Of a stretch of DNA of 64,000 nucleotides, positions 1-64,000 are shown in pieces; position 1 is the stretch's first letter, and the number at the start of each line of letters is the position of its first letter. The notes under the pieces were generated by a model, which saw only the letters and a list, made by a program, of their open reading frames with translations, had not been told where the DNA came from and made no database searches. The stretch covers positions 124,001 through 188,000 of the forward strand of contig JAEUHY010000036.1 in the NCBI GenBank assembly GCA_016795325.1. Direction: 5' to 3'. This stretch comes from Planctomycetota bacterium. Lineage in GTDB: Bacteria; Planctomycetota; UBA1135; GCA-002686595. The position numbers were made by a program, and so were the translations under genes.

Positions 1-1
1 G

Positions 2-187
2 CGGATTTCGGGCGCGGCGCGCGAGAACGCCGCCCTCGGCGACGGAACGCACACGCAGCGCTTCGAGTTCGAGGTGCACGAGGAGCTCGCCGAGCGCGTG
101 CTTGTACTCGAGTTGCGCGCGGCCGCGGGGCGAGCGCGTTGGCGCGATGACGCGCTGACGCTGACGCGCGTCGACGAGTTGCGCTGA
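2..187 (+). CDS. C-terminal fragment of an unidentified protein (cut by window start)
   Basis: An open frame enters from the left edge and stops at TGA 185-187, giving 61 residues ending in VDELR. The residue pattern alternates charged and hydrophobic positions (RFEFEVHEEL, ERVLVLELRA), which suits beta strands of a C-terminal sandwich domain. There is no start in the window and no family can be named. The last codons lie inside the 147-bp tandem duplication that follows, so the gene end has been copied downstream. Confidence 0.55.
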   Translation, partial: RISGAARENAALGDGTHTQRFEFEVHEELAERVLVLELRAAAGRARWRDDALTLTRVDELR

Positions 188-476
188 GCCGCGCCGAGCT
201 CCGGGCAACGGCAAGAGACCAGCGGCACCAGCGCCGAGCGCCCACCAAGGTGCAACTCGGGCGGCGTGGGCGGAGCAGTCCACGTTCGTCGCGACGACGC
301 GCTGACGCTGACGCGCGTCGACGAGTTGCGCTGAGCCACGCCGAGCTGCGGGCAACGGCAAGAGACCAGCGGCGCCAGCGCCGAGCGCCCACCAAGGTGC
401 CGCTCGGGCGGCGTGGGCGGAGCAGTCCACGTTCGTCGCGACGACGCGCCGCGCTCGGTCGAGCTGAGCCGCGCCG
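140..476. repeat. 147-bp tandem duplication, two and a partial third copy
   Basis: The words CGCGCTGACGCTGACGCGCG at 151 and 298, and CACGTTCGTCGCG at 281 and 428, are each exactly 147 bases apart. The unit contains the last codons and stop of the upstream gene plus about 100 bases of spacer. The third copy is degraded after about 445. The copies differ at only a few positions. The repeat fills the whole spacer in front of the L,D-transpeptidase gene, so no other gene is seen there. Confidence 0.85.
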
Positions 477-519
477 CACGCGACTACAGTCGGGCCGCGG
501 CGCGCGCTACCTTGCGCAG

Positions 520-1395
520 ATGCTGCTGCGCCTCGTCATCGTGCTCGTCACCACACTCGGATTCACGCTCGTCACCGCGCCCGCGTCGCTCGCCCAAGAA
601 GCGGCGCCGAGCGCTGTCCAAATCTCCCCGCTCGAGGCGCGTTTCGCCGCAGCGGAGCGCGACCCGGCGCAAGTGGTGCCGCTCATCTTCGAAGTCAGCG
701 CGCACATCCCGACCGTCGACGCCGCCGCTGGTCACGCGCTCGCGGATCGGCTCGAGCCCTTCGCGCGGCGCGCGTTCTTCTCGCCCGAAGCGCTCCCCGG
801 CCAGGAGCGACTTGGATTCATCCAACACAAAGTGGCGAGCGGCGAGCTCCCCGGCGCCATCGCCAAACGCCACCGCTTCGGCGCGGGACTGTTCAAGTAC
901 TGGAACGCGGGCTTTGACGAGCGGCGCATCGGCGCGGGCAAGGAGCTCAAGCTGCTGGACCTCTCGCAGCGCACACCGCAGGTGATCGTCGACAAGCAGC
1001 GCTTCCGCGTGTCGGTGTGGCTCCAGGTTCCCAGCGGCGAGTGGCTGCTCGCGATGTACGTGCCGGTCGGCGTCGGCGCCGCGGAGTCGCCCACGCCGTC
1101 GGGCGTGACCAGCGTGACGAGCCGCGTGCGCGAGCCGCAGTGGACGCACCCCAAGACGCGCGAGGTGTTTCCGCACGGCCACCCCGAGAACGTGCTCGGC
1201 GGTTACTGGATCGCGCTCGACTCCGCGCCGCTCGGCGGACGCACCGGAATCGGCCTTCACGGCTACACCGGCGCTCCGGCGCCGGACTGGATCGAACGCG
1301 GAGCATCGAATGGCTGCATCCGCATGCTGCAGCCCGACATCGACCGTCTGTTCGAGCTCGCGCTCGAGGGCGTGAAGGTCACGCTCACGCCGTGA
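520..1395 (+). CDS. L,D-transpeptidase family protein (YkuD catalytic domain), secreted
   Basis: The 291-residue protein starts with a signal peptide (MLLRLVIVLVTTLGF, then an Ala-rich stretch ending near SLAQ). The C-terminal half carries the YkuD signature: His247-Gly, then SNGCIRM with the catalytic Cys at 266 and Arg at 268. Enzymes of this family make 3-3 cross-links in peptidoglycan or attach proteins to it. The N-terminal half (about residues 30-150) has no motif I recognise. The ATG at 520 was chosen because it begins the signal peptide. The frame is open further upstream, but only through the tandem duplication, which reads as low-complexity Arg-rich sequence. The gene stands alone. 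Confidence 0.85.
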   Translation: MLLRLVIVLVTTLGFTLVTAPASLAQEAAPSAVQISPLEARFAAAERDPAQVVPLIFEVSAHIPTVDAAAGHALADRLEPFARRAFFSPEALPGQERLGFIQHKVASGELPGAIAKRHRFGAGLFKYWNAGFDERRIGAGKELKLLDLSQRTPQVIVDKQRFRVSVWLQVPSGEWLLAMYVPVGVGAAESPTPSGVTSVTSRVREPQWTHPKTREVFPHGHPENVLGGYWIALDSAPLGGRTGIGLHGYTGAPAPDWIERGASNGCIRMLQPDIDRLFELALEGVKVTLTP

Positions 1396-1513
1396 ACTGA
1401 CGCTCGGCGGGCGTTTTTCCGCGTTTTCCTGATCTCCCAGGGCAACCGACTGCGTGTTGGTGGGTGGCGCGGTCGTGGATCGCGCGCTCCGGTCCAAGTC
1501 CGCAGGTTGCCCC

Positions 1514-3991
1514 ATGAAGACGCCGTCGTTCCTTCTCACGTCCCTGGCCGTGAGCGCGTGCAGCGCGCTCGCCGCCGCTCAAGTTCAACCGCGCGTCGAG
1601 CCGCCGCACGCGGCGCCGGCGCCGGATGTGTGGACCACGCCCGACAGCGTGGCGCCGAGTGCAGCCGCCACGCGCACCGCGACGACCAACGCGACGTCGG
1701 ATGGCGCGAACCACGACGTGCGAACGCTGCCGACCTCGGCAGTGAAGGGCCTCGACTTCAGCGTCGTGCGCTACCAGGACGGCGCCGACGGCGCGCTGTG
1801 GGCGCGCGGCCGCACGTACAAGGCGCGCTTCGACGCACAAAGCGCGACGGTGATTCCGTACTTCTCGCCGCGCGCGCCGCGCAACTTCGATCTGCGCTTC
1901 GAACTCGAGAGCGTGAGCGCGGGAAGCGCTGAGCTCGCGTTCGCGCCGCAGGGCGCCGTGTCCCGCCGCGACGACACCGTCACGATCGACCGCGGCGCCG
2001 TCGACGAGCAGTACCTGCTCGCCACCGAACAGCTCGAGCAACGCTTCGTGCTCGAGAGCCTCCCGGGTGTCGGCGATTTGAAGCTGCGCCTGCAGGTCAC
2101 GAGCGAGCTCGAGGGCTCGACGGGCGGCGACGGTTTCCGCTTCGCGAACGAGTGGGGCCACGTGCACTACGGCCGCGCCACCGCGATCGACGCGCGCGGC
2201 GAAACGCTCGCGCTCGAGAGCACCTTGGTCGGCGATCGGATCGAGATCGTCGTCCCCGAGCGTTTCGCGGCGCGCGCCGCGCTGCCGCTGACGATCGACC
2301 CGGTGCTTTCGATCTTCGGCGTCGATGTGAGCAACACGACGGCGTTCAGCGCGGACACGTCGTACGACCTCTCGGGCGGCGGAGTGCTGCATGTCTACAA
2401 CGTCGTGTTCTCGGCGAACGACTACGACGTCGGCAGCTACGCCACGGACCGCTTCGGCAACGTGTGGGGCGGCTCGTTCCTGTGGACGGACTTCACCGGC
2501 GCGCACTGGGTGCGACCGCGCGTGGCCCACAACGGCGCGACGGACAAGTTCCTCATCGCCGCGCAAGTCGGCCAACCGGGCTTCCGCAAGATCTGGGGCC
2601 AGGTGCGCAAGATCTACGACAGCGTCGCTCCGCCGGCGCCGTCGATGATCGGCGGACCGGAGATCGGTGAGCAGACCAACGTCGATGTCGGTGGCGATCC
2701 GTACGGGTTCCTTCCGAGCTACTTCTGCATCGTCTACCAGCGCAACACGAGCGCAACGGAAGGCGACATCCACGCGCGGCTGATCGACACCGCCGGTGTC
2801 TCGAGCAACACGATCGGCACGCTCTTGATCGACAACTCCGGCGGCACGCTCGACGCGTTCCCCGCGATCTCCAAGTCGAACAACACCGCGACGTGGAACA
2901 TTGTGTGGCAGCGCGATCAGAGCGGGATTCCGACCAAGATCCGCGGAGCGCGCGTGTCGTGGTCCGGCGCTGCGGTGGCGACGAGCTTCCAGATCACCAA
3001 CGTTTCGCAGCCCGAGCGTCGGCCTTCGGTGTCGAGCTCGATTTCGGGCGTCGACAACTACATGGTGGCCTGTGAGCGCGACTTCACCAGCGACAACGAC
3101 ATCCAGCTCTACGCTCTCAGCGGAACGACGGTCTCGACCTCCTACAACCTGAGCGGCGCGAACGGGGCGTATCTCTTCAACGACCAGCGCGATCCGTCGA
3201 TCGACAGCGACGGCGCGCATTTCCTGATCGGGTTCCGCGAGTTCGTCGGCAACGTGCCCGGCGTCGGTTGGGCCGGCTGGGACGTGTACGCCAGCGAAGC
3301 GCAGTGGATCTCGAGCGGCATCTCCGTGCGCCAGCACCGCATGGCGCTCGCCACGACCAGCTCCGATGAAGGCGAGCCGCAGGTCGCCTCCGCCGAGAGC
3401 AGCAATCCCGCGCAAGCCCTGGCGGACTACACGGTGATCTACAACCGCGGCATCGAACCCAGCACCGCGGGGCCGACCGACGACGTGTTCGCAGCCCTGG
3501 TCGTGGGTTCCTACGGCGGCGTGATCGCGAATTTCTGCACGCGCAACGAAGTCACCTGCCAGTGCAACTTCGGACCCGGCGTGGGCGGCTGCGCGAACTC
3601 GAGCTTCGCGAGCGGCGCGCACATGGCGGCGGTCAACGCGTCGAGCACGACGAACGATCAGCTGCGCTTCGACATCAGCGGGCTCAAGCCGAACGCGACG
3701 GCGCTCGTGTTCCAGGGCACGAGCACGCTGAACTTCGGCTTCGGCTTCTCGCTGGGCGACGGCGTGCGCTGCGTCGGCGGCACGACGATCCGCTTCGCGC
3801 CCGCCTCCGCGAGCGCCGCTGGCGCGCTCAGCTTCCCGCCGCCCGGCCAACTGCCCATCTCGTGGCAGGGCAGCGTGCCGACCATGGGCGGCTTCTACTA
3901 CTACCAGACCTGGTACCGCGACACGGGCAACTTCTGTTCGGCGGAAGTCACCAACCTCAGCGACGCGCTGATGGTCGAGTGGACTCCGTGA
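1514..3991 (+). CDS. Large secreted protein with planctomycete-type C-terminal domain
   Basis: The 825-residue protein begins with a Sec signal peptide (MKTPSFLLTSLAVSACSALAAAQ). The middle is rich in Gly, Ser, Thr and aromatic residues and looks like beta-propeller or beta-sandwich repeats, without a named motif. The last 120 residues, beginning near a Cys-rich stretch (CTRNEVTCQCNFGPG), match the C-terminal domain seen on four other secreted proteins in this window, with the ending YYQTWYRDTG then NLSDALMVEWTP. Function is unknown; a surface or extracellular role is inferred. The ATG at 1514 starts the signal peptide. A hairpin at 4020-4044 ends transcription. Confidence 0.75.
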   Translation: MKTPSFLLTSLAVSACSALAAAQVQPRVEPPHAAPAPDVWTTPDSVAPSAAATRTATTNATSDGANHDVRTLPTSAVKGLDFSVVRYQDGADGALWARGRTYKARFDAQSATVIPYFSPRAPRNFDLRFELESVSAGSAELAFAPQGAVSRRDDTVTIDRGAVDEQYLLATEQLEQRFVLESLPGVGDLKLRLQVTSELEGSTGGDGFRFANEWGHVHYGRATAIDARGETLALESTLVGDRIEIVVPERFAARAALPLTIDPVLSIFGVDVSNTTAFSADTSYDLSGGGVLHVYNVVFSANDYDVGSYATDRFGNVWGGSFLWTDFTGAHWVRPRVAHNGATDKFLIAAQVGQPGFRKIWGQVRKIYDSVAPPAPSMIGGPEIGEQTNVDVGGDPYGFLPSYFCIVYQRNTSATEGDIHARLIDTAGVSSNTIGTLLIDNSGGTLDAFPAISKSNNTATWNIVWQRDQSGIPTKIRGARVSWSGAAVATSFQITNVSQPERRPSVSSSISGVDNYMVACERDFTSDNDIQLYALSGTTVSTSYNLSGANGAYLFNDQRDPSIDSDGAHFLIGFREFVGNVPGVGWAGWDVYASEAQWISSGISVRQHRMALATTSSDEGEPQVASAESSNPAQALADYTVIYNRGIEPSTAGPTDDVFAALVVGSYGGVIANFCTRNEVTCQCNFGPGVGGCANSSFASGAHMAAVNASSTTNDQLRFDISGLKPNATALVFQGTSTLNFGFGFSLGDGVRCVGGTTIRFAPASASAAGALSFPPPGQLPISWQGSVPTMGGFYYYQTWYRDTGNFCSAEVTNLSDALMVEWTP

Positions 3992-4019
3992 GTTCGATCG
4001 GCGTGAGCTGATCCACGTC

Positions 4020-4044
4020 GCGACGCCGCCCTGCGCGGCGTCGC
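4020..4044. terminator. Hairpin terminator between convergent genes
   Basis: A perfect 10-bp stem (GCGACGCCGC with GCGGCGTCGC) closes a 5-base loop and is followed by TTGCTTTC. It lies between the stop codons of two convergent genes, so it could serve both. Confidence 0.65.
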
Positions 4045-4064
4045 TTGCTTTCGGGCGGCGGTCG

Positions 4065-4451
4065 TCAGGCGCGCGCCTCGCGGACGCCCGGCAGGTACTG
4101 CATGGCGCACACCGCGTTGCCTTCGGTGTCGCGGAACGAGAGCACCGTCCCGACGCCGTCGATGCGGAAGGCCGGGTGCGTGATGGCGCCGCCGTGCTCC
4201 ACGATCGCCGCCTGCGTGCGAGCGACGTCCTCGACGGCGAAGGTGCATTCGAAGCCGCGGACTCCGGCGCCTGAGAGAGGCTCCCGGCGCGACTGGAGTG
4301 CGCCGCTGATTCCGGGTTGGCCGGTGGAGATCAGCCAGAAGCCGGGCGGGCCCCAGGCCTGGAAGGACCAGCCGAAGACCTGGGAGTAGAAGCGCTTGGC
4401 GCGCTCGACGTCGTCGGCGTGGATGGCGAAATGCGAGAGGGGGTTGGGCAT
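4065..4451 (-). CDS. VOC family protein (glyoxalase/bleomycin resistance fold)
   Basis: This 128-residue protein has the usual length of a single VOC domain. It opens with ISHFAIHADDVERAKRFY-like sequence (LSHFAIHADDVERAKRFYSQ), the first beta-alpha unit of the fold with His at position 7, and closes with a strand ending FRDTEGNAVCAMQ, the standard end of the fold. Such proteins include lactoylglutathione lyase-like enzymes, dioxygenases and binding proteins; the substrate cannot be told. Only two or three of the usual metal ligands are evident. The ATG at 4451 was preferred to an upstream in-frame start because the VOC fold begins directly after it. It is divergent from the AraC-type regulator. 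Confidence 0.8.
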   Translation of the reverse strand: MPNPLSHFAIHADDVERAKRFYSQVFGWSFQAWGPPGFWLISTGQPGISGALQSRREPLSGAGVRGFECTFAVEDVARTQAAIVEHGGAITHPAFRIDGVGTVLSFRDTEGNAVCAMQYLPGVREARA

Positions 4452-4700
4452 GGCTGGTTCGAGGTGGCGGGGCGTGGACGGAAACGCGACGGGATGCCGC
4501 ACGGCGCCAGGATCGGGTCCGTCACCCGCCCGCGGCGGCGCGCAGCCGATCGCGCGCGGGTGTGGGACTTGGTTCTGGCTCCGCACCGTGGCGGCGCGGT
4601 CTGCGGGGTGCTCGAACGGCCCGCACGGCGCGGGCGCGAATCGAGACGAGCTCACAGTAAGGGCCTGCCTTGCGTCGTCTACTCGCTAGAATGCCAAGCT

Positions 4701-5516
4701 ATGTCGCGAAAGCGCCACGCAGGCTCCGACGCCGCCGAGCCGGGCCTGAGCGTGCGCACGCTCGCCCTGACGTACCCGAGCGGCTTCCACCAGCCGCCGC
4801 ACAGCCACGACTGGCCGCAGCTCGTCTACGCCGCGTCGGGCGTGCTCACGGTCACCACGGCGGCGGGCGCCTGGGTGGTTCCGCCGCAGCGCGCCGTCTG
4901 GGTTCCGGCGGACACCCGGCACCAGCTCGACACGACCGGCGAGACCGCGCTGCGCACGCTCTACCTCCACCCGCGCGTCGCGCCCGCCCTGGCCGCCGGC
5001 TGCGCCGTCGTGCACATCACGCCGCTCGTGCGCGAGCTCGTGCTCCACATCGTCGCCGCGGGCCCGCTGGAGTTCGATCGCCCCGAGCACACCCACCTGC
5101 TGGCCGTGCTGATCGACCAGCTCAAGACGCTCGACCAGGCCCCGCTGTCCGTGCCGCTCCCGCGCGATCCACGCGCCCGGCGCGTCGCGGAACGCGTGCT
5201 CGCGCGGGCCTCGCAGGCGGACACGCTCGACGAGCTCGCCGCCGGCAGCGGCGCGAGCGCCCGCACGCTCGAACGCCTGTTCCGCGCCGAGACGGGCCTC
5301 CCCTTCGGGCGCTGGCGCCAGCAAGCCCGCCTGCTCGGCGCCCTGCGCCTGCTCGGCGAAGGCCTCGCCGTCACGGCCGTCGCCGCGCGCGTCGGCTACC
5401 GCAGCCCGAGCGCCTTCGTCGCGATGTTCACGCGCGCGCTCGGCCGCTCGCCGGGCCGCTACTTCGACGCGCCGGTCGTACGGAGCCCGGCACGCTCCCA
5501 CCACACTCGCGCGTGA
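4701..5516 (+). CDS. AraC family transcriptional regulator with N-terminal cupin
   Basis: The 271-residue protein has a cupin-like N-terminal half with HQPPHSHDWPQL near residues 30-41 and a strand giving AVWVPADTRHQLD. The AraC double HTH lies at about 175-255 (LDELAAGSGASARTLERLFR and the second helix pair in VAARVGYRSPSAFVAMF). It probably senses a small ligand and acts locally, perhaps on the divergent VOC gene. ATG 4701 is used; the ATG at 4691 is out of frame. The last 13 or so residues are encoded by the left arm of a 97-bp palindromic element, so this tail is probably an add-on. Codons 227-255 are duplicated exactly at 13693-13782. Confidence 0.85.
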   Translation: MSRKRHAGSDAAEPGLSVRTLALTYPSGFHQPPHSHDWPQLVYAASGVLTVTTAAGAWVVPPQRAVWVPADTRHQLDTTGETALRTLYLHPRVAPALAAGCAVVHITPLVRELVLHIVAAGPLEFDRPEHTHLLAVLIDQLKTLDQAPLSVPLPRDPRARRVAERVLARASQADTLDELAAGSGASARTLERLFRAETGLPFGRWRQQARLLGALRLLGEGLAVTAVAARVGYRSPSAFVAMFTRALGRSPGRYFDAPVVRSPARSHHTRA

Positions 5517-5574
5517 CCGTCGTCAACGCCGTGCCTTCGGCGCGAATGTGGTGGGAGCGTGCCGGGCTCCGTAC
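5478..5574. repeat. 97-bp palindromic element, copy A
   Basis: Two 35-base arms (5478-5512 and 5540-5574) pair with one mismatch around a 27-base loop. The inner end of the arm reads CCACCACACTCGCGC and the outer end GTACGG. The same element with identical arm and loop lengths occurs at 19247-19343. It overlaps the 3' end and stop codon of the AraC-type gene and precedes the sigma factor gene. In RNA it would form a very stable hairpin and may act as a terminator. Confidence 0.85.
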
Positions 5575-5687
5575 CCTCGCCGGGGTCCTTCCGCGCAGCA
5601 GAGTGCCTAGCCCGCCCCCTACCCCCACAACGCGCCCGGCCCGCGACCGCCGGTCCGTGCGAAATCGCGCAAATTCTGGTCAGAGCA

Positions 5688-6317
5688 GTGAGACTGCGGG
5701 ACGCTGTGGCGGGTCCTAAGCGTGAGACGGGTTCGGCGGACGCGAACCTCGCCGATGACGCAGCGCTCGTGAGCGCAGTGTTGAAGGGCGAGGCTCGAGC
5801 GCGTTTGGAGTTCGCGGCACGGCTGCGTGTCGTGGCCCGGGTGCTCGATGCGCGCAACCGCCGACTTGGCGCCCCCTTGCGCGATCACGAACTGGAAGAC
5901 GTCTTGCAGGACACTGTCACAAAGATCTGGGAGCACCTCCCCCGCTTCCGGGGGCATGCCGCGTTGGACACCTGGATGTACCCGATCGCGGTCCGCACGC
6001 TTTCCAACGCGCTACGCGAGCGGCGCAACCGCGGCGCCTGGCTGCCCCGGGACCGCGACGTCGATCCGGACCAGCTGTTGGCGGCCGAGGAGGATCTCGC
6101 CGCGGAGTCGGAATCGCTGACCCAAGCACTCGACGAGTTGACGCCGGAGCGCGCGCGCGTCGTCCGCATGCGCCACCTCGACGAGGCATCCTTCGACGAG
6201 ATCGGCGTGCGCCTGGGAGTGCCGCCCGGCACCGCCAAGACGTGGTACTACCGCGCGATCTCCGCGCTGCGCGAGCGACTCGCGCGGCGGAGCGACCGCC
6301 GAGGAGAAGCCCTGTGA
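5688..6317 (+). CDS. ECF-type RNA polymerase sigma factor
   Basis: The 209-residue protein has sigma region 2 at about 28-115 (LEDVLQDTVTKIWEHLPRF, then the -10 recognition helix ALDTWMYPIAVRTLSNALR). Region 4 lies at about 142-200 (LTPERARVVRMRHLDEASFD, then EIGVRLGVPPGTAKTWYYRA). It would direct RNA polymerase to a small set of promoters. GTG 5688 was chosen; GTG 5706, with GCGGGA just upstream, is an alternative. The frame is open back to 5559, but that stretch lies in the palindromic element. The stop overlaps the GTG of the next gene by 4 bases, which fits a sigma/anti-sigma operon. Confidence 0.85.
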   Translation: MRLRDAVAGPKRETGSADANLADDAALVSAVLKGEARARLEFAARLRVVARVLDARNRRLGAPLRDHELEDVLQDTVTKIWEHLPRFRGHAALDTWMYPIAVRTLSNALRERRNRGAWLPRDRDVDPDQLLAAEEDLAAESESLTQALDELTPERARVVRMRHLDEASFDEIGVRLGVPPGTAKTWYYRAISALRERLARRSDRRGEAL

Positions 6318-6982
6318 ATTCGCGGCGACCTTCCGCGCACGACGCGGCGCACGAGTCCGCGCTCGAGGAGTTGTGGGCGTCCGAAGGCGGCGCCCGCACG
6401 CCCGCCGTCGCGCAGCGCCTGAGCGCCTGCGCGCGGTGCGCGGAGCTCTGGGACCAGCTGCAGGCCGCCGAGGCCTCCGCAGCGCGTGTTCTCGGCGAGC
6501 TTCGGCACGACATGGCGCCGCGTTCCAGCGGAGAAGGCGCTCCCGGCGAGGCGCGCCTCGACGCGATGCTCCAGCGCGCCATGGCTGGCCAGAAAAGCCG
6601 CCCGCGCGTGTGGCCGCGCTGGCTCGCAGCGGCGGGGATCGCGCTCGCCGTCGGGCTCGGCCTGCGCTGGGCGCGTGAACCCGATCCGCTCGGATCCGAC
6701 CCCGAACTCGGCGCCACGCTGCGTCTACTCGCACCCGCGGAAGCGACGGACGCGCGCGACAGGTTTCGTTTCGAGGCGCCCGACGACGGCGGCTGGTTCG
6801 TGGTCGAAGTGTTCGACACGCAGGGCGCGCCGTTGCTGCGCTCCGGTCGGCTCGCCGCCTCGCCTTGGTCGCCACAACCCGCCGAGATCGCGCGAATTCC
6901 ACAGCACTTCCGTTGGCAGGTGACCGCCTACGACGCTTCGGGCAACTTCGAGTCGCGCGCCGAGCTGCGGGTCGAGCCGTAG
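6314..6982 (+). CDS. Probable membrane-bound anti-sigma factor
   Basis: The 222-residue protein begins at GTG 6314, overlapping the sigma factor stop by 4 bases (GTGA). Residues 1-60 include Cys39-Ala-Arg-Cys42, a CxxC as in zinc-containing anti-sigma domains, though the full HxxxCxxC motif is not clear. One transmembrane helix lies at about 103-119 (LAAAGIALAVGLGLRWA). The exported part (about 120-222) looks like a small beta-sandwich (FRFEAPDDGGWFVVEVFD). It probably holds the upstream sigma factor at the membrane until a signal arrives. Assignment rests on topology and gene order more than on a strong motif match. Confidence 0.65.
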   Translation: MNSRRPSAHDAAHESALEELWASEGGARTPAVAQRLSACARCAELWDQLQAAEASAARVLGELRHDMAPRSSGEGAPGEARLDAMLQRAMAGQKSRPRVWPRWLAAAGIALAVGLGLRWAREPDPLGSDPELGATLRLLAPAEATDARDRFRFEAPDDGGWFVVEVFDTQGAPLLRSGRLAASPWSPQPAEIARIPQHFRWQVTAYDASGNFESRAELRVEP

Positions 6983-7260
6983 CCGACGGAGGAAGAGGCA
7001 CGTCGTGTGCGCGCGAGGGTCGGGATGTGTCGACTCGAATCGGGATTCGCTGGGCGCGGCGCACAGCGCGAATCCGGCGCGTCACGGCGCGGCGAAGGAG
7101 CTCTCGAGCGGGCTGGTAGCACGTGGCGACGGCGCGGGGCCGAGCAGCGCGTCCGGCGCCGAGCCATCCTCGGCGCCGTTGCGCCCGGCTTCGACGCACT
7201 CCAGGCGCCGCCCCAGGCCACGCAGCCACGCGCTCTCGCGCGCTACGCTCTCCCACGCAA

Positions 7261-9753
7261 GTGAACCGACACGTCCTCGACGCGCTGCTCCAGCTGAGCG
7301 CTTGGGCAGTCTTGGCCACGGCGTCGGTCGCAGCGCAAGCGGACGGGCTCGACGCGTGGCGCGCACGCGCAACCCATGACGCCACGGCGCCGCTCGCGGC
7401 GCGCGTGAGTGCGCTCGAGACTGCTCTGGAACAGGCCCGTGTGACTCCCGAGCAACTGCGAGCTTGGTTGAAGCCGCTGCGCGCCGCTCCGCGCGAAGAC
7501 CAGGCGGCCGAGCTGCTCGCCATCGCCGCGGCCAGCCGCGCCGGGCTCGCGGAGCTCGAAGCCGAACTGCGCCTCGACTTGGCGCAACGCACCTTTACGG
7601 ACGGCAACTGCGCCCAGGCGCAAGCGCTGCTGAGGGCTCTCGACGGGAAGGCCCTTGGCGCGTGGAGCGCGCTCATCGAGCTCGAGCTCGCGCAACTGGC
7701 GCGCTTGAAGCACGAATTCCCCGCCGCGGACGTGCACATCGAACGCGCGCGGGCGGACCTGGAGCCACGCGACGACGAGTATTCGCGGCTGCTGCGTGTG
7801 CACGCGGCGGGTGAGCGCTTGATGCTCGAACTCGAGCTGGGACGCATCGATCACGCCGCGCGCGCTCTCGAACAGATCGAAGCGGCTCAGAGCGCGCTCG
7901 GCGCTTCGCCGGACGCACGTGCGTTCGACGCGCCGCTCACGATCTGGCGCGCCAGCCTGCTCGTCGCGCAGGACGAGCACCGCGCCGCCATCGAGTCCTG
8001 CGACGCGTGGCTCGCCGCGCGCGCCGCTGATCCTCTGACCGATGCCGCCGCCACGCTCGTCGAATATCGGCGCGACTACGCGCGCCTGCTGCTCGCCAGC
8101 GCGCATCGAACGGACGTTCCAGCCGCGATCGCGGCGCTGGAACTGCTCCTGAGTTCGCCCCGACTCGCGCGCTCGGAGCGCTGGCGCGGCTGGCTCGAGA
8201 TCTCCCGCGCGCAGCTGCGCAGCGGCGACGTGTCGGCCGCACAGCGCTCGCTGGCGCGCGCGGACGAACTCTTCGAGTCCGCAACGAGCGACTGCGAACC
8301 GTCGATCCGGCGCACCAGCTTGAAGTTGGCCTTGGCGGCCGAACAACCGCTCGACCGCGCGGCCCTCGACGCCTCGCTCGCAGCGTTCGAGCGCGAGTGG
8401 CGCGCTCTGCTGGCGAGCTGGCGCGCCGTGCCGCGACCGGCGGGAGGCATCGGATGGCTGCACTCGGCGAGCAGTTTGGAGCTGCTGTGCGACTACGCGA
8501 CCGCGCTCGTCGCGCGCCACGGCGACGAACGCGGCGCCGAACTCGCCCTGCAGGCTCTTCTCGACTCTCAGTCGGTCGGATCGCTGGCGCGCGAGCTCGG
8601 CGCTGCGCAGGGCGACTTGATCGAGCTGCGAGCGCGGCTGCTCGAGGACGACGATCACGGCGTGGTCTTGTTCGTGCTCGCGCCCGCACGCTCCATGGCG
8701 TTCGCGGTCGACCGTCGCCGCGTGACGCTGCATGAACTTCCGGGCCGCCTCGCGCTGCGCGCGCTCGTCGAACGAGTGTTCGGCGCAGGCTCGCGCCTCG
8801 ACGTCGCCGCGGACGCCTGCGAAGCGTTCTTTCCCGCCGAGCTCGGCGCGTGGGTGCAAGCCCGTCGGCGCGTGACGCTCGTCGGAGTCGAACAGCTCGG
8901 GCAGGCGCCGTTCGAGCTCTTCGCCCCGCGCGGCGGACAGCCGCTCGGCGTCACGCACGCGCTCGACTACTTGCCTTCGGCGCCGATCGGCCTGTCGCTC
9001 GCGACGCGCGTTCCGCTCGGCGAATTCCACGGCGCCGGCTTGCTCGCGGTTCGCAACCCCTCCGCGAGCGCGCGCGAGCGCTACCCAGACGCGCAACCGC
9101 TCGAGATCCCGCAGTCGAGGCTCGAGGCGTTGCTCGAGCCGTGGGGCGAGACGGCGTTCGCCGCGACGGACGAGGGCGTGGATCTGCGCACGTACGAAGC
9201 GCAGGCAGGTCGACGGCCCTTCGTCGTGCAGTGGCTCACGCACGGCGTGTTCGATCCCCTGCGCGAACCGCCGACGGGGCTCGTGCTCGAGGGCGCTCCC
9301 GATGTGGCCTGGAGCGACGACCTGGCGCGAGTCCCAGCGCCGCCGGTCGTGTTGCTCAGTTGCTGCGGCGGCGCGCGGAGCCAGCTGCGGCGCGGCGAAG
9401 ACGGCGCTCAACAACTCGCGGGCGCGTTCTTTCGCGCCGGCGCTCGCACGGTCGTCGCCACTCCGGCCTCGACTCGACTCTCGTGGGCGCTGGATTTCTC
9501 GGAGCTGTTCCACCGCGAGCTCGCCGAGGGCGTCAGCGTTGCTGAGGCCGCGCGGCGAGCGCGGGCCGAGCTGGCCACGCGCTCCGGCATCGACGCACAG
9601 GCTTGGAGCGCTTGGCAGGTTGTCGGACTGGGCGGCACGCGCGCCGGAACGTCGCGCGGCTCGAGCATGACACCGAGCGTGTTGCTGCTCGCGGCTGCGA
9701 GCGTTGTCGCCGCGCTCCTTGTCCTGCGACGCGTGCGGCGCCTCCCGAGTTGA
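7261..9753 (+). CDS. CHAT-domain (caspase-like) protein with signal peptide and C-terminal membrane anchor
   Basis: The 830-residue protein starts at GTG 7261 with an export signal (VLDALLQLSAWAVLATASVAAQA). Residues about 30-470 are helical, Ala/Leu/Glu-rich and TPR-like. The C-terminal third is a CHAT protease domain: the His motif is LTHG with His661, and the Cys motif is LSCCGG with Cys701/702, followed by AGAFFRAGARTVVAT. The end has one transmembrane helix (SVLLLAAASVVAALLVL) and a basic tail. If exported, the protease would face outward and be anchored. It lies about 280 bases after the sigma/anti-sigma pair on the same strand. Targets are unknown; related CHAT proteins elsewhere include separase-like and cell-death proteases. 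Confidence 0.8.
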   Translation: MNRHVLDALLQLSAWAVLATASVAAQADGLDAWRARATHDATAPLAARVSALETALEQARVTPEQLRAWLKPLRAAPREDQAAELLAIAAASRAGLAELEAELRLDLAQRTFTDGNCAQAQALLRALDGKALGAWSALIELELAQLARLKHEFPAADVHIERARADLEPRDDEYSRLLRVHAAGERLMLELELGRIDHAARALEQIEAAQSALGASPDARAFDAPLTIWRASLLVAQDEHRAAIESCDAWLAARAADPLTDAAATLVEYRRDYARLLLASAHRTDVPAAIAALELLLSSPRLARSERWRGWLEISRAQLRSGDVSAAQRSLARADELFESATSDCEPSIRRTSLKLALAAEQPLDRAALDASLAAFEREWRALLASWRAVPRPAGGIGWLHSASSLELLCDYATALVARHGDERGAELALQALLDSQSVGSLARELGAAQGDLIELRARLLEDDDHGVVLFVLAPARSMAFAVDRRRVTLHELPGRLALRALVERVFGAGSRLDVAADACEAFFPAELGAWVQARRRVTLVGVEQLGQAPFELFAPRGGQPLGVTHALDYLPSAPIGLSLATRVPLGEFHGAGLLAVRNPSASARERYPDAQPLEIPQSRLEALLEPWGETAFAATDEGVDLRTYEAQAGRRPFVVQWLTHGVFDPLREPPTGLVLEGAPDVAWSDDLARVPAPPVVLLSCCGGARSQLRRGEDGAQQLAGAFFRAGARTVVATPASTRLSWALDFSELFHRELAEGVSVAEAARRARAELATRSGIDAQAWSAWQVVGLGGTRAGTSRGSSMTPSVLLLAAASVVAALLVLRRVRRLPS

Positions 9754-9761
9754 GGCGCCGC
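9735..9761. terminator. Hairpin over the end of the CHAT gene
   Basis: A perfect 9-bp stem (GCGGCGCCT with AGGCGCCGC) encloses a 9-base loop. It spans the stop codon and the short gap to the convergent gene, and could terminate in both directions. Confidence 0.5.
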
Positions 9762-9774
9762 ACTCGCGCCGTCG

Positions 9775-11499
9775 CTAACCGCCGCCCGTGCCTCCGCCGT
9801 CGATCGGAGTCCCACCACCCGGCGGCGGGCGAGGCTTGGGAATCACGCCGCCGATGTTCTCGGCCGCCGGAACGGTGGCCAGCGCGGTGTGCTTGGCTTC
9901 GGCGCGTGCGGTTTCGAAGTAGAAGAAGGTCTCGCTCGTGACGCAGCCGCGGTCCGCCAAATCGTCGATCCAGTCGAACACGTTGCCGGTGATCGAAAAC
10001 GCGCCGTACGGCGTCACACGGCTGGGTCCGACGAAACGAGCCACCGCGACAAAGCGGCGGTTGAAGCTCTCGTCGGGCTCGATGGTGGCCGGCACAGCGA
10101 CCGTCACCGTGGCAAAGCGGCCGTTCAGCGCAACCGTCGTGTGCTGCACGGTCTGAACGGGAACTCCGGCGGTGTTGACCGCCTGCACGGCGATTTCGAG
10201 CGCATCCAGACCGGCTGGGTTCAACTCGAGGGGAAGCTCGAAATCCAACTCGAAGGACACCTGCGAACCCAGCGTGTCCGCCGTGCGCTTGGCGTCGGTG
10301 AGCCGCGGCCGCAACAGGCACGCGTTGATCAGCTCGGCCGGATAGGTCACCGACTCCTGAGTCGTCACCAGCGGCATCCACAGGTCGAGGTCGCCGTCGT
10401 TGTCGAAGTCCTCGACGAGAGGCTGCGCACGGTTGGCCGTAAATCCCTGCGAGGGGTCGTTCGTGACGAGCGCGAGGAAGGCGTGCGCGCCCGGCGCGAG
10501 CGAGTACGTCGCTGTGAGCGGCGGCTGAGCGCTCGGCGACGGAAGCAGCAGACCCAGAGTGTGGTTGTAGGAGTGGCTCACGAACAGCGCCGACGGGAGA
10601 CCGGGCGCGAGCGGAGCGGCGGTCATGCCCTGCACGCTCAGCGCCGCCCCGAGTGCGACCGCGGGCTCGCTGCCGCGCCCGTCCGAGACAACCAACGCGC
10701 CGCCGCCCGAGGTGTGGTGCACGATCCAAGCCGCGCGCTGTCGTGCGGCGGGGTCGTCGCGCCACACCGCGAACGCACTCGACGCCGTTGGCCGAAGATC
10801 GTCGAAGTGCGTCACGCCGAGCGCGCAGTCCGAGGCCGAGATCACTTGCAGTCCAGCGTCGCTCAACAGCGCGAGCTCGCGACCCTCGAGCGAAGCGTCC
10901 CATTCGATGGCGGCGAGGCGGCGCAGCGTGGCCGCCGGGGTGAAGGTTCGCGGCGACTCCTCCCAACCGTCGCCGTCGCAGCCCCAGATCGACACGACCG
11001 CGCCATCGGGCGAGGCGGTGGCGATTTCCAGATCGCCGTCGCCGTCCGCGTCGAACGCGGCGACCTGCGACGCGTGACTGTTCGTGGGACCTGCGAACGG
11101 AGTCACTTCGACCGCGCCGGCGGGCGCTGAACTCGAAGCGGCCCACGTCGCCAGGCGCAGCGGGTGCGCCGTGGACGCGATCAGCAAACTGTCGCGGTCA
11201 GCTCCCGCGGGGCGCCACACGTCGAAGTCCGCGACTTGGGCGGCGATCCACTGCGCGCCGCCGTAGAGCGCTGGCGCGTGGGTCAGGTACGCGTCTCCAG
11301 CGCACAAGCTCACCACATCGGCGGTGCGGTCGGCGGTGAAGTCGCCCGCGATGGAACGGCCGCACGATCCAGCCGCGTGCAGCAGTGGCGCGGGCATGGC
11401 CACTCGCTCCGGCGGATACAGGAGCGGCGCCTGCGGATGAGCGGCGGCGAGGCGAGCTGCAAGCAAAGATGAGGACAGCACAAGCAGGTTGAACTTCAT
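9775..11499 (-). CDS. Secreted FG-GAP/VCBS-type repeat protein
   Basis: The 574-residue protein has a signal peptide (MKFNLLVLSSSLLAARLAAA). FG-GAP style calcium-binding repeats are visible: IAGDFTADRTADVVSL, AAFDADGDGDLEIATA and VEDFDNDGDLDLWMPL. These repeats form beta-propeller blades with DxDxDGxxD loops. The C-terminus is Pro/Gly-rich (PRPPPGGGTPIDGGGTGGG) and lacks the C-terminal domain found on other secreted proteins here. The ATG at 11499 begins the signal peptide; frame upstream of it is open but non-signal-like. It may form a leftward unit with the next gene, though a hairpin at 11632-11660 separates them. Confidence 0.75.
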   Translation of the reverse strand: MKFNLLVLSSSLLAARLAAAHPQAPLLYPPERVAMPAPLLHAAGSCGRSIAGDFTADRTADVVSLCAGDAYLTHAPALYGGAQWIAAQVADFDVWRPAGADRDSLLIASTAHPLRLATWAASSSAPAGAVEVTPFAGPTNSHASQVAAFDADGDGDLEIATASPDGAVVSIWGCDGDGWEESPRTFTPAATLRRLAAIEWDASLEGRELALLSDAGLQVISASDCALGVTHFDDLRPTASSAFAVWRDDPAARQRAAWIVHHTSGGGALVVSDGRGSEPAVALGAALSVQGMTAAPLAPGLPSALFVSHSYNHTLGLLLPSPSAQPPLTATYSLAPGAHAFLALVTNDPSQGFTANRAQPLVEDFDNDGDLDLWMPLVTTQESVTYPAELINACLLRPRLTDAKRTADTLGSQVSFELDFELPLELNPAGLDALEIAVQAVNTAGVPVQTVQHTTVALNGRFATVTVAVPATIEPDESFNRRFVAVARFVGPSRVTPYGAFSITGNVFDWIDDLADRGCVTSETFFYFETARAEAKHTALATVPAAENIGGVIPKPRPPPGGGTPIDGGGTGGG

Positions 11500-11631
11500 G
11501 GCGTGGTGCTCGACGAGGCGCCCGTTGGCTCGAGTTGGAGGAGCGAGGCGCGGTCTGGAAGTCGGAGTGAAGCTCGACGCGATTCGAAGACTCGCCGTCC
11601 CTTCGCGCGTCGAAGCGAAGCGTAAGGCGGA

Positions 11632-11660
11632 GCCCCGGCGGTCGCGATGGCCGCCGGGGC
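11632..11660 (-). terminator. Hairpin terminator after the leftward gene at 11687-13573
   Basis: A perfect 10-bp stem (GCCCCGGCGG with CCGCCGGGGC) with a 9-base loop lies just beyond the stop of the gene that ends at 11687. Confidence 0.6.
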
Positions 11661-11686
11661 GTGAGATGTCGTGTCGCGCTCGCAGT

Positions 11687-13573
11687 TCAGAACGCGACCA
11701 GCTCCGAAACGATGGGCGGGCCGGAGACATAGAAGGCCGGCGTCGCTCCGTAGTAGCCGCCCTGGAACGTGATGGCGCCAATCGTCGTGGCCGGGACGAC
11801 TCCGGGGTAGGCGAACACCGGCGCGGCCGGGAGTACACCCAACGCCGTGGACGCGTTGAACACCGGAGTACGCGCTCCGAGGATGCCGACCGTGACCGGG
11901 GGCGGAGGCGTCCAGACGTACGCACCGACTCCGCCGAGGCCGGGTGAGTTGATCGGATCGGCGAAGGTCAGTTGCGTACCCGCTGCGGCGAGCGGCAAAC
12001 CAATCGCCGCCACGTGCGTGCCGAGACCAGGGACGGGATTCGCGTAGCCGACGAGCGCAGCGGGCACGCTGGGCAGGCCGAACAGCGCGGACGCTCCCGA
12101 GAAGATGTTGAGCGCCGTCGACACGTTTCCGCCGATCGGCGAGGCGACGTTGAGAGTCAGCGTCGGCGCAGCGGCGCCGGCAGCGATGGTGTAGGTGAGC
12201 AAGTTCCCCGCGCCGCTGTCGGCCACCACGTAGTTCGCTCCGCCGGGCAGATTCCACGGTCGATCCGTCGCGAGCAGGTCCACGCCGCCGGCGAGAGGCG
12301 CGCTCGTGGTGAGCGAGCCGAGCGGCGTTGCGCCGCCGAGTCCGACAGCGACCACGAATTGTCGGCCCGTGCTCGAGTCGGCGGCGAACGCCGTCACGAC
12401 GCTGCCGCCAGCCGGGCGCGCGAGTTCCGGATTGCCGAAGGCGCCGATCAGCGCCGGACCGGCATTCAGCGCAACCGTCGTGGGCAGCGTGGCTGCCGCG
12501 GGGCTGCCACGCAGGAGACCCAAGGCTCCTGCGGTCGGGATCCCACCACCCGGCGCGCTCGGAGTGGACACGGGAATCACCGCGACTGCGAAGCCGCCGG
12601 TGAGCGAGACCGCCGGCTCGCTGAAGCCGGGCGAGAGCGCACGGCCGACGCCGAACGGATCGCCGCCGGTGTACGCCGCCACTCCGGTGGTCGAGTTGAA
12701 CGCGCCCCAACCATGTCCGCTGATGGGACCGGGACGCGCCAGCCCGAACACGGTGTTCTGTCCTCCGATGGCGTTGAATCCCAGCGCGATGTTCGAACCG
12801 ACTTGGTAGCGCACGCCCGTTCCCGGAACGAACGGCGTCAGCGCAGACGTGGTGGACGTTCCTGCGGTGACGTTGATGTTCCCGATCGCGTTGAGCAGCG
12901 GAACGATCAGGCGGTTGGTGGCCGCATCAAACGTCATGCGCGTCGCGAACGGCGTGGGCGCTTGGTTGAAGCTGAAGCGGTTGACGAGCGTCGCTGGCGC
13001 TCCCGGCGTCAGCTGCAGCTGCTCCACCACCGTCCGTGCGGCGGCGCCGCCCAAGCCGTTGCTGAATTCGACGAAGACCGTTCCGGTCGCGCCGACAGAG
13101 ATCATGTCGTAGTCGAACCTGGCGCCCTGCGCGCTGAACATCGTGAGCACGCACGACACGCCCGCTGACGAGCATGAGCCTGGGACGAAGTGGGCCGACT
13201 CGACCGAGAGCGTGTTCACGCCGCCTACCGAGAAGACCGTGGGGACGAGAATGTGCGGCACCGGTGTGACGCCGTCGTATGCGAGAGTCGGAGCGACCTC
13301 GAAGCGCGACTGGAGCGCTCGACGGTTGTGCTGGTTCGAGATCTGCCCGGTGAGTGTGACCACGTTCGTGGCCGTCGCCGGAGGTGCGAAGAAGCCCGGA
13401 TCCGGGTTGTGAACGATCAGCTGGTCAGGACCAGCCGCGAGTCGTTCGACGAACACGTAGAAGCCGTTGTTGCCCGGGGCCGTGGGAAGTGACTGAGCGG
13501 CCGTTGCGTAGGTCGGCAGCGCGCTCGCGGACAGCAGCGCGACGAGCGCGCCGCTGGAGAGAAGTCGAGACAT
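11687..13573 (-). CDS. Large secreted protein of unknown function
   Basis: The 628-residue protein begins with a signal peptide (MSRLLSSGALVALLSASALP, cleavage near TAAQS). A GGAG lies 7 bases before the ATG on the minus strand. The body is Gly, Ala, Val and Pro rich with few charges, and contains phrases such as GFYVFVERLAAGPDQLIVHN and VFVEFSNGLGG. It looks like a repetitive beta protein but no known repeat is recognised. It ends IVSELVAF, unlike the shared C-terminal domain. Its upstream region holds the 90-bp copy of the AraC gene segment. Confidence 0.65.
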   Translation of the reverse strand: MSRLLSSGALVALLSASALPTYATAAQSLPTAPGNNGFYVFVERLAAGPDQLIVHNPDPGFFAPPATATNVVTLTGQISNQHNRRALQSRFEVAPTLAYDGVTPVPHILVPTVFSVGGVNTLSVESAHFVPGSCSSAGVSCVLTMFSAQGARFDYDMISVGATGTVFVEFSNGLGGAAARTVVEQLQLTPGAPATLVNRFSFNQAPTPFATRMTFDAATNRLIVPLLNAIGNINVTAGTSTTSALTPFVPGTGVRYQVGSNIALGFNAIGGQNTVFGLARPGPISGHGWGAFNSTTGVAAYTGGDPFGVGRALSPGFSEPAVSLTGGFAVAVIPVSTPSAPGGGIPTAGALGLLRGSPAAATLPTTVALNAGPALIGAFGNPELARPAGGSVVTAFAADSSTGRQFVVAVGLGGATPLGSLTTSAPLAGGVDLLATDRPWNLPGGANYVVADSGAGNLLTYTIAAGAAAPTLTLNVASPIGGNVSTALNIFSGASALFGLPSVPAALVGYANPVPGLGTHVAAIGLPLAAAGTQLTFADPINSPGLGGVGAYVWTPPPPVTVGILGARTPVFNASTALGVLPAAPVFAYPGVVPATTIGAITFQGGYYGATPAFYVSGPPIVSELVAF

Positions 13574-13692
13574 GGTGAACTCCGTGGTTGCACCCGACAC
13601 CGTGTCGGGCTCGACGGCGTTCGGCACGGCGCACGCCGCGCGCGTCTCAACTTTCGCGAAATCCCTGGCGCCAGATCCGCCGGGTGTTCGGG

Positions 13693-13782
13693 CGTCGCCG
13701 CGCGCGTCGGCTACCGCAGCCCGAGCGCCTTCGTCGCGATGTTCACGCGCGCGCTCGGCCGCTCGCCGGGCCGCTACTTCGA
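13693..13782 (+). pseudogene. 90-bp displaced copy of the AraC HTH coding region
   Basis: Bases 13693-13782 are identical, 90 of 90, to 5378-5467 inside the AraC-type gene (codons 227-255, second HTH helix pair). The copy has no start and is not expressed as a gene. Similarity stops sharply at both ends. Its right end supplies the TAG stop codon (minus strand, 13774-13776) of the lipoprotein gene next to it, and the rest lies upstream of the gene starting at 13573. Confidence 0.9.
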
Positions 13783-14421
13783 AAGCTCGGCTTCGGGCTG
13801 AGCGGGCGGCTTGCGGCGCCGCAGCTCGAAGATCGTCGCGTCGAACTGGTGGCGGATGAGGCCGGGGTTCCACAGCGTCGGGCGCACGCTCGGCGGATCG
13901 GCGAACAGGCCCTCGAGGTCGCGCCACAGCTCGAGCGGGGCGACGGCGCGAGTCCACTCCCAATCGTCTTCGAACTTCGCCGGGAAGTTCGCGAGCGAGA
14001 CCGCGCCGATCTCGGCGCAACTGAGCCAATCGCCGTCGTGCACGACGATCCGGCGGACAGCTGCGTCCACGGACGGCTCGCCGACTTCGTAGTCGTAAGC
14101 GATCGGGGCCGCCTTGCCGCTCACAATGCGCGCGACCCGCTCCGCTCCTAGTTCGAGTTCCTCACTCGCGACACGCACCTGACCGGACGCGCGGTCTTCG
14201 TCGCGCCACTCGAGCAAGCCGCGGCCGCTGTCCCAGACCGTCAGCGTCCAGCCGTAACCGCCAGCGAGCCCCGGATCGACGCTCGCGATGAAACGAGGCG
14301 GCGCCAGTCCGGCATCCTGGGCCACGGCGCGCGGCGCGGAGTTCGGCGGCGAGCACGCGGTCCACACCGCGACGGCCGCCAGTGCGATCGCCCGACTGAG
14401 CGGGAAGCGGTGAGAGCGCAT
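13774..14421 (-). CDS. Putative lipoprotein, paralogue of the next gene
   Basis: The 215-residue protein has a short basic N-terminus, a hydrophobic segment (AIALAAVAVWTACS) and a Cys that could be lipidated, although TAC is not the best lipobox. A core motif YGWTLTVWDSGRGLLEWR is shared with the neighbour at 14429-15061, and so is an ERVARI helix after it. The family is unknown. The last codons and the TAG stop are encoded at the edge of the duplicated AraC segment, so the C-terminus (ending RKPPAQPEAELSK) may have been changed recently by that insertion. Confidence 0.65.
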   Translation of the reverse strand: MRSHRFPLSRAIALAAVAVWTACSPPNSAPRAVAQDAGLAPPRFIASVDPGLAGGYGWTLTVWDSGRGLLEWRDEDRASGQVRVASEELELGAERVARIVSGKAAPIAYDYEVGEPSVDAAVRRIVVHDGDWLSCAEIGAVSLANFPAKFEDDWEWTRAVAPLELWRDLEGLFADPPSVRPTLWNPGLIRHQFDATIFELRRRKPPAQPEAELSK

Positions 14422-14428
14422 CGGGCCG

Positions 14429-15061
14429 TCAGTCTCCCTGCTCGCGGTACGCGCGGACGTCCTCGTGGTACGGGCCCTTGCGATACAGCGGGCGCGACCC
14501 TCCACCAACTCCCACACGGCTCGACGGGTCCTCGAAGAGACTCTCGACCTGCCACCAAAGCTCCAACACGTCAGCGACCTGCTCGCGTCGCTCAGCGGTC
14601 GTGTACTCCTGCGGTGAGAGGATCGGGCTCACGCTCGCCAGTCTGGCCGCGCCAACGCGTCCCGCGTGCCGCACCACGAGCCGGCACTCCGTGGCGTCAT
14701 CGAACCGCGAACCCACGTCGCCGGATGCGCTCACACGCTCGTACGCGTTCTTCATGATCTCGGCGACCCGTTCGGCGTCGACATCGAGTTCCTCACGCCA
14801 GACCCGGTACTTGTCGTTCAACGCTGGGTCTCGCTGGCGCCACTCGAGCACCGCGCGACCGCTTGCCCAGATCGTGAGATTCCAGCCGTAGGTCCGTACG
14901 GTTAGACCGTTACAAACGTTCGCGATGAGCACCGGCGCTTCGAGCGCGGGAGCCGATGCCGCGATCGGCGGCGGCTGCGCCGGCGAGCACGCGCCGACGA
15001 AAGCCAGCCCAGCGGCCAGCGCTGCGAGTTTCGAACGAACGCAGCGGCGAGCGAGCGGCAT
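14429..15061 (-). CDS. Putative lipoprotein, tandem paralogue
   Basis: The 210-residue protein has a signal segment ending LAFVGACSPAQ, a good lipobox (VGAC). The motif YGWNLTIWASGRAVLEWRQ and the helix VDAERVAEI match the downstream gene, so the two arose by tandem duplication. They are 7 bases apart and surely cotranscribed. Both look like a small domain presenting one strand pair and a helix. No known family is recognised and no catalytic residues stand out. Confidence 0.65.
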   Translation of the reverse strand: MPLARRCVRSKLAALAAGLAFVGACSPAQPPPIAASAPALEAPVLIANVCNGLTVRTYGWNLTIWASGRAVLEWRQRDPALNDKYRVWREELDVDAERVAEIMKNAYERVSASGDVGSRFDDATECRLVVRHAGRVGAARLASVSPILSPQEYTTAERREQVADVLELWWQVESLFEDPSSRVGVGGGSRPLYRKGPYHEDVRAYREQGD

Positions 15062-15185
15062 GCTGCGCGCAATCCTAGGCGAGAATTCTCGAAGTCGTTG
15101 TCGATCCGCGCGGGGTCCGCTCGTCCAGCTCCGTGAAACGAACCCATGGTGGGTTCGAGACCTCGACAACACACTGGAGCGAACC

Positions 15186-15539
15186 ATGCCGAACTACATG
15201 CTGCTGCTGCACGACGATCCCAAGGCTTTCGGACCCCACATCACGCCCGCGCAGATGCAGGCCGTGCTCGCCGAGTACCAGGCCTGGGCGGGCAAGCTCG
15301 CCGGCGAAGGACGGCTGCTCGGCGGCGAGAAGCTGCGCGACAACGGCGGCAAGGTGATGACGCTCTCGGGCGGCAAGCCGCGCGTCGTCGACGGCCACTA
15401 CGCCGAAGCGAAGGAAGTGATCGGCGGTTACTTCACGATCAGCGCCGACAACTACGACCACGCGGTCAAGCTGTGCCTGGACTGCCCGCACCTGAAGTAC
15501 GGGGCGCGCATCGAGGTGCGCGAAGTCGAGCCGACGTGA
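15186..15539 (+). CDS. YCII/DGPF domain protein
   Basis: The 117-residue protein is a complete YCII-related (DGPF) domain: it opens MPNYMLLLHDDP and continues through GKLAGEGRLLGGEKL, the strand PRVVDGHYAEAKEVIGGYF and an end with IEVREVEP. The known family is named for a DGPF-like turn, here VDGHYAEAKE. DGPF proteins are regularly encoded beside ECF42 sigma factors, as here. The stop overlaps the GTG of the sigma gene by 4 bases, so translation is coupled. The biochemical role of the family is not firmly known. Confidence 0.85.
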   Translation: MPNYMLLLHDDPKAFGPHITPAQMQAVLAEYQAWAGKLAGEGRLLGGEKLRDNGGKVMTLSGGKPRVVDGHYAEAKEVIGGYFTISADNYDHAVKLCLDCPHLKYGARIEVREVEPT

Positions 15540-16825
15540 GCGAGCCCGGCGCGAGCTCGGGCGAGGCGCGCGCGCTGGTCGAGGGCCTGTTCCGCCGCGA
15601 GGCGGGACGTTTGGTCGCTCGACTGGCGCGCATCTTCGGCGCCGCGCAGCTCGAACTCGCCGAGGACGTGGTGCAGGAGGCGCTGCTCAAGGCGCTGCGC
15701 CACTGGTCGATCCACGGCGCACCGCACGATCCGCACGCGTGGCTCGTGCGCGTCGCCAAGAACCTCGCGCTCGACCGCGTGCGCCGCGATCGGCGGCTCG
15801 AACACGCGGGCGCCGAACTCGAAGCCTGGGAAGAGCTCGAGAGCAACGCCTCGACGCCGCTCTCGAGCGCGGATCTGCCGCGCGAGCTCGACCAACCGGC
15901 CGACGACGAACTCGCGATGGTGTTCGCCTGCTGCCATCCGGCGCTCTCGCGCGATGCGCGTGTGGCGCTGACGCTCAAAACTGTCGGTGGTTTCGGCGTC
16001 GCGGAGATCGCGCGCGCTTTCGTCGAGCACGAAGCCGCCGCCGCGCAACGCCTCGTGCGCGCCAAGGCCCGCCTGCGCGACGAACGCGTGGAGATCGCGA
16101 CGCCCAGCGGGCCCGAGCTGCTCGAACGCCTCGAGTCGGTGCACGACGTCGTGTACTTCCTGCTCAACGAGGGCCTCGCCGCGCACCGCGGCGACGTGCT
16201 GATCCGCACCGACCTCGTGCGCGAAGCGCTGCGGCTCGCGGCGCAGCTCGCGGCGAACCCGCTGACCGCGACGCCGCGCACGCATGCGCTCGCGGCGCTG
16301 GTGCACTTCCACGCCTCGCGCTGCGGCGCGCGCACCGATCCGGCCGGCGGGCCGCTGCTGCTCGAGGAGCAGGACCGTTCGCTGTGGGACCGCGCGTGGA
16401 TCGCGCGCGGCTTCGCGCACCTCGCGCGCGCGGGCGCGGGCGACGAGCTGAGCGACTTGCACATCGAGGCGGCCATCGCGTCGCACCACGCGATCGCCGC
16501 GACGTGGGAGGACACGGACTGGAGCGCGATCCTGCGCTGGTACGACCTGCTCGCGGCGCGCAACGCGTCGCCCGTCGTGCGCCTCAACCGCGCGGTGGCC
16601 GTGGCGAAACTGCACGGCGCGAGCGCCGGATTGCGCGAGGTGCTCGCGCTCGAGTCGGAAGCGTCGCTCGCGCGTTACCACCTCTTGCCCTCGATCAAGG
16701 GTGAGCTGCTGCGGCAACTCGGCCGACGCGCCGAGGCCGCGGACGCGTTCCGCGCCGCGCTCGCGCTGTGTCAGTCCGGCCCCGAATGCGCGTTCCTCGA
16801 GCGCAAGCTCGCTGCGCTCGGCTGA
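15536..16825 (+). CDS. ECF42-type RNA polymerase sigma factor with long C-terminal extension
   Basis: The 429-residue protein has sigma region 2 near residues 15-90 (LAEDVVQEALLKALRHW, then HAWLVRVAKNLALDRVRRDR). Region 4 is at about 130-190 (LTLKTVGGFGVAEIARAFV and AAAQRLVRAKARLRD). A C-terminal helical, TPR-like extension of some 230 residues follows (HDVVYFLLNEGLAAHRGD, and YHLLPSIKGELLRQLGR). This layout and the adjacent DGPF gene are typical of group ECF42, which lacks a classical anti-sigma factor; the extension is thought to control activity. The GTG at 15536 overlaps the DGPF stop. Confidence 0.9.
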   Translation: MSEPGASSGEARALVEGLFRREAGRLVARLARIFGAAQLELAEDVVQEALLKALRHWSIHGAPHDPHAWLVRVAKNLALDRVRRDRRLEHAGAELEAWEELESNASTPLSSADLPRELDQPADDELAMVFACCHPALSRDARVALTLKTVGGFGVAEIARAFVEHEAAAAQRLVRAKARLRDERVEIATPSGPELLERLESVHDVVYFLLNEGLAAHRGDVLIRTDLVREALRLAAQLAANPLTATPRTHALAALVHFHASRCGARTDPAGGPLLLEEQDRSLWDRAWIARGFAHLARAGAGDELSDLHIEAAIASHHAIAATWEDTDWSAILRWYDLLAARNASPVVRLNRAVAVAKLHGASAGLREVLALESEASLARYHLLPSIKGELLRQLGRRAEAADAFRAALALCQSGPECAFLERKLAALG

Positions 16826-17649
16826 GCCGCGTTTCGGCGTTCGTCGAGCGGTGGGCGCGCGCATCGATCTGCCGCGGCCGAATGGGACTGGTGGCGAAGG
16901 TTACAGCGCCTGACGCGCGAAGGATGCAAGAGGCATCGCTTGCGCGCATCGCACGACCTCCACGCGCTCGTTCGGCGGGGCGGCAGCGCTCGACGACTCA
17001 CGCCGCGACGGCATCAACGTGCTCGCGGTGCTCGTCGGCCGTTCGCTCGACGCCGAACGAAGCGTCAACGTGGCTGCGGCCCGCGAGAACCCTGTGTCGT
17101 AAGTCCGGATCGGAGCGATTCCACAGCGCAGATGCGCTGCGAACGTCGCACGACCTCAACGCGCTCGTTCGGCTTGGCGGCAGCGCTCGACGGCTCACGC
17201 CGCGGCGGCTTCAACGTGCTCGCGGTGCTTGTCGGCCGTTCGCTCGACACCACACGAAGCGTCTCAACGTGGCTCGCGGCCGGCGAGAACCCTGTGTCGT
17301 AGGTTCGGATTGGAGCGATTCCACAGCGCAGATGCGTTGCGAGCGGCGCACGACCGCCGCGCGCTCGTTCGGCATGGCGGCAGCGCTCGACGACTCACGC
17401 CGCATCCCAGGCGCGGCCCGCGGCAGGGCCAGGTCGGATCGCGCGGTTGGGCGCACACGAGGCTCGAAAGCGCACGGCGCCGTGCGCAGTCGCTCAGGTA
17501 CGGCAGAAAAAGTCGCGCAACTGCGCTGTTCGGCGTGCGTGGTGCGGGTCTTGCTTGCGCTCTCGTTCGTGCGCTCCCACTCGGGCGCACACAGGCCGGC
17601 GATGGCGGATCGTGGCGCGCCTGCTTCCCCCACCACTCGAGGTCCTCTC
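16826..17649. other. 824-base region without a gene, containing tandem repeats
   Basis: No convincing gene is present. The central part is a 197-200-bp tandem repeat (16949-17403). A perfect 18-bp palindrome (GCGCACGGCGCCGTGCGC) lies at 17470-17487. A frame open across the region and into the next gene would give Arg-rich sequence, and the repeats shift frame from copy to copy, so it is not read as protein. Confidence 0.6.
16949..17403. repeat. 197-200-bp tandem repeat, two full copies and a partial third
   Basis: The landmark TCGTTCGGC(N)2GGCGGCAGCGC occurs at 16968, 17165 and 17365, giving spacings of 197 and 200 bases. Other shared words are GAGAACCCTGTGTCGTA and GCGATTCCACAGCGCAGATG. Spacings that are not all multiples of 3 rule out a repeated protein domain. 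Each unit contains CAGCGCAGATGCGYTG, able to form a small hairpin. The array sits between the ECF42 gene and the FG-GAP gene. Confidence 0.8.
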
Positions 17650-19239
17650 ATGACTCGTACTGCGCTCGTCACCGTCGTCTGCCTGATCGCGTTCGTTCCC
17701 TGCGCTCGCGCGCAGACTCCGCTGCGCACGACGCTCGGCGTGCAAGCCGGCGAGCGCCTGGGCTGGAGCCTCGCCAACTACGACGATGTCGACGGCGACG
17801 GCGTGCGCGAATACGTCGCCTTCCACACGCGTGGAGCGCGGCTGTATCGCGGCTCCGACGGCGCGGAGCTTGGCGACTACCAACGCGCGGGAGGTTTGAT
17901 CGGCGACATCGACGGCGACGGGCGCAGCGACTTCTACAGCTTCGACTTCGACGGCTTCAGCGGCGTGTTGTTGCCGGTGGACGTGCTGTCGGGCGCGAAC
18001 GGCGCGGTCCTAGCGAGCTATCCGTGGGAGTACGGCGGCAACGCGACCTGGAACCAACCGTCGCCGCTGGACGACATCAACGGCGACGGCGTCGGCGACT
18101 TCTTGCGCAGCGAATGGGATCTTTCGACCGGCGCGTTCCTCGAGCGCATCGCGGTCGTGTCCGGCGCGAACGGCGCGGTGCTCCGAACCCACACGGACCG
18201 CGCGAGCGCGCTCGCCGTGGGCGACGCGAACAGCGATGGCGTCGCGGACTACTACCTGGGCGAGTACGGCGCGGGTCCAGGCCAGCTCATCTCGGGAGCC
18301 AGCGGCGCCGTGCTCGCGACAGCGCCGCCCGCGAGCGGGCCGACGATCGGACTGTCGGCGATCGCCGACGTCGATGGCGATGGCGTGCTGGATCTCGCGC
18401 GCGTGATCGTCGCCACGCCCAGCGTGATCGGCGCGCCGCCGGGCATCTCGACCGAGGTCGTCGGCAGCGTGAGCGGCCTCGTGCTGCGCGCTTTCGACGG
18501 ACAGCCGGTCACGCCGTTCGGCGCACCGGCGGCGCACGGCGATTTCGACGGCGACGGGTCGCTCGAGATCGTGCTGCGCGACGGAACCGCGCTCGTCTCG
18601 GTCGCACGCAACATCGCGAGCGGCGCGGTGGTCGCAGCGTACGAGAGCCTCGGCTTCGCGGGGCTGGGTGTCGGCGACAGCGACAACGACGGTCGTGACG
18701 AGCTGCTGCTCGCGCGCTCCACGGCGGTGAACAAGCGCGGCAAACTGCAGCTCGTGCAAGGTTCGTTCTCCGAGCGCGTCGGTGCGGCCTCGGCCTTCGG
18801 CGACGGTTCGAGCGGGCCGTGTCCGTGCACGAACGGCGGCGCGGGCGAAGGTTGCGAGAACTCGCTCGGTCGCGGCGCGAAGTTGAGCGCGTGGGGCTCG
18901 ACCTCGCTCGCGGCGCGCGACCTCACCTTCCGCGGCCAGGGCGTGTGGACCAACCAAGCGGTGCTCGGCCGCCAGTTCCTGCTCGCGGGCTTCAACTTGC
19001 GGCCGACGCCGATTCCGCTCGGCGCAGGGCTCTTGGCGCTCGCGTTTCCGTTCGAACGCATCGCCAGCAGCAACCGCGAGACGGCGGACTGGGACGCTGC
19101 GCTGCGGCCGGAGTGGAGCACCTGGACGGCCGGTCAGACGCTGCACTTCCAGGTCTGGTACGTCGACCCGGATGTGCAGGGGAACTGCGGCTTCTCGAGC
19201 AACCTTTCGAACGCGCTCACGCTCACGCTGACACCGTGA
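17650..19239 (+). CDS. Secreted FG-GAP repeat protein with planctomycete-type C-terminal domain
   Basis: The 529-residue protein has a signal peptide (MTRTALVTVVCLIAFVPCARAQ). FG-GAP calcium-binding blades follow along its length: DDVDGDGVREYVAF, DIDGDGRSDFYSFD, DINGDGVGDFL, DANSDGVADYYLG, ADVDGDGVLDLARV, GDFDGDGSLEIVLR and GDSDNDGRDELLLA. These give a seven-bladed propeller. After about residue 385 a Cys-rich hinge (GPCPCTNGGAGEGCENS) leads to the C-terminal domain shared with other secreted proteins, ending FQVWYVDPDVQGNC then NLSNALTLTLTP. The ATG at 17650 begins the signal peptide. The palindromic element copy B starts 8 bases after the stop. Confidence 0.85.
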   Translation: MTRTALVTVVCLIAFVPCARAQTPLRTTLGVQAGERLGWSLANYDDVDGDGVREYVAFHTRGARLYRGSDGAELGDYQRAGGLIGDIDGDGRSDFYSFDFDGFSGVLLPVDVLSGANGAVLASYPWEYGGNATWNQPSPLDDINGDGVGDFLRSEWDLSTGAFLERIAVVSGANGAVLRTHTDRASALAVGDANSDGVADYYLGEYGAGPGQLISGASGAVLATAPPASGPTIGLSAIADVDGDGVLDLARVIVATPSVIGAPPGISTEVVGSVSGLVLRAFDGQPVTPFGAPAAHGDFDGDGSLEIVLRDGTALVSVARNIASGAVVAAYESLGFAGLGVGDSDNDGRDELLLARSTAVNKRGKLQLVQGSFSERVGAASAFGDGSSGPCPCTNGGAGEGCENSLGRGAKLSAWGSTSLAARDLTFRGQGVWTNQAVLGRQFLLAGFNLRPTPIPLGAGLLALAFPFERIASSNRETADWDAALRPEWSTWTAGQTLHFQVWYVDPDVQGNCGFSSNLSNALTLTLTP

Positions 19240-19246
19240 CGCGGTC

Positions 19247-19343
19247 GTACGGCGCCAAGCACGCTTCCACCACATTCGCGCCGACGGCGACGCGCTGCCC
19301 ACGGTTGCGCGCGAATGTGGTGGGAACGTGCTTGGCGCCGTAC
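19247..19343. repeat. 97-bp palindromic element, copy B
   Basis: Arms 19247-19281 and 19309-19343 are 35 bases each around a 27-base loop, the same lengths as copy A at 5478-5574. They pair at 33 of 35 positions, with one further G-U wobble possible. Compared with copy A, three base pairs in the middle of the stem have changed on both arms while keeping pairing. It lies directly after the FG-GAP gene stop and before the permease gene. Confidence 0.85.
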
Positions 19344-19372
19344 GCGCACGCGCGTCCGCTATCTTCGAGCGC

Positions 19373-20707
19373 GTGACGCCTCCCGCAGCTTCATCGCACG
19401 GCGAACGCGCGGGGCTCGGCCTGGCGAGCGGCGTCGGGCTCGTCGCGAGCAGCATGGTCGGCGTCGGCGTGCTGGTCTCGGCCGGCTGGGCCTCGAGCGT
19501 GCTCGGGCCCGGCGAAATCCTGCTCACGTGGATCGTCGGCGGCGTGCTCGCGATGTGCGGCGCGCGCGCCTACGCGGCGCTCGCCGAGCTGATCCCGCGC
19601 TCGGGCGGCGAGTACCGCTACCTCGCCGACCTGCTGCATCCCGCGGTCGGCTACATGGCCGGCTGGGCCTCGCTCGTGCTCGGTTTCGCTGCGCCCGTCG
19701 CGTTTTGCGCCGCAACAGCGGATGCGTACGCAGCCACGCTCGTGACGCTGCCGCAGCACGTGGTCGGCGTCGCCGTCATCGCCCTCGTCAGCGCAGTGAC
19801 CATGGGTTCGCTGCGCGCTTCGCGGCGCATGCAGGACTCGCTCGCGCTCGCCAAGCTCGCGCTCTTCGCGGGTTTTCTCGTCGTCGGGCTCGTCTACGGC
19901 TCGAGCGACTGGCCGCAGTGGCGACCGGAGGTCCAAAGCGACGGCTTTCCGCTCGGCGATTTTCTGGGACAGCTCCTGTGGGTCGCGTTCGCGTACTCGG
20001 GCTGGAACACGGCCTCCTACGCCGCAGAGGCCTTCCGCGAGCCGCACCGCGACGTGCCGCGCGCGATGGTGATCGGCGCCGTGCTCGTCATGGCGCTGTA
20101 CCTGGTCGTGAACTGGATCTTCGTCGCCAACCTCGACCAGGCGGAGCTCGCGAGTTGGCGCGGCGCCGGCGGCGACCAGAACCGCACGACGCTCGGCCAC
20201 TTGATCGTGCTCGATCTCGTCGGACCCGTCGGCGCGGCGGCGATGTCCGGGTTCGTGGTGCTCTCGATGCTCTCCTCGACGAGCGCGTTCACGATCGCGG
20301 GGCCGTTCGTGTACGCGGCGATGGCGCGCGATGGCCTGCTGCCGCGCACGCTCGCCGGCGTCGACGGAGCTCCGCCCAAGGCTTCGATCCTGCTGCAGAG
20401 CTCGATCGCGCTCGCGCTGCTCCTCACGCACTCCTTCGATCTCTTGGTCGAGAACGTCGGCGCGGTGCTGACCTTCACGACCGCGCTGACGGCGTTGTGC
20501 GTGTTGCGCGCGCGCTTCGCGCCGCCGCCGAGCTTGGCGAGCCAGCGCATCGCGCCGGCCGCCGTCGCTTGCGCCATCGCCTACTTCGCGATGAGCGCCT
20601 ACACGCTGTGGGAGGCGGCAAGCGCACGTCCCGCACGACTTCTGTGGATCGGCGCGCTGATCGCCGTGACGGCGCTGGGCTACGTGTTCGTGCGGCCCAA
20701 GCGCTGA
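19373..20707 (+). CDS. APC-superfamily amino acid permease
   Basis: The 444-residue protein is hydrophobic through its length, with about 12 membrane helices. Helix 1 carries the unwound segment SMVGVGVLVSAGW typical of amino acid/polyamine transporters, and helix 6 begins LLWVAFAYSGWNTASYAAEAF, another family hallmark. It ends soon after the last helix with a short basic tail (RPKR). Substrate cannot be read from the sequence. GTG 19373 was chosen; a farther GTG lies inside the palindromic element. No partner gene is seen. Confidence 0.85.
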   Translation: MTPPAASSHGERAGLGLASGVGLVASSMVGVGVLVSAGWASSVLGPGEILLTWIVGGVLAMCGARAYAALAELIPRSGGEYRYLADLLHPAVGYMAGWASLVLGFAAPVAFCAATADAYAATLVTLPQHVVGVAVIALVSAVTMGSLRASRRMQDSLALAKLALFAGFLVVGLVYGSSDWPQWRPEVQSDGFPLGDFLGQLLWVAFAYSGWNTASYAAEAFREPHRDVPRAMVIGAVLVMALYLVVNWIFVANLDQAELASWRGAGGDQNRTTLGHLIVLDLVGPVGAAAMSGFVVLSMLSSTSAFTIAGPFVYAAMARDGLLPRTLAGVDGAPPKASILLQSSIALALLLTHSFDLLVENVGAVLTFTTALTALCVLRARFAPPPSLASQRIAPAAVACAIAYFAMSAYTLWEAASARPARLLWIGALIAVTALGYVFVRPKR

Positions 20708-20728
20708 CAGCGCGAACGCCTCGAAACG

Positions 20729-20768
20729 CGAGCACCCCGGCGAAGCGCGTGCTTCGCCGGGGTGCTCG
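20729..20768. terminator. Strong bidirectional hairpin terminator
   Basis: A perfect 18-bp stem (CGAGCACCCCGGCGAAGC and its complement) closes a 4-base GCGT loop. It lies between the stops of convergent genes at 20707 and 20790. This is the longest perfect stem of any terminator in the window. Confidence 0.85.
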
Positions 20769-20789
20769 GTTCGGTGCTCGTCGCCGCGC

Positions 20790-21665
20790 TCAGCGCAGGC
20801 GCGCGATCAACGCCTTGTTCAGTCCGACGTACTCGGCCTTGATCTCGCCGTCGGCCTTCTCAGCCAGCGCGAGCGACGCTTCGGCCGCGGCGATCGCCGC
20901 CTTCTTGTCGCCCATCTTCTCGCAGATCAGACCCTTGCGGTACACGGCCCAAAAAGCCTCGGGCTTCGCGGCGATCTCGGCGTCGATCCAAGTCAGCGCC
21001 TTCTTCAGGTCGAGGTTGTGCTCGTAGTAGAACATCGCCGCGGCGAGGTACGGCTTCTTGCCGCCTTCGGCAGCCATCGCGGCTTCGATCTGCGGCTGCA
21101 GCACGCGCACGACGTCGACTTCGAGCTTGACCGCAACGTGCGTGTTCTCCCACGCGAAGTTCAGGTGCGCGCTCGTGTCGCGCAGATCGCCGATGCCGAT
21201 CTCGAACGTCTCGACCATGCGCTCGAGCTTCGCCGGCTTGACGGTCACGCGCAGTTGGTCCTGCTTCGCGTCGTAGCCGTACGAGCCCCACTGCTCGGTT
21301 TGCTTGTTGAGGATCACGGTCCACTCCGCTTCGCCGGGGATCGTGAACAGCGAGTACTTGCCGGCCGGCACGTCGGAACCGCCGAACTTCACGTCCGTGC
21401 TGAACGAGATCGTGGTCGCCGAGTTCGCGCCGGTGCGCCAGACCTGGCCGTACGGCACGAGTCCGCCGAACACCTTGCGGCCCTTCGCGCTCGGGCGCGC
21501 GTAGTTGACGACGACATCGGTGATGCCGACGCGCTGCTCGAGCTTGCCGACCGGGCTGGCGGCGGGGAAATCGACCTTGGGCGCGGTTTGCGCCGCGGCG
21601 GTTTGCAGCGCGAACACGGAGAGGGCTGCGACGACGACGAGGGGGCGAATCAGAAGGTTCAACAT
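20790..21665 (-). CDS. DUF2911 family secreted protein
   Basis: The 291-residue protein begins with a signal peptide (LIRPLVVVAALSVFALQTAAAQ). The DUF2911 core follows: VVVNYARPSAKGRKVFGG, then LVPYGQVWRTGANSATTISF, VPAGKYSLFTIPG and WTVILNKQTEQWGSYGYD. The last third is helical and TPR-like (AAMFYYEHNLDLKKALTWID). The family is widespread in Bacteroidetes and Planctomycetes; its function is not established. The ATG at 21665 begins the signal peptide. Confidence 0.9.
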   Translation of the reverse strand: MLNLLIRPLVVVAALSVFALQTAAAQTAPKVDFPAASPVGKLEQRVGITDVVVNYARPSAKGRKVFGGLVPYGQVWRTGANSATTISFSTDVKFGGSDVPAGKYSLFTIPGEAEWTVILNKQTEQWGSYGYDAKQDQLRVTVKPAKLERMVETFEIGIGDLRDTSAHLNFAWENTHVAVKLEVDVVRVLQPQIEAAMAAEGGKKPYLAAAMFYYEHNLDLKKALTWIDAEIAAKPEAFWAVYRKGLICEKMGDKKAAIAAAEASLALAEKADGEIKAEYVGLNKALIARLR

Positions 21666-21883
21666 GGCGGCGTGAGCTCGGGGCGAGCTGAGGAGGTTGA
21701 GACAGTCAGAAGGCCGAACATGGTTGCGTCGAGACCGCCGAGAATCCAATGACGCTTGCGCAAGGGTTGCGCACTCGGGCTGGCGCGAGAGGCAGAATGC
21801 TCCAGCGCAGCACGAGGTTGGCCGAGACTCGACTCTCCCGCCCGGGTTTCGCGCCGCAGCCCCCAAAGCTCCCGAGAACGACC

Positions 21884-23365
21884 ATGCTCACCACCGCCCG
21901 CCTTGCCGCGTTCGCCGCGCTAGCCCTGAGCGCCCTGGCGCTGACCGCCGCCATCCCGCCGCAAAAGGCCGCGATCGCCTGGACCCAGCGTTGGGACGAC
22001 GCATTCACGCAGGCGACCGCCGGGAAGAAGGTCGTTTTCCTCGCGATCAACATGGACGGCGAGGACGCCAACGATCGCCTCGCGACCAAGGTCTACGCCG
22101 ACCCGAAGATCGTGGCCGCGTCGAAGTTGACGCTGAACCTCGTCGCGTCGCGCTTCGAGCACGCGGCCGAAGGCAAGCCGTGCACGCGCTTCCCCGGGCT
22201 GACCTGCACGGAGCATCGCCGCATCGAGGGCTCGGCGCGCGAGAAGGTGCTCAAGACCGACGCGAAGGGCTACACGATCGCGCCGCAGCACGTGTTCTTG
22301 AACGGCGAGGGTGCTGTGCTGCTTTCCGTGCCGTACGAGATCAGCGCGGCGGAGCTCGAGTGGTGCTTCCACAAGGCGCTCGAGAGCGTTGACCCCGAGG
22401 CCGCCAAGAAGGTCCCCGCGACGGGCCGCGCGCCGCGGCGGTTGATCCAGGGCGGCGTGTTCGATCCGAACGTCGTGCCGGGCGCGAACCTCGCGCCGCC
22501 GACGCGCGAAGAGGTGCTCGAGATCGTCAAGGAACTCAAGGGCAGCCTGTGGGGCGGCAACCGCTTGCTCAACCTGCAGCGTCTCTTGCTCTCGCCCGAA
22601 CCGGAAGCGATCGAGATGATCGACGCCGAGCTCAAGAACGAATTCTTCGGGCGCAACGGCTGGGCGGGCGGCGGCGGAGGCGGCCGCGGTGGCGGCGGTC
22701 TGGGCGGCGGAGCCGGCGGCCCCGGAGCGGGCTTCGACGCCGCGACCTACAAGGACCGGATCGTGCACTCGATCGGCCTGCTCTCGCCGCACGCGTATTG
22801 GAAGCTGCTGATCGAGCACTTCGAAACCACGGATGAGAAGCTGCGCCACGAGATCATCGTCGCGCTCGAACAACTCGCCGCGCCGGATTCGGTCGCCGCG
22901 ATCACCAAGGCGGCCGGCAAGGAGAAGTCGCCGGTCCTGCGCAAGGACCTCTACCGCGCGCTCGGCAGCGCCGGCGCGGCCGACGAGAAGGCGCGCAAGA
23001 GCCTGCTCAAGGCGCTCAGCACCGAGAAGGACACGCAGGTGCGCCGCAACGTGCTCTTCGCGCTCGGCTGGTTCGCGCCAGCGCCCGACAGCGACAAGGC
23101 GCTGGGCGACGCGCTGACCACCGGCACGGCCGAAGAACGCTCCGCCGCCGGTCTGGCCATCGCGCTGACGCGCCACGAGAGCTGGAAGGAGCGCCTGACG
23201 CAGGCCGAGGCCAAGGAAGAGAACCCCGAGGTCAAGGAATGCCTCACAGCGGCCCTCGGCGTGCTGCAGGGCGCGGGGCTCAACACGCTGCGCACCCAGA
23301 TCCGGCGCGTGTGCGGCGACGAGATCGAGCGGGAGAAGCTCTTCGGGGTCCCGCAGCCGCAGTAG
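21884..23365 (+). CDS. Secreted thioredoxin-like/HEAT-repeat protein with Gly-rich linker
   Basis: The 493-residue protein starts with a signal peptide (LAAFAALALSALALTAA). Residues about 30-170 resemble a thioredoxin fold (WDDAFTQATAGKKVVFLAIN), but the two-Cys redox motif is missing; Cys pairs occur later (PCTRFPGLTCTEH). A Gly-run linker near residues 260-285 (GGGGGGRGGGGLGGGAGG) follows. Residues about 300-460 are HEAT-like repeats (KLRHEIIVALEQLAAPDSVA; VRRNVLFALGWFAP). It may be a binding scaffold rather than a redox enzyme. The ATG at 21884 starts the signal. Confidence 0.65.
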   Translation: MLTTARLAAFAALALSALALTAAIPPQKAAIAWTQRWDDAFTQATAGKKVVFLAINMDGEDANDRLATKVYADPKIVAASKLTLNLVASRFEHAAEGKPCTRFPGLTCTEHRRIEGSAREKVLKTDAKGYTIAPQHVFLNGEGAVLLSVPYEISAAELEWCFHKALESVDPEAAKKVPATGRAPRRLIQGGVFDPNVVPGANLAPPTREEVLEIVKELKGSLWGGNRLLNLQRLLLSPEPEAIEMIDAELKNEFFGRNGWAGGGGGGRGGGGLGGGAGGPGAGFDAATYKDRIVHSIGLLSPHAYWKLLIEHFETTDEKLRHEIIVALEQLAAPDSVAAITKAAGKEKSPVLRKDLYRALGSAGAADEKARKSLLKALSTEKDTQVRRNVLFALGWFAPAPDSDKALGDALTTGTAEERSAAGLAIALTRHESWKERLTQAEAKEENPEVKECLTAALGVLQGAGLNTLRTQIRRVCGDEIEREKLFGVPQPQ

Positions 23366-23531
23366 CGCGGCCGCAGCGAGGCGCCTCCCGCCAACCACCG
23401 CAGCCGACGGCCTTCAAGGTCATCGGCGGCGGGGCGTAAGCGCGAAAGGCGACAGCGAGTTCAGACGGCTGCCCGGGGGCCGACTCAACGCGGGGTGGTG
23501 TGGGCGTTGAGCGGCTGGCCCCACGTGAGCG

Positions 23532-24017
23532 TCAGCCCGAGCACTTCGAGCACCAATACATGTAGCCGAACGCCTCTACGTGTCCCGTTTGGTCTGTCAA
23601 CTCGTAGAGGCCAGCCTGAGCGCTGTCGCAGGGCATCCACAGCACCATGGCGTCCGCCAGGATCCAGCCGCCTGTGGGTTGGAAGCCCCAACTGCGTCCG
23701 TCGCTGTCTTCGAGTCGCATCGCACAGTCGGATCGAACTTCGGTCACGCGCACGGAGAGGCAGTCCGCGCCCGGTGTGCAGGCGGCTCCGGCGTTTTCGC
23801 GTACGCACCGACCGCTCATCCCAAAGACGGAAACGCGAATCTCGCTGTTGCAGGGATTCAGGCCAATTCCGCCAGCTGCGCCTGGAGCGTTGTGGAACTC
23901 GCAGCCGGTGCACGGCGCCAACACGACGTCGTCGTCGTTCATGGCGATGCCGGGCTTGGCGGCGGAGAGAGAGAGCGGCAGCAGAGCAGCGAACGCAATG
24001 AAACGAATCGTGTTCAT
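23532..24017 (-). CDS. Small Cys-rich secreted protein
   Basis: The 161-residue protein has a signal peptide (MNTIRFIAFAALLPLSLSAA). The mature part has about ten Cys, including APCTGCEF near the start and the ending YWCSKCSG, two CxxC-type pairs that could bind metal or form disulfides. No family is recognised. The codon usage is somewhat less GC-rich than in the neighbours. The next leftward gene upstream (24120-24758) is a similar short secreted protein. Confidence 0.6.
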   Translation of the reverse strand: MNTIRFIAFAALLPLSLSAAKPGIAMNDDDVVLAPCTGCEFHNAPGAAGGIGLNPCNSEIRVSVFGMSGRCVRENAGAACTPGADCLSVRVTEVRSDCAMRLEDSDGRSWGFQPTGGWILADAMVLWMPCDSAQAGLYELTDQTGHVEAFGYMYWCSKCSG

Positions 24018-24119
24018 GGCTAGGTAGGCCTGAGCAAAGCGGAACGGGAGAGTGAGCCGCGGGGCCGCGCCCCGCTTGGGATCGACGAGCGTGTCAGGCG
24101 CGCGCAGCGAGGGAACGCC

Positions 24120-24758
24120 TCAAGCGTCGGAGAGCCAACGCTGGATGTCGGCATCTCGAGCGAAGCGTGCTTGTGCGAGGGCGTGCAAGGCGTCGGCGAG
24201 CTCGGGGCAGTCCTTCGACTCGAGCACGACGCTCACCGACCAGCCGTCGACGCCGAACGACGTCGAGTACGCCACGGACGATCTCTGCTCCGCCGCGCGC
24301 TCACGAGCTTGCTCGGCACTCTCCGTGTTGGGCTGGCTGCGCACGACCTTCACAACACCACGATCGATGGCCTTGGCCAGAGCGATCTCCAACTCATTCA
24401 TCGCGTTGGTCGCCAGCGCCGTGAGCGTCGCGCGATGCTGTGCGGCCAGTGATTGGACAGTCTCCAGCTGATCCGCGGACAGCTGGCCGAGCCGCACGGA
24501 CAGCTCCGAACCCGACATGGGGTGGTAGCGCCCCAACTCGTCGACTTCGCTGTGCGCCCTGACGAGCCGCTCTTTGTTGAGCCCGCTGCCGATCAACGAA
24601 TCCTCGACTCGAGCCCAGATCTCCGGCGACGGCTTCTCCGGGAGCGCAGACGTCTCGACCGGCGCTGCTTGCGTCTGCGTGGAAGAGGACGAGGTTGTCG
24701 CGGACCACAGAGCAGCCGCGGCGAGAAGTGCGGGGAGGGCGAAGCGGAGGTAGCGCAT
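24120..24758 (-). CDS. Small secreted protein of unknown function
   Basis: The 212-residue protein has a hydrophobic N-terminus (MRYLRFALPALLAAAALWS) and a Ser/Thr-rich linker (SATTSSSSTQTQ). The rest is mostly helical and charged (SADQLETVQSLAAQHRATLT; TNAMNELEIALAKAID). It could be a coiled-coil or periplasmic helix bundle. No known motif is present. It reads in the same direction as the Cys-rich gene, with about 100 bases between them. Confidence 0.55.
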   Translation of the reverse strand: MRYLRFALPALLAAAALWSATTSSSSTQTQAAPVETSALPEKPSPEIWARVEDSLIGSGLNKERLVRAHSEVDELGRYHPMSGSELSVRLGQLSADQLETVQSLAAQHRATLTALATNAMNELEIALAKAIDRGVVKVVRSQPNTESAEQARERAAEQRSSVAYSTSFGVDGWSVSVVLESKDCPELADALHALAQARFARDADIQRWLSDA

Positions 24759-25292
24759 GTGGGCCACGGCAAGCGCGAGACTCGGAACTGGGCATGCCGT
24801 AGGCGTGTGAGCCCGCAACGTGCGACCGGAGTTGCAAGAAAACCGCGGTGTCGACCGACGGTCTGCAGCGCGCGCTGGCTGCGCTGTCTCATCCAGCGGT
24901 TCCCGCAGGGTGCAGAAGCGATCGAAGTCGCTTTTGGCGCCGTGCGAGCATCTGAACCCGGCCTTGTCGAAGCCGATGCGTAGGCTTGATCTGGGGCCGC
25001 CACGACCGAATCGGGGATCGACGAGCGCGTATTCAGGCCCGACAGCCAGGCCCACGCCGCGCCCGCCGCGCGGATGACGGGCGCCCAGCCGGGGCTCTGC
25101 TCAGCGGTGCGTGTCGCCCCGTGGCACGCCCGCCCAACGGGCAGCGCGAGCTTGCAACGCGCGACGAAAAAAGTGCTCGGGCGAAGGAGTCCGCCGATCC
25201 GGCTCCCCAAGTGCCCGTCAGGGGTGGATACTTAGGGGCGGCAGCGCGCGCGGGCGGACCCGGGCGCGATAGAAGGAGACTCGGCTTCACCC
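24759..25292. other. 534-base intergenic region between divergent genes
   Basis: No gene is supported here. The region should hold the promoters of the leftward secreted-protein gene and the rightward P-domain gene. AAGGAG lies at about 25271, some 15 bases before the latter's ATG. A short inverted repeat GCCCGCCCAACGGGC lies near 25128. Confidence 0.4.
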
Positions 25293-26993
25293 ATGCGCAG
25301 CAGCACGCTTTGTTTGGCTTGGATGACAGCGCTGACATCGAGCGCACTCGCGCAGCAGCAGCCGAAGGCGCTGGTGCAGGCCGAGCTGCTCGCGCTCGAG
25401 GCGCGGTACCAGACCGAGCGTGCGCAGGGCGCCGATGAAACCGCCTTGGCCCCTTTGCTCCAGCGCCGCGCGCGCCTCGTTGCGCGGCTCGGCGGCGGTG
25501 ATCCGGGCCTCGCGGCGCGCGTCCATCCCGCGAGCGCGATGCTGCTCGCGAGCACGCCGACTTCGAACGCTGTGCTGCACTCGATCACGCCGCCTCCGCC
25601 GGGCGTCGGCGTGTCGACGAGCTCCCACACGCTTTCACCCAACGTCGGCATCCCCGACGCCGGCATGGTGCAGTCGAGCCAGACGCTCTCGGGCCTGGGC
25701 TCGCTCTTGTGGGACGTCGACCTGTACGTCGACATCAGCCACAGCTGGTCGGGCGATCTCGAGCTGTTCCTCATCGCGCCGTCGGGCAAGCGCGTGACGA
25801 TCGTCACCGACGTCGGCGAGGGCGCGATCGACGTGTTCCGCGGCACGACCTTCGACGACAGCCCCAACGCGCCGGCCTGGGCGTACCCGTTCGCGAGCGG
25901 CTTCACCGCGACGCCGCTCAATCCCGAGGGCGCGCTGCACTGGCTCGCGGGCGAGGACCCCAACGGGCAGTGGAAGCTCGAAGTGCGCGACGACGCGTTC
26001 GACGACGTCGGCGTGCTGCACAGCTGGCGGCTCGACATCACGACGCTGAACGGCGCGCCGCCGGCGCCGTCGGCGTTGACGCCCTTCACGCGCATCGCGG
26101 CGCTGCCGATCCCCGACTTCACGCCGACGAGCTCGTCGCTCAACGTCGCCGGCCTGTTCGGCACGTTGGCCGAGGTGCGCGTGCGCGTGAACATCGCGCA
26201 CAACTGGAGCAGCGACCTGCGCTTCGAACTCGTCGGCACCAGCGGCCGTCGCGCGCGCCTCTCGTCCTTCAACGGCGGCTCGCTCGACAACGTCTTCGCC
26301 GGCACGAACTTCTTCGACGTGATGGGCCGCCTCGCGCCCACGCCCAACCCGCTGCTCGACCAGCCGATCGACGGCTATCCGTTCCTCAACAACGTCGCGG
26401 CCGTGCAGGGCCAACCCGAGGGTTCGCTGAGCTCGTTCCTGGGCGATGCGCCCAACGGCACGTGGACGCTCGAGATCGTCGACGCGATCGGCGGCTTCAC
26501 CGGAACGCTGAACAGTTGGGAGCTCTCGCTCTCGACCTACGCGCCGGCGCCCGCGCCGTATTGCCTGCCGCTCGGCCCGAACGCCGACGGCTGCCTGCCG
26601 ACGATCAGCGCCACCTCGAACCCCAACGTCGCGCACTCCAATTCGTGCGTGATCACGATCCAAGGCGTCGCCGGGCAGCGCAACGGCATCCTCTACTACG
26701 GCATCGCCGGGCCGGTGCTGAAGAACTGGTGCCTGGGCGGCGTGGGCAACAGCCGCATGTGCGTCGAGTCCCCCACGCAGCGCACGGGCGCGCAGTTCAG
26801 CGGCGGCGCCCTCGGCGCCTGCGACGGCACGCTCGGACTCGATTGGAACGCCTACCAGCTCGGCTACCCGGGCGCGCCGGGCTCGCCCTGGATCGCGGGC
26901 GCCACGGCCCAGGTCCAAGGCTGGTTCCGCTCGCCGGCCGACTGCCGCACGACGTTTTTGACGCAGGCGATCGAGCTGACGTACTTGCCGTAG
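25293..26993 (+). CDS. Secreted protein with two proprotein-convertase P-like domains and planctomycete-type C-terminal domain
   Basis: The 566-residue protein has a signal peptide (LCLAWMTALTSSALAQ). Two P-like domains follow, each showing a set of landmarks: ISHSWSGDLELFLIAPSGK, then NGQWKLEVRDDA and HSWRLDI; and later IAHNWSSDLRFELVG, then NGTWTLEIVDAI and NSWELSL. P domains are beta-sandwiches usually found beside subtilisin-like proteases; here no protease domain is present. From about residue 425 the shared Cys-containing C-terminal domain follows (CVESPTQRTG, then VQGWFRSPADC), ending ELTYLP. An adhesive or recognition role is inferred. Confidence 0.8.
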   Translation: MRSSTLCLAWMTALTSSALAQQQPKALVQAELLALEARYQTERAQGADETALAPLLQRRARLVARLGGGDPGLAARVHPASAMLLASTPTSNAVLHSITPPPPGVGVSTSSHTLSPNVGIPDAGMVQSSQTLSGLGSLLWDVDLYVDISHSWSGDLELFLIAPSGKRVTIVTDVGEGAIDVFRGTTFDDSPNAPAWAYPFASGFTATPLNPEGALHWLAGEDPNGQWKLEVRDDAFDDVGVLHSWRLDITTLNGAPPAPSALTPFTRIAALPIPDFTPTSSSLNVAGLFGTLAEVRVRVNIAHNWSSDLRFELVGTSGRRARLSSFNGGSLDNVFAGTNFFDVMGRLAPTPNPLLDQPIDGYPFLNNVAAVQGQPEGSLSSFLGDAPNGTWTLEIVDAIGGFTGTLNSWELSLSTYAPAPAPYCLPLGPNADGCLPTISATSNPNVAHSNSCVITIQGVAGQRNGILYYGIAGPVLKNWCLGGVGNSRMCVESPTQRTGAQFSGGALGACDGTLGLDWNAYQLGYPGAPGSPWIAGATAQVQGWFRSPADCRTTFLTQAIELTYLP

Positions 26994-27314
26994 AGCGGGT
27001 GCAGCCGCAATCCGCTTCGCGGCAATAGCGTCGGCAATCCAGCGCTGCGGACCGTTCGCGCTCGCGCACTGGAATCCAATCCCAGACGCCTGCGCCTACG
27101 CGCGCTTCGCAGCTCGGAATAGGCTCATTTCCGCTGGAGCGCAGCGCTCCACCCCGCTACCGCACTTCACGTTCTCGCGCCCCCGCCATTCCACCCAGCC
27201 GCGCGCTGCACGCTCGCGCTCCGCCATGACGAGTCGCTCTCCTTTCCCCTCGCTACAGCCCGCTCCCGCTGAGGCAACCGTACGACGCACCTGCCAATGC
27301 AGCGGAGGAGTTCA
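26994..27314. other. 321-base intergenic region upstream of the low-GC orphan gene
   Basis: No gene is supported. Base composition is less GC-rich in parts. An ideal ribosome binding site, GGAGGAG at 27304-27310, lies 4 bases before GTG 27315 and fixes the start of the next gene. Confidence 0.5.
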
Positions 27315-28343
27315 GTGAGCTTGCCCCCGTGGCAGTGGCACACGGATCAAGTACTTGCGTTGCGGTCGGGGCTAATGAGGCTCCGCGCAGCTCGCCAAGC
27401 CACCGAACTGGAAGGCCTCGTCCCGTCTTCGCTGGAACAGATATACACAGCGCGCTCAGCCTTCAAGGACGATGCAAACAACTACGTGTTAGTAGTTCTC
27501 AGCATGTACGCGGGCGGTGGGGCATTGCTCGTTGCGGCAACCGGGACTAATGGAGGGGCGGGCGCGGTGTTGCTCTCGGCGCTATCGGCGCTCGTGTTCG
27601 GCCCAGTCGTTCGAAAGTACTCCGACCTTTTCCGCAACAAGCTTGAGGTCGGATACGATCTGTATGTTGCAGCTTCGCTGTACGCGACACTTGTATTCAA
27701 AGCTCTGCGCCTAGAGAGTACATTGCAAAGCGGCAGCTCCGCAAGTGACAGCGCCGTACGCACCTACCCGATGTACCCACACGCGTGGCTGCAGGGGTCT
27801 CAGGGAACCGAGCGCAACACACAGAGACTAGGCGTCTTTCTCTTTCGTCCCCGCCCTCACGCGGTGCCAGACGACTATGTCGTGGGACGAGTCTTCGTTC
27901 CATTGGACGGAGTTCTTCAGACTATTCTGGATGGAGGAGCCACAATCAGTGTCTGCTGGAGCTGCGACCTTGAGCCACACGTTCGGGATGTGCCTGGAGT
28001 GCTTCAGTCCCGCACCAGAGAGCAGTTTGAGGCAGATTGGAGCGCCCTCAAGAGTTCGTACGAGAAAATGCGCAAGGCGGTTCCTGGTCCCGCGAAAGAC
28101 CTGTCTCACCTGTGGGATCTTTGCGCCCGTAATGGCAGTGATCCGTCCGCGCCTTTCTGGGCATCCATATCGCCCTTCCTTGCACAGGACCCCGAAGATC
28201 TCACAGCCGTCTGGAAGGCCGCCAAGCGAACCTTGTTCCAGCAATATCTCACTTCGATTCGACTCGCGAAAGCCATGGGCTTGATCGGTGCGTTGCTCGC
28301 ATCCGCGTACGGCATTTACCGAATGGCGTTTGCCGAATCCTGA
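27315..28343 (+). CDS. Orphan three-helix membrane protein in lower-GC DNA
   Basis: The 342-residue protein is unrecognised. Its start is GTG 27315, preceded by GGAGGAG. A soluble helical N-terminus (about 1-48) leads to a membrane hairpin (YVLVVLSMYAGGGALLVAAT, then AVLLSALSALVFGPVV). A soluble region of about 200 residues follows with DDYVVGRVFVPLDGVLQTIL. A last helix (AMGLIGALLASAYGIYRMAF) ends the protein. The architecture loosely recalls two-helix effector-associated membrane domains, but this is not an assignment. Visibly lower GC and varied codons suggest horizontal acquisition. It has no evident operon partner. Confidence 0.65.
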   Translation: MSLPPWQWHTDQVLALRSGLMRLRAARQATELEGLVPSSLEQIYTARSAFKDDANNYVLVVLSMYAGGGALLVAATGTNGGAGAVLLSALSALVFGPVVRKYSDLFRNKLEVGYDLYVAASLYATLVFKALRLESTLQSGSSASDSAVRTYPMYPHAWLQGSQGTERNTQRLGVFLFRPRPHAVPDDYVVGRVFVPLDGVLQTILDGGATISVCWSCDLEPHVRDVPGVLQSRTREQFEADWSALKSSYEKMRKAVPGPAKDLSHLWDLCARNGSDPSAPFWASISPFLAQDPEDLTAVWKAAKRTLFQQYLTSIRLAKAMGLIGALLASAYGIYRMAFAES

Positions 28344-28504
28344 AGTAAATCGCTGGCACCGAGCAGCCCGATGAAGAGGGTCATCCGGCGCGTAATCCCT
28401 CCGGATTGCATCGGCTGGCCGTCGCAAGTTCCTCGGGGAATCCACGATTCTGGTACGGCGCCAGCGGGTTCAAGCCTTGACCGATCGAGCGTCGAGGGTC
28501 TAGC

Positions 28505-28957
28505 GTGCATCAGTCCATGTCGCTTCTCCACCGCAGCCTGCGCGCGCTGATCCTGGCGCTCGTCCTGCCGGCCCTGCTCGTTCCGAGCGGCTGGTCGGCG
28601 CGGCTGTGCCTGTGCAGCGCGCTGGCGTCGGCGCAGGCAGAGAGCTGCTGCGAAGTCGCCCCGGCGCCGGCGCAGGAAGAACTTTCGTGCTGCGAGCGCG
28701 AGGCCGCGCCGGTCCCGCAAGAAGGCGAGTGCGCCGGCGAAGACTGCCGCAAGAGCTGCTGCCCGGTGCTCGAAGCGGGCGAGATCCAGCTCGTCCTGAA
28801 GGCCGAAGCCGGCCAGGCGCTGAGCGCGCCGGCGCAGGTCGAAGTCGCCGTGCTCAGCGACGTTCCGCCGAGCGCCTCCCACGGCCGCGCCTGGCGCGCC
28901 TGCACCCACTCGCTCGCGCCTCCACGCGCGACGAGCCCGCTGCCGTTGCGCATCTAG
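28505..28957 (+). CDS. Small Cys-rich secreted protein, first gene of an ABC efflux operon
   Basis: The 150-residue protein starts at GTG 28505 with GAGGG 6 bases upstream; the ATG at 28517 is too far from it. A signal segment (LRALILALVLPALLVPSGW) is followed by a mature region with about eleven Cys, many as CC pairs (LCLCSA, ESCCEV, LSCCER, KSCCPV). This pattern suggests a metal- or thiol-binding protein. The Pro/Ala-rich tail is probably disordered. It precedes TolC-like, HlyD-like and ABC genes on the same strand and so is likely an extracytoplasmic accessory of that transporter. Confidence 0.65.
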   Translation: MHQSMSLLHRSLRALILALVLPALLVPSGWSARLCLCSALASAQAESCCEVAPAPAQEELSCCEREAAPVPQEGECAGEDCRKSCCPVLEAGEIQLVLKAEAGQALSAPAQVEVAVLSDVPPSASHGRAWRACTHSLAPPRATSPLPLRI

Positions 28958-29045
28958 ATCGACTCCGCGCGTGAGTGCGGCCGTCGCGAGCTTTCCCTCG
29001 CCGGCCGCTGGGACGTTCCTGTTCCTCCGCAGCGGAGTTTTCTTG

Positions 29046-30464
29046 ATGTCTGGTCTTCTTCGGCGGCCCGAGCCCGGCCGCCCGCGCGCCACGAGCGCGC
29101 TTGCGTGGGCTCTCACACTGTGCGGCGCGAGCGCGTGCTCGTCGCCCGCGCGCCTGGCGGTCAGCGACGGCGAACTCGTCGCCGCCGCGAGCGCGCGCAC
29201 TTCGATCGAAGACGTCACGCGCGCGCTCGAGCTCGCCGACCTCGGCCCGCTGCGCCTGCGCGTGCCGACAAGCTTGAGCGAGCTGCGGCCCGACCAGGCC
29301 GAGTTCTGGCACGCGAGCGCCTACGCCTGGAATCCGCAGCTGCGCGTGCTGCGCCGGCGCGTGCGCGAACTGCGCGAAGCGAGCCGCTCGGCCGGCAAGC
29401 CCGGCCCGATCCAGACGCAAACCATGCTGCTCGATCCGAGCGATCCGGCGCGTGAACTCGAGCTGATCGCCATGGTCGACGTGCTCGCGCTCGTCGGCGT
29501 CGGTCCGTCGGCCGCGGCGCGCGAGCTCGCTGCGGCGCAAACCCGTGCAGCGCTCGGACAACTCGAGGCGCGCGCGTGGTCGCTGCGTTTCGAGGTCGAC
29601 CGCGCGCGCGTCGAACTCGCAGCCGCGAAGTCGCTCGAGACCGCGCTGGGCGGCCTGTACGCCGACTGCGAGCAGCTCGTGCCGCGCATCGAGATCCTGA
29701 CGCAACGCGGCTGGATCGCGCCAGGCATGAGCGCGAGCGCGCTCGCCGCGCTGCACATGGTCGAGCACCGCCAGACGATGGCGCGCGCCGATGTGGCGCG
29801 TTTGCAGCGCGAGCTCGCCGACCTGTGCGGCCTCGATGTCGCGCACCCGGCCTTCGACGAGTTCGCGAGCGGCGTGATCGACCGCTTCCGACCCGACGAG
29901 GTCGAGCTGACGGCGCCGAGCACCGAAACGCTGCTCGAGAACCTGCCCGAGCTGCGCGCGATGAAGCTCGAGCTCGCCATGGCCGAGGCCGAACTGCAGC
30001 GCGAAGCGCGCATGCGCTGGCCGATGATCGGCCTGGGCCCGCGCATCGTGTCGATGCCCGACGAGTTCCTGCTCGGGCCGATGCTCGGCGTCGACGTGCC
30101 CTTCCCCGGCTCGCTCGACGGCCAGATCGCGGCCGCGCGCGAGCGGCGCGACGGCGCGTACGAACAACTCGAAGGCGCGCTCGTCATGGCGCGCTCGCGC
30201 CTCACCGCGGCGCAGCGTGTCTACGAGCACACGTTGCTGCTGCGCGACGAACACGCGCCCGAAACCGACCGCTCCGTGGCGCGCATGCTCAACGCAGCGC
30301 GCGCGGAGTTCATGGTCGATCCGCAGATGCTCGAGCGCTGGTCGCGCGCGCTCGCCGAACGCATCGACACGCTCGCGAACGTGGTGCGCGCGCGGGCCGA
30401 TCTCGTGCTCGCGTGGCTCGATTGGCAAGAAGCGTGTGGTCCGCGCGAGGAGGAGCAGCCGTGA
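29046..30464 (+). CDS. TolC-like outer membrane efflux lipoprotein
   Basis: The 472-residue protein begins at ATG 29046, with GGAG 8 bases upstream, and has a signal ending in a Cys (LTLCGASACSSP), so it may be lipidated. Long amphipathic helices with Ala/Leu/Glu repeats dominate (ARELAAAQTRAALGQLEARA; LPELRAMKLELAMAEAELQR), the layout of the TolC family. These proteins form trimeric channels through the outer membrane. The stop overlaps the GTG of the HlyD-like gene by 4 bases. The frame also stays open upstream to 28971, but that part is unlike a signal peptide. Confidence 0.75.
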   Translation: MSGLLRRPEPGRPRATSALAWALTLCGASACSSPARLAVSDGELVAAASARTSIEDVTRALELADLGPLRLRVPTSLSELRPDQAEFWHASAYAWNPQLRVLRRRVRELREASRSAGKPGPIQTQTMLLDPSDPARELELIAMVDVLALVGVGPSAAARELAAAQTRAALGQLEARAWSLRFEVDRARVELAAAKSLETALGGLYADCEQLVPRIEILTQRGWIAPGMSASALAALHMVEHRQTMARADVARLQRELADLCGLDVAHPAFDEFASGVIDRFRPDEVELTAPSTETLLENLPELRAMKLELAMAEAELQREARMRWPMIGLGPRIVSMPDEFLLGPMLGVDVPFPGSLDGQIAAARERRDGAYEQLEGALVMARSRLTAAQRVYEHTLLLRDEHAPETDRSVARMLNAARAEFMVDPQMLERWSRALAERIDTLANVVRARADLVLAWLDWQEACGPREEEQP

Positions 30465-31963
30465 GCCAAGTGCAAGCCGACATCGACTTGAGCGCGCTCT
30501 CGCGCAGCGCGCCGAGCTTGCCGCCGCCGCGGCGCAGCAAGCTGCGCTACGTCGTCCCGGTACTGATCGTGCTCGCCTTCCTGGGCGTGCTCGCTTCGAC
30601 GCTGCAGGAGCTGTGGCGCGGCTCGGTGCGAGTCAGCGTCGTGCGTCCGCAGCTCGTCGACAGCTCGTCGAGCGCGGCCAGCGGCACGCCGCTGTTCCAG
30701 GCCGCGGGCTGGATCGAGCCCGATCCGTTCCCGATCGAAGTCACGGCGCTGGCCGAGGGCGTCGTGCGCGAGCTGCTCGTGCAACAGTCCGACCACGTCG
30801 AAGAGGGCCAGGTCGTCGCGCGGCTGATCGAACGCGACGCGCAGCTCGCCTGCGACAACGCGCTGGCGATGCTCGCCGAGGCCGACGCCGAGATCGCGCG
30901 CATGCAGGCCGAGCTGGCCGCGGCGCAGGCGAACTTCGAGCATGCGCTCGCGGTCACCGAGAACGCCGCGAAAGCGCGCGCGAAGCTCGAGGGCAAGACG
31001 GCGGAAGCGCGCCATCGCGAGCAGACGGTCGTCGGCGGCGAGGCGCAGGTGCGCGCCGCGGATTCGGAGGTTGCGCTGCAGCGCGAGCTCGCGGCGGCTG
31101 GCGCCACGGGCACGCGGCAGGTCGAGCTCGCCGAGGCGATGTTGGCCGAGCGCGTGGCCAACCTCGAGGTGATGCGTGCGGATGCTGCGCTCGCCGCGGC
31201 CGATGCACGCATGGCGCAGGCCGAAGACGAGCGCGCGCAGCGCGACATCGAGCTGCGCATCGAGGATCGCCAACGCCTGGACGTCGCGAAAGCGGCGCTC
31301 GCGGCGGCGCAGGCCAAGCGTGCGGCCGTGCGCGTGACGTGCGACGAAGCCGAGTTGCGGCTCGAACGCATGTCGGTGCGCGCTCCCGCGGCGGGCGTCG
31401 TGCTCGAGCGGCTCGTCAACACGGGCGCGGCGCTCGGCGGCGAACGCGCTGTGGTGTGCACGCTCTACGACCCCAACTCGATGCGCGTGCGCGTCGACGT
31501 TCCGCAGGGCGAGGTCAGCAAGGTCGGCGTCGGCATGGCGGTCGATGTGCTCGCCGACTCGCGCCAGGGCAAGCCGTACCGCGGCGAAGTCGTGCGCCTC
31601 GTGCACAAAGCCGACATCCAGAAGGTCACGCTGCAAGTGCACGTGCGCCTCGCGGACGCGGATGCGCTGCTGCGGCCGGAGATGCTCGTGCAGGCGCGTT
31701 TTCTTGCGCTGGGCGGCGCGGCGAGCAACGCAACGGGCGACGGCACGAACATCGTGCTCGTGCCCTCGCGCCTGGTCGAAGGCGGCGCGGTGTGGATCGT
31801 CGAAGGTGCGTCGCGCACGGCGACGCGGCGCACGGTCGAGCTCGGCGCAACACGCGGCGAGCTTGTCGAAGTGCGCTCGGGAATCAACGCGTCGGACAAA
31901 TTGATCGACGCGGGGCGCAGCGAAGTTCGCGAAGGCGCGCGGCTCGAGATCAGAGAAGAGTGA
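30461..31963 (+). CDS. HlyD/MacA-like membrane fusion protein
   Basis: The 500-residue protein starts at GTG 30461, overlapping the previous stop. One membrane helix (VVPVLIVLAFLGVLASTL) anchors it. A lipoyl-like half-domain follows (VVRELLVQQSDHVEEGQVVA), then a long alpha-hairpin of about 200 residues (AELAAAQANFEHALAVTENA). The second lipoyl half (VRAPAAGVVLERLVNTGAAL) and a beta-barrel (MRVRVDVPQGEVSKVGVGMA) come after. This adaptor joins an inner-membrane transporter to the TolC-like channel. Confidence 0.85.
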   Translation: MSQVQADIDLSALSRSAPSLPPPRRSKLRYVVPVLIVLAFLGVLASTLQELWRGSVRVSVVRPQLVDSSSSAASGTPLFQAAGWIEPDPFPIEVTALAEGVVRELLVQQSDHVEEGQVVARLIERDAQLACDNALAMLAEADAEIARMQAELAAAQANFEHALAVTENAAKARAKLEGKTAEARHREQTVVGGEAQVRAADSEVALQRELAAAGATGTRQVELAEAMLAERVANLEVMRADAALAAADARMAQAEDERAQRDIELRIEDRQRLDVAKAALAAAQAKRAAVRVTCDEAELRLERMSVRAPAAGVVLERLVNTGAALGGERAVVCTLYDPNSMRVRVDVPQGEVSKVGVGMAVDVLADSRQGKPYRGEVVRLVHKADIQKVTLQVHVRLADADALLRPEMLVQARFLALGGAASNATGDGTNIVLVPSRLVEGGAVWIVEGASRTATRRTVELGATRGELVEVRSGINASDKLIDAGRSEVREGARLEIREE

Positions 31964-31968
31964 AAACC

Positions 31969-32661
31969 ATGGCGTTCATCGAGCTGCGCAACATCACCAA
32001 GACCTACCGCAAGGGCGAGCACGTCGTCACGCCGCTGGCGGACGTGTCGCTCGAGATCGAGCAGGGCGCGTTCTGCGTGTTGCTCGGGCCGTCGGGCTCG
32101 GGCAAGACGACCTTGATGAACCTCGTCGCGGCGATCGACCGCGCCGACCGCGGCGAGCTGCACGTCGCCGGCGCCGACCTGATGAAGATGAGCTCGGGCG
32201 CGCTCGCCGATTGGCGCGCGCAGAACGTCGGCTACATCTTCCAACAGTCGAACCTCGTGCCGGTGCTCACGGCCTACGAGAACGTCGAGCTGCCGCTGTG
32301 GTTGATGCCGCTTTCGGCCGCCGAGCGCCACCAGCGCGTGAGCCTCGCGCTCGCAGCTGTCGGCCTGACCGATCGCGCCGAGCACTTGCCCAAGCAACTT
32401 TCGGGCGGCCAGGAGCAACGCGTGGCGATCGCGCGCGCGATCGTCGCGGATCCGCCGCTTCTCGTCGCCGACGAGCCGACCGGCAACCTCGACCACGACT
32501 CGGCGACCGGCGTGCTCACGCTGCTCGACCGGCTCAACCGCGAGCGCGGCAAGACGATCCTGATGGTCACGCACGATCCGCGCGCCGCCGAGCACGGCAC
32601 GCGGCGCTTCACGCTCGACAAGGGTGAGCTGCGCGAGCTCGCGCCGGGAGTGCTGCGATGA
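31969..32661 (+). CDS. ABC transporter ATPase (MacB/LolD-type)
   Basis: The 230-residue protein is a complete nucleotide-binding subunit: Walker A GPSGSGKT at 40-47, Q-loop in FQQSNLVP near 91-98, signature LSGGQ at 144-148, Walker B LLVADEP at 164-170 and the switch His in VTHDP. It is most like ATPases of MacB/LolCDE exporters that work with FtsX-fold permeases. ATG 31969 was used; GTG 31960 would overlap the previous stop by 4 bases and is also possible. The stop overlaps the ATG of the first permease. Confidence 0.9.
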
Positions 32662-33797
32662 AGCTGCTCAAGTTGACGCTCAAGAACTTGCGGCGGCGGC
32701 CGATGCGCACGGCGCTCACGCTCGCCGGCGTGGCCTGCGCGATGCTGTTGCTCGTGCTCGTCGAGAGCTTGAGCGGCGGGCTCGACCGCGCGCTGAGCGG
32801 CTCGGAGTCCGCGCGCACGCTGATCGTGTACCGCCTCAACCGCTACTGCCCGCAGACGTCGTTCCTGCCTGAGTACTACGAGCAGCAGATCGCCAAGCTC
32901 GACGGCGTTCAGAGCGTGCTGCCGGTCAAGATCTACCTCAACAACTGCCGCGCGAGCCTCGACATCGTCTCGTTCAACGGCGTGCCCGCGGCCAAACTCG
33001 CCGGCTCGCGCGACATCCAGATGCTCTCGGGCGACTACGAGCGCTTCGTGCGCGAACCTGACGCCGCGCTGGTCGGACGCGCCTTCGCCGAGCGCAAGGG
33101 CGTCAGCGTCGGCGAGACCTTCCGCTTCGGGAACATCGACGTGAAGGTCGCGGGCGTGTTCGGTTCGCGCGAGCCGGTCGAAGAGGGCGTGATCCTCACG
33201 CACCTCGAATTCCTGCAGCGCTCGGGACCGGTCAACAAGCTCGGCACCGTGACGCAGTTCGAAGTGAAGGTCGCCGACGCGTCGCGCGCCAAGGCGATCG
33301 CCGCGCAGATCGACGACCTGTTCCGCACTGGCCCCGAACCGACCGACACGCGCCCGCGCATCCTGTTCCTCGAGAACGCGACGCGCGATTTGCGCGAGAT
33401 CCTGGGCTTCGCGCGGCTCTTGGGGCTCGCCTGCGTGCTCGTGGTGCTCGCCCTCGTCGGCAACACCGTCGTGATGAGCGTGCAGGAGCGCGTGCGCGAG
33501 TTCGGCGTGTTCCGCACGCTGGGCTTCCACGAGCGCCACATCGCCGGGCTGGTCGTCGCCGAGTCGCTCGCGCTTGCGCTCGTCGGCGGCGCGCTCGGCC
33601 TGATCGCCGCGCTGGCGATCGTGCGCTTCTCCGCGCTGACGATCGGCGCCGAGGGCGTGCCCGTGTCGTTCTCGGCCGAGCCCGAAATCGCGCTGCGCGG
33701 AATCGCGCTCGCCATCGCCACAGGACTCGTGGCCGGGCTCTACCCCGCGCTGCGCAGCTCGCGCCTCGAAATCGTCGCGAGCTTGAGGTCGACCTGA
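32658..33797 (+). CDS. ABC transporter permease, FtsX/MacB fold (first of two)
   Basis: The 379-residue protein begins with [20 protein letters not shown], the standard first helix of this family. A periplasmic domain of about 200 residues follows. Three C-terminal helices end the protein ([60 protein letters not shown]). The motif [20 protein letters not shown] is the cytoplasmic coupling helix. The ATG overlaps the ATPase stop by 4 bases. It probably forms a heterodimer with the next gene's product, as in LolC/LolE. Confidence 0.9.
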
Positions 33798-34975
33798 TGG
33801 CGCGCGCGCTGCCCTTCGACTACGCGCTGCGCAACCTCGGCCGACGGCCGCTGCGCACGCTGTTGACCGCGCTCTCGAGCGCGCTCGTCGCCGCGTTGCT
33901 GGTCGCGACAACGGCCTTCGTGCGCGGCCTCGACACGACCTTCTCTGGCGCCGCGCAAGCCGATACGGCGATCCTGCTCTCGAGCGTCGCCGAGCGCGAC
34001 GTCGTGCGCTCGACGGTCACCGCGGGGCTGAGCGACCTCGTTGCGGCCTCGGTGCCCGGCATCCGCCAGATCGGCGGCGCCCCCGCGATCTCCGCAGAGA
34101 TCCACATGGGCTCGACGCTGCGCCTGGGGCCGGGACCGGAGCGCGCGGACGAGCCGACCTACGCAGGATTTGTGCGCGGAGTGACTGACCGTGCGTTCGC
34201 GGTGCACGACGCGGTGACGATCACGAGCGGTCGGCCGCCGCGCACGGGCGAGGTGCTCGTCGGCGCGCTCGTCGGCAAACAGTTCGACATCGACCCCGCG
34301 CGCCTCGCGCTCGGACAGAAGCTGCGCTTCGAAGGCGCCGAGTTCACGATCTGCGGCCACTTCGCGGCGCCGGGAACGACGCTCGAAGCCGAAGTGTGGA
34401 CGCCGCTCGCCGAGTTGCGCGGCCTCACCAAACGCGACGACAGCTCCGCAGCCTTCGTGCGCGTCGAAACGCCCGGTGATTTCGGCGATCTCGAGCTGTT
34501 CGCTCGCCGCCGGCTCGATCTCGAGCTCGTCGTCATTCCCACGGCGACCTACTACCGCGAGCTGTCGGACTACTTCGCGCCGATCCGCGCGCTGGCCTGG
34601 GCGATGGCGGCTCTGATCGTCGCGGGCGCGCTGTTCGGCGGCGCAAATACGCTCAACGCCGCCGTGCAGGATCGCCTGCGCGAGCTCGCAGCGCTGCGCG
34701 CCGTCGGCTACGGCGGTTTCGCCATCGTGCGCTCGCTCTCGCAGGAGTCGCTGCTCATCGCCGCCAGCGGCGGCGTGCTCGGCCTCGCGCTGGCCCGCGT
34801 GTTCGTCTCCGGCAACGCGGTGAGCATCGCCATGAGCGCCTTCTCGCTCGAGGTCGATGCCGTCAGCGTGCTGGTCGGCTTCGCAGGCTCGCTCCTGCTC
34901 GGAATTCTCGGCACGGCGCCGGCCGCGGCGCGCGTGATGCGCATGTCGATCGCGGCCGCGCTCAAGGAACCCTGA
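33797..34975 (+). CDS. ABC transporter permease, FtsX/MacB fold (second of two)
   Basis: The 392-residue protein has the same layout as the preceding permease: first helix [20 protein letters not shown], a periplasmic domain, and three C-terminal helices ([59 protein letters not shown]). The coupling helix reads [20 protein letters not shown]. It starts on the last base of the previous stop. Two different permease genes with one ATPase suggest a heterodimeric transporter. Confidence 0.9.
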
Positions 34976-35004
34976 GATCTACACTCGCTTCAGAAAGACA
35001 ACCC

Positions 35005-35523
35005 ATGAACTCGATTCTCAAATGCAGCGTCTTCGCTCTCACCCTTTCGTTCGCCGCGTGCTCGAGCGAGAACGCGCCCAAGCCCGCGGCCGGCGGCCCG
35101 CTGAGCGCGTTCATCGCGCCCGCAGCGCCCGCTGACGCGAAGCCCGTACTCGCGATCCGCAAGGACGCTGCAGCCGGCGCCGAAGTCACCGTGGTCGGCC
35201 GCGCCAAGGACTTCGTGACGGGGCGCGCCGCGTTCACGCTGATCGATTCCTCGCTGCGCGCGTGCTCGGACGAAGGCGATCCGATGGAGGACTCCTGCGA
35301 AACGCCGTGGGATTACTGCTGCGTCGACCCCGAAGAAGTGGGCGCTGCGTGTGCCACGGTCGAGCTCCGCGATGCCAGCGGCGTGATCAAGAGCGAGCTC
35401 AAGGGCGTGAGCGGGCTCGACCACCTCGACACGGTGTACGTGAATGGAGTGCTCGAGAAGGACGCCGCTGGCAACCTGACCGTGGTCGCCAAGAGCTTCC
35501 ACGTGCAGAAGGCCAAGAAGTGA
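35005..35523 (+). CDS. Small Cys-containing lipoprotein at the end of the ABC operon
   Basis: The 172-residue protein has a lipoprotein signal (SVFALTLSFAACSSE). The mature part has a Cys cluster (LRACSDEGDPMEDSCETPWD, then YCCVDPEEVGAACATVELRD) within what looks like an OB-like beta domain (GAEVTVVGRAKDFVTGRAAF; LDTVYVNGVLEKDAAGNLTV). The spacing of 29 bases after the second permease puts it in the operon. With the Cys-rich first gene, it brackets the transporter with two exported Cys proteins, which hints at metal or thiol cargo. Confidence 0.7.
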   Translation: MNSILKCSVFALTLSFAACSSENAPKPAAGGPLSAFIAPAAPADAKPVLAIRKDAAAGAEVTVVGRAKDFVTGRAAFTLIDSSLRACSDEGDPMEDSCETPWDYCCVDPEEVGAACATVELRDASGVIKSELKGVSGLDHLDTVYVNGVLEKDAAGNLTVVAKSFHVQKAKK

Positions 35524-35576
35524 CGTGTACGGCGGATCGAGCGCGCAGCGCCTAAGCGCCGCGCCATAGGAGTTAT

Positions 35577-35608
35577 GCGAGGCTGGGCGGCGGACGTCCC
35601 AGCCTCGC
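35577..35608 (+). terminator. Hairpin terminator after the ABC efflux operon
   Basis: A perfect 11-bp stem (GCGAGGCTGGG with CCCAGCCTCGC) encloses a 10-base loop, 54 bases after the lipoprotein stop. It separates the efflux operon from the flavoprotein gene. Confidence 0.65.
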
Positions 35609-35749
35609 CACGATCCAGACGACTCGGACAGTTTTTCGCGCTGCGGCGCCGCGCCGACGGGATTCGCGCCGCTTCGGCACGCCCCGTGCGGGCCAACACC
35701 CCAGACTTGGACCGGTTCGAGCTGCCCGAGTCTGGAAAGGCGAAACACC

Positions 35750-37486
35750 GTGCAAGACATCTCCTGTGACGTGGCGATCATCGGCGGCGGCCCGGGCGGA
35801 AGCACGGTGGCCTCCTTCCTGCGCAAGTACGCGCCTCAACTGAGCGTCCACGTGTTCGAACGCGAGCGCTTTCCGCGCGACCACGTCGGCGAGAGCCAGC
35901 TGCCGCCGATCAGCGCCGTGCTGCAAGAACTGGGCTGTTGGGACAAGGTCGAGGCGGCGAACTTCCCGATCAAGGTGGGCGCGACGTACCGCTGGGGCAA
36001 GACGCCCGAGCTGTGGGATTTCGAGTTCCTGCCGCTCGAGGAATTCCACGACGAGCCGCGTCCCGCCAAGTACGAAGGCCAGCGCCTGCGCACCGCGTTC
36101 CAGGTCGATCGCGCGGTGTACGACGAGATCCTGCTGCGGCACGCGCAAGAGCTCGGCGCAAACGTGCACGAAGAGTGCGCCGTCGCCAGCGTGCACCACG
36201 AAGCCGACAAGGTCACCGGACTGACGCTCAAGGACGGGCGGCGCGTGAGCGCGCGCTACTACGTCGACGCGACCGGCCACGTGGGCACGTTGCGGCGCGC
36301 GCTCGGCGTACGCACCGAGGTCCCGACCGTGCTGCAGAACATCGCGATCTGGGACTACTGGGAGAACGCGCAGTGGGCCGTCGAGATCGGCGTGGGCGGC
36401 ACGCGCGTCCAGATCATGAGCCTCAAGCACGGCTGGCTGTGGTTCATCCCGCTCAGCCCGACGCGCACCAGCATCGGCTTCGTCTGCCCGGCGAGCCACT
36501 ACAAGTCCCTCGGACTCACTCCGGAGGAGATCTACGAACAAGCGGTGGCCGCGGATCCGCGCATCGTGGCCCTGTGCGAAGGCGGCCGCCGTCGCGGGCA
36601 AGTGCTCACGACCAAGGACTGGTCGTTCGTGGCGGAACGCACGTACGGCGCGAACTGGTTCCTCGTCGGCGAGGCGCTCGGATTCGCGGACCCGATCCTG
36701 TCGGCGGGGCTCACGCTGACGCACACGGGCGCGCGCGAGCTGGCCTACACGATCGTCGAACTCGAACGCGGGCAGCTCGATGCGCGCTGGCTCAAGTCGA
36801 GCTACGACACGCTGCAGACCAAACGCGTTCGCCAACACATCCGCTTCGCCGACTTCTGGTACGCCGCCAACGGTCAGTTCGTCGACCTGCAGGACCACTG
36901 CCAGACCATCGCCGCCGAGGCCGGCTTGTCGCTCACCTCGCGCGAAGCGTGGCGTTGGCTCGCGCAGGGCGGCTTCACGAACGACTGCAGCGGCCAGGTC
37001 GGGCTCGGCGGCTGCGACCTGTCCAGCGTCAAGCAGATCGCCGTGCGTTTCGCCGACGCGAGCACGAGTTGGCGGCTCAACGACTTCAACGTGTTCTCGC
37101 TGCAGCTCAACGGCGCGAAGGAAGAGCTCACGCCCACCTACGTCGACGGCCGCATCGTCGGCGTTCCCAGCCTCGTGCGCGGTTCACGCCGCCTGGCGTT
37201 GTACGGCACGTTCGAGACGATCCACGGCTTGCTCGCGAAGCGTCCGCTCGACATCGGCACAATCCACAACACGCTGTGGAACGCACTCGTCGCCAACGAG
37301 GGCCCCGAACTCGCGCGCGTTTCGCTGCAGCACTACCTCCAGTCGCTCGAGGTCATGCTCGCGGAGGGTTGGGTCGTCGGAAAGCTCGACCCGCGCAAGC
37401 CGCGCATCACCCTCACCACGAGCGCGGAGTCGCGCTCCATCCACGCCAACCGGGACGCGTGGCCGGACCAACCGACGGCGCGCTGA
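35750..37486 (+). CDS. Flavin-dependent halogenase-like FAD oxidoreductase
   Basis: The 578-residue protein starts at GTG 35750 with GGAAAGG 8 bases upstream. A Rossmann FAD site is at the start (VAIIGGGPGGSTVASFLRKY). The stretch RFPRDHVGESQLPP is typical of the tryptophan halogenase/geranylgeranyl reductase group. The hallmark WxWxIP of flavin-dependent halogenases is present as W229-L-W-F-I-P234. A second FAD contact lies in FLVGEALGFADPILSAGLTL. The extra C-terminal 130 residues are unusual. The conserved motif favours halogenation, but no reductase or scaffold-making genes are nearby, so the substrate is unknown and another hydroxylase-like role is possible. Confidence 0.75.
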   Translation: MQDISCDVAIIGGGPGGSTVASFLRKYAPQLSVHVFERERFPRDHVGESQLPPISAVLQELGCWDKVEAANFPIKVGATYRWGKTPELWDFEFLPLEEFHDEPRPAKYEGQRLRTAFQVDRAVYDEILLRHAQELGANVHEECAVASVHHEADKVTGLTLKDGRRVSARYYVDATGHVGTLRRALGVRTEVPTVLQNIAIWDYWENAQWAVEIGVGGTRVQIMSLKHGWLWFIPLSPTRTSIGFVCPASHYKSLGLTPEEIYEQAVAADPRIVALCEGGRRRGQVLTTKDWSFVAERTYGANWFLVGEALGFADPILSAGLTLTHTGARELAYTIVELERGQLDARWLKSSYDTLQTKRVRQHIRFADFWYAANGQFVDLQDHCQTIAAEAGLSLTSREAWRWLAQGGFTNDCSGQVGLGGCDLSSVKQIAVRFADASTSWRLNDFNVFSLQLNGAKEELTPTYVDGRIVGVPSLVRGSRRLALYGTFETIHGLLAKRPLDIGTIHNTLWNALVANEGPELARVSLQHYLQSLEVMLAEGWVVGKLDPRKPRITLTTSAESRSIHANRDAWPDQPTAR

Positions 37487-37500
37487 CGCTCGTTCGCGAT

Positions 37501-38028
37501 TCAGCGGGCGGAAGGCGCGGCGAAGGCGATGCGGTAGCCGTCGTCGTCGCGCCCGAAGAGCACGGTGGTGTGCGTCAGGTCCGCCTGGTGCAAGCGGATG
37601 CGGCCCAGCGGCGTCAGGTTCGGCGCGTAGCGCACGCCCTCGAGCTCGTACTCGAGCCGCGCGTCGGGTTCGAGCTCGACCACGCTCACGTCGAGCACCG
37701 GCGCATCGCCGAGCGTCCTGACGAGCGTCTCGACGAACTCGCCCAGCTCTGCATCGCTCAGGTTGCGGCTGCTGGCCAACGCCGTGAGCGCGCGCACGCG
37801 CTCCGGGCTTTGCGCGGCGTCGAACACGGCCGCGGCGAGATCCTCGGGCGATTCGGCCATCACCACGCGGCGCTCGACCGGCCGTTCGCGTTTGCGCTGC
37901 GCCGATTCGCCGGCGCCGCGCGTCGCGACCCAGCCCACGATCGACAGCACGACCAACGCGTCGACGAGGATGAACAAGATCAGCGCGCGAGACGCCGAAC
38001 TACGGCCGAGCGGTGCGGAGGCGTTCAT
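37501..38028 (-). CDS. Membrane-anchored protein of unknown function
   Basis: The 175-residue protein has one N-terminal membrane helix (ALILFILVDALVVLSIVGWV), a basic linker and a soluble domain of about 120 residues. The domain has two helices (SPEDLAAAVFDAAQSPERVR; SDAELGEFVETLVRTLG) followed by strands (LDVSVVELEPDARLEYELEG). No family is recognised. It is convergent with the flavoprotein gene and divergent from the rhodanese gene. Confidence 0.6.
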   Translation of the reverse strand: MNASAPLGRSSASRALILFILVDALVVLSIVGWVATRGAGESAQRKRERPVERRVVMAESPEDLAAAVFDAAQSPERVRALTALASSRNLSDAELGEFVETLVRTLGDAPVLDVSVVELEPDARLEYELEGVRYAPNLTPLGRIRLHQADLTHTTVLFGRDDDGYRIAFAAPSAR

Positions 38029-38162
38029 GGGGCGTTTGCGGCGAGTTCTCGTCGCGCGCGAGCGAGAACCTTGAACGCTGGGAAGAAGTTTCGTCGTCGC
38101 GGCTGACCTGGGGCGCGTGGAGGTGATTGCCCCGCCTCGCCACGCGGGTTGAAATGCGGGGC

Positions 38163-38714
38163 ATGGAAACCACGTTGATGTATGCGGGACTCGCCCTGGG
38201 CGGCGCGGGCATGTTGACCGCGCTGGTGGCGCTCGGACGCGCCTCCGCGGCGCGCGCAGCGGCCGCCGACGCCGAGCGCGAGGCGCGGCGCCGCGCGGAG
38301 AACGCGGGCGAAGAGGCCAAACGAGAGGTGCAGGTGCTGCGCGAAATGCTCGCCGTGGTCGCCAGCGGCGGCCGCCTGACGCGCGAACAAGTGATCGAAG
38401 GTCGGCTGTGGAGCGACGTGTCGCCGGACGAAGGACGCAAATTGGTCGAGGCGGGCGCCGTGCGGCTGCTCGACGTGCGGACGCCTGGCGAAACCGCCGG
38501 CGGAATCATTCCGAATGCGCAGCTGATCCCCGTCGACCAGCTCGAAGCCCGCCTCAAGGAGCTGCCGAAGAACGGCAAACCGCTGCTCGTCTACTGCGCA
38601 GCGGGTGGACGCTCGGCCGCGGCGTGTGAGTTCCTCGCGAGCCAGGGCTACTCGCAGCTCTCGAACCTCGAGGGTGGTTTCGGCGCGTGGCAAGGCCCGC
38701 GCGCACGGCCATAG
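38163..38714 (+). CDS. Membrane-anchored rhodanese-like protein
   Basis: The 183-residue protein has an N-terminal helix (YAGLALGGAGMLTALVALG), then a coiled coil rich in Ala/Arg/Glu (AADAEREARRRAENAGEEAK). A single rhodanese domain lies at about 90-180: LLDVRTPGETAGGIIPNAQL and the active-site loop CAAGGRS with Cys145. Such domains transfer sulfur or carry a reactive Cys. The tether is unusual for a rhodanese. It is followed 40 bases later by an outer-membrane-like lipoprotein gene. Confidence 0.85.
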   Translation: METTLMYAGLALGGAGMLTALVALGRASAARAAAADAEREARRRAENAGEEAKREVQVLREMLAVVASGGRLTREQVIEGRLWSDVSPDEGRKLVEAGAVRLLDVRTPGETAGGIIPNAQLIPVDQLEARLKELPKNGKPLLVYCAAGGRSAAACEFLASQGYSQLSNLEGGFGAWQGPRARP

Positions 38715-38753
38715 CACGTGGCGAGCGCAGCCCGAGCGCGCTACGTTCCGCGC

Positions 38754-39560
38754 ATGAAGCTCCACGCCTCCGCGTTCGCCCTCGTCCCTCTCCTCGCTCT
38801 CCTCGGCGCCTGCGCCTCCACCGGCGGACAAGGCGGCGGTCAAGGCAGCGCCCCCACGCCGCAGCGCCCGCGCCTGTCGCACAACACGCAGACCACCGCG
38901 GCGCAGACGCTCGAACTCGAAGGCGGCGTCGAAGTCGATCCCGACGACTTCATCGACACGCCGATGCTGCTCAAGTACGGCATCACCGCCCAGACCGAGT
39001 TCGTGTTCGGCGGCTCACCCGTGCGCCACAACGACGCGACCGACGACACAGGGCTGGGCGATGTCGTGCTCGGCGCGCGCCACCGGCTCGTCAACGAGAC
39101 GGCGAACGACCCGGCGATCGCGATCGCCACGCTGATCAAGCTGCCGACCGCGGACGCGGGCGATGGCTTGGGCACCGGCGAGACCGACGTGTTCTTCTCC
39201 CTCGCAGCGGAGAAGAAGATCGAAGACGTGCAGGCCGTGGCCTTCTACCGCATGGGCTTCCTCGGATCGCCGGTGGCCGACGGCAACGACGTGCGCCACG
39301 ACCTCGCCGCGGTCGGCACGGTGGCGCTCGCTCAGAACCTCGACGTGTACGGCGAACTCGCGGGCATCTTCGTGCCCGAGAACGACATCGACTCGATCTT
39401 CGCCACCTTCGGCGGCAACTTCGAGCTCGGCCCCTCGACCGTGTTCGACGCCGGCTTCCGCGTCGGCGTCACCGACGACGCGCCGGACTTCACGTTCCTG
39501 TTCGGCATCACGCACAACTTCGGCGCCGGCCTGCTGACGCCGGGCTCGAGCGGCAAGTGA
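38754..39560 (+). CDS. Lipoprotein resembling outer-membrane beta-barrel transporters
   Basis: The 268-residue protein has a lipoprotein signal (ALVPLLALLGACAST). The mature part alternates hydrophobic and polar residues with repeated short strands (GDVVLGARHRLVNET; GETDVFFSLAAEKKIEDVQA; GPSTVFDAGFRVGVTDDAPD), like barrels of the phenol-degradation/transporter group. It ends FGITHNFGAGLLTPGSSGK. A lipoprotein signal on a barrel is odd, so a soluble beta protein is also possible. It converges with the RND pump genes. Confidence 0.6.
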   Translation: MKLHASAFALVPLLALLGACASTGGQGGGQGSAPTPQRPRLSHNTQTTAAQTLELEGGVEVDPDDFIDTPMLLKYGITAQTEFVFGGSPVRHNDATDDTGLGDVVLGARHRLVNETANDPAIAIATLIKLPTADAGDGLGTGETDVFFSLAAEKKIEDVQAVAFYRMGFLGSPVADGNDVRHDLAAVGTVALAQNLDVYGELAGIFVPENDIDSIFATFGGNFELGPSTVFDAGFRVGVTDDAPDFTFLFGITHNFGAGLLTPGSSGK

Positions 39561-39628
39561 CGGCGGATCGTCCGCGCTGAGCTCACAGCGCGCGCTGGCG
39601 GTACGGATCTGCCGCTGGCGACGCGCCG

Positions 39629-42600
39629 TCAGCTCGCAGCCGCGCGGCGCGACTCCCACGCCGCATACAGCGTGGGAAGCACGAGCAGCGTGAGCAGCGA
39701 GCAAGTCACCAAGCCGCCGATCACGACGGTCGCGAGCGGGCGCTGGACTTCGGCGCCCGCGCTCGTCGAAAGCGCCATCGGCAGGAAGCCGAGCGCGGCC
39801 ACGAGCGCGGTCATGGTCACGGGCCGCAGACGCATGAGCGCCCCCTCACGGGCCGCCTCGACCGCACTCGCGCCGTCGGCCCGCATGCGCGCGACCGTCG
39901 AGATCAGCACGACGCCGTTCATCACCGCGATGCCGAACAACGCGATGAAGCCCACGGCGGCGGAGATCGAGAACGGGTAGTCGCGCAGCCACAGGGCGAG
40001 CAGTCCGCCCGTCGCCGCGAGCGGGACGTTGAGGAAGATCAGCAGCGACAGGCGCAGCGACGAGAAAGTCGTGTAGAGCAACGCGAGCACGAGGATCAGC
40101 GCCATCGGCACGAGCCAGGCGAGGCGCTCCGCGGCGGCGACAAGGTTCTCGAACTGTCCGCCCCATTCGATCCACCACCCGCTCGGCAACGGAACCTCGC
40201 GCTCCACGGCCGCGCGCGCGTCGGCAACGGTCGAAGCGAGGTCGCGGCCGCGCACATTCGCGCTCACCGCGATGCGCCGACTCACCTTCTCGCGGCTGAT
40301 CTGCGCCGGGCCTTCTTCGATGTGGATGCGCGCGAGCTGCGAGAGCGCCACCACGCGCCGCTCGCCGTCCATGTCCGTCGCGACAACCGGCAGACGGCCG
40401 AGTTCGTCGATCGACGCGCGCACGTCGGCGCCGAAACGCAGGCGGATCTCGAAGCGCCGTTCGCCTTCGAGCACGTCGCCGGCCGGCGCGCCCGCGAGCG
40501 CCTCCACCACGTCGAGCACGGCGTTCGCGTCGAACCCCAGCCGCGCGATCTGCTCGCGGTCGAGCTCGATGCGCACGTTGGGCAAACCGTCGACCTGCTC
40601 GACCTGGATTTCGCTCAAGCCATCGACGCCCTCGAGCACGCGCGCGATGCGCTCGGCGTACTCGCGCATCTCGGCCACCTCGGCGCCGGGCGTGAACAGC
40701 AGCACGCCGACGTCGCTGCGCACGCCGCTGATCAGCTCGGCCATGCGCAACGCGATCGGCTGCGTGAAGCTGTAGCTCGCTTCCGGCACCTCTTCGATCA
40801 GCCGCGCCTCCATCGCCGCGATCAACTCGTCCTTGCTGGCGACGGTCCACTCCTCACGCGGCCTGAGCATGATGTACGAGTCGCTCAGCTCGACGCCCAT
40901 CGGGTCGGTGGCGATCTCCGGGCGACCCGTGCGGCTCACCACGGTCTTCACCTCGGGGAACGAAGTGATCACGCGTTCGGCGCGTGTGCTGATCTCGTCG
41001 GAGGTCTCGAGCGCGACCGCTGGGTTGCGCGAGATCTGCACCGCGAGCGCGCCTTCGTCGAGGCTCGGAATGAACTCTGCGCCGAGCACGCGCACGATGC
41101 CCAAGCTCGCGGCGAAGATCGCCAGCGCGCTCGCGCCGACGAGCAGCGGACGGCCGAGCGTGAAGGGCAGCACGCGCTGGTAGACGCCGCGGAACAGCCG
41201 CGCGAGCCACGGCTCGTGCTCATGCGGGCGGCGCAGGAACAGCGAGGCGAGCACCGGCATGAGCGTCAGTGCGCACACCAACGACGCGGCGAGCGCAAAC
41301 ACGACCGTCAGCGCCATCGGCCGAAACATCTTGCCTTCGATGCCGCGCAGCGCGAGCAACGGTAGATAGACGATCACGATGATGCCCACCGCGAACACCA
41401 CCGGCCGCGAGACCTCGTGGCAGGCCGTGCGCACCTTTTCGAGGTGCGAGCCGGGCTCGTTGCGTCGCTGGTGCACGACGCGCGCGATGTTCTCGATGAT
41501 CACGACCGAGCCGTCGACGATCAGGCCGAAGTCGATCGCGCCGAGCGACATCAAGTTGCCCGAGATGCCGAAGGCCTTCATGGCCGTGAACGCCACGAGC
41601 ATCGAGAGCGGGATCGAGGCCGCGGTGACCAGTCCCGCGCGCCAGTCGCCCAGCAGCAAGAGCAGCACGAGGATCACCAGCGCGCCGCCTTCGAGCAGGT
41701 TTTTCGCCACGGTGGCGATCGTGCGGTCGACCAGCTCGGTGCGGTCGTACCAGGTGTCGATCGTCACGCCTGGCGGCAGTGTCTTCTCGATCTCGGCGAT
41801 GCGCTCGTGCACGTCCGCGGCGACGGTGCGCGAGTTTGCGCCATAGAGCATCATCACAACGCCGATCACGGCTTCGCCGCGGCCGTCGCGGGTGGCCGAG
41901 CCCTGGCGGATCATCGGCGCGAGTTCGACCCGTCCCACGTCGCGCACGTAGAGCGGCGGTGAGCCGGCGTGGCCGCCACGCACCACCACCGAACCGATCT
42001 GCTCGGCGTTGGCGAGCATGCCTTCGCCGCGCACGACGTACTGCTCGCCGCCGCGCACGAGGTAGCCGCCGCCGACGTTGCGGTTCTGCGCGAGCAACGC
42101 GTCGCGCACTTCCCCGATCGCGACCTCGTAGCTCGAGAGGCGCGCCGGATCGAGCGTGACCTGGTAGGTCTTGAGCTCGCCGCCCGCAGGATTCACCTCG
42201 ACCACGCCGGGCGTCGAGCGCAACTGGTAGTTGACGGTCCAGTCGAGGATCTCGCGCAGTTGCATCGGGCTGTAGCCCTCGCCGCGCACTTCGAACTGGT
42301 AGATCTCGCCCAGACCCGTCGAGATCGGGCCCATCTGCGGCGCATCGATGCCCTCGGGGATCGCTTCGCGCGCCACGGTCAGCCGCTCGGCGATCAACTG
42401 CCGCGCCCAGTAGATGTCCGTGCCCTCTTCGAAGCCGACGGTGATCGCCGACAAACCCAGGCGCGAGACCGAGCGGATCTCGCCAACCTTCGGCACGCCG
42501 CTCATCGCGGACTCGATCGGGAACGTGATCAGGCGCTCGACCTCTTCGGGCCCCAGGCCCGGCGCATCGGTGAGCACCTGCACCTGGACGTTGGTGATGT

Positions 42601-42745
42601 CCGGTACGGCGTCGATCGGCAGCTCGCGCAGCGACGCGACGCCGGCGAGCGTGGCGAGCAGCCACAACGCGATCACCGCGACGCGGTTGTCGAGCGAGAA
42701 GTCGATCAGCCGCTGAGCCAGGCTGCCGTCGCTGCGTGCGTTCAT
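39629..42745 (-). CDS. Heavy-metal efflux RND pump (CusA/CzcA family)
   Basis: The 1038-residue length and 12-helix layout fit RND pumps. The heavy-metal subgroup signature DFGLIVDGSVVIIEN lies in helix 4. The start (FSLDNRVAVIALWLLATLAG) and helix set near the end (FGIAVMNGVVLISTVARMRA) are typical. The pump exports divalent or monovalent metal ions from the cytoplasm or periplasm using the proton gradient. Its ATG overlaps the adaptor gene's stop by 4 bases. Which metal is moved cannot be told from this window. Confidence 0.9.
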   Translation of the reverse strand: MNARSDGSLAQRLIDFSLDNRVAVIALWLLATLAGVASLRELPIDAVPDITNVQVQVLTDAPGLGPEEVERLITFPIESAMSGVPKVGEIRSVSRLGLSAITVGFEEGTDIYWARQLIAERLTVAREAIPEGIDAPQMGPISTGLGEIYQFEVRGEGYSPMQLREILDWTVNYQLRSTPGVVEVNPAGGELKTYQVTLDPARLSSYEVAIGEVRDALLAQNRNVGGGYLVRGGEQYVVRGEGMLANAEQIGSVVVRGGHAGSPPLYVRDVGRVELAPMIRQGSATRDGRGEAVIGVVMMLYGANSRTVAADVHERIAEIEKTLPPGVTIDTWYDRTELVDRTIATVAKNLLEGGALVILVLLLLLGDWRAGLVTAASIPLSMLVAFTAMKAFGISGNLMSLGAIDFGLIVDGSVVIIENIARVVHQRRNEPGSHLEKVRTACHEVSRPVVFAVGIIVIVYLPLLALRGIEGKMFRPMALTVVFALAASLVCALTLMPVLASLFLRRPHEHEPWLARLFRGVYQRVLPFTLGRPLLVGASALAIFAASLGIVRVLGAEFIPSLDEGALAVQISRNPAVALETSDEISTRAERVITSFPEVKTVVSRTGRPEIATDPMGVELSDSYIMLRPREEWTVASKDELIAAMEARLIEEVPEASYSFTQPIALRMAELISGVRSDVGVLLFTPGAEVAEMREYAERIARVLEGVDGLSEIQVEQVDGLPNVRIELDREQIARLGFDANAVLDVVEALAGAPAGDVLEGERRFEIRLRFGADVRASIDELGRLPVVATDMDGERRVVALSQLARIHIEEGPAQISREKVSRRIAVSANVRGRDLASTVADARAAVEREVPLPSGWWIEWGGQFENLVAAAERLAWLVPMALILVLALLYTTFSSLRLSLLIFLNVPLAATGGLLALWLRDYPFSISAAVGFIALFGIAVMNGVVLISTVARMRADGASAVEAAREGALMRLRPVTMTALVAALGFLPMALSTSAGAEVQRPLATVVIGGLVTCSLLTLLVLPTLYAAWESRRAAAS

Positions 42746-44031
42746 TCGTCCCCGCGCGCGAGCATCGACTTCAAGAAGAACAGGCCGTCCACGGCCACTT
42801 CGTCGGCGGCGCTGACTCCGCCGAGCACCGCGACGCGCTCGCGCGAGCGCGCGCCGAGCTGCACGGTGCGCAACTCGAAGGCGCCGTCCGCTGTGCGCAC
42901 GAAGAGCTGGTCGAGTTCGCCGCGCCGCCACAGCGCTGAGAGCGGCACGCTGAGCGCCGCTTGCTCACGGCCGGTCTCGATGCGCGCGCGGCCGGACATG
43001 CCCGGTCGGATCGGGAAACGCTCGCTCCACGCCGCTAACGGCGTGTTCGCCGCTTCCAGGCGCACCGCAGCCGAGCGCGTGTGCGGATCGAGCTCGAAAC
43101 CGACGAACGCGACGCGCGCAGGCACGAAAACGCCGGGAAAAGCCGCCAGTTCGACCTGCGCGAGCGCGCCGCTGCGCACCTTGGCGAGGTCGCGCTCGCC
43201 GACCTGCGCCTCGATCCACGCCGTCGACAGGTCGCGCAGCCGCGCCAGCACGGCGTGCTCGTCGACGTACTCGCCGACGCGCGCGCCGAGCTCGATCACC
43301 ACGCCGGCGACGCTCGCACGCACTTCGTAGCGGCCCGCGTGGGCGTCGTTTTCGTGCACCGCGGCGCCCGGCGCGTGCTGCGTGAGGCTCGCCGTGTCGA
43401 CGCCGAGCAGGCGCAAGTGCTCCGCAGCGGCTTCCAGTTCGATGCGTTGGTCTTCCAGGCGCGTCTCGAACTCGAACAGCGCGTTGTCGCGCGCGAACTC
43501 GCGGTCGCGCAACGCGCTCTCGAGCTCGTTGAGCTCGCGCCACGTGTTGAGCCCGCGCTCGCCGAGCGTCTTGCCGCGCTCGAGCGCCTGGGCTGCGAAC
43601 TCCACGCCACGTTCGAGCATCTCGCGGCGCCGCGGCAACGCCTTTTCGTGCGCGCGCACCAGCGCTTCGAGCCGCAGGTAGTCGTGCACCGCTTCACCGA
43701 GCGAGAAGCTCTCGACCACGCACAGCACCGCGCCTTGCGCCACCTCGTCGCCGGCCTTCACGCGCACTTCGCGCACGACGCCCGGCAAACGCGGGTTCGC
43801 GTTCCATGTGAGCGCTCCCGGCGCCGCGACGCTGGCCGCGGCCTCGAGCGTCTGCTCGAGCGTCGCTGCGCTCGGGCGCTCGACCCGCACCCGCGCGGCT
43901 TCGAGCTGCTTGGGTTCGGCGCGCACGAGCTGCGGCCCGCCCTCGGCGCCGGTCTGCGAACTCACGCCGGGCGTGAACAACATGAGTCCCGCAACGCCGA
44001 GCGTTGCACCCACGTGGAGGCTGCGGATCAT
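42742..44031 (-). CDS. Efflux RND periplasmic adaptor (CusB/CzcB family)
   Basis: The 429-residue protein has a signal segment (LHVGATLGVAGLMLFTPGVS). The lipoyl half (VVREVRVKAGDEVAQGAVLC), an alpha-hairpin (LRLEALVRAHEKALPRRREM), the second lipoyl half (VRASVAGVVIELGARVGEYV) and the beta-barrel (LAKVRSGALAQVELAAFPG) follow in order. It connects the RND pump to the outer-membrane channel. Both ends overlap the neighbouring genes by 4 bases. Confidence 0.85.
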   Translation of the reverse strand: MIRSLHVGATLGVAGLMLFTPGVSSQTGAEGGPQLVRAEPKQLEAARVRVERPSAATLEQTLEAAASVAAPGALTWNANPRLPGVVREVRVKAGDEVAQGAVLCVVESFSLGEAVHDYLRLEALVRAHEKALPRRREMLERGVEFAAQALERGKTLGERGLNTWRELNELESALRDREFARDNALFEFETRLEDQRIELEAAAEHLRLLGVDTASLTQHAPGAAVHENDAHAGRYEVRASVAGVVIELGARVGEYVDEHAVLARLRDLSTAWIEAQVGERDLAKVRSGALAQVELAAFPGVFVPARVAFVGFELDPHTRSAAVRLEAANTPLAAWSERFPIRPGMSGRARIETGREQAALSVPLSALWRRGELDQLFVRTADGAFELRTVQLGARSRERVAVLGGVSAADEVAVDGLFFLKSMLARGDE

Positions 44032-45359
44032 CGTTCGTTTCCTTGCGTTGCGCTCGCGCGGAAGGCGAGTGCGTTCTCGAATTGCCGCGCCGCGCGCTGC
44101 GCGGTCCAGCGTGCGCGCACGACGAGGTCGAGCGCGGCGAGGGCCCGGCGCTGCGCGGCGAGCAGTTCGTCCGCCGGCGCCGAACGCGCGGCGCGTGCTT
44201 CGCGTGCGAGCGCGAGCAGACGTTCGGCGAGCGGTTCGAAACGCTCGCTGGCCGCCTGCGCGACGTCGCGCGAGCGCCCCGCTGCGCCGCGTGCGGCCTC
44301 GATTTCGGCCCGCGCTTCGTGGCACGCCGCGTCGAACGCGCGCGCCGCGGCTGTCCGGCGAGCGAGCGCGGTGGCGAGGGTCGCCTCGCCCCAGCGACTG
44401 CCCCAGGGGATCGTGACGCCCAGTGCGCTGCCGACGTAGCTCACCGCGATGCCGCGCAGCGTGGCTGCGACGGCCAGCTCGCGTTCGGCGACCTCGTACA
44501 ACGCGAGCGCGAGCGCGACATCGGGGCGCGCGGCGAGGCGCTGTTCGTCGAGCACGGCGCCGAGCGATGTGGTGCGGCTTTCGAAGCGCGCCACGTCCTG
44601 CAACGCCAGCGCGCCGCGCGGCGTCAGTCCCATCCGGCGCGCGAGCGCGTCGAGCGCGTCGTGGTACTGCGCCGCGACTTCCCAGGCCTCGAGCTCGAGC
44701 TCGGTTCGATCGACTCGCGCCGAAGCCGTGTCCAACTCCGTCGCCGCGCCGAGGCTGCGCGCCTGGTCGAGGAACTGCTCCGTCTCGCGCGCGGCGTCGA
44801 TGCGCCGCTTGGCGAGCTCCAGGCGCGCGCCGAGCTCCGCCGCCGCCATCCAGGCCGCTTCCACGTCACGCACCAGGCGCCATTCCGCCTCGAGCACCTC
44901 AGCGCGCGCCACTTGCTCTTCGGCCTGCGCCTGCGCGATGCGCGCCTTGCGCTCGCCGGGCCGCGGGTTGTTCCAGTTGATCGAGAAGCCCGTGAGCACG
45001 TCGTTGGTCGTGCCGCCGACGAGCCAGTCGACCGCGTTCCAGGCGATGGTCGGATCGGGCCACAGGCCGGCCTCGACGACCAGCGCCTGCGAGACGCCAA
45101 GCTGCGCTCGAGCCGCGGTCAGCGCGGGGTGGCGTGCGACGGCGAAGCTCACCGCCTCGTCGATCGACACGCCGTCGGCGAGGTCGAACGGCGCCGGCGC
45201 CGGCGTGTCACTTGGCGCGCTCGCCAACTCGTCGAGCCGCGCCAGCGCGCTCGTGACGTCGATCGGCTCACGCTCGGGCGCCGGGCCCGCGCACGCGGCG
45301 AGCGTCAACGCGAGAGCCGTGGAGAGACTGCGGACGCAACACTGGATCGGGGGCAACAT
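44028..45359 (-). CDS. TolC-family outer membrane lipoprotein of the metal efflux system (CusC-like)
   Basis: The 443-residue protein has a lipoprotein signal (LSTALALTLAACAGP). TolC-type long helices follow (FAVARHPALTAARAQLGVSQ; RIDAARETEQFLDQARSLGA; ARALDAACHEARAEIEAARG-like segments near the end). The first gene of a three-gene leftward operon (channel, adaptor, pump), it shares a 4-base overlap with the adaptor gene. ATG 45359 begins the signal; the open frame beyond it is Arg-rich and has no signal. Confidence 0.8.
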   Translation of the reverse strand: MLPPIQCCVRSLSTALALTLAACAGPAPEREPIDVTSALARLDELASAPSDTPAPAPFDLADGVSIDEAVSFAVARHPALTAARAQLGVSQALVVEAGLWPDPTIAWNAVDWLVGGTTNDVLTGFSINWNNPRPGERKARIAQAQAEEQVARAEVLEAEWRLVRDVEAAWMAAAELGARLELAKRRIDAARETEQFLDQARSLGAATELDTASARVDRTELELEAWEVAAQYHDALDALARRMGLTPRGALALQDVARFESRTTSLGAVLDEQRLAARPDVALALALYEVAERELAVAATLRGIAVSYVGSALGVTIPWGSRWGEATLATALARRTAAARAFDAACHEARAEIEAARGAAGRSRDVAQAASERFEPLAERLLALAREARAARSAPADELLAAQRRALAALDLVVRARWTAQRAARQFENALAFRASATQGNER

Positions 45360-45493
45360 CGGGGGAGCCCAGCGATCTTGCGGGCGGGCGCCGCGCCTAG
45401 CAAGGCGCGGGCCGTGTTGGCGGTACGGCGCGCGGACCGTCGTCCGGCGCCCGCGAGGTGACGCTGATGGGTTCGAGGCTTGGCGCCGGGCTC

Positions 45494-46075
45494 TCAGCGC
45501 GCCGGCGCCGGCTGGTGCGCGAGATCCGCGTCCAGCACCGACTTCAGCGCCGCGCGCAGCGATTTGGCCACGCGCGGTTCGACGCGCTTGGCCAGCGCTT
45601 CGACTAGTTCGCTCGACATCGCAAGCGTCTTCTCGCGGCCGCCGCGGAAGTGCGACCAGACCTCGTGGGCTGGCTGCGTGCGCAGCTCGAAGACGAGCGA
45701 CTGCAAGTTGTGCAACTTGTCGGCAGCCTTGACCGTCGCGGCCTGCGGCGAGAGGCGCGGCACACGCTCGACGCCGGCGCGTTTGCGTTCGTCCCAGGTC
45801 TTCGATTTGTCCTCGGTCAGCTCGCCGACGAGCAGGGCGATGTGCCGCCCGAATTCGGCCTCGATGCGCTCGAGCGGCCACAGCGGAGAATCTTCGGCAG
45901 CGTCGTGCAGCAGGCCCGCAACGAGCACGTCGTCGTCCTGGCCCCAACGCGCGAGGATCAGCGCGACGTGCAGCGGGTGCACGACGTACGGAGTGGCTTG
46001 CGCGTTCTTGCGCAGCTGTCCCTCGTGGGCTTCGATCGCCGCGCGCAGCGCGCGCTCCACGGCCTGCGAGAACAT
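45494..46075 (-). CDS. HD-domain hydrolase similar to (p)ppGpp hydrolase domains
   Basis: The 193-residue protein is a single HD domain. Metal ligands can be read as His33 in VVHPLHVA, His57-Asp58 in LLHDAAED and Asp119 in KAADKLHN. The spacing and the ED pair after HD are those of RelA/SpoT-type hydrolases, here without a synthetase domain, like small alarmone hydrolases. Another nucleotide substrate is possible. Its start overlaps the stop of the membrane-protein gene upstream. Confidence 0.8.
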   Translation of the reverse strand: MFSQAVERALRAAIEAHEGQLRKNAQATPYVVHPLHVALILARWGQDDDVLVAGLLHDAAEDSPLWPLERIEAEFGRHIALLVGELTEDKSKTWDERKRAGVERVPRLSPQAATVKAADKLHNLQSLVFELRTQPAHEVWSHFRGGREKTLAMSSELVEALAKRVEPRVAKSLRAALKSVLDADLAHQPAPAR

Positions 46076-46956
46076 CAGATCTGCACGCCGAGCGGCTTGA
46101 GCGCCGCGAAGCCGAACACCATCGAAGCGAGCACGAAGGTCAGCAGGATCCCGAACTCACCTTCGGGCAGCCAACCCTGGTCGCGGTACGGATAGGCGAT
46201 CGACACGACGCGGAAGGGCGAGTCGGATTCGAAGGCCGGTTCGGCGGGCCACAAGGCGGGCCAACGGTCCGGGTCACTGACAGCGAACCAATCCGCGCTC
46301 GACACGCGGCGCGGTTGCATCGCGCGCGGAGCTTCGACGCCGGCGACGACCAGCTTGGTTTCGCGCACGCCGCCGAGCTCGAGCACGATCTCGTGCTGGC
46401 CGGCGTCACTCGCGACGAACTCCTGGTACGCGCGGCCGTCGGACTTGGAGCGCACGAGCGGCGACACGGCGCGCAGGCCGGGCGGCAGCGTGACCTTCAG
46501 GTCGCGGATCTGGTCGGCGCGGCCGGATGCGAGCTCGATCTCGAGCAGCACGCCGCGGCCGCTCATCACCTCCGCCTCGCGCGCGACGAGCGGCAGCGGC
46601 GCGTAGGCGTAACGCACGACGAATTGCGCCGACACGAACACGAACGGGATCGCGAGCGGAAGGAAGGGCCCGAAGTTGAGGCCCAGGTACTGCGCGTTGC
46701 GCACCAGCACGCTGCCGACCGACTTCGCCACGACGACGAGGTCGTCCTGGTAGAGACGGATGGCGATGACGTGGCCCTTGATCTTGTCCTTGGCGAGCTT
46801 GATGCCCGCCTGCCACGAGATCTGCTTGAAAACGAGCAGCGCCAGCACGCCGAAAATGCCGCTGAACACGATCAACGCGGTGGCCTGGCCCGCCCACTCG
46901 AGCGGAGTGAGCAGCGCGTCAAAGAGCGCGTTGAGGGCGCCATTCACGGCGTTCAT
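46075..46956 (-). CDS. Membrane protein with exported domain, partner of phosphodiesterase gene
   Basis: The 293-residue protein has an N-terminal helix (ALIVFSGIFGVLALLVF), a basic amphipathic stretch (AGIKLAKDKIKGHVIAIRLY) and a second helix (LPLAIPFVFVSAQFVVRYA). An exported beta domain follows (LLEIELASGRADQIRDLKVT). A last helix (ILLTFVLASMVFGFAALKP) ends it. The helix/basic-hairpin/helix start slightly recalls EMC3/YidC-type membrane proteins; this is weak. It is in a row with a small protein and a phosphodiesterase. Confidence 0.65.
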   Translation of the reverse strand: MNAVNGALNALFDALLTPLEWAGQATALIVFSGIFGVLALLVFKQISWQAGIKLAKDKIKGHVIAIRLYQDDLVVVAKSVGSVLVRNAQYLGLNFGPFLPLAIPFVFVSAQFVVRYAYAPLPLVAREAEVMSGRGVLLEIELASGRADQIRDLKVTLPPGLRAVSPLVRSKSDGRAYQEFVASDAGQHEIVLELGGVRETKLVVAGVEAPRAMQPRRVSSADWFAVSDPDRWPALWPAEPAFESDSPFRVVSIAYPYRDQGWLPEGEFGILLTFVLASMVFGFAALKPLGVQI

Positions 46957-47022
46957 TCGGGGGACGCGGCTAGTGCGGGGGTTGGTGCGGGGCGCGGCGC
47001 GAGTCGGAGGTCGACGCGTCGC

Positions 47023-47220
47023 TCAGGAGATGTAACCCAGGCCGCGCAGCTTCTCGGTGATGTCCGCGTCGGACTGCGCGCCTTCGAAGTTGGCCAGTTC
47101 CTTCTCGATGATGTGCACGATGAACTCCTCGTGCGACGCATAACCGGCCTTCTCGGCGATCTGCTTGCAGCGGGCGATCAGGGCGGGGTCGAGCTTGATC
47201 TTGTTGGCGTTGCCGAACAT
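47023..47220 (-). CDS. Small conserved protein (65 residues), phosphodiesterase-linked
   Basis: The short helical protein reads MFGNANKIKLDPALIARCKQ, then AEKAGYASHEEFIVHIIEKE and ends LRGLGYIS. The pattern resembles ribbon-helix-helix-like or small helical adaptors. GAGAA lies 9 bases before ATG 47220. A GTG at 47271 overlaps the upstream phosphodiesterase stop by 4 bases and would add a His-rich leader of 17 residues, which I consider less likely. Gene order suggests a role with the neighbours. Confidence 0.65.
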   Translation of the reverse strand: MFGNANKIKLDPALIARCKQIAEKAGYASHEEFIVHIIEKELANFEGAQSDADITEKLRGLGYIS

Positions 47221-47267
47221 GGCGAATTTCTCGTGATGGCGGTCGTGGTGGTGAGTGTTGGTTCCGG

Positions 47268-49403
47268 TCACTCCAGGACTGGGTGGCCCTTCATGCCGAC
47301 GCCTGGCGCGATGCGGTACTGACGCAGGACCTCGACGGTGAGGTCCTCGAGCTTGTGGTTGCCGGCCGCGACCTTGCGGTTCGACATCAACGTCCCGGCG
47401 ACGACGTCCGGGGCCATCAAGTGGCTCCCGTTGAACGTGTCGCCGCGGTTGTTGTCGGACAGCACGTAGTCGGGGATGCGCCCCATCGAGGCCTGGTCGG
47501 AGTTGTCGTAATCCGCATTGTAGCCCACCAGCAAATCGGGGGCTTCGGCGCGGCGCTCGGCGGAGTACACCTCGGTGGCGAGGTCGGCGCGCAGCACGAC
47601 CTGCGCGCCGTTCTTCGGATCGCGGTACGCCTCGAGCTTGGCCTTGATCTCGCGCAGGAGCGCCTCGGCCTGCGCCGGATCGACGATTCCGGCCTCGTTT
47701 TCCGGCGTGTTCGGATCGTCCTTCTCGCGGCCCTGCAGATTCAGATACAGCCCGTTGAAGCCGATGCCGTAGGCGCGCGTCTTCGACCAGTCGACCGCGC
47801 CGCCCGCCGTGTAGATGTACACGTCGGTGCGCGCAGGATCGTCTTCGCTCTTCTCGCGGCTCGCGCCTTCCTTGAGCACCAAGTAGCCGTTCTCGAGCAG
47901 CCAGGTGTTGAGGCTGAAACGCCGCCGGTACGGAGCGAAACCGTGGTCGCTCATCACGATCAGCGTCGCGTCGCCGATCGCTTCACGCACGCGGCCGAGC
48001 ACCGGATCCATCTCCATGTACAGATCCGCGATGATGTCCTTCCACGTGCTGCCGGCGCGCTTGGACCACCACGACGAATCGCGCGCCGCGAACTCCGGCT
48101 CGTGGTGCGGGTGCGCCTCGTCGCCGTGGCGCCACATCATGTGGCCGCACAGGTCGACGCCGGAGAAGTAGAAGAACAGGAACCCGCCCTCGGTGCTCTT
48201 CATGTAGCGCGCGAGCGCGTAGTCGAGCATGCGCTCGCCCTCGCTCTGCACGAGGTGCGCCTGCTGCATGAACTCCTCGGGAGTGAACACGCCTCCCTTG
48301 AGCGCGTTGACGTCCTCGGGCATGCCCTGCGTGTAGAACGGACCGATGCCGTCGCGCACATCCGCCACCGTCGCGCTCGCGTCGGCCGGTTCGGACACGC
48401 CCATCGCGGGCGCCGCGGGGTCGATGTTGACCGGCGAGGCGTAGATCTCGACCTTGCCCTCGTCGAGCGAGCGCACGTAGAAGCGCACGATGCCCGACAC
48501 GTCGAGCGCGCCCATCAGCGGCATCTCGAAGTTGACCGGCACGAAGTCGCTCCACTCGCCGGGCTCGAGCACGAGCCGACGCATGCCCACGTCGAGCACC
48601 GCGGCCTTCGCTTCGCGATCGATCACGATGCGCAGCGGCGCGCTCGTCGCCGGGTCGCCTTCCTTGAGACCGTTCGGCGGGCCCGAAATCGCCGTCGCGA
48701 TCACGCCGTCGAACTCGCGCACCGGAATCACGCGCGCGTCGCCGTCGACCGCGTTCACCGACGGATCGCTCGTGTACAGCGTGCACTTGCCGTAGGCCGA
48801 GTCGATCGCGGGCGTCATCATCCCGCTGAACGACCAGCCGTTCGACGGCACGACCGGGAAGTTGGCCGGCATGCGCCAGATGTCGGCGGGCACGCCGTTG
48901 CGCTCGAGGATCGTCCAGAACGCGTCGCCGCTGCGGTTGGAGTTGAGCTCGCCGGGAATCTCGAACTTCCAGTCGCTGAACAGCGGGATCTTCGTCCCGT
49001 GGGTCTGCACGGTGGTCGACGCCGCGGGCGCGCGCGTGACCAGGTCGCGGTGCAGGAAGTCGTAGATGCCGTGACCGCCCGGATCGCGGCCGGTGATGAA
49101 GTTCGACCAGGCGACCGGCGACTGCGGCGGCGTCGACGTGCCGAGCGGATGGATGCCCTGCTCGCGCGCGAGCTGCGCGAAGTTGCGCATGCGCCCGGGG
49201 TGCTTGGCGATCGTCTCCGCGAGGATCTCCGGATCGAGGCCGTCGATGCCGAGCACGACCACGCGCGGGTGCTTGGTCGGAGCGCGCTCGAAGGTGATGT
49301 TGGTCGTGGCTGAGCCCGAGCCGTTCGGGCTGGGCACGCCGAGCAGGATGCCGGCGAACAGCATCGCCAGGGCCACCCACGGAACGACTTCGCGCGGCTT
49401 CAC
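47268..49403 (-). CDS. Membrane-anchored type I phosphodiesterase/alkaline phosphatase family protein
   Basis: The protein of about 711 residues has an N-terminal helix (VVPWVALAMLFAGILLGV). Family metal-site motifs are visible: VVLGIDGLDPE, the nucleophile region PPQSPVAWSNFITG, GVDLCGHMMW and VMSDHGFAPY. Such enzymes cleave phosphodiester or phosphoester bonds outside the membrane. The C-terminus (VGMKGHPVLE) is typical. GTG 49403, 11 bases after GGAG, was preferred to GTG 49412, which is only 2 bases from it. A paralogue lies at 57930-60098. Confidence 0.85.
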   Translation of the reverse strand: MKPREVVPWVALAMLFAGILLGVPSPNGSGSATTNITFERAPTKHPRVVVLGIDGLDPEILAETIAKHPGRMRNFAQLAREQGIHPLGTSTPPQSPVAWSNFITGRDPGGHGIYDFLHRDLVTRAPAASTTVQTHGTKIPLFSDWKFEIPGELNSNRSGDAFWTILERNGVPADIWRMPANFPVVPSNGWSFSGMMTPAIDSAYGKCTLYTSDPSVNAVDGDARVIPVREFDGVIATAISGPPNGLKEGDPATSAPLRIVIDREAKAAVLDVGMRRLVLEPGEWSDFVPVNFEMPLMGALDVSGIVRFYVRSLDEGKVEIYASPVNIDPAAPAMGVSEPADASATVADVRDGIGPFYTQGMPEDVNALKGGVFTPEEFMQQAHLVQSEGERMLDYALARYMKSTEGGFLFFYFSGVDLCGHMMWRHGDEAHPHHEPEFAARDSSWWSKRAGSTWKDIIADLYMEMDPVLGRVREAIGDATLIVMSDHGFAPYRRRFSLNTWLLENGYLVLKEGASREKSEDDPARTDVYIYTAGGAVDWSKTRAYGIGFNGLYLNLQGREKDDPNTPENEAGIVDPAQAEALLREIKAKLEAYRDPKNGAQVVLRADLATEVYSAERRAEAPDLLVGYNADYDNSDQASMGRIPDYVLSDNNRGDTFNGSHLMAPDVVAGTLMSNRKVAAGNHKLEDLTVEVLRQYRIAPGVGMKGHPVLE

Positions 49404-49838
49404 AGCGGACACAACTCCGTGAGGGCGCTCCGGCGCAGGCGCGCATGGGCCCTGGGCACGCGCAGGGCGAGGATCGGTTCGTAGGTCATCGGCGGAGGGC
49501 GGAAATCGTTGCGTGGCGCGTGCCCCCGCCCGGGGCGAGCGGCGCGCGGAGGTCGATCCAGACGTATCGGCGCAGCCGGGCGAGCGCTGGAGCCGGGGAG
49601 GGTCCGCGCGCGGCCGCGAGGGCGGTCTGGAGCCCCGAATTCTACTGCGGACGGCCCGCCGCTCAGCAGCGCCGGCGCGGACTTCACCGACGCTTTGTGG
49701 CGAGGTGCGGGCCCGCGGGAGCGAACGGCTGGGCGACGCCGGGATGGACTGTCACGAACCCCGGCGCGGCGCGTTGTGGGAACAGGCCCCCTCTCGGGGG
49801 ATTGACCCGCTTTCCCTCACGCAGGCTCCTATTCCCCC
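49404..49838. other. 435-base region between divergent genes
   Basis: No gene is supported. It should hold the promoters of the phosphodiesterase and subtilase genes. A short hairpin CCCCCTCTCGGGGG lies near 49787-49800, about 40 bases before the subtilase ATG. Confidence 0.4.
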
Positions 49839-52800
49839 ATGCTACGCAACACTTCGATGTGGATTTGGACCGTCGCTCTTGCGGCGGCCGCGCAAGCGCA
49901 AGACCTCGCCCCGGCATCCGTCGCGACTCAGTCGCCGCAGCGCCTCTTCGGGCCCGGGCCGCGTCCGGCCCGCCCGCTGGAGTCGCTGCGCCCGCACTCC
50001 GGCCCGTCGCGCGGCGATCAACCCGCGCCGCAGCTCGCCGACCTCGACGCGCCGGTCCCGGCGCCCAGCGTGGAGGAGCTCGACGACTCGATTCCGCTGC
50101 CGAACCCGGCGGTCTACGCGCCTGGCGAGAAGGGCGACGTGCTCGTCGCGCCGCCCTCGGGTGACCCGTTCTTCCTGGGCTTCGCGGCGGGCAACTACTT
50201 CCCGCCCGCGGGCGAGCGCATCGACCCGCAGCTGGTCGCGCAAGTGCAGGCGAGCTACGCCGACGGGCGACCGGACGCGCGCACCTACGCCTTCGCGATG
50301 TTCGAACGCCGCATCACCGCGGAGCGCGTCGCCGAGCTCGAAGCGCTCGGAGCGCGCGTGCTCGAGTTCCATCCGCACTACGCGCTCAAGCTCGCGCTGC
50401 CCGTGAGCGCGATCGACGCCGTCGCCGCGCACCCGGCCGTGCGTTGGCTCGGCGTGCCGCGCAGTTGGCAGAAGCTCCACCCCGCGCTGGTCGAACAGGC
50501 GCAACTCGCGCCCGCCAACCGGCCGCTCGAGATCGTGATCAACGTCTACGAGTCCGATCTGGGGCCCGCATCGAAGCCGGTGCTCGGGAGCGCTCCGGAA
50601 CTCGTCGCCCCCGGCGGCGTCGCGACCACCGGCGAAGCACGGCCGCTCAGCGGCGTGTGGATCAGCAACGGCTGGATGCAGCGCGCGCTCGAAGCCGCGG
50701 GCGTCGAAGTGCGCGAGTTCTCGAGCAATGTGAACAGCTTCCGCGCGAGCGTCGCTCCGGCCGCGCTCGAGGCGCTGTCCGAGTTGGACTTCGTGCAGTT
50801 CATCGAGTGGGACGCGCCCGAGCGCCCCTTCCACGACGAGTCGATGCCGATGATCAACGCGGACGACGTGCGCAACTTCTTCAGTGGCGGCACGAACTCG
50901 CGCGCTGTCGCGGGCATCGTCGACTCCGGCGTCGAGAACGCGCACACCTCGCTCGACCATCTGTGGGGCACTGGCTGGAACGAGTCCGGCGCCGCCGGAG
51001 GCAACAACGCCGCTTGGGACGACGTCTGCGGCCACGGCTCGCACGTGGGCGGCACGATGGTCGGCGATTCGAGCGACGACAGCCAAGACGGCGCGGCGCC
51101 TGGCGCCGGCTGGGGCGCCACGGGCCGGTTGTTCAACGTGCGCGTGTTCGCAAGTTGCGCGGGCCAGTCGATCAGCGTTTCGAACGTGCTCTCGCACATG
51201 GGCAACGACTTCAACGACGGGACCAACACCACGCCCAAGCCGCACGTCACGAACAACTCGTGGGGCGCGGACGGATCGGGCAACGCGGCGACCGCGTGGC
51301 GCGGCACGGAATCCGACGCGCGCGACTACGACCAGAACGCGTACGGCGGCGCGCAGCTCAACGTCTTCGCGGCGGGCAACGATGGTCCGACGACGTTCTC
51401 GATCGGCCTGCAGGCTTCGGCGAAGAACGTGCTGACGGTCGGCAACGTGATCGACTACGAGGACTCGGCCGCGCTGTCGGCCGGCGGCCTGTGGAACGGC
51501 GGCGGCGGCTCGAGCGTCGGTCCCGTCGGCGACAACCGCTGGAAACCGAACGTCGTGGCCCCGGGCCGTTGGATCACCTCCGTGAACGCCGCGACAGCGA
51601 GCGGCTTGACGGACAAGTTCGGCACCTCGATGGCGGCGCCGCACGTGACGGGCGTGATCACCGCGCTGATCGACTCGTCCGCCAGCTACGCCTACCTGCC
51701 CGAGCTGATCTGCGCGCACCTGATGGCGACGGCGCACCGCGATGGGGACCAGGCTATCTCGACGCCGACCAACGCGCACCTCGACACCTACGGAGCGGGC
51801 CGCATCGACGGCACGCGCGCGGTGTGGAGCACCGCCGAGGAGTCGCACGTGAACTGGTCGTTCGCGCTCGACGCCGGACAGTCGACCTACCGCGAGTTCA
51901 CGGTGCCGGCGAACGCGACCCGGCTCGTCATGGTGATGAACTACGCGGATGCGCCCGCCTCGGCCGGCGCGTCGACGGCGCTCGTCAACGACTGGGATTC
52001 GGCGCTCGACGAACCGCCGCTCGACACGGCGAGCAACAGCACCGGCGAATGGGTGGTCCAGCAGAGCCAGCTCGACAACTCTGAGCTGCGCGTGATCAAC
52101 AACCCTGTCGCTGGCACGTGGCGCGTGAAGGTCTTCCCGACCTCGACCACTAGCACGGCCTACTTCGGCGTGAGCATCCTGATCCTCGCGCAAGACACGT
52201 CGCCGGACGTGACGCTCGACGTGACGGCGGATGACATCTACGTCGCGCCGAACCAGAACGTCGTCATCAGCGCCGTCGCGGATACGCCGGGGACCTCGGC
52301 GGATGCGGTGTTCCTCGACTCGACGTCGAGCGGAGACACACTGCAGGCGGCGGCCACGATCCTCAAGGATGGCGCGACCACGAATCTGCTGGCCAACGAG
52401 CACAGTGGCCGCGACGTGATGCTCGGCAACCTCCACCCGTTCTTCAGCCGCACGGCGCGCTGGACGACACGCTGGGCGACGGAGGGCGTCAAGACGTTCG
52501 CGGTCGAGGCCTCGGGCGACAACTTCGCATCGGTCAACGACTCGGTGACGGTCTATGTCGACGCGACAGCCCCGACGCTTCCGACCGGGCTCGCGTCGAG
52601 CTCGCACGCGGTCAACGTGTGGTCGAACGACACCACGATCGACTTCTCGTGGAACGCGTCGACGGACGCTGTCTCCGGCGTCGACGGTTACGGCGTCGAC
52701 TGGAGCATCCTGCCCAACGTCACGGTCGGGCTCACCAAGGACCTCGAGGAGAGCGTCACGCAGTTCACGGTCAACTCCGGCAGCTTCAACACGATCTACT

Positions 52801-53609
52801 TCGCGGTGAAGCCCGTCGACAACGCCGGGAACTGGAACGCGGGCAAGGTCGAGGTCGGTCCGTACCGCATCGACACGACCGCGCCGACGACGCCGGGCGT
52901 GATCAGCTCGAACGTGCACACTCCGGGCGTGCAATCCTGCTCGACCTCGGGCGTGCTCGCCTGGACGGCCTCGAGCGATGGACTGCTGTCCGGACTCGCG
53001 GGCTACATCGGCGTGTGGGACACCAGCCCCACGACGATTCCCAGCGGCGCGTTGAACCTCGCCGCCGGAGCGACCAGCACGAGCTACAGCATCGGCTCGT
53101 CGACGACGCCGCGTTACTACCACCTGCGCCCGCGCGACAACGCCGGCAATTTCGGGCTCACGCGCCACTTCGGGCCGGTGCTCGCGAACGCGGCGTCGGT
53201 CAGCACCTACTGCACGGGCAAGACCAACTCGCTCGGCTGCGTGCCGTTCATCGGCTCGTTCAACCAGCCTGACAAGAGCGCGGGGAGCTTCACGGTCACG
53301 TGCAACAACGTGCTCAACCAGAAGTTCGGGCTGCTCTTCTTCGGCACGACGCAAGTCGCGACACCGTTCCAAGGCGGCACGTTGTGCGTCGGCGCGCCGA
53401 CGCAGCGCACCGACTCGCTCAGCTCGGGCGGCGCCACGAGCGGCAATTCGTGCTCGGGTGCGTACTCGTACCAGTTCACGACCGCGCGCATGAACCTGTT
53501 CGGCATGGACCCGGGCGAGACGTACTTCGCGCAGTGGTGGATGCGAGATCCGGCGAGCGCCAGCACCACGGGGCTCTCGAACGCGGTGCGCTTCACCGTG
53601 TGCGAGTGA
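49839..53609 (+). CDS. Secreted subtilisin-like (S8) serine protease, multidomain
   Basis: The 1256-residue protein has a signal peptide (MWIWTVALAAAAQAQ). A long propeptide-like region (about 20-340) precedes the S8 domain. The catalytic triad is Asp362 (IVDSGVENAH), His399 (GHGSHVGG) and Ser597 (GTSMAAPHVTG), with the oxyanion Asn in VTNNSWGADG. A jelly-roll/P-like region (FTVPANATRLVMVMNYADAP) and an Ig/Fn3-like section (DTTAPTTPGVISSN) follow. The last 130 residues are the shared C-terminal domain (CVGAPTQRTDS; QWWMRDPAS; NAVRFTVCE). It probably degrades external protein. Confidence 0.9.
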   Translation: MLRNTSMWIWTVALAAAAQAQDLAPASVATQSPQRLFGPGPRPARPLESLRPHSGPSRGDQPAPQLADLDAPVPAPSVEELDDSIPLPNPAVYAPGEKGDVLVAPPSGDPFFLGFAAGNYFPPAGERIDPQLVAQVQASYADGRPDARTYAFAMFERRITAERVAELEALGARVLEFHPHYALKLALPVSAIDAVAAHPAVRWLGVPRSWQKLHPALVEQAQLAPANRPLEIVINVYESDLGPASKPVLGSAPELVAPGGVATTGEARPLSGVWISNGWMQRALEAAGVEVREFSSNVNSFRASVAPAALEALSELDFVQFIEWDAPERPFHDESMPMINADDVRNFFSGGTNSRAVAGIVDSGVENAHTSLDHLWGTGWNESGAAGGNNAAWDDVCGHGSHVGGTMVGDSSDDSQDGAAPGAGWGATGRLFNVRVFASCAGQSISVSNVLSHMGNDFNDGTNTTPKPHVTNNSWGADGSGNAATAWRGTESDARDYDQNAYGGAQLNVFAAGNDGPTTFSIGLQASAKNVLTVGNVIDYEDSAALSAGGLWNGGGGSSVGPVGDNRWKPNVVAPGRWITSVNAATASGLTDKFGTSMAAPHVTGVITALIDSSASYAYLPELICAHLMATAHRDGDQAISTPTNAHLDTYGAGRIDGTRAVWSTAEESHVNWSFALDAGQSTYREFTVPANATRLVMVMNYADAPASAGASTALVNDWDSALDEPPLDTASNSTGEWVVQQSQLDNSELRVINNPVAGTWRVKVFPTSTTSTAYFGVSILILAQDTSPDVTLDVTADDIYVAPNQNVVISAVADTPGTSADAVFLDSTSSGDTLQAAATILKDGATTNLLANEHSGRDVMLGNLHPFFSRTARWTTRWATEGVKTFAVEASGDNFASVNDSVTVYVDATAPTLPTGLASSSHAVNVWSNDTTIDFSWNASTDAVSGVDGYGVDWSILPNVTVGLTKDLEESVTQFTVNSGSFNTIYFAVKPVDNAGNWNAGKVEVGPYRIDTTAPTTPGVISSNVHTPGVQSCSTSGVLAWTASSDGLLSGLAGYIGVWDTSPTTIPSGALNLAAGATSTSYSIGSSTTPRYYHLRPRDNAGNFGLTRHFGPVLANAASVSTYCTGKTNSLGCVPFIGSFNQPDKSAGSFTVTCNNVLNQKFGLLFFGTTQVATPFQGGTLCVGAPTQRTDSLSSGGATSGNSCSGAYSYQFTTARMNLFGMDPGETYFAQWWMRDPASASTTGLSNAVRFTVCE

Positions 53610-53620
53610 GCGCCTGATCG

Positions 53621-53682
53621 GCGGCGTTCAACGCCGCGGAGCTTGTTGCGAGGGCGGCTGCGCGATGCGCGGTCGCCCTCGC
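53621..53682. terminator. Double hairpin terminator between convergent genes
   Basis: Two stems lie in a row: GCGGCGTT/AACGCCGC (53621-53637) and GCGAGGGCG/CGCCCTCGC (53648-53682), the latter with an inner GCGC pairing. They fill the 79 bases between the subtilase and the next, convergent gene. Confidence 0.65.
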
Positions 53683-53688
53683 TGGCTT

Positions 53689-54843
53689 CTAGAGCCCCTC
53701 GACCGCGCGTTCGGCGAACTCTTCGGCGCACAGCGCGAACAGCGCCGTCGAGTACACGCGTCCGCCGGCGTAGCCCCACGGATCGAGCGGCGCGACCGAG
53801 CCGGCGACTTCTCCGCTCGCAGCTTGGGCCTGCGCGGCGCTCGAAGAGAACGCGCGCCCCCACGCGCTCCAGGTCGCGTCGTCCGCAGCAGCGCGCAGCG
53901 CTCGTGCGGTGAAGAACCACGCGTACAGATCGTTGCGCTCGCCGCTCTCGTCCCACAGCGGAGGCTTCGCGCCGAGCAGCGCGAGTTGACGCTCGACGAG
54001 CGCGGGATCGGCCGCGAGCTCGCCCCAGCGCGCGCGTGCGCCTAGCGCGATCGCGGTCAAGGCTTCGCCGCTGTGCGGCGGGAAGTGATCGTTCACACGC
54101 GCCGTGCGCGACGACGGCGAGCCGCGCTCGGTGTAGCCGCAGCGCCCCGTCTGCGGGTCGGTGACTTCGTCGAACCACGCGCGCGCGCCGTCGAAGGCCG
54201 CGGCATCGACGCGCAGTCCCGCGCGCCGCGCCGTGTCGAGCGCGAGCACCATCCAACCCGTGACCGAGGTGTCGTTCTCTCCGTTGGGCGGCGCCGTGTA
54301 GCGCCAGGCCTTGCCCGGGTTGCGCGCCGCGAGCGCGAACGTCACGGCCTTTTGTGCTGGAAAACGCAGCAAGAACGGCTTGGCGCGCAGGTACGTCTCG
54401 GCCATCGCGCAGGTCGCCAGCGCGTGGTTGTAGAGCGCGAATACACCGTCCTGCTCGCCGACGCGCCCGTCCGAGCGTTGCTGGGACACGAGCCAACGCA
54501 CGCCGCGCTCGACCGCGTCCTTGAAGCGCGCGTCGTGCTGCTTGCTCTCGCACTCGAGGATCGCGAGCACGGCGAGCGAGGTTGTCGCGACATCGTTCGA
54601 GCTCTGCCCCGGGCCGTCGCACGGCGCTGCTCCGCGCGCTTGGCACACGCTCGCGAAAGCGTCGCAGTCCCAGCGTCCGTCGCTCGACTGGTGCGCGAGC
54701 AGCCATTCGAGCGCGAGGTCGACGCGCTCCGCCAGCGCAGCCTTGCCTTCGAGCTCACGCAGCGGCGGCTGCGCGGGCGGCGGAGTAGCGCAGGCCTGAA
54801 GTGCGAAGGCGAGGAACGCGGCGGCGATCGAAGTGCGATTCAC
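53689..54843 (-). CDS. Lipoprotein with alpha-toroid (squalene cyclase/prenyltransferase-like) repeats
   Basis: The 384-residue protein has a lipoprotein signal (AAAFLAFALQACATP). Toroid repeats are visible: ALEWLLAHQSSDGRWDCDAF, RGVRWLVSQQRSDGRVG, ATCAMAETYLRAKPF and VTGWMVLALDTARRAGL, with QxxxG-W style turns. This fold occurs in terpene cyclases, prenyltransferase subunits and complement-like proteins. The DxDD motif of cyclases is not seen, so a binding or structural role is more likely. It stands alone. Confidence 0.75.
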   Translation of the reverse strand: MNRTSIAAAFLAFALQACATPPPAQPPLRELEGKAALAERVDLALEWLLAHQSSDGRWDCDAFASVCQARGAAPCDGPGQSSNDVATTSLAVLAILECESKQHDARFKDAVERGVRWLVSQQRSDGRVGEQDGVFALYNHALATCAMAETYLRAKPFLLRFPAQKAVTFALAARNPGKAWRYTAPPNGENDTSVTGWMVLALDTARRAGLRVDAAAFDGARAWFDEVTDPQTGRCGYTERGSPSSRTARVNDHFPPHSGEALTAIALGARARWGELAADPALVERQLALLGAKPPLWDESGERNDLYAWFFTARALRAAADDATWSAWGRAFSSSAAQAQAASGEVAGSVAPLDPWGYAGGRVYSTALFALCAEEFAERAVEGL

Positions 54844-54905
54844 GCGCCCGAACTTAGCGCGCGTAGGGCCGCGAGAAACCCTCGACCCACGTCCGCGCTA
54901 CGCAA

Positions 54906-56204
54906 CTACGGCAGCAGCGTGAAGCGCAGCGCGTCGCTGACCAGCAACGAAGTCGAGCTGCCCGGGGTCGGATTGCGCGTCACGAACTGCGTGTAGAGCG
55001 TGTCGCCGGCGACAAGCCCGTTCGACGCGAAGAAGCCGTGCGTCCAGGCGACCTGCGCGAGCGCCGGACAGATGTTCGCGCCCCCGCCCGCGCCCGCGGG
55101 CAACACGTTGCCGCCGGGAATCGCGATGCGGCGCAGCGGCTGGCCAACGCACAAGAAACCGCCGGCGAAGGGCTGCTGCGTCGGGGCGAAGCTCCAGATC
55201 TGCAGCGTGTTCTGCCCGGACGGCAAGTCTCGCGCGCGCAGCACGAAGTCGTCGGGCCCGGTGAGCGTCGGCGTGCCGCTGAATTCGATGCGCGGCGAGC
55301 ACGAGCCGGCCACGTTGGTTCCCTGGCAGAAGCGCGCGACGGCGGTGAAGCCCTTCACAACATGGATGCGGCGCAGGTCGGCGACCGCGATCACGAGATC
55401 GCCCGTCAGCGGATCGAGCGTGAGTCCGTCGGCGCAGCCGGCGAGGCTCAATACGAACGAGCCGGCGCTTGCGAGCGGATCGCGGTTGGAGTCGAGCGTG
55501 TAGGCGCCGACGAATCCGCCGCAGGACGTGACGAGCGCCGTGGGCGCATTGAAGCCCGGCTGACCCGCGTCGATGTACGCGATCGAACCCGCGGCGGGGA
55601 CCGTCGGGCCGCGCGGCGTCGCGAGTCCGACATTGAACGTGCCCTGGCCGTCGGGCGTGAGCGCGGCGTCGTACCAGCGCGACACGCCCGGCGACGTGAG
55701 CTTGATGCGCGCGCCGCCCGCGCCGTCGACCACGGTGCAACCGCCGACCGATCCGCCGACGCCGAGCCCCGAGAGCAACGTGGTCTTCGTCGGACCGCTC
55801 GCGCCCGGAGGAATCTGGCCGAGCATGTTGAGCGGGAACGTCGTGTACAGCCACACGCCGCTCTGCGTGCGCGTCAGCCCGCCGTCGATGAACGGCGCAT
55901 CGAAGCGCTTGAGCGCCGAGCCCACGAAACCATCGATGTGCCCCTGTGCGTCGCGGCGCACCGTGATCGAGTAGATCGCGCCGAGGTTGTTGTTCGCGTT
56001 GCCGCCGATCAGCAAGCGATTGCCCGCCGCCGGATCGAAGGCGATGCCGCCGTAGTTGCCGGGCACACCGGGCACGGCGCCGACGTTGTCGATCTCGTAC
56101 TGGGCCGCGAACGCGCCGCCGAGCACTTGCGCCCGTAGGGGCGTCGCTGCGCTTATGACGAGGGACAGGGCGGCGAGCGGTGTGAGCCAGGTCGAGCTAG
56201 ACAT
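54906..56204 (-). CDS. Secreted protein with probable beta-propeller and planctomycete-type C-terminal domain
   Basis: The 432-residue protein has a signal peptide (LTPLAALSLVISAATPLRAQ). The body resembles a propeller of the SMP-30 or esterase-like kind (GGIAFDPAAGNRLLIGGNAN; GLTLDPLTGDLVIAVADLRR). From about residue 300 the shared C-terminal domain follows (ARFCQGTNVAGSCSPRIEFS; GGFLCVGQPLRRI; LLVSDALRFTLLP). The ATG at 56204 begins the signal peptide. Function is unknown. Confidence 0.75.
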   Translation of the reverse strand: MSSSTWLTPLAALSLVISAATPLRAQVLGGAFAAQYEIDNVGAVPGVPGNYGGIAFDPAAGNRLLIGGNANNNLGAIYSITVRRDAQGHIDGFVGSALKRFDAPFIDGGLTRTQSGVWLYTTFPLNMLGQIPPGASGPTKTTLLSGLGVGGSVGGCTVVDGAGGARIKLTSPGVSRWYDAALTPDGQGTFNVGLATPRGPTVPAAGSIAYIDAGQPGFNAPTALVTSCGGFVGAYTLDSNRDPLASAGSFVLSLAGCADGLTLDPLTGDLVIAVADLRRIHVVKGFTAVARFCQGTNVAGSCSPRIEFSGTPTLTGPDDFVLRARDLPSGQNTLQIWSFAPTQQPFAGGFLCVGQPLRRIAIPGGNVLPAGAGGGANICPALAQVAWTHGFFASNGLVAGDTLYTQFVTRNPTPGSSTSLLVSDALRFTLLP

Positions 56205-56600
56205 TTCGCGTTCTCCCGCGGCAGGCGCCGCGCCATTTTGCAACATCCTACGCGAGCCCGAACACGCCCGGTTCGCCGCTGCCGCAATCGCACTTGCCCC
56301 GCTCCGCGCCGGTCTGGAACTTCGTTCCGCTTCGTCTCGCCGTGCATCCCGTAAGGTCCAACGCGGCGGCCCGCACGCGTGACTGGCAACGACGCCCACG
56401 CTCGCAACTGTCCCCCACGTCCCGGCGTTCGCGTGGCGGGACGCCGGGAACGCCAGGGGGGGCACCCGCGGGCCCGCGCGCGTCGCTGACGCGCCCGGAC
56501 GGCCATGGGACACCGTCGAGAGCGCCGCGTGCGCACCCTGTGAGCGTTCCTTAGTCGCGAATTCTCGGCACGTTATGTCCGATTCGTTGATTCCATCTAG
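56205..56600. other. 396-base region between divergent genes
   Basis: No gene is supported. The region separates the secreted propeller gene from the ATPase gene and should hold both promoters. The right end near 56560-56600 is noticeably AT-richer than its surroundings (TTATGTCCGATTCGTTGATT), which is where a promoter would be expected. Confidence 0.45.
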
Positions 56601-57872
56601 ATGCGCGCGATAATCGCCCACGTCATGGCGAAACCTCCGACGCCGGTCTCGCGCACCGTACTTGGCGACGTGGAGCGCCGCCTGCAGGCGCTTCCGGTCG
56701 TCGTGCTGACCGGCGCGCGCCAGACCGGGAAGACCACCCTGGCGCGCGAACTCGGGGCGCGCACAGGCCGTCGCTTCATCTCGCTGGACCCGCTCGAGAC
56801 GCGCGAGCAAGCGCGCAAGTCGCCAGCGTCACTGCTCGTTGGCGACGGCCCGCTGACCATTGATGAAGCTCAACGCGCGCCCGAGCTGCTTCTCGAGATC
56901 AAGGCCGCCGTCGACCTCGATCGCACCCCCGGACGGTTCTTGCTGACAGGCTCGGCGAACCTGCTCCTCATGAAGGAGGTCTCCGACTCGCTCGCCGGTC
57001 GAGCGGTGTACTCGACCCTGCGGCCGCTGAGCGAGCGCGAGCGGCGCGGCGAGCCTCAGCCGCGCTGGACGGACCTCTTCGCGGCCCCGACGCTCGCCGC
57101 CGCGCTCGAGCGCATCCCGCCGCATAGCGCCTTCGACTGGCGTCGCGCAGCGCTACGAGGCGGCATGCCCGCGCTGGTCGGCATCGACGATCCAGCCCAG
57201 CGGCGGCTTTGGTTCGAGGGCTATGTCGACACGTATCTCCACCGCGACCTGCGCGACCTCAGTCAGATCTCGGATCTGTCCGCCTTTCGACGCGTAATCG
57301 AGCTCGCGACGCTCCAGACCGGGGGACTGCTGAATGTCGCGCAGCTCGCTCACGACGCCGGTCTGAGCCGCGCGACCGTCCAACGCTGGCTCGCGCTGCT
57401 CGAGATCTCGTACATAACGACCCCTGTGCCGCCGTACTTCGAGTCCCGGCTCAAGCGGCTGGTCAAGACGCCCAAGCTCTACGCACTCGACACCGCCCTC
57501 GCGCTGTTCATCCTCGGAGTGCACGACGTCGAAGCACTCGAACGCCTGCGCAGCGTGGGTGTGTGGCTCGAGAATCTGGTGCTCAACGACCTGCTTGTGT
57601 GGCGCGAGACCCAGGTACCGCGTCCGGAGCTGTTCCACTTCCGCAGCCACGACCGCTACGAGATCGACTTCGTGGTCGAACTCGACCGACGTGCGATTCC
57701 CATCGAGATCAAGTCCAGCGAGCGCGTGCGCGTCGACGATGCGTCGGGCATCGACCGCTTCTGCAGCGAACTCCCCGACCGCGCGCCGTTCGGGCTGGTG
57801 CTCTACTCCGGTTCCGAGGCGCGCCAGCTCTCCGAACACGCGCTGGCCGTGCCGCTGGGCTGCGTGCTCTGA
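56601..57872 (+). CDS. DUF4143/AAA_14 family ATPase
   Basis: The 423-residue protein has Walker A GARQTGKT at 38-45, Walker B LTIDEAQRAPELLLEIK and the sensor region FLLTGSANLLLMK. The middle has a HTH-like segment (VAQLAHDAGLSRATVQRWLA). The C-terminal DUF4143 domain ends with the nuclease-like core HDRYEIDFVVELDRRAIPIE then IKSSERV. The family is common as single genes and is often mobile between species; its role is not established, although some members act with toxins or in defence. ATG 56625 is an alternative start. The bordering sequence has a little lower GC. Confidence 0.85.
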   Translation: MRAIIAHVMAKPPTPVSRTVLGDVERRLQALPVVVLTGARQTGKTTLARELGARTGRRFISLDPLETREQARKSPASLLVGDGPLTIDEAQRAPELLLEIKAAVDLDRTPGRFLLTGSANLLLMKEVSDSLAGRAVYSTLRPLSERERRGEPQPRWTDLFAAPTLAAALERIPPHSAFDWRRAALRGGMPALVGIDDPAQRRLWFEGYVDTYLHRDLRDLSQISDLSAFRRVIELATLQTGGLLNVAQLAHDAGLSRATVQRWLALLEISYITTPVPPYFESRLKRLVKTPKLYALDTALALFILGVHDVEALERLRSVGVWLENLVLNDLLVWRETQVPRPELFHFRSHDRYEIDFVVELDRRAIPIEIKSSERVRVDDASGIDRFCSELPDRAPFGLVLYSGSEARQLSEHALAVPLGCVL

Positions 57873-57874
57873 GA

Positions 57875-57912
57875 GCGAGGCCTCGACTCGAATTCGAGCG
57901 TCGAGGCCTCGC
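57875..57912. terminator. Hairpin terminator between convergent genes
   Basis: A perfect 13-bp stem (GCGAGGCCTCGAC and its complement) surrounds a 12-base loop that itself contains the palindrome TCGAATTCGA. It starts just after the stop of the ATPase gene, before the convergent phosphodiesterase gene. Confidence 0.75.
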
Positions 57913-57929
57913 ACCCAATCATCCGCACT

Positions 57930-60098
57930 TCAAACGGGCTGCTTGACCGCCGGCCGAGCCGGCGCCGCCGCGGCCAGCTTGCGCTCGCCGAACAGCGCCG
58001 AGCCCTGCATGTAGGCCGGCGTCGAGACGCCGAACACGTCGAGCACCGTCGGCGCCATGTCCATCAGGCGCGGCTTGTCGGTGTTGATCTTGCGGTTCGA
58101 CCAGAACACGCCCGGCACCAGGCGCGGATCGACGCAGTGGTCGCCCGACCAGCTCTTGGTGTTGTCGGTGAAGACCTGCTTGGACACAGCGCCCGTCGCG
58201 CAATCCCACGAGTGGCGGAAGCCCTTGTGGTAGCCGATGAGCAGTTCGGGGGCCATGTCGGCATAAGGCCCTTTGTGGACCTCGCTCGTGACGAAGGCCT
58301 CCTTCACGACCTTCTGCCCGTCGAGCGGATCGACCAGCGCCTCGAGCTTCTCCTTCAGCTCGCGGCACAGCTTGTCCATCTCGGGCCCCTTCTCGACGAT
58401 GCCGTGCGCTTCGCGGCCCTTGCGGTTGATGAACACACCCGTGAGGCCGAGCGTGAAGGCGCGCGTCTTCGACCAGTCGACCTTCGCGAACCAATCGGGG
58501 CTCGTCTCGGCGCCGTCCTTCAGCACCAGATAGCCGTTTTCCTTCAGCCACGTGTTGAGGTTGACGCCGCGGCGGAAGTTGCAGAAGCCGTGGTCGCTGA
58601 TGATCGCGACCGCCGTGTCCTTGTCGCCGCCGACCTTCGCGAGCAACTCGCCGACGAGCTTGTCCATCTCCGCATAGGTCTGCGGAATCACGTCCTTGTA
58701 CTTCGCCATCTCCTCCGGCGTGCTGTTGCGGTTGGCCGGGTGCGTGGGATCGAGGAAGCGATAGAACATGTGGCTGATGCGGTCGGAGGTGTCGAACACC
58801 ACCGTCACAAAGCCCTTCTTGGTCTTGTCGAGCACGTCCCACAGCTGCTTCTTGCGCTCGTCGCAAATCAGCCAGGCCTGCTTCAAGAACGCGTCCTCGT
58901 CGATCACGCGCTCGTTGAGCGCCCACGTGTCTTCGGCGAGTCCGAGCGTCGCGTACTGCCCGTGCAGTTTCGCGAGGTAGATCGCGTACACGAACGGATG
59001 GCTGATCGGCATCACCGGGCTGTGCGGATTGATGTTGATCGGCGTGACGTACAGCTCGAAATGCTCCGCATCCCAGGTCTGGATGTAGAGCCGCGCAATG
59101 CCGGTGAGCCCGTCAAAAGGCACGACCATCCACGGCGTGTATTCCTTGACGCCGACTTCGCAGGTCGTGTCCCCCACCGTGATCTTGGCGCGCTTCTTCG
59201 CGTCGTCGAGCTCGACCTTGAACGGGCACTTCATCGCGCCGTCCTTGCCGGCCGGGCCGGTGAGCTTCGACTCGATCACGTTGCCCGAGCGACGGATCTG
59301 ATACTGCTGACCGCCGATGTGCGCGCCCGCGGGCCGCGCCTTGGTCGAGTAGAACGAGAACGAACCCTGCGTGCCTTGGATGTCGGGCACGCACATGCCG
59401 CTGAGCAGCGTGCCGTTCTTGAACGGCTGCGGCGGGAACGTGATCGGCACGCGGATGATCGACGACCACACACGCGCGTCGCCGAGCAGCTTCCAGAACG
59501 GTTGGCTCTTCTGCAGCGAGCGCTGCACCGCTTCGGTGCCGAACGGCAACTTCGCAAAGCCCAGATTGAGCGTCTTGGGCAGCGTCATCGTCTCCGCGCT
59601 CGACAGCATCGGCATGTACGAGCACGGGTCGCGCGTCAGGAAGTCGTAGATGTTGTGGCGCGACGCATCGACGCCCGTCGCGTAGGTCGACCAGGCGACC
59701 GGCGAGATCGACGGGCAGGCGGTCTCGAGCGGATAGAAGCAGCCGCTCTCGGCGAGCTTCTTGAGCACCGGCATGCGCCCTTCGGCCATGTATTGCTTGG
59801 CCAAGCCCGGATCCATGCCGTCGAAGCCGACGACGATCATGCGCTTGAACTTCTGCGGGCCGTGCTTGGCGGGCGTGAGCAATCGCACGACCGCTTTGAC
59901 CGGCCACACGAGCAAGATGCCCGCGGCGAGCAAGAACGTGCCCGCGAGCACGAACAGCGAGCCGGCCGCGGCCATGCCTGCGCCGGGTCCGATGTAGGCG
60001 AGCGGCAGGTCCTGGGGCTGCGCGGCGGCGGGCAGCGCGCCCAGCAGGGCGGCGGCGACGAGCGCGGCGGCGCGCAGGGTCTTCGTTCGGAGGTGCAT
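57930..60098 (-). CDS. Membrane-anchored type I phosphodiesterase/alkaline phosphatase family protein, paralogue
   Basis: The 722-residue protein has a signal peptide (LRAAALVAAALLGALPAAAQ), then the motif AYIGPGAGMAAAGSLFVLAG and a membrane helix (FLLAAGILLVWPVKAVVRLL). The catalytic part carries IVVGFDGMDPG, SISPVAWSTYATG, DTSDRISHMFYRF and ISDHGFCNF, as in the paralogue at 47268. The paralogue pairs share order and spacing of these motifs. The end reads AYMQGSALFGERK. It is encoded alone. Confidence 0.85.
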   Translation of the reverse strand: MHLRTKTLRAAALVAAALLGALPAAAQPQDLPLAYIGPGAGMAAAGSLFVLAGTFLLAAGILLVWPVKAVVRLLTPAKHGPQKFKRMIVVGFDGMDPGLAKQYMAEGRMPVLKKLAESGCFYPLETACPSISPVAWSTYATGVDASRHNIYDFLTRDPCSYMPMLSSAETMTLPKTLNLGFAKLPFGTEAVQRSLQKSQPFWKLLGDARVWSSIIRVPITFPPQPFKNGTLLSGMCVPDIQGTQGSFSFYSTKARPAGAHIGGQQYQIRRSGNVIESKLTGPAGKDGAMKCPFKVELDDAKKRAKITVGDTTCEVGVKEYTPWMVVPFDGLTGIARLYIQTWDAEHFELYVTPININPHSPVMPISHPFVYAIYLAKLHGQYATLGLAEDTWALNERVIDEDAFLKQAWLICDERKKQLWDVLDKTKKGFVTVVFDTSDRISHMFYRFLDPTHPANRNSTPEEMAKYKDVIPQTYAEMDKLVGELLAKVGGDKDTAVAIISDHGFCNFRRGVNLNTWLKENGYLVLKDGAETSPDWFAKVDWSKTRAFTLGLTGVFINRKGREAHGIVEKGPEMDKLCRELKEKLEALVDPLDGQKVVKEAFVTSEVHKGPYADMAPELLIGYHKGFRHSWDCATGAVSKQVFTDNTKSWSGDHCVDPRLVPGVFWSNRKINTDKPRLMDMAPTVLDVFGVSTPAYMQGSALFGERKLAAAAPARPAVKQPV

Positions 60099-60304
60099 CG
60101 CGGATCGGTGTCGGTCGGAGGAGGAAACATCCAGCCGCCCCGGCCGCGAGGCCGAGCGACGGGGAGTGCTTGCGAACCTATCGACCCCGCGGCGCGCACG
60201 CTGGAGGCTCGCGCCCCCTCCCGCCCGCCCCGCCGGGGTCAGTCCAAGCCCTCATCCTAACCCGGCCCCGCCGCGCTTCTCGGCGCGTGGCGCCGCGGCG
60301 TCGC

Positions 60305-60823
60305 TCAAGCCTGCCAGTCGCCCGCGTACGCCGTTCGAAACCCCGGCGCATCGCGCTGCGCCAATTGCAGCAGCCGCTTGGCGATCTGCTTGAGGTGCAG
60401 CGCGTCGTGAGCGGCCCACGACGCCACCAGATCGCCCGCTCGCAGCACGCCGAGACTGGGATGACGGTGCTCTGCCGACCAATTCGCGCCGGACAGCGTC
60501 CTCAACCACGCGATCGACGCCGCGCGCTCCGTGGCGAACCGATCGAGCACCTTCTGCGCGTCTTGACCGCGGTACTTCCGCTCGAGCGCGGCCTGCGGCG
60601 GATTGATCGGCGGCCACGGCACGCCGTCGCCGCGCAGCGTCAACTCCAGCCGCGCGCGAAAGTCCTCGACCTCTTCATCGGCGAGGTGGCACAGCACTTC
60701 GACGATCGACCACTCGTTCTCACTTGGCCGCCAGCGCAGGTCGTCGTCACTCAGGCCCGCCACCAGAGCGGTGAGCGCGGCGGGCACGGGTTGCATGCGA
60801 GCGAGGATCGAGTTGAAATTCAT
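60305..60823 (-). CDS. DinB family protein
   Basis: The 172-residue protein is a full DinB-like four-helix bundle. The three-His metal site can be read from EVLCHLADEEV, HRHPSLGV and AHDALHLKQI. It starts at ATG 60823, and the family's usual length matches. Members are metal-dependent transferases or hydrolases with thiol or other small substrates; the bacterial role is commonly unknown. It stands alone. Confidence 0.85.
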   Translation of the reverse strand: MNFNSILARMQPVPAALTALVAGLSDDDLRWRPSENEWSIVEVLCHLADEEVEDFRARLELTLRGDGVPWPPINPPQAALERKYRGQDAQKVLDRFATERAASIAWLRTLSGANWSAEHRHPSLGVLRAGDLVASWAAHDALHLKQIAKRLLQLAQRDAPGFRTAYAGDWQA

Positions 60824-60961
60824 GGGCGCGAGTGGGTTCTTTCGCGTGACGAGCATTGACCGTTCGACGCGCGTTCGGCGCGGCGCCAACTCAGCGCAAT
60901 CTACGCCGCGAGCGGCAGGTGCGACGTGCCGCCGACGCGCGCGAGATCCGCGCCGCGGTGC

Positions 60962-62089
60962 TCAAGGCGCAAACTGCGCGGCTTCCCCCAGCCTGTAGCT
61001 CGTGCTGCGGCCGCCAGCTTCGTTCTTGACGAGGATGCCGCGTCCGACGAGCTCGAGGACGTCGCGATGCGCGGTGTCCTGCGAGCACTTCGCGAGCTTG
61101 GCGTACTTGGAGGTCGACAGCATTCCTTCGAAGTCGCCGAGCATGCGGTTGATCACGAGGCGCTGCCGCTCGTTCACCGGACGTACGTTGATGCGCTCCC
61201 ACAGCCGCGCCTTGCGCAGCACGGCCGCGAGCAAGAGCTCGGCGCTGTCGAGCGCCCGGTCGAGGCAGCCGAAGAACCACAGTAGCCACGCGGTGATGTC
61301 GAGCTCGCCGCGTTGCGCACTCTCGAGCGCCGCGTAGTAGTCCTTGCGCTCCGCTTCGAGCTGCGACGACATGCTGTAGAAGCGCTCGGGAGTGCCGTCC
61401 GCGCGAGCGAGCGCCATGTCCGCGATCGCGCGCGCGAGGCGCCCGTTGCCGTCGTCGAACGGGTGAACGGTCACGAACCACAGGTGCGCGATGCCGGCCT
61501 TGAGCACGGGATCCGTGGCGCACGGCGCGTTGAACCACTCGAGGAACGCCTCCATCTCGGCAGCGAGCCGCTCGGCGCCGGGCGCTTCGAAGTGCACGGT
61601 CTCGCGCCCGATCGGTCCGGAAACCACCTGCATCGGGCCCGACTCGGCCGTGCGCCAGCCGCCCACCGTGATGCGACCGAGCGCGCTGCGTCCGGTCGGG
61701 AAGAGCGCGGCGTGCCAGCCGAACAGCCGCTCGCTCGAAAGCGGCGTTCCACAGTTGCGGGTCGCGTCGAGCGTCATCTCGACCACGCCGTCGACACGGC
61801 GACTGGCCTTGGGCAGCCCCGCGATGTCCAGACCCAACCGGCGCGCCAACGACGAACGCACTTCGTCGACGCTCAGAGCTTCCCCTTCGATCGCGAACGA
61901 CTTCACGACATCGCTCGTGAGCCCGGCGAGGTTCGCCTCCGCCCGCAACCCCAGGCCCAGTCCCTTCATGCGGCCCAGCAGCAGCCCTTGCTTGTGGCGC
62001 ACGCCGGTCAGCGCGAGGACTAGCTGCTCTCCTCCCCAGCGGAAGGTGCGCCAGTCAGGGCGCTCGTGGATGTAGAGCTTTCTCCGCAT
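60962..62089 (-). CDS. Fic family protein with N-terminal inhibitory helix and C-terminal winged HTH
   Basis: The 375-residue protein carries the Fic motif HPFDDGNGR starting at His209, with the conserved Asp/Glu and second Arg region needed for AMP transfer. The inhibitory motif is present at Ser64-FAI-Glu68-Gly69 (SFAIEGE), so the enzyme is self-inhibited. The N-terminal domain resembles the DUF4172-like Fic N-domain. The C-terminal 70 residues form a winged helix-turn-helix (YAKLAKCSQDTAHRDVLELV, then NEAGGRSTSYRL). The ATG at 62089 lies inside the first of two operator-like palindromes, which suggests that the HTH regulates its own gene. Confidence 0.85.
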   Translation of the reverse strand: MRRKLYIHERPDWRTFRWGGEQLVLALTGVRHKQGLLLGRMKGLGLGLRAEANLAGLTSDVVKSFAIEGEALSVDEVRSSLARRLGLDIAGLPKASRRVDGVVEMTLDATRNCGTPLSSERLFGWHAALFPTGRSALGRITVGGWRTAESGPMQVVSGPIGRETVHFEAPGAERLAAEMEAFLEWFNAPCATDPVLKAGIAHLWFVTVHPFDDGNGRLARAIADMALARADGTPERFYSMSSQLEAERKDYYAALESAQRGELDITAWLLWFFGCLDRALDSAELLLAAVLRKARLWERINVRPVNERQRLVINRMLGDFEGMLSTSKYAKLAKCSQDTAHRDVLELVGRGILVKNEAGGRSTSYRLGEAAQFAP

Positions 62090-62157
62090 GATGTGCGGAG
62101 ATAGTACCCGGCCAACAGAGCTGCGGCGTCTCATTCTCCGCAACTGATGCGGAGAAT
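62081..62157 (-). promoter_or_regulatory. Two operator-like palindromes in the fic promoter
   Basis: TCTCCGCA-N5-TGCGGAGA (62081-62101) covers the start codon of fic. ATTCTCCGCA-N5-TGCGGAGAAT (62133-62157) lies 54 bases further upstream, centre to centre. A single half-site ATCTCCGCA follows at 62168-62176. Arms and the 5-base spacer match in both. This fits a dimeric repressor, plausibly the Fic protein's own C-terminal HTH. No other regulator is encoded nearby. Confidence 0.75.
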
Positions 62158-62194
62158 GTGGCCTGCAATCTCCGCACGAGACCGCGGCCGGCCG

Positions 62195-63328
62195 CTACTT
62201 CCCAGACCAAGCGTCGGCGCCGTGCGCGCGAGCGGGACTCTCCGGCGCTAGGCGCAGGTCGAGCGCGGCGATGTTCACGAACAACGGGTCGCGGCCGCCG
62301 GCGGGGTCGAGTTCGGCGACGGGCAGCACCGGGCGCGCGTGCGCCGGCTGGTCCTCGCAGGACCACCAGTTGCGCGCGAACTGGAACGTCTCGGGCGCGG
62401 TTGCGTCGCCGACGTTCGCGGCGCTGACGAGCTCGTCGCTGCGGTAGACGATCAGGTTGTCGCTGAACACGCCGTTGCGACAGGGAACAAAGCCCTCGGC
62501 GCGCGTCTCTTGCAGGATGCGCAGCGCCCAGCGCCGCGGCCGGTAGAAGGTGTTGAAGCGCACGCTTGCGCCGTCGACGCCGACGAAGGCGATGGGCGCG
62601 AGCGAGCCGACGAAGGTGCAGCCCTCGACCGTGAGCCCGCGCGCTTCGAAGCCCTGTGGTGAGGGCCGAAAGAACTCGAGCCCCGTCGAACCGCCGAGGT
62701 TCAGCGCGCGCTGGCCCGCGTGAACGAAGCGGCAACCTTCGATGCGGATGTCGCGCGAGCCGCCCTTGGCTTGCACGCCGGTCGCCGCCGGATCGCGCTC
62801 GTTGTCGCGCACGAGGCACCCACTCAGCACTCCGTCGCGGCAACCGACCATGTCGACGGCCGAACCGCCGCGGCCCCAGCGCTCGACCGTGCAGCCCTCG
62901 AGCCGAAAGTCGCGCACGCCCGAGAGCTTGATCCCGTCGTGGTTCGCGCGCCCGCCGCAGTCGCGCACCGCGACACGCAGCAACGTCACGTGGTGCGAAG
63001 GCGTCTCGAACGAACCCGCGTCATCGATGTTGAGCCCGTTGCCCGGGGCGCCTTCGATGCACAGGTCGACGAGCTCGAAGTGCGCGACGTCGCTGAACTG
63101 CACGCCGCCCGTGAACACGGCGGGCGACTTCGCGTCGGCCGACGCGATGCGAATCGGCCGTCCTGCTGCGCCCTGCACGTCGGCGGCCGAGAAACCTTCG
63201 TACTTGCCGGGCGCGAGGAGCACCACGTCGCCGGGCTCCGCCTCGCGCAACGCCGCGCGCAGTTGCGCCGTCGACTCCACGCGCACCTCTCCGAGCAAAC
63301 ACGCGATGAGTGCGAGTGCGAGCAGCAT
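62195..63328 (-). CDS. Secreted right-handed beta-helix protein
   Basis: The 377-residue protein begins with a short signal peptide (MLLALALIACLLG). The DUF1565-like start (STAQLRAALREAEPGDVVLL) is followed by beta-helix coils of about 22-25 residues: IRIASADAKSPAVFTGGVQF, HVTLLRVAVRDCGGRAN, FRLEGCTVERWGRGGSAVDM and RIEGCRFVHAGQRALNLGGS. Such proteins include pectate lyase-like enzymes and polysaccharide-binding proteins; no catalytic set is clear. It is upstream of fic on the same strand with about 105 bases between. Confidence 0.85.
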   Translation of the reverse strand: MLLALALIACLLGEVRVESTAQLRAALREAEPGDVVLLAPGKYEGFSAADVQGAAGRPIRIASADAKSPAVFTGGVQFSDVAHFELVDLCIEGAPGNGLNIDDAGSFETPSHHVTLLRVAVRDCGGRANHDGIKLSGVRDFRLEGCTVERWGRGGSAVDMVGCRDGVLSGCLVRDNERDPAATGVQAKGGSRDIRIEGCRFVHAGQRALNLGGSTGLEFFRPSPQGFEARGLTVEGCTFVGSLAPIAFVGVDGASVRFNTFYRPRRWALRILQETRAEGFVPCRNGVFSDNLIVYRSDELVSAANVGDATAPETFQFARNWWSCEDQPAHARPVLPVAELDPAGGRDPLFVNIAALDLRLAPESPARAHGADAWSGK

Positions 63329-63513
63329 CGCCTCACTCTACGCGCTGACGTCGCGCGCGCTGGTCCTACGTGGGTGAAGACCAGGGGGCAACGGCTGCAG
63401 TACCTCACTCCGCATTCTGCTTCCGCAGTCCGCGCCCGCCTCGAGTCTCGCTGGAACCATCGAGACCGAAACCCCGAACGATGACCGCGGAGCCCAACAC
63501 CGGCTTCTAACCT

Positions 63514-64000
63514 CTATCCCCCGCTCTTCATCCGCTTCACCAGCGTCAGACAGTAGAGCAGGGGGAGGGCGCCGAAGACGCCGAAGGAGCAGTCGATGAG
63601 TCGCCAGTAGAAGGGAATACCGCGGATCGCCCCGCAGATCAGGGCCAGCGGGAAGACCGCAGCGCAGCAGACGAGCCCGGTGCGCAGCACCCAAGCATTG
63701 GCGATGGGATCACGCCATGCACCGACGAAGAAGAAGGCGATCATGATGTGGCCGAAGGCCAGCCAGTCCGTGCCGTAGGCGATGAACGGGAAGGCCTCGT
63801 ATGTGACTTCCAGCCCATGCCAGACGTGGCCGAGCCACCACACAAGGCCACTGTGCCCGGAAAGATCCGCGTGATTTTCGATGCCGCACCAGGAGGCCAG
63901 CAGTCGCAACTCATGCAGCAACGGAAAGGCCGTCAGCCCGCTCAGGAGCAGAGCGGCGATGAAGAGACCCAAGACAAGGCGGTAGCGTGTGAGGAGCGGA
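63514..64000 (-). CDS. Multi-span membrane protein, 5' end outside the window
   Basis: The frame remains open to the right edge (upstream residues read PLLTRYRLVLGLFIAALLLS), so the start lies outside the window. About four membrane helices are visible (GLFIAALLLSGLTAFPLLHE; WLAFGHIMIAFFFVGAW; LRTGLVCCAAVFPLALICGA; LIDCSFGVFGALPLLYCLTL). Aromatic and His residues (WWLGHVWHGLEVTYE) sit in the loops. Lower GC than the rest and no recognised family. The gene ends at 63514 with a Lys/Arg tail (LVKRMKSGG). Confidence 0.7.
   Translation of the reverse strand, partial: PLLTRYRLVLGLFIAALLLSGLTAFPLLHELRLLASWCGIENHADLSGHSGLVWWLGHVWHGLEVTYEAFPFIAYGTDWLAFGHIMIAFFFVGAWRDPIANAWVLRTGLVCCAAVFPLALICGAIRGIPFYWRLIDCSFGVFGALPLLYCLTLVKRMKSGG

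Follow-up and report, generated by a model that had tools for sequence, protein, structure and literature searches.

The locus analyzed here, contained in a 64,000-nucleotide stretch of planctomycete DNA (the window), is best explained as one copy of a conserved extracytoplasmic signaling module of Planctomycetota. It comprises genes on the plus strand for an ECF sigma factor (5688..6317, 209 aa; putative GTG start, the exact start being uncertain), a membrane anti-sigma factor (6314..6982, 222 aa) and an exported TPR-CHAT protease (7261..9753, 830 aa), followed on the minus strand by a convergent gene for an exported FG-GAP protein (9775..11499, 574 aa). The arrangement that best accounts for the data is that the sigma, anti-sigma and TPR-CHAT genes form one operon, with the exported FG-GAP gene usually convergent downstream. 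An ECF sigma factor, a membrane anti-sigma factor and an exported CHAT protease-like protein that ends in a membrane anchor had been recognized in the first-pass annotation and were confirmed at the locus, as was the GTGA overlap in which the sigma stop and the anti-sigma start share positions 6314-6317, as read off the sequence. The trio had, however, been taken as the whole unit and the feature closed at 9753; the link between sigma, anti-sigma and CHAT holds, but the fourth conserved member at 9775-11499 was overlooked and left outside.

In a profile search, the sigma protein matched Sigma70_r2 (PF04542, residues 66-113) and Sigma70_r4_2 (PF08281, residues 142-194) above the Pfam cut-offs, and TIGR02937 of NCBIfam above its cut-off (E 1e-21). 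With sigma-70 regions 2 and 4 and no other large domain, it is an ECF sigma factor; no specific NCBIfam equivalog that would name its ECF group exceeded the cut-off among the 25 matches listed. The anti-sigma factor was identified by its position and topology, the Pfam search giving no match and the NCBIfam 'antisigma' profile a weak one, below threshold (E 0.0017). It has a cytoplasmic N-terminus with a CxxC, one transmembrane helix (around residue 104) and a periplasmic domain of ∼100 aa, and this single helix and periplasmic domain, encoded by a gene coupled to a sigma gene, mark it as a probable class I anti-sigma factor. Among 54 homologues the transmembrane helix was present in all, the CxxC in just 16, and the overlap with the sigma gene was 4 nt in 43 of the 54 loci.

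The CHAT protein matched PF12770 at residues 523-789 (E 6e-21), and its predicted structure shows a TPR-type helical superhelix (residues ∼45-460) followed by the CHAT region; TPR profile matches were found in its homologues. Because a hydrophobic helix (806-826) is followed by RRVRRLPS, the topology is read as a signal peptide, an outside domain and a C-terminal anchor. By sequence and model, the CHAT domain and the sensor part of the anti-sigma factor are thus predicted to face the same side of the membrane. The catalytic histidine proposed earlier, His661, was invariant, but the invariant cysteine is Cys702, and not Cys701 as had also been suggested. Loss of this pair was looked for and was observed neither in the 63 homologues from the same order nor in 30 more distant CHAT proteins, even though overall identities among these 93 are often below 30%. 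The profile match and the conserved His/Cys pair define a CHAT peptidase (PF12770, clan CD) whose activity is predicted from sequence. Fold matches of the model were separase, Rap-type TPR proteins and DdvA, and for the TPR part the fold search suggested a likeness to separase and to TPR proteins gated by peptides (Rap, NprR). The TPR superhelix was the best modelled part and the catalytic part was of low confidence; Csx29 was not among the listed fold matches. A PDB sequence search with the whole protein returned TPR proteins only, and with the CHAT domain alone nothing related.

Retention of the CHAT gene with the sigma/anti-sigma pair in relatives, on which the first-pass proposal depended, was borne out. 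The sigma gene is retained in 56 of the 63 homologous loci, and the anti-sigma gene, directly upstream of CHAT, likewise in 56; since all three genes recur in the same order in 56 of the 63, their association is far above chance. Furthermore, the full four-gene unit was found in 17 of 20 refetched loci, most of them belonging to other families of the phylum, and it recurs in at least 7 such families. Copy number reaches ∼20 per genome, and in one genome with ∼19 copies 15 of the 19 are full four-gene units. The trees of the four module proteins correlate with one another (r 0.47-0.71, p about 0.0005 for every pair).

The distance from the anti-sigma gene to the CHAT gene has a median of -22 nt over 49 loci, and is 14 nt in a same-genus relative; in most relatives the 3′ end of the anti-sigma gene thus reaches or overlaps the CHAT start, and the unusually long gap of 278 nt seen here (6983..7260, plus strand) is among the exceptions. 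A separate promoter, which had been postulated within 6983-7260, is therefore unlikely to be a general feature. Promoter motifs were searched for by dyad counts and EM upstream of 55-93 sigma genes and 51-93 FG-GAP genes. A candidate, AACC-N14-GACA, was present in 5 of 55 sigma upstream regions (0.14 expected from shuffles), but it was absent upstream of the FG-GAP genes and did not reappear when the larger set, or the copies of one genome, were searched. No promoter motif common to the sigma and FG-GAP genes was established by either method.

The FG-GAP protein consists of a signal peptide, an FG-GAP/β-propeller region (FG-GAP_3, PF13517, E 2e-7), a β domain (residues ∼399-502) and a Pro/Gly-rich C-terminal tail (GGVIPKPRPPPGGG). 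FG-GAP repeats characterize the family, with PF13517 found in 26 and PF01839 in 15 of 30 members. In 66 of 76 strong members (61 genomes) the gene is the convergent neighbor of a CHAT gene, and generic FG-GAP proteins match far more weakly (E >1e-22); the mere abundance of FG-GAP proteins was hence rejected as the cause of the adjacency. The disordered tail carries a conserved linear motif (EM score 181, versus 124-133 for shuffled tails). The structure model obtained for the FG-GAP protein was poor (pLDDT 49.5), and its Foldseek matches, which were generic propeller-type proteins only (DDB1, BBSome), were set aside.

Several loci depart from the four-gene plan. In a second lineage, usually single-copy, sigma, anti-sigma and CHAT genes are followed by a gene for a small exported protein in place of FG-GAP, with a Pro-rich tail (HVPVITP...LPPV). 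At locus L127, genes for sigma, anti-sigma and FG-GAP occur but CHAT is lacking, so that the protease is not always needed. At one further locus both anti-sigma and CHAT give way to a Ser/Thr kinase, the kind of regulator usually found with other ECF groups, while FG-GAP is retained; judged from this single locus, CHAT would belong with the regulators. The FG-GAP tail at this locus (GGFVPQA...) matches those of CHAT-linked copies in the same genome, and this weakens the view of the tail as a CHAT-specific ligand.

Regulated proteolysis of membrane anti-sigma factors is known from RseA/DegS/RseP and RsiW-type systems. The module resembles these in having a membrane anti-sigma factor with a periplasmic part, for which an outside site-1 cut is proposed; the site-1 enzyme is DegS, PrsW or signal peptidase in those systems, whereas here it would be an operon-encoded, caspase/separase-like CHAT protein. 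The large TPR-type part of DdvA, the transmembrane anti-sigma factor that pairs with the ECF sigma factor DdvS in Myxococcus xanthus (structures 8rot and 8rw5), aligns with the CHAT protein model over 405-414 residues (Z 15), reaching the beginning of the CHAT region. In DdvA, however, the TPR region lies within the anti-sigma factor itself, whereas here anti-sigma and TPR-CHAT are separate genes. That an exported CHAT protease tied to a sigma circuit had not been described, as the first-pass annotation held, stands only in part: the exported link is real and conserved, but CHAT proteins beside ECF54 (PMC8999054) and an intracellular TPR-CHAT protease acting on a sigma inhibitor (PMC10028731) are known. 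ECF54 sigma factors have conserved CHAT, subtilase and carboxypeptidase neighbors, and proteolytic control was proposed for them (PMC8999054); they are described as lacking an anti-sigma factor, whereas the present module nearly always has a membrane one, and an FG-GAP partner. In Craspase (type III-E CRISPR), the TPR-CHAT protease Csx29 acts inside the cell on Csx30, the inhibitor of CASP-sigma (PMC10028731). Both systems encode a TPR-CHAT cysteine protease with an ECF-type sigma factor and an inhibitor; in Craspase the protease cuts the inhibitor and so relieves sigma inhibition, and the same is proposed here. Craspase is cytoplasmic and RNA-gated by Cas7-11, whereas the present module has an exported CHAT protein, a membrane-spanning inhibitor and FG-GAP as a fourth member. 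Moreover, the eight neighboring genes include no defense family, and positions 1-20000 of the window hold no CRISPR-like array.

We consider it plausible, at a little short of an even chance, that the putative periplasmic CHAT protease contributes to the input by which the anti-sigma factor is inactivated. The anti-sigma factor would keep the sigma factor inactive until the FG-GAP protein, or a partner bound to it, engages the TPR superhelix and activates the protease; CHAT would then make a site-1-type cut in the periplasmic part of the anti-sigma factor, an RseP-type protease would complete its breakdown, and the freed sigma factor would transcribe its own operon and further targets. This is supported by the conservation of the trio and of the four-gene unit, the invariant His/Cys pair, the translational closeness of CHAT to the anti-sigma gene, the correlated trees, the retention of CHAT with sigma and anti-sigma in the second lineage without FG-GAP, and the presence of M50 site-2-type proteases in the genome. 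The modelled TPR likeness to Rap, NprR and separase and, by analogy, the Craspase precedent of a TPR-CHAT protease cleaving a sigma inhibitor may be added.

The main rival, which we regard as rather unlikely, is that the sigma regulon includes CHAT as an output, and that CHAT processes the FG-GAP protein, e.g., at its Pro/Gly-rich tail, for surface display or release, while the anti-sigma factor senses something else. The location of CHAT inside the sigma operon, the almost constant adjacency of FG-GAP, the motif in its disordered tail and the likewise Pro-rich tail of the small protein of the second lineage are all consistent with it; yet FG-GAP proteins with the same kind of tail are kept at loci that lack CHAT or have a kinase in its place, and CHAT itself is kept in the second lineage, which has no FG-GAP. 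CHAT proteases also occur in bacterial conflict systems (Csx29), and the high and variable copy number could suggest that the sigma factor detects an attack, that the exported caspase-like protease harms the cell or a competitor, and that FG-GAP is its target or immunity partner. This is improbable: PADLOC gave no match for the four module proteins and eight neighbors, on which basis identity as a defense system was rejected, no CRISPR-like array lies within 20 kb, and the stable gene order, together with inheritance alongside a sensor-type anti-sigma factor, agrees better with regulation. The best-modelled part, the TPR superhelix, resembles signal-gated regulators, and DdvA, a transmembrane anti-sigma factor, has a similar region, so that CHAT could serve, without cutting, as a sensor or scaffold whose TPR part binds the anti-sigma factor; the His and Cys, which such a scaffold would not need, are kept in 93/93 homologues, and we judge this very improbable.

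More broadly, and on a tentative footing, input through CHAT would mean that Planctomycetota carry dozens of paralogous outside-to-inside modules, in which a secreted β-propeller protein controls a periplasmic separase/caspase-like protease that cuts a membrane anti-sigma factor and so turns on a dedicated sigma factor. Such modules might parallel Craspase outside the cytoplasm, and CHAT might then represent a new class of site-1 protease. Most of the known caspase-like CHAT proteases of bacteria are cytoplasmic and belong to conflict systems, and planctomycetes encode a great many ECF sigma factors that lack a known signal. With its putative periplasmic CHAT protease encoded next to an anti-sigma factor, this conserved, much-duplicated unit suggests a third architecture of proteolytic sigma control, next to the DegS/PrsW-type and Craspase, and the four-gene unit suggests a previously unrecognized gene activation through protein cutting outside the cell. 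One group of planctomycete ECF sigma factors would thereby gain a defined, testable input, a protease and its FG-GAP partner.

In the window, an ECF sigma gene (5688-6317, plus strand) with sigma-70 regions 2 and 4 is followed on the same strand by an anti-sigma gene (6314-6982), the TGA of the former overlapping the GTG of the latter, and by a gene for an exported CHAT protease (7261-9753). These are the three genes proposed in the first-pass annotation, and a re-reading of coordinates, domains and topology bore them out. The sigma protein matched no specific subfamily among the Pfam and NCBIfam profiles. In the product of 6314-6982 a single transmembrane helix separates the cytoplasmic N-terminus from an outer part of ∼100 residues; no Pfam family matched it, and it is taken as a putative anti-sigma factor from its position, its topology and a weak NCBIfam match. 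The CHAT protein carries a signal peptide, a helical region judged TPR-like from the predicted model and weak Pfam matches in homologues, and the CHAT domain itself (E 6e-21); at its C-terminus a hydrophobic helix is followed by arginines. A fourth gene, absent from the first-pass annotation, lies downstream on the minus strand (9775-11499), convergent with the CHAT gene, and codes for an exported FG-GAP protein. Just upstream of this four-gene module, on the other strand, are an AraC-type regulator with a cupin domain and a glyoxalase-family gene (4317-5516 and 4065-4655). A 147-nt tandem repeat (143-436, 96% identity) overlaps the 5' end of a gene for a YkuD protein (L,D-transpeptidase).

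CHAT homologues were present in 35 of the 61 related genomes searched; the relatives identified by name are Planctomycetota metagenome-assembled genomes. The trio is kept in these relatives: directly upstream on the same strand, an ECF sigma gene was found at 56 of the 63 CHAT loci, and an anti-sigma gene likewise at 56, some of the exceptions being at contig ends. The proposed catalytic pair, His661 and Cys702, is identical in 63/63. The C-terminal membrane anchor is common but not universal, since the helix was found in about two thirds of the homologues (33/49). At 43 of 54 loci the overlap between the sigma and anti-sigma genes is exactly 4 nt, and in most loci CHAT starts at or within the end of the anti-sigma gene (median -22 nt), so that the trio usually forms one operon; the 278-nt gap before CHAT in the window is unusual among the loci compared. 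The window's own genome has seven CHAT genes, six of them in modules by our reading of the loci. Its strongest CHAT match (contig C61, 21044-22024; loci L001 and L038) belongs to a protein of 1142 aa that has neither a sigma nor an anti-sigma gene next to it. On contig C24 two modules adjoin (L039:2546-17218); in one, all four genes are co-directional and the FG-GAP tail is IHRRKRIRPIGPPPPQ.

The gene downstream of CHAT points towards it in 53 of 60 loci, and a single homologous family of exported proteins with FG-GAP repeats supplies 52 of the 60. To control for abundance, the 61 whole genomes were scanned with a profile of this family. Among the matches listed, 76 were strong (E 3e-23 or better), and 66 of these lay convergently next to a CHAT gene. 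Matches to generic FG-GAP proteins were much weaker and stood apart as a group. One FG-GAP gene outside the module family lies at 16768-19239 of the window and contains pairs of 126-128-nt direct repeats (16941-17403; 90-91%).

The module recurs outside the order: when 294 genomes of the phylum were sampled, 15 contained the FG-GAP family. When 20 loci were refetched with full flanks, 17 had sigma, anti-sigma, CHAT and convergent FG-GAP genes together; one lacked a recognisable anti-sigma gene, one had all four genes co-directional and one was a kinase variant. One 8.4-Mb genome carries 19 copies: 14 full convergent modules, one full co-directional module, two CHAT genes with a co-directional FG-GAP gene, one kinase variant and one unclassed. 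In 44 complete loci the trees of the four proteins correlated pairwise (r 0.47-0.71), and for every protein pair the observed value was reached in 0/2000 permutations. This correlation, to which shared species history contributes, argues for joint inheritance of the whole module.

A second CHAT lineage, single-copy where sampled, combines the sigma and CHAT genes with an anti-sigma gene of greater length (350-416 aa where called). Downstream, most of its loci have a small exported protein (∼190 aa) in the place of FG-GAP. Seven genomes of the same family (L130-L136) belong here, apparently with one copy each and no FG-GAP partner; the small protein, where present, ends in HVPVITP...LPPV. His and Cys were again invariant, in 30/30 CHATs; these include 23 of the FG-GAP-associated lineage, most of them found in other families of Planctomycetota. 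At L127:1543-4603 a sigma/anti-sigma pair is directly convergent with an FG-GAP gene, with no CHAT, and at L160:6470-10935 (L101:90-4157) an ECF sigma gene and, after it, a 740-aa Ser/Thr kinase, which takes the place of anti-sigma plus CHAT, converge with a module-family FG-GAP gene. The tie of CHAT to the sigma/anti-sigma pair thus holds where FG-GAP is missing, and that of FG-GAP to the sigma factor holds where CHAT is missing.

CHAT and FG-GAP structures were predicted from alignments of four sequences. In the CHAT model (mean pLDDT 65) the TPR superhelix was good and much of the catalytic domain poor; the FG-GAP model was weak. Fold matches of the CHAT model included separases, Rap/NprR-type peptide-binding TPR proteins and the transmembrane anti-sigma factor DdvA, although TPR matches at the observed Z values can mean a common repeat fold only. 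Craspase is the nearest functional precedent, but it works in the cytoplasm (PMC10028731), whereas the CHAT protein described here is predicted to be exported. ECF54 sigma factors, described as lacking an anti-sigma factor, are also reported to have CHAT proteins encoded nearby (PMC8999054). In targeted full-text searches outside the subscription literature, no description of CHAT with an ECF sigma, a membrane anti-sigma and FG-GAP was found.

By predicted topology, the CHAT active site and the sensor part of the anti-sigma factor should both lie outside the cytoplasmic membrane. Since CHAT is also made with the anti-sigma factor and its catalytic pair is invariant, the simplest reading is that it cuts a neighbour protein externally. 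That this substrate is the FG-GAP protein is the less probable of two alternatives. A search for a promoter motif common to the sigma and FG-GAP genes, which would have marked FG-GAP as a sigma target, established none. The FG-GAP proteins have a C-terminal tail rich in Pro and Gly (36% vs 16% elsewhere), in which a motif of the form GG-x-[VI]-P-R-P-x-L-x-P-[FP] recurs; it scores 181 vs 124-133 for shuffled tails, the sequences being homologous and not independent. Five partner proteins of the second lineage end in HVPVITP...PP...LPPV-type tails. The tail may serve as a ligand or cleavage site, but a role specific to CHAT is disfavoured by the presence of a like tail in the kinase variant. The best explanation, which we hold tentatively, is that the external substrate is the anti-sigma factor. 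The genome encodes M50 site-2-type proteases, and these would be candidates for a second cut.
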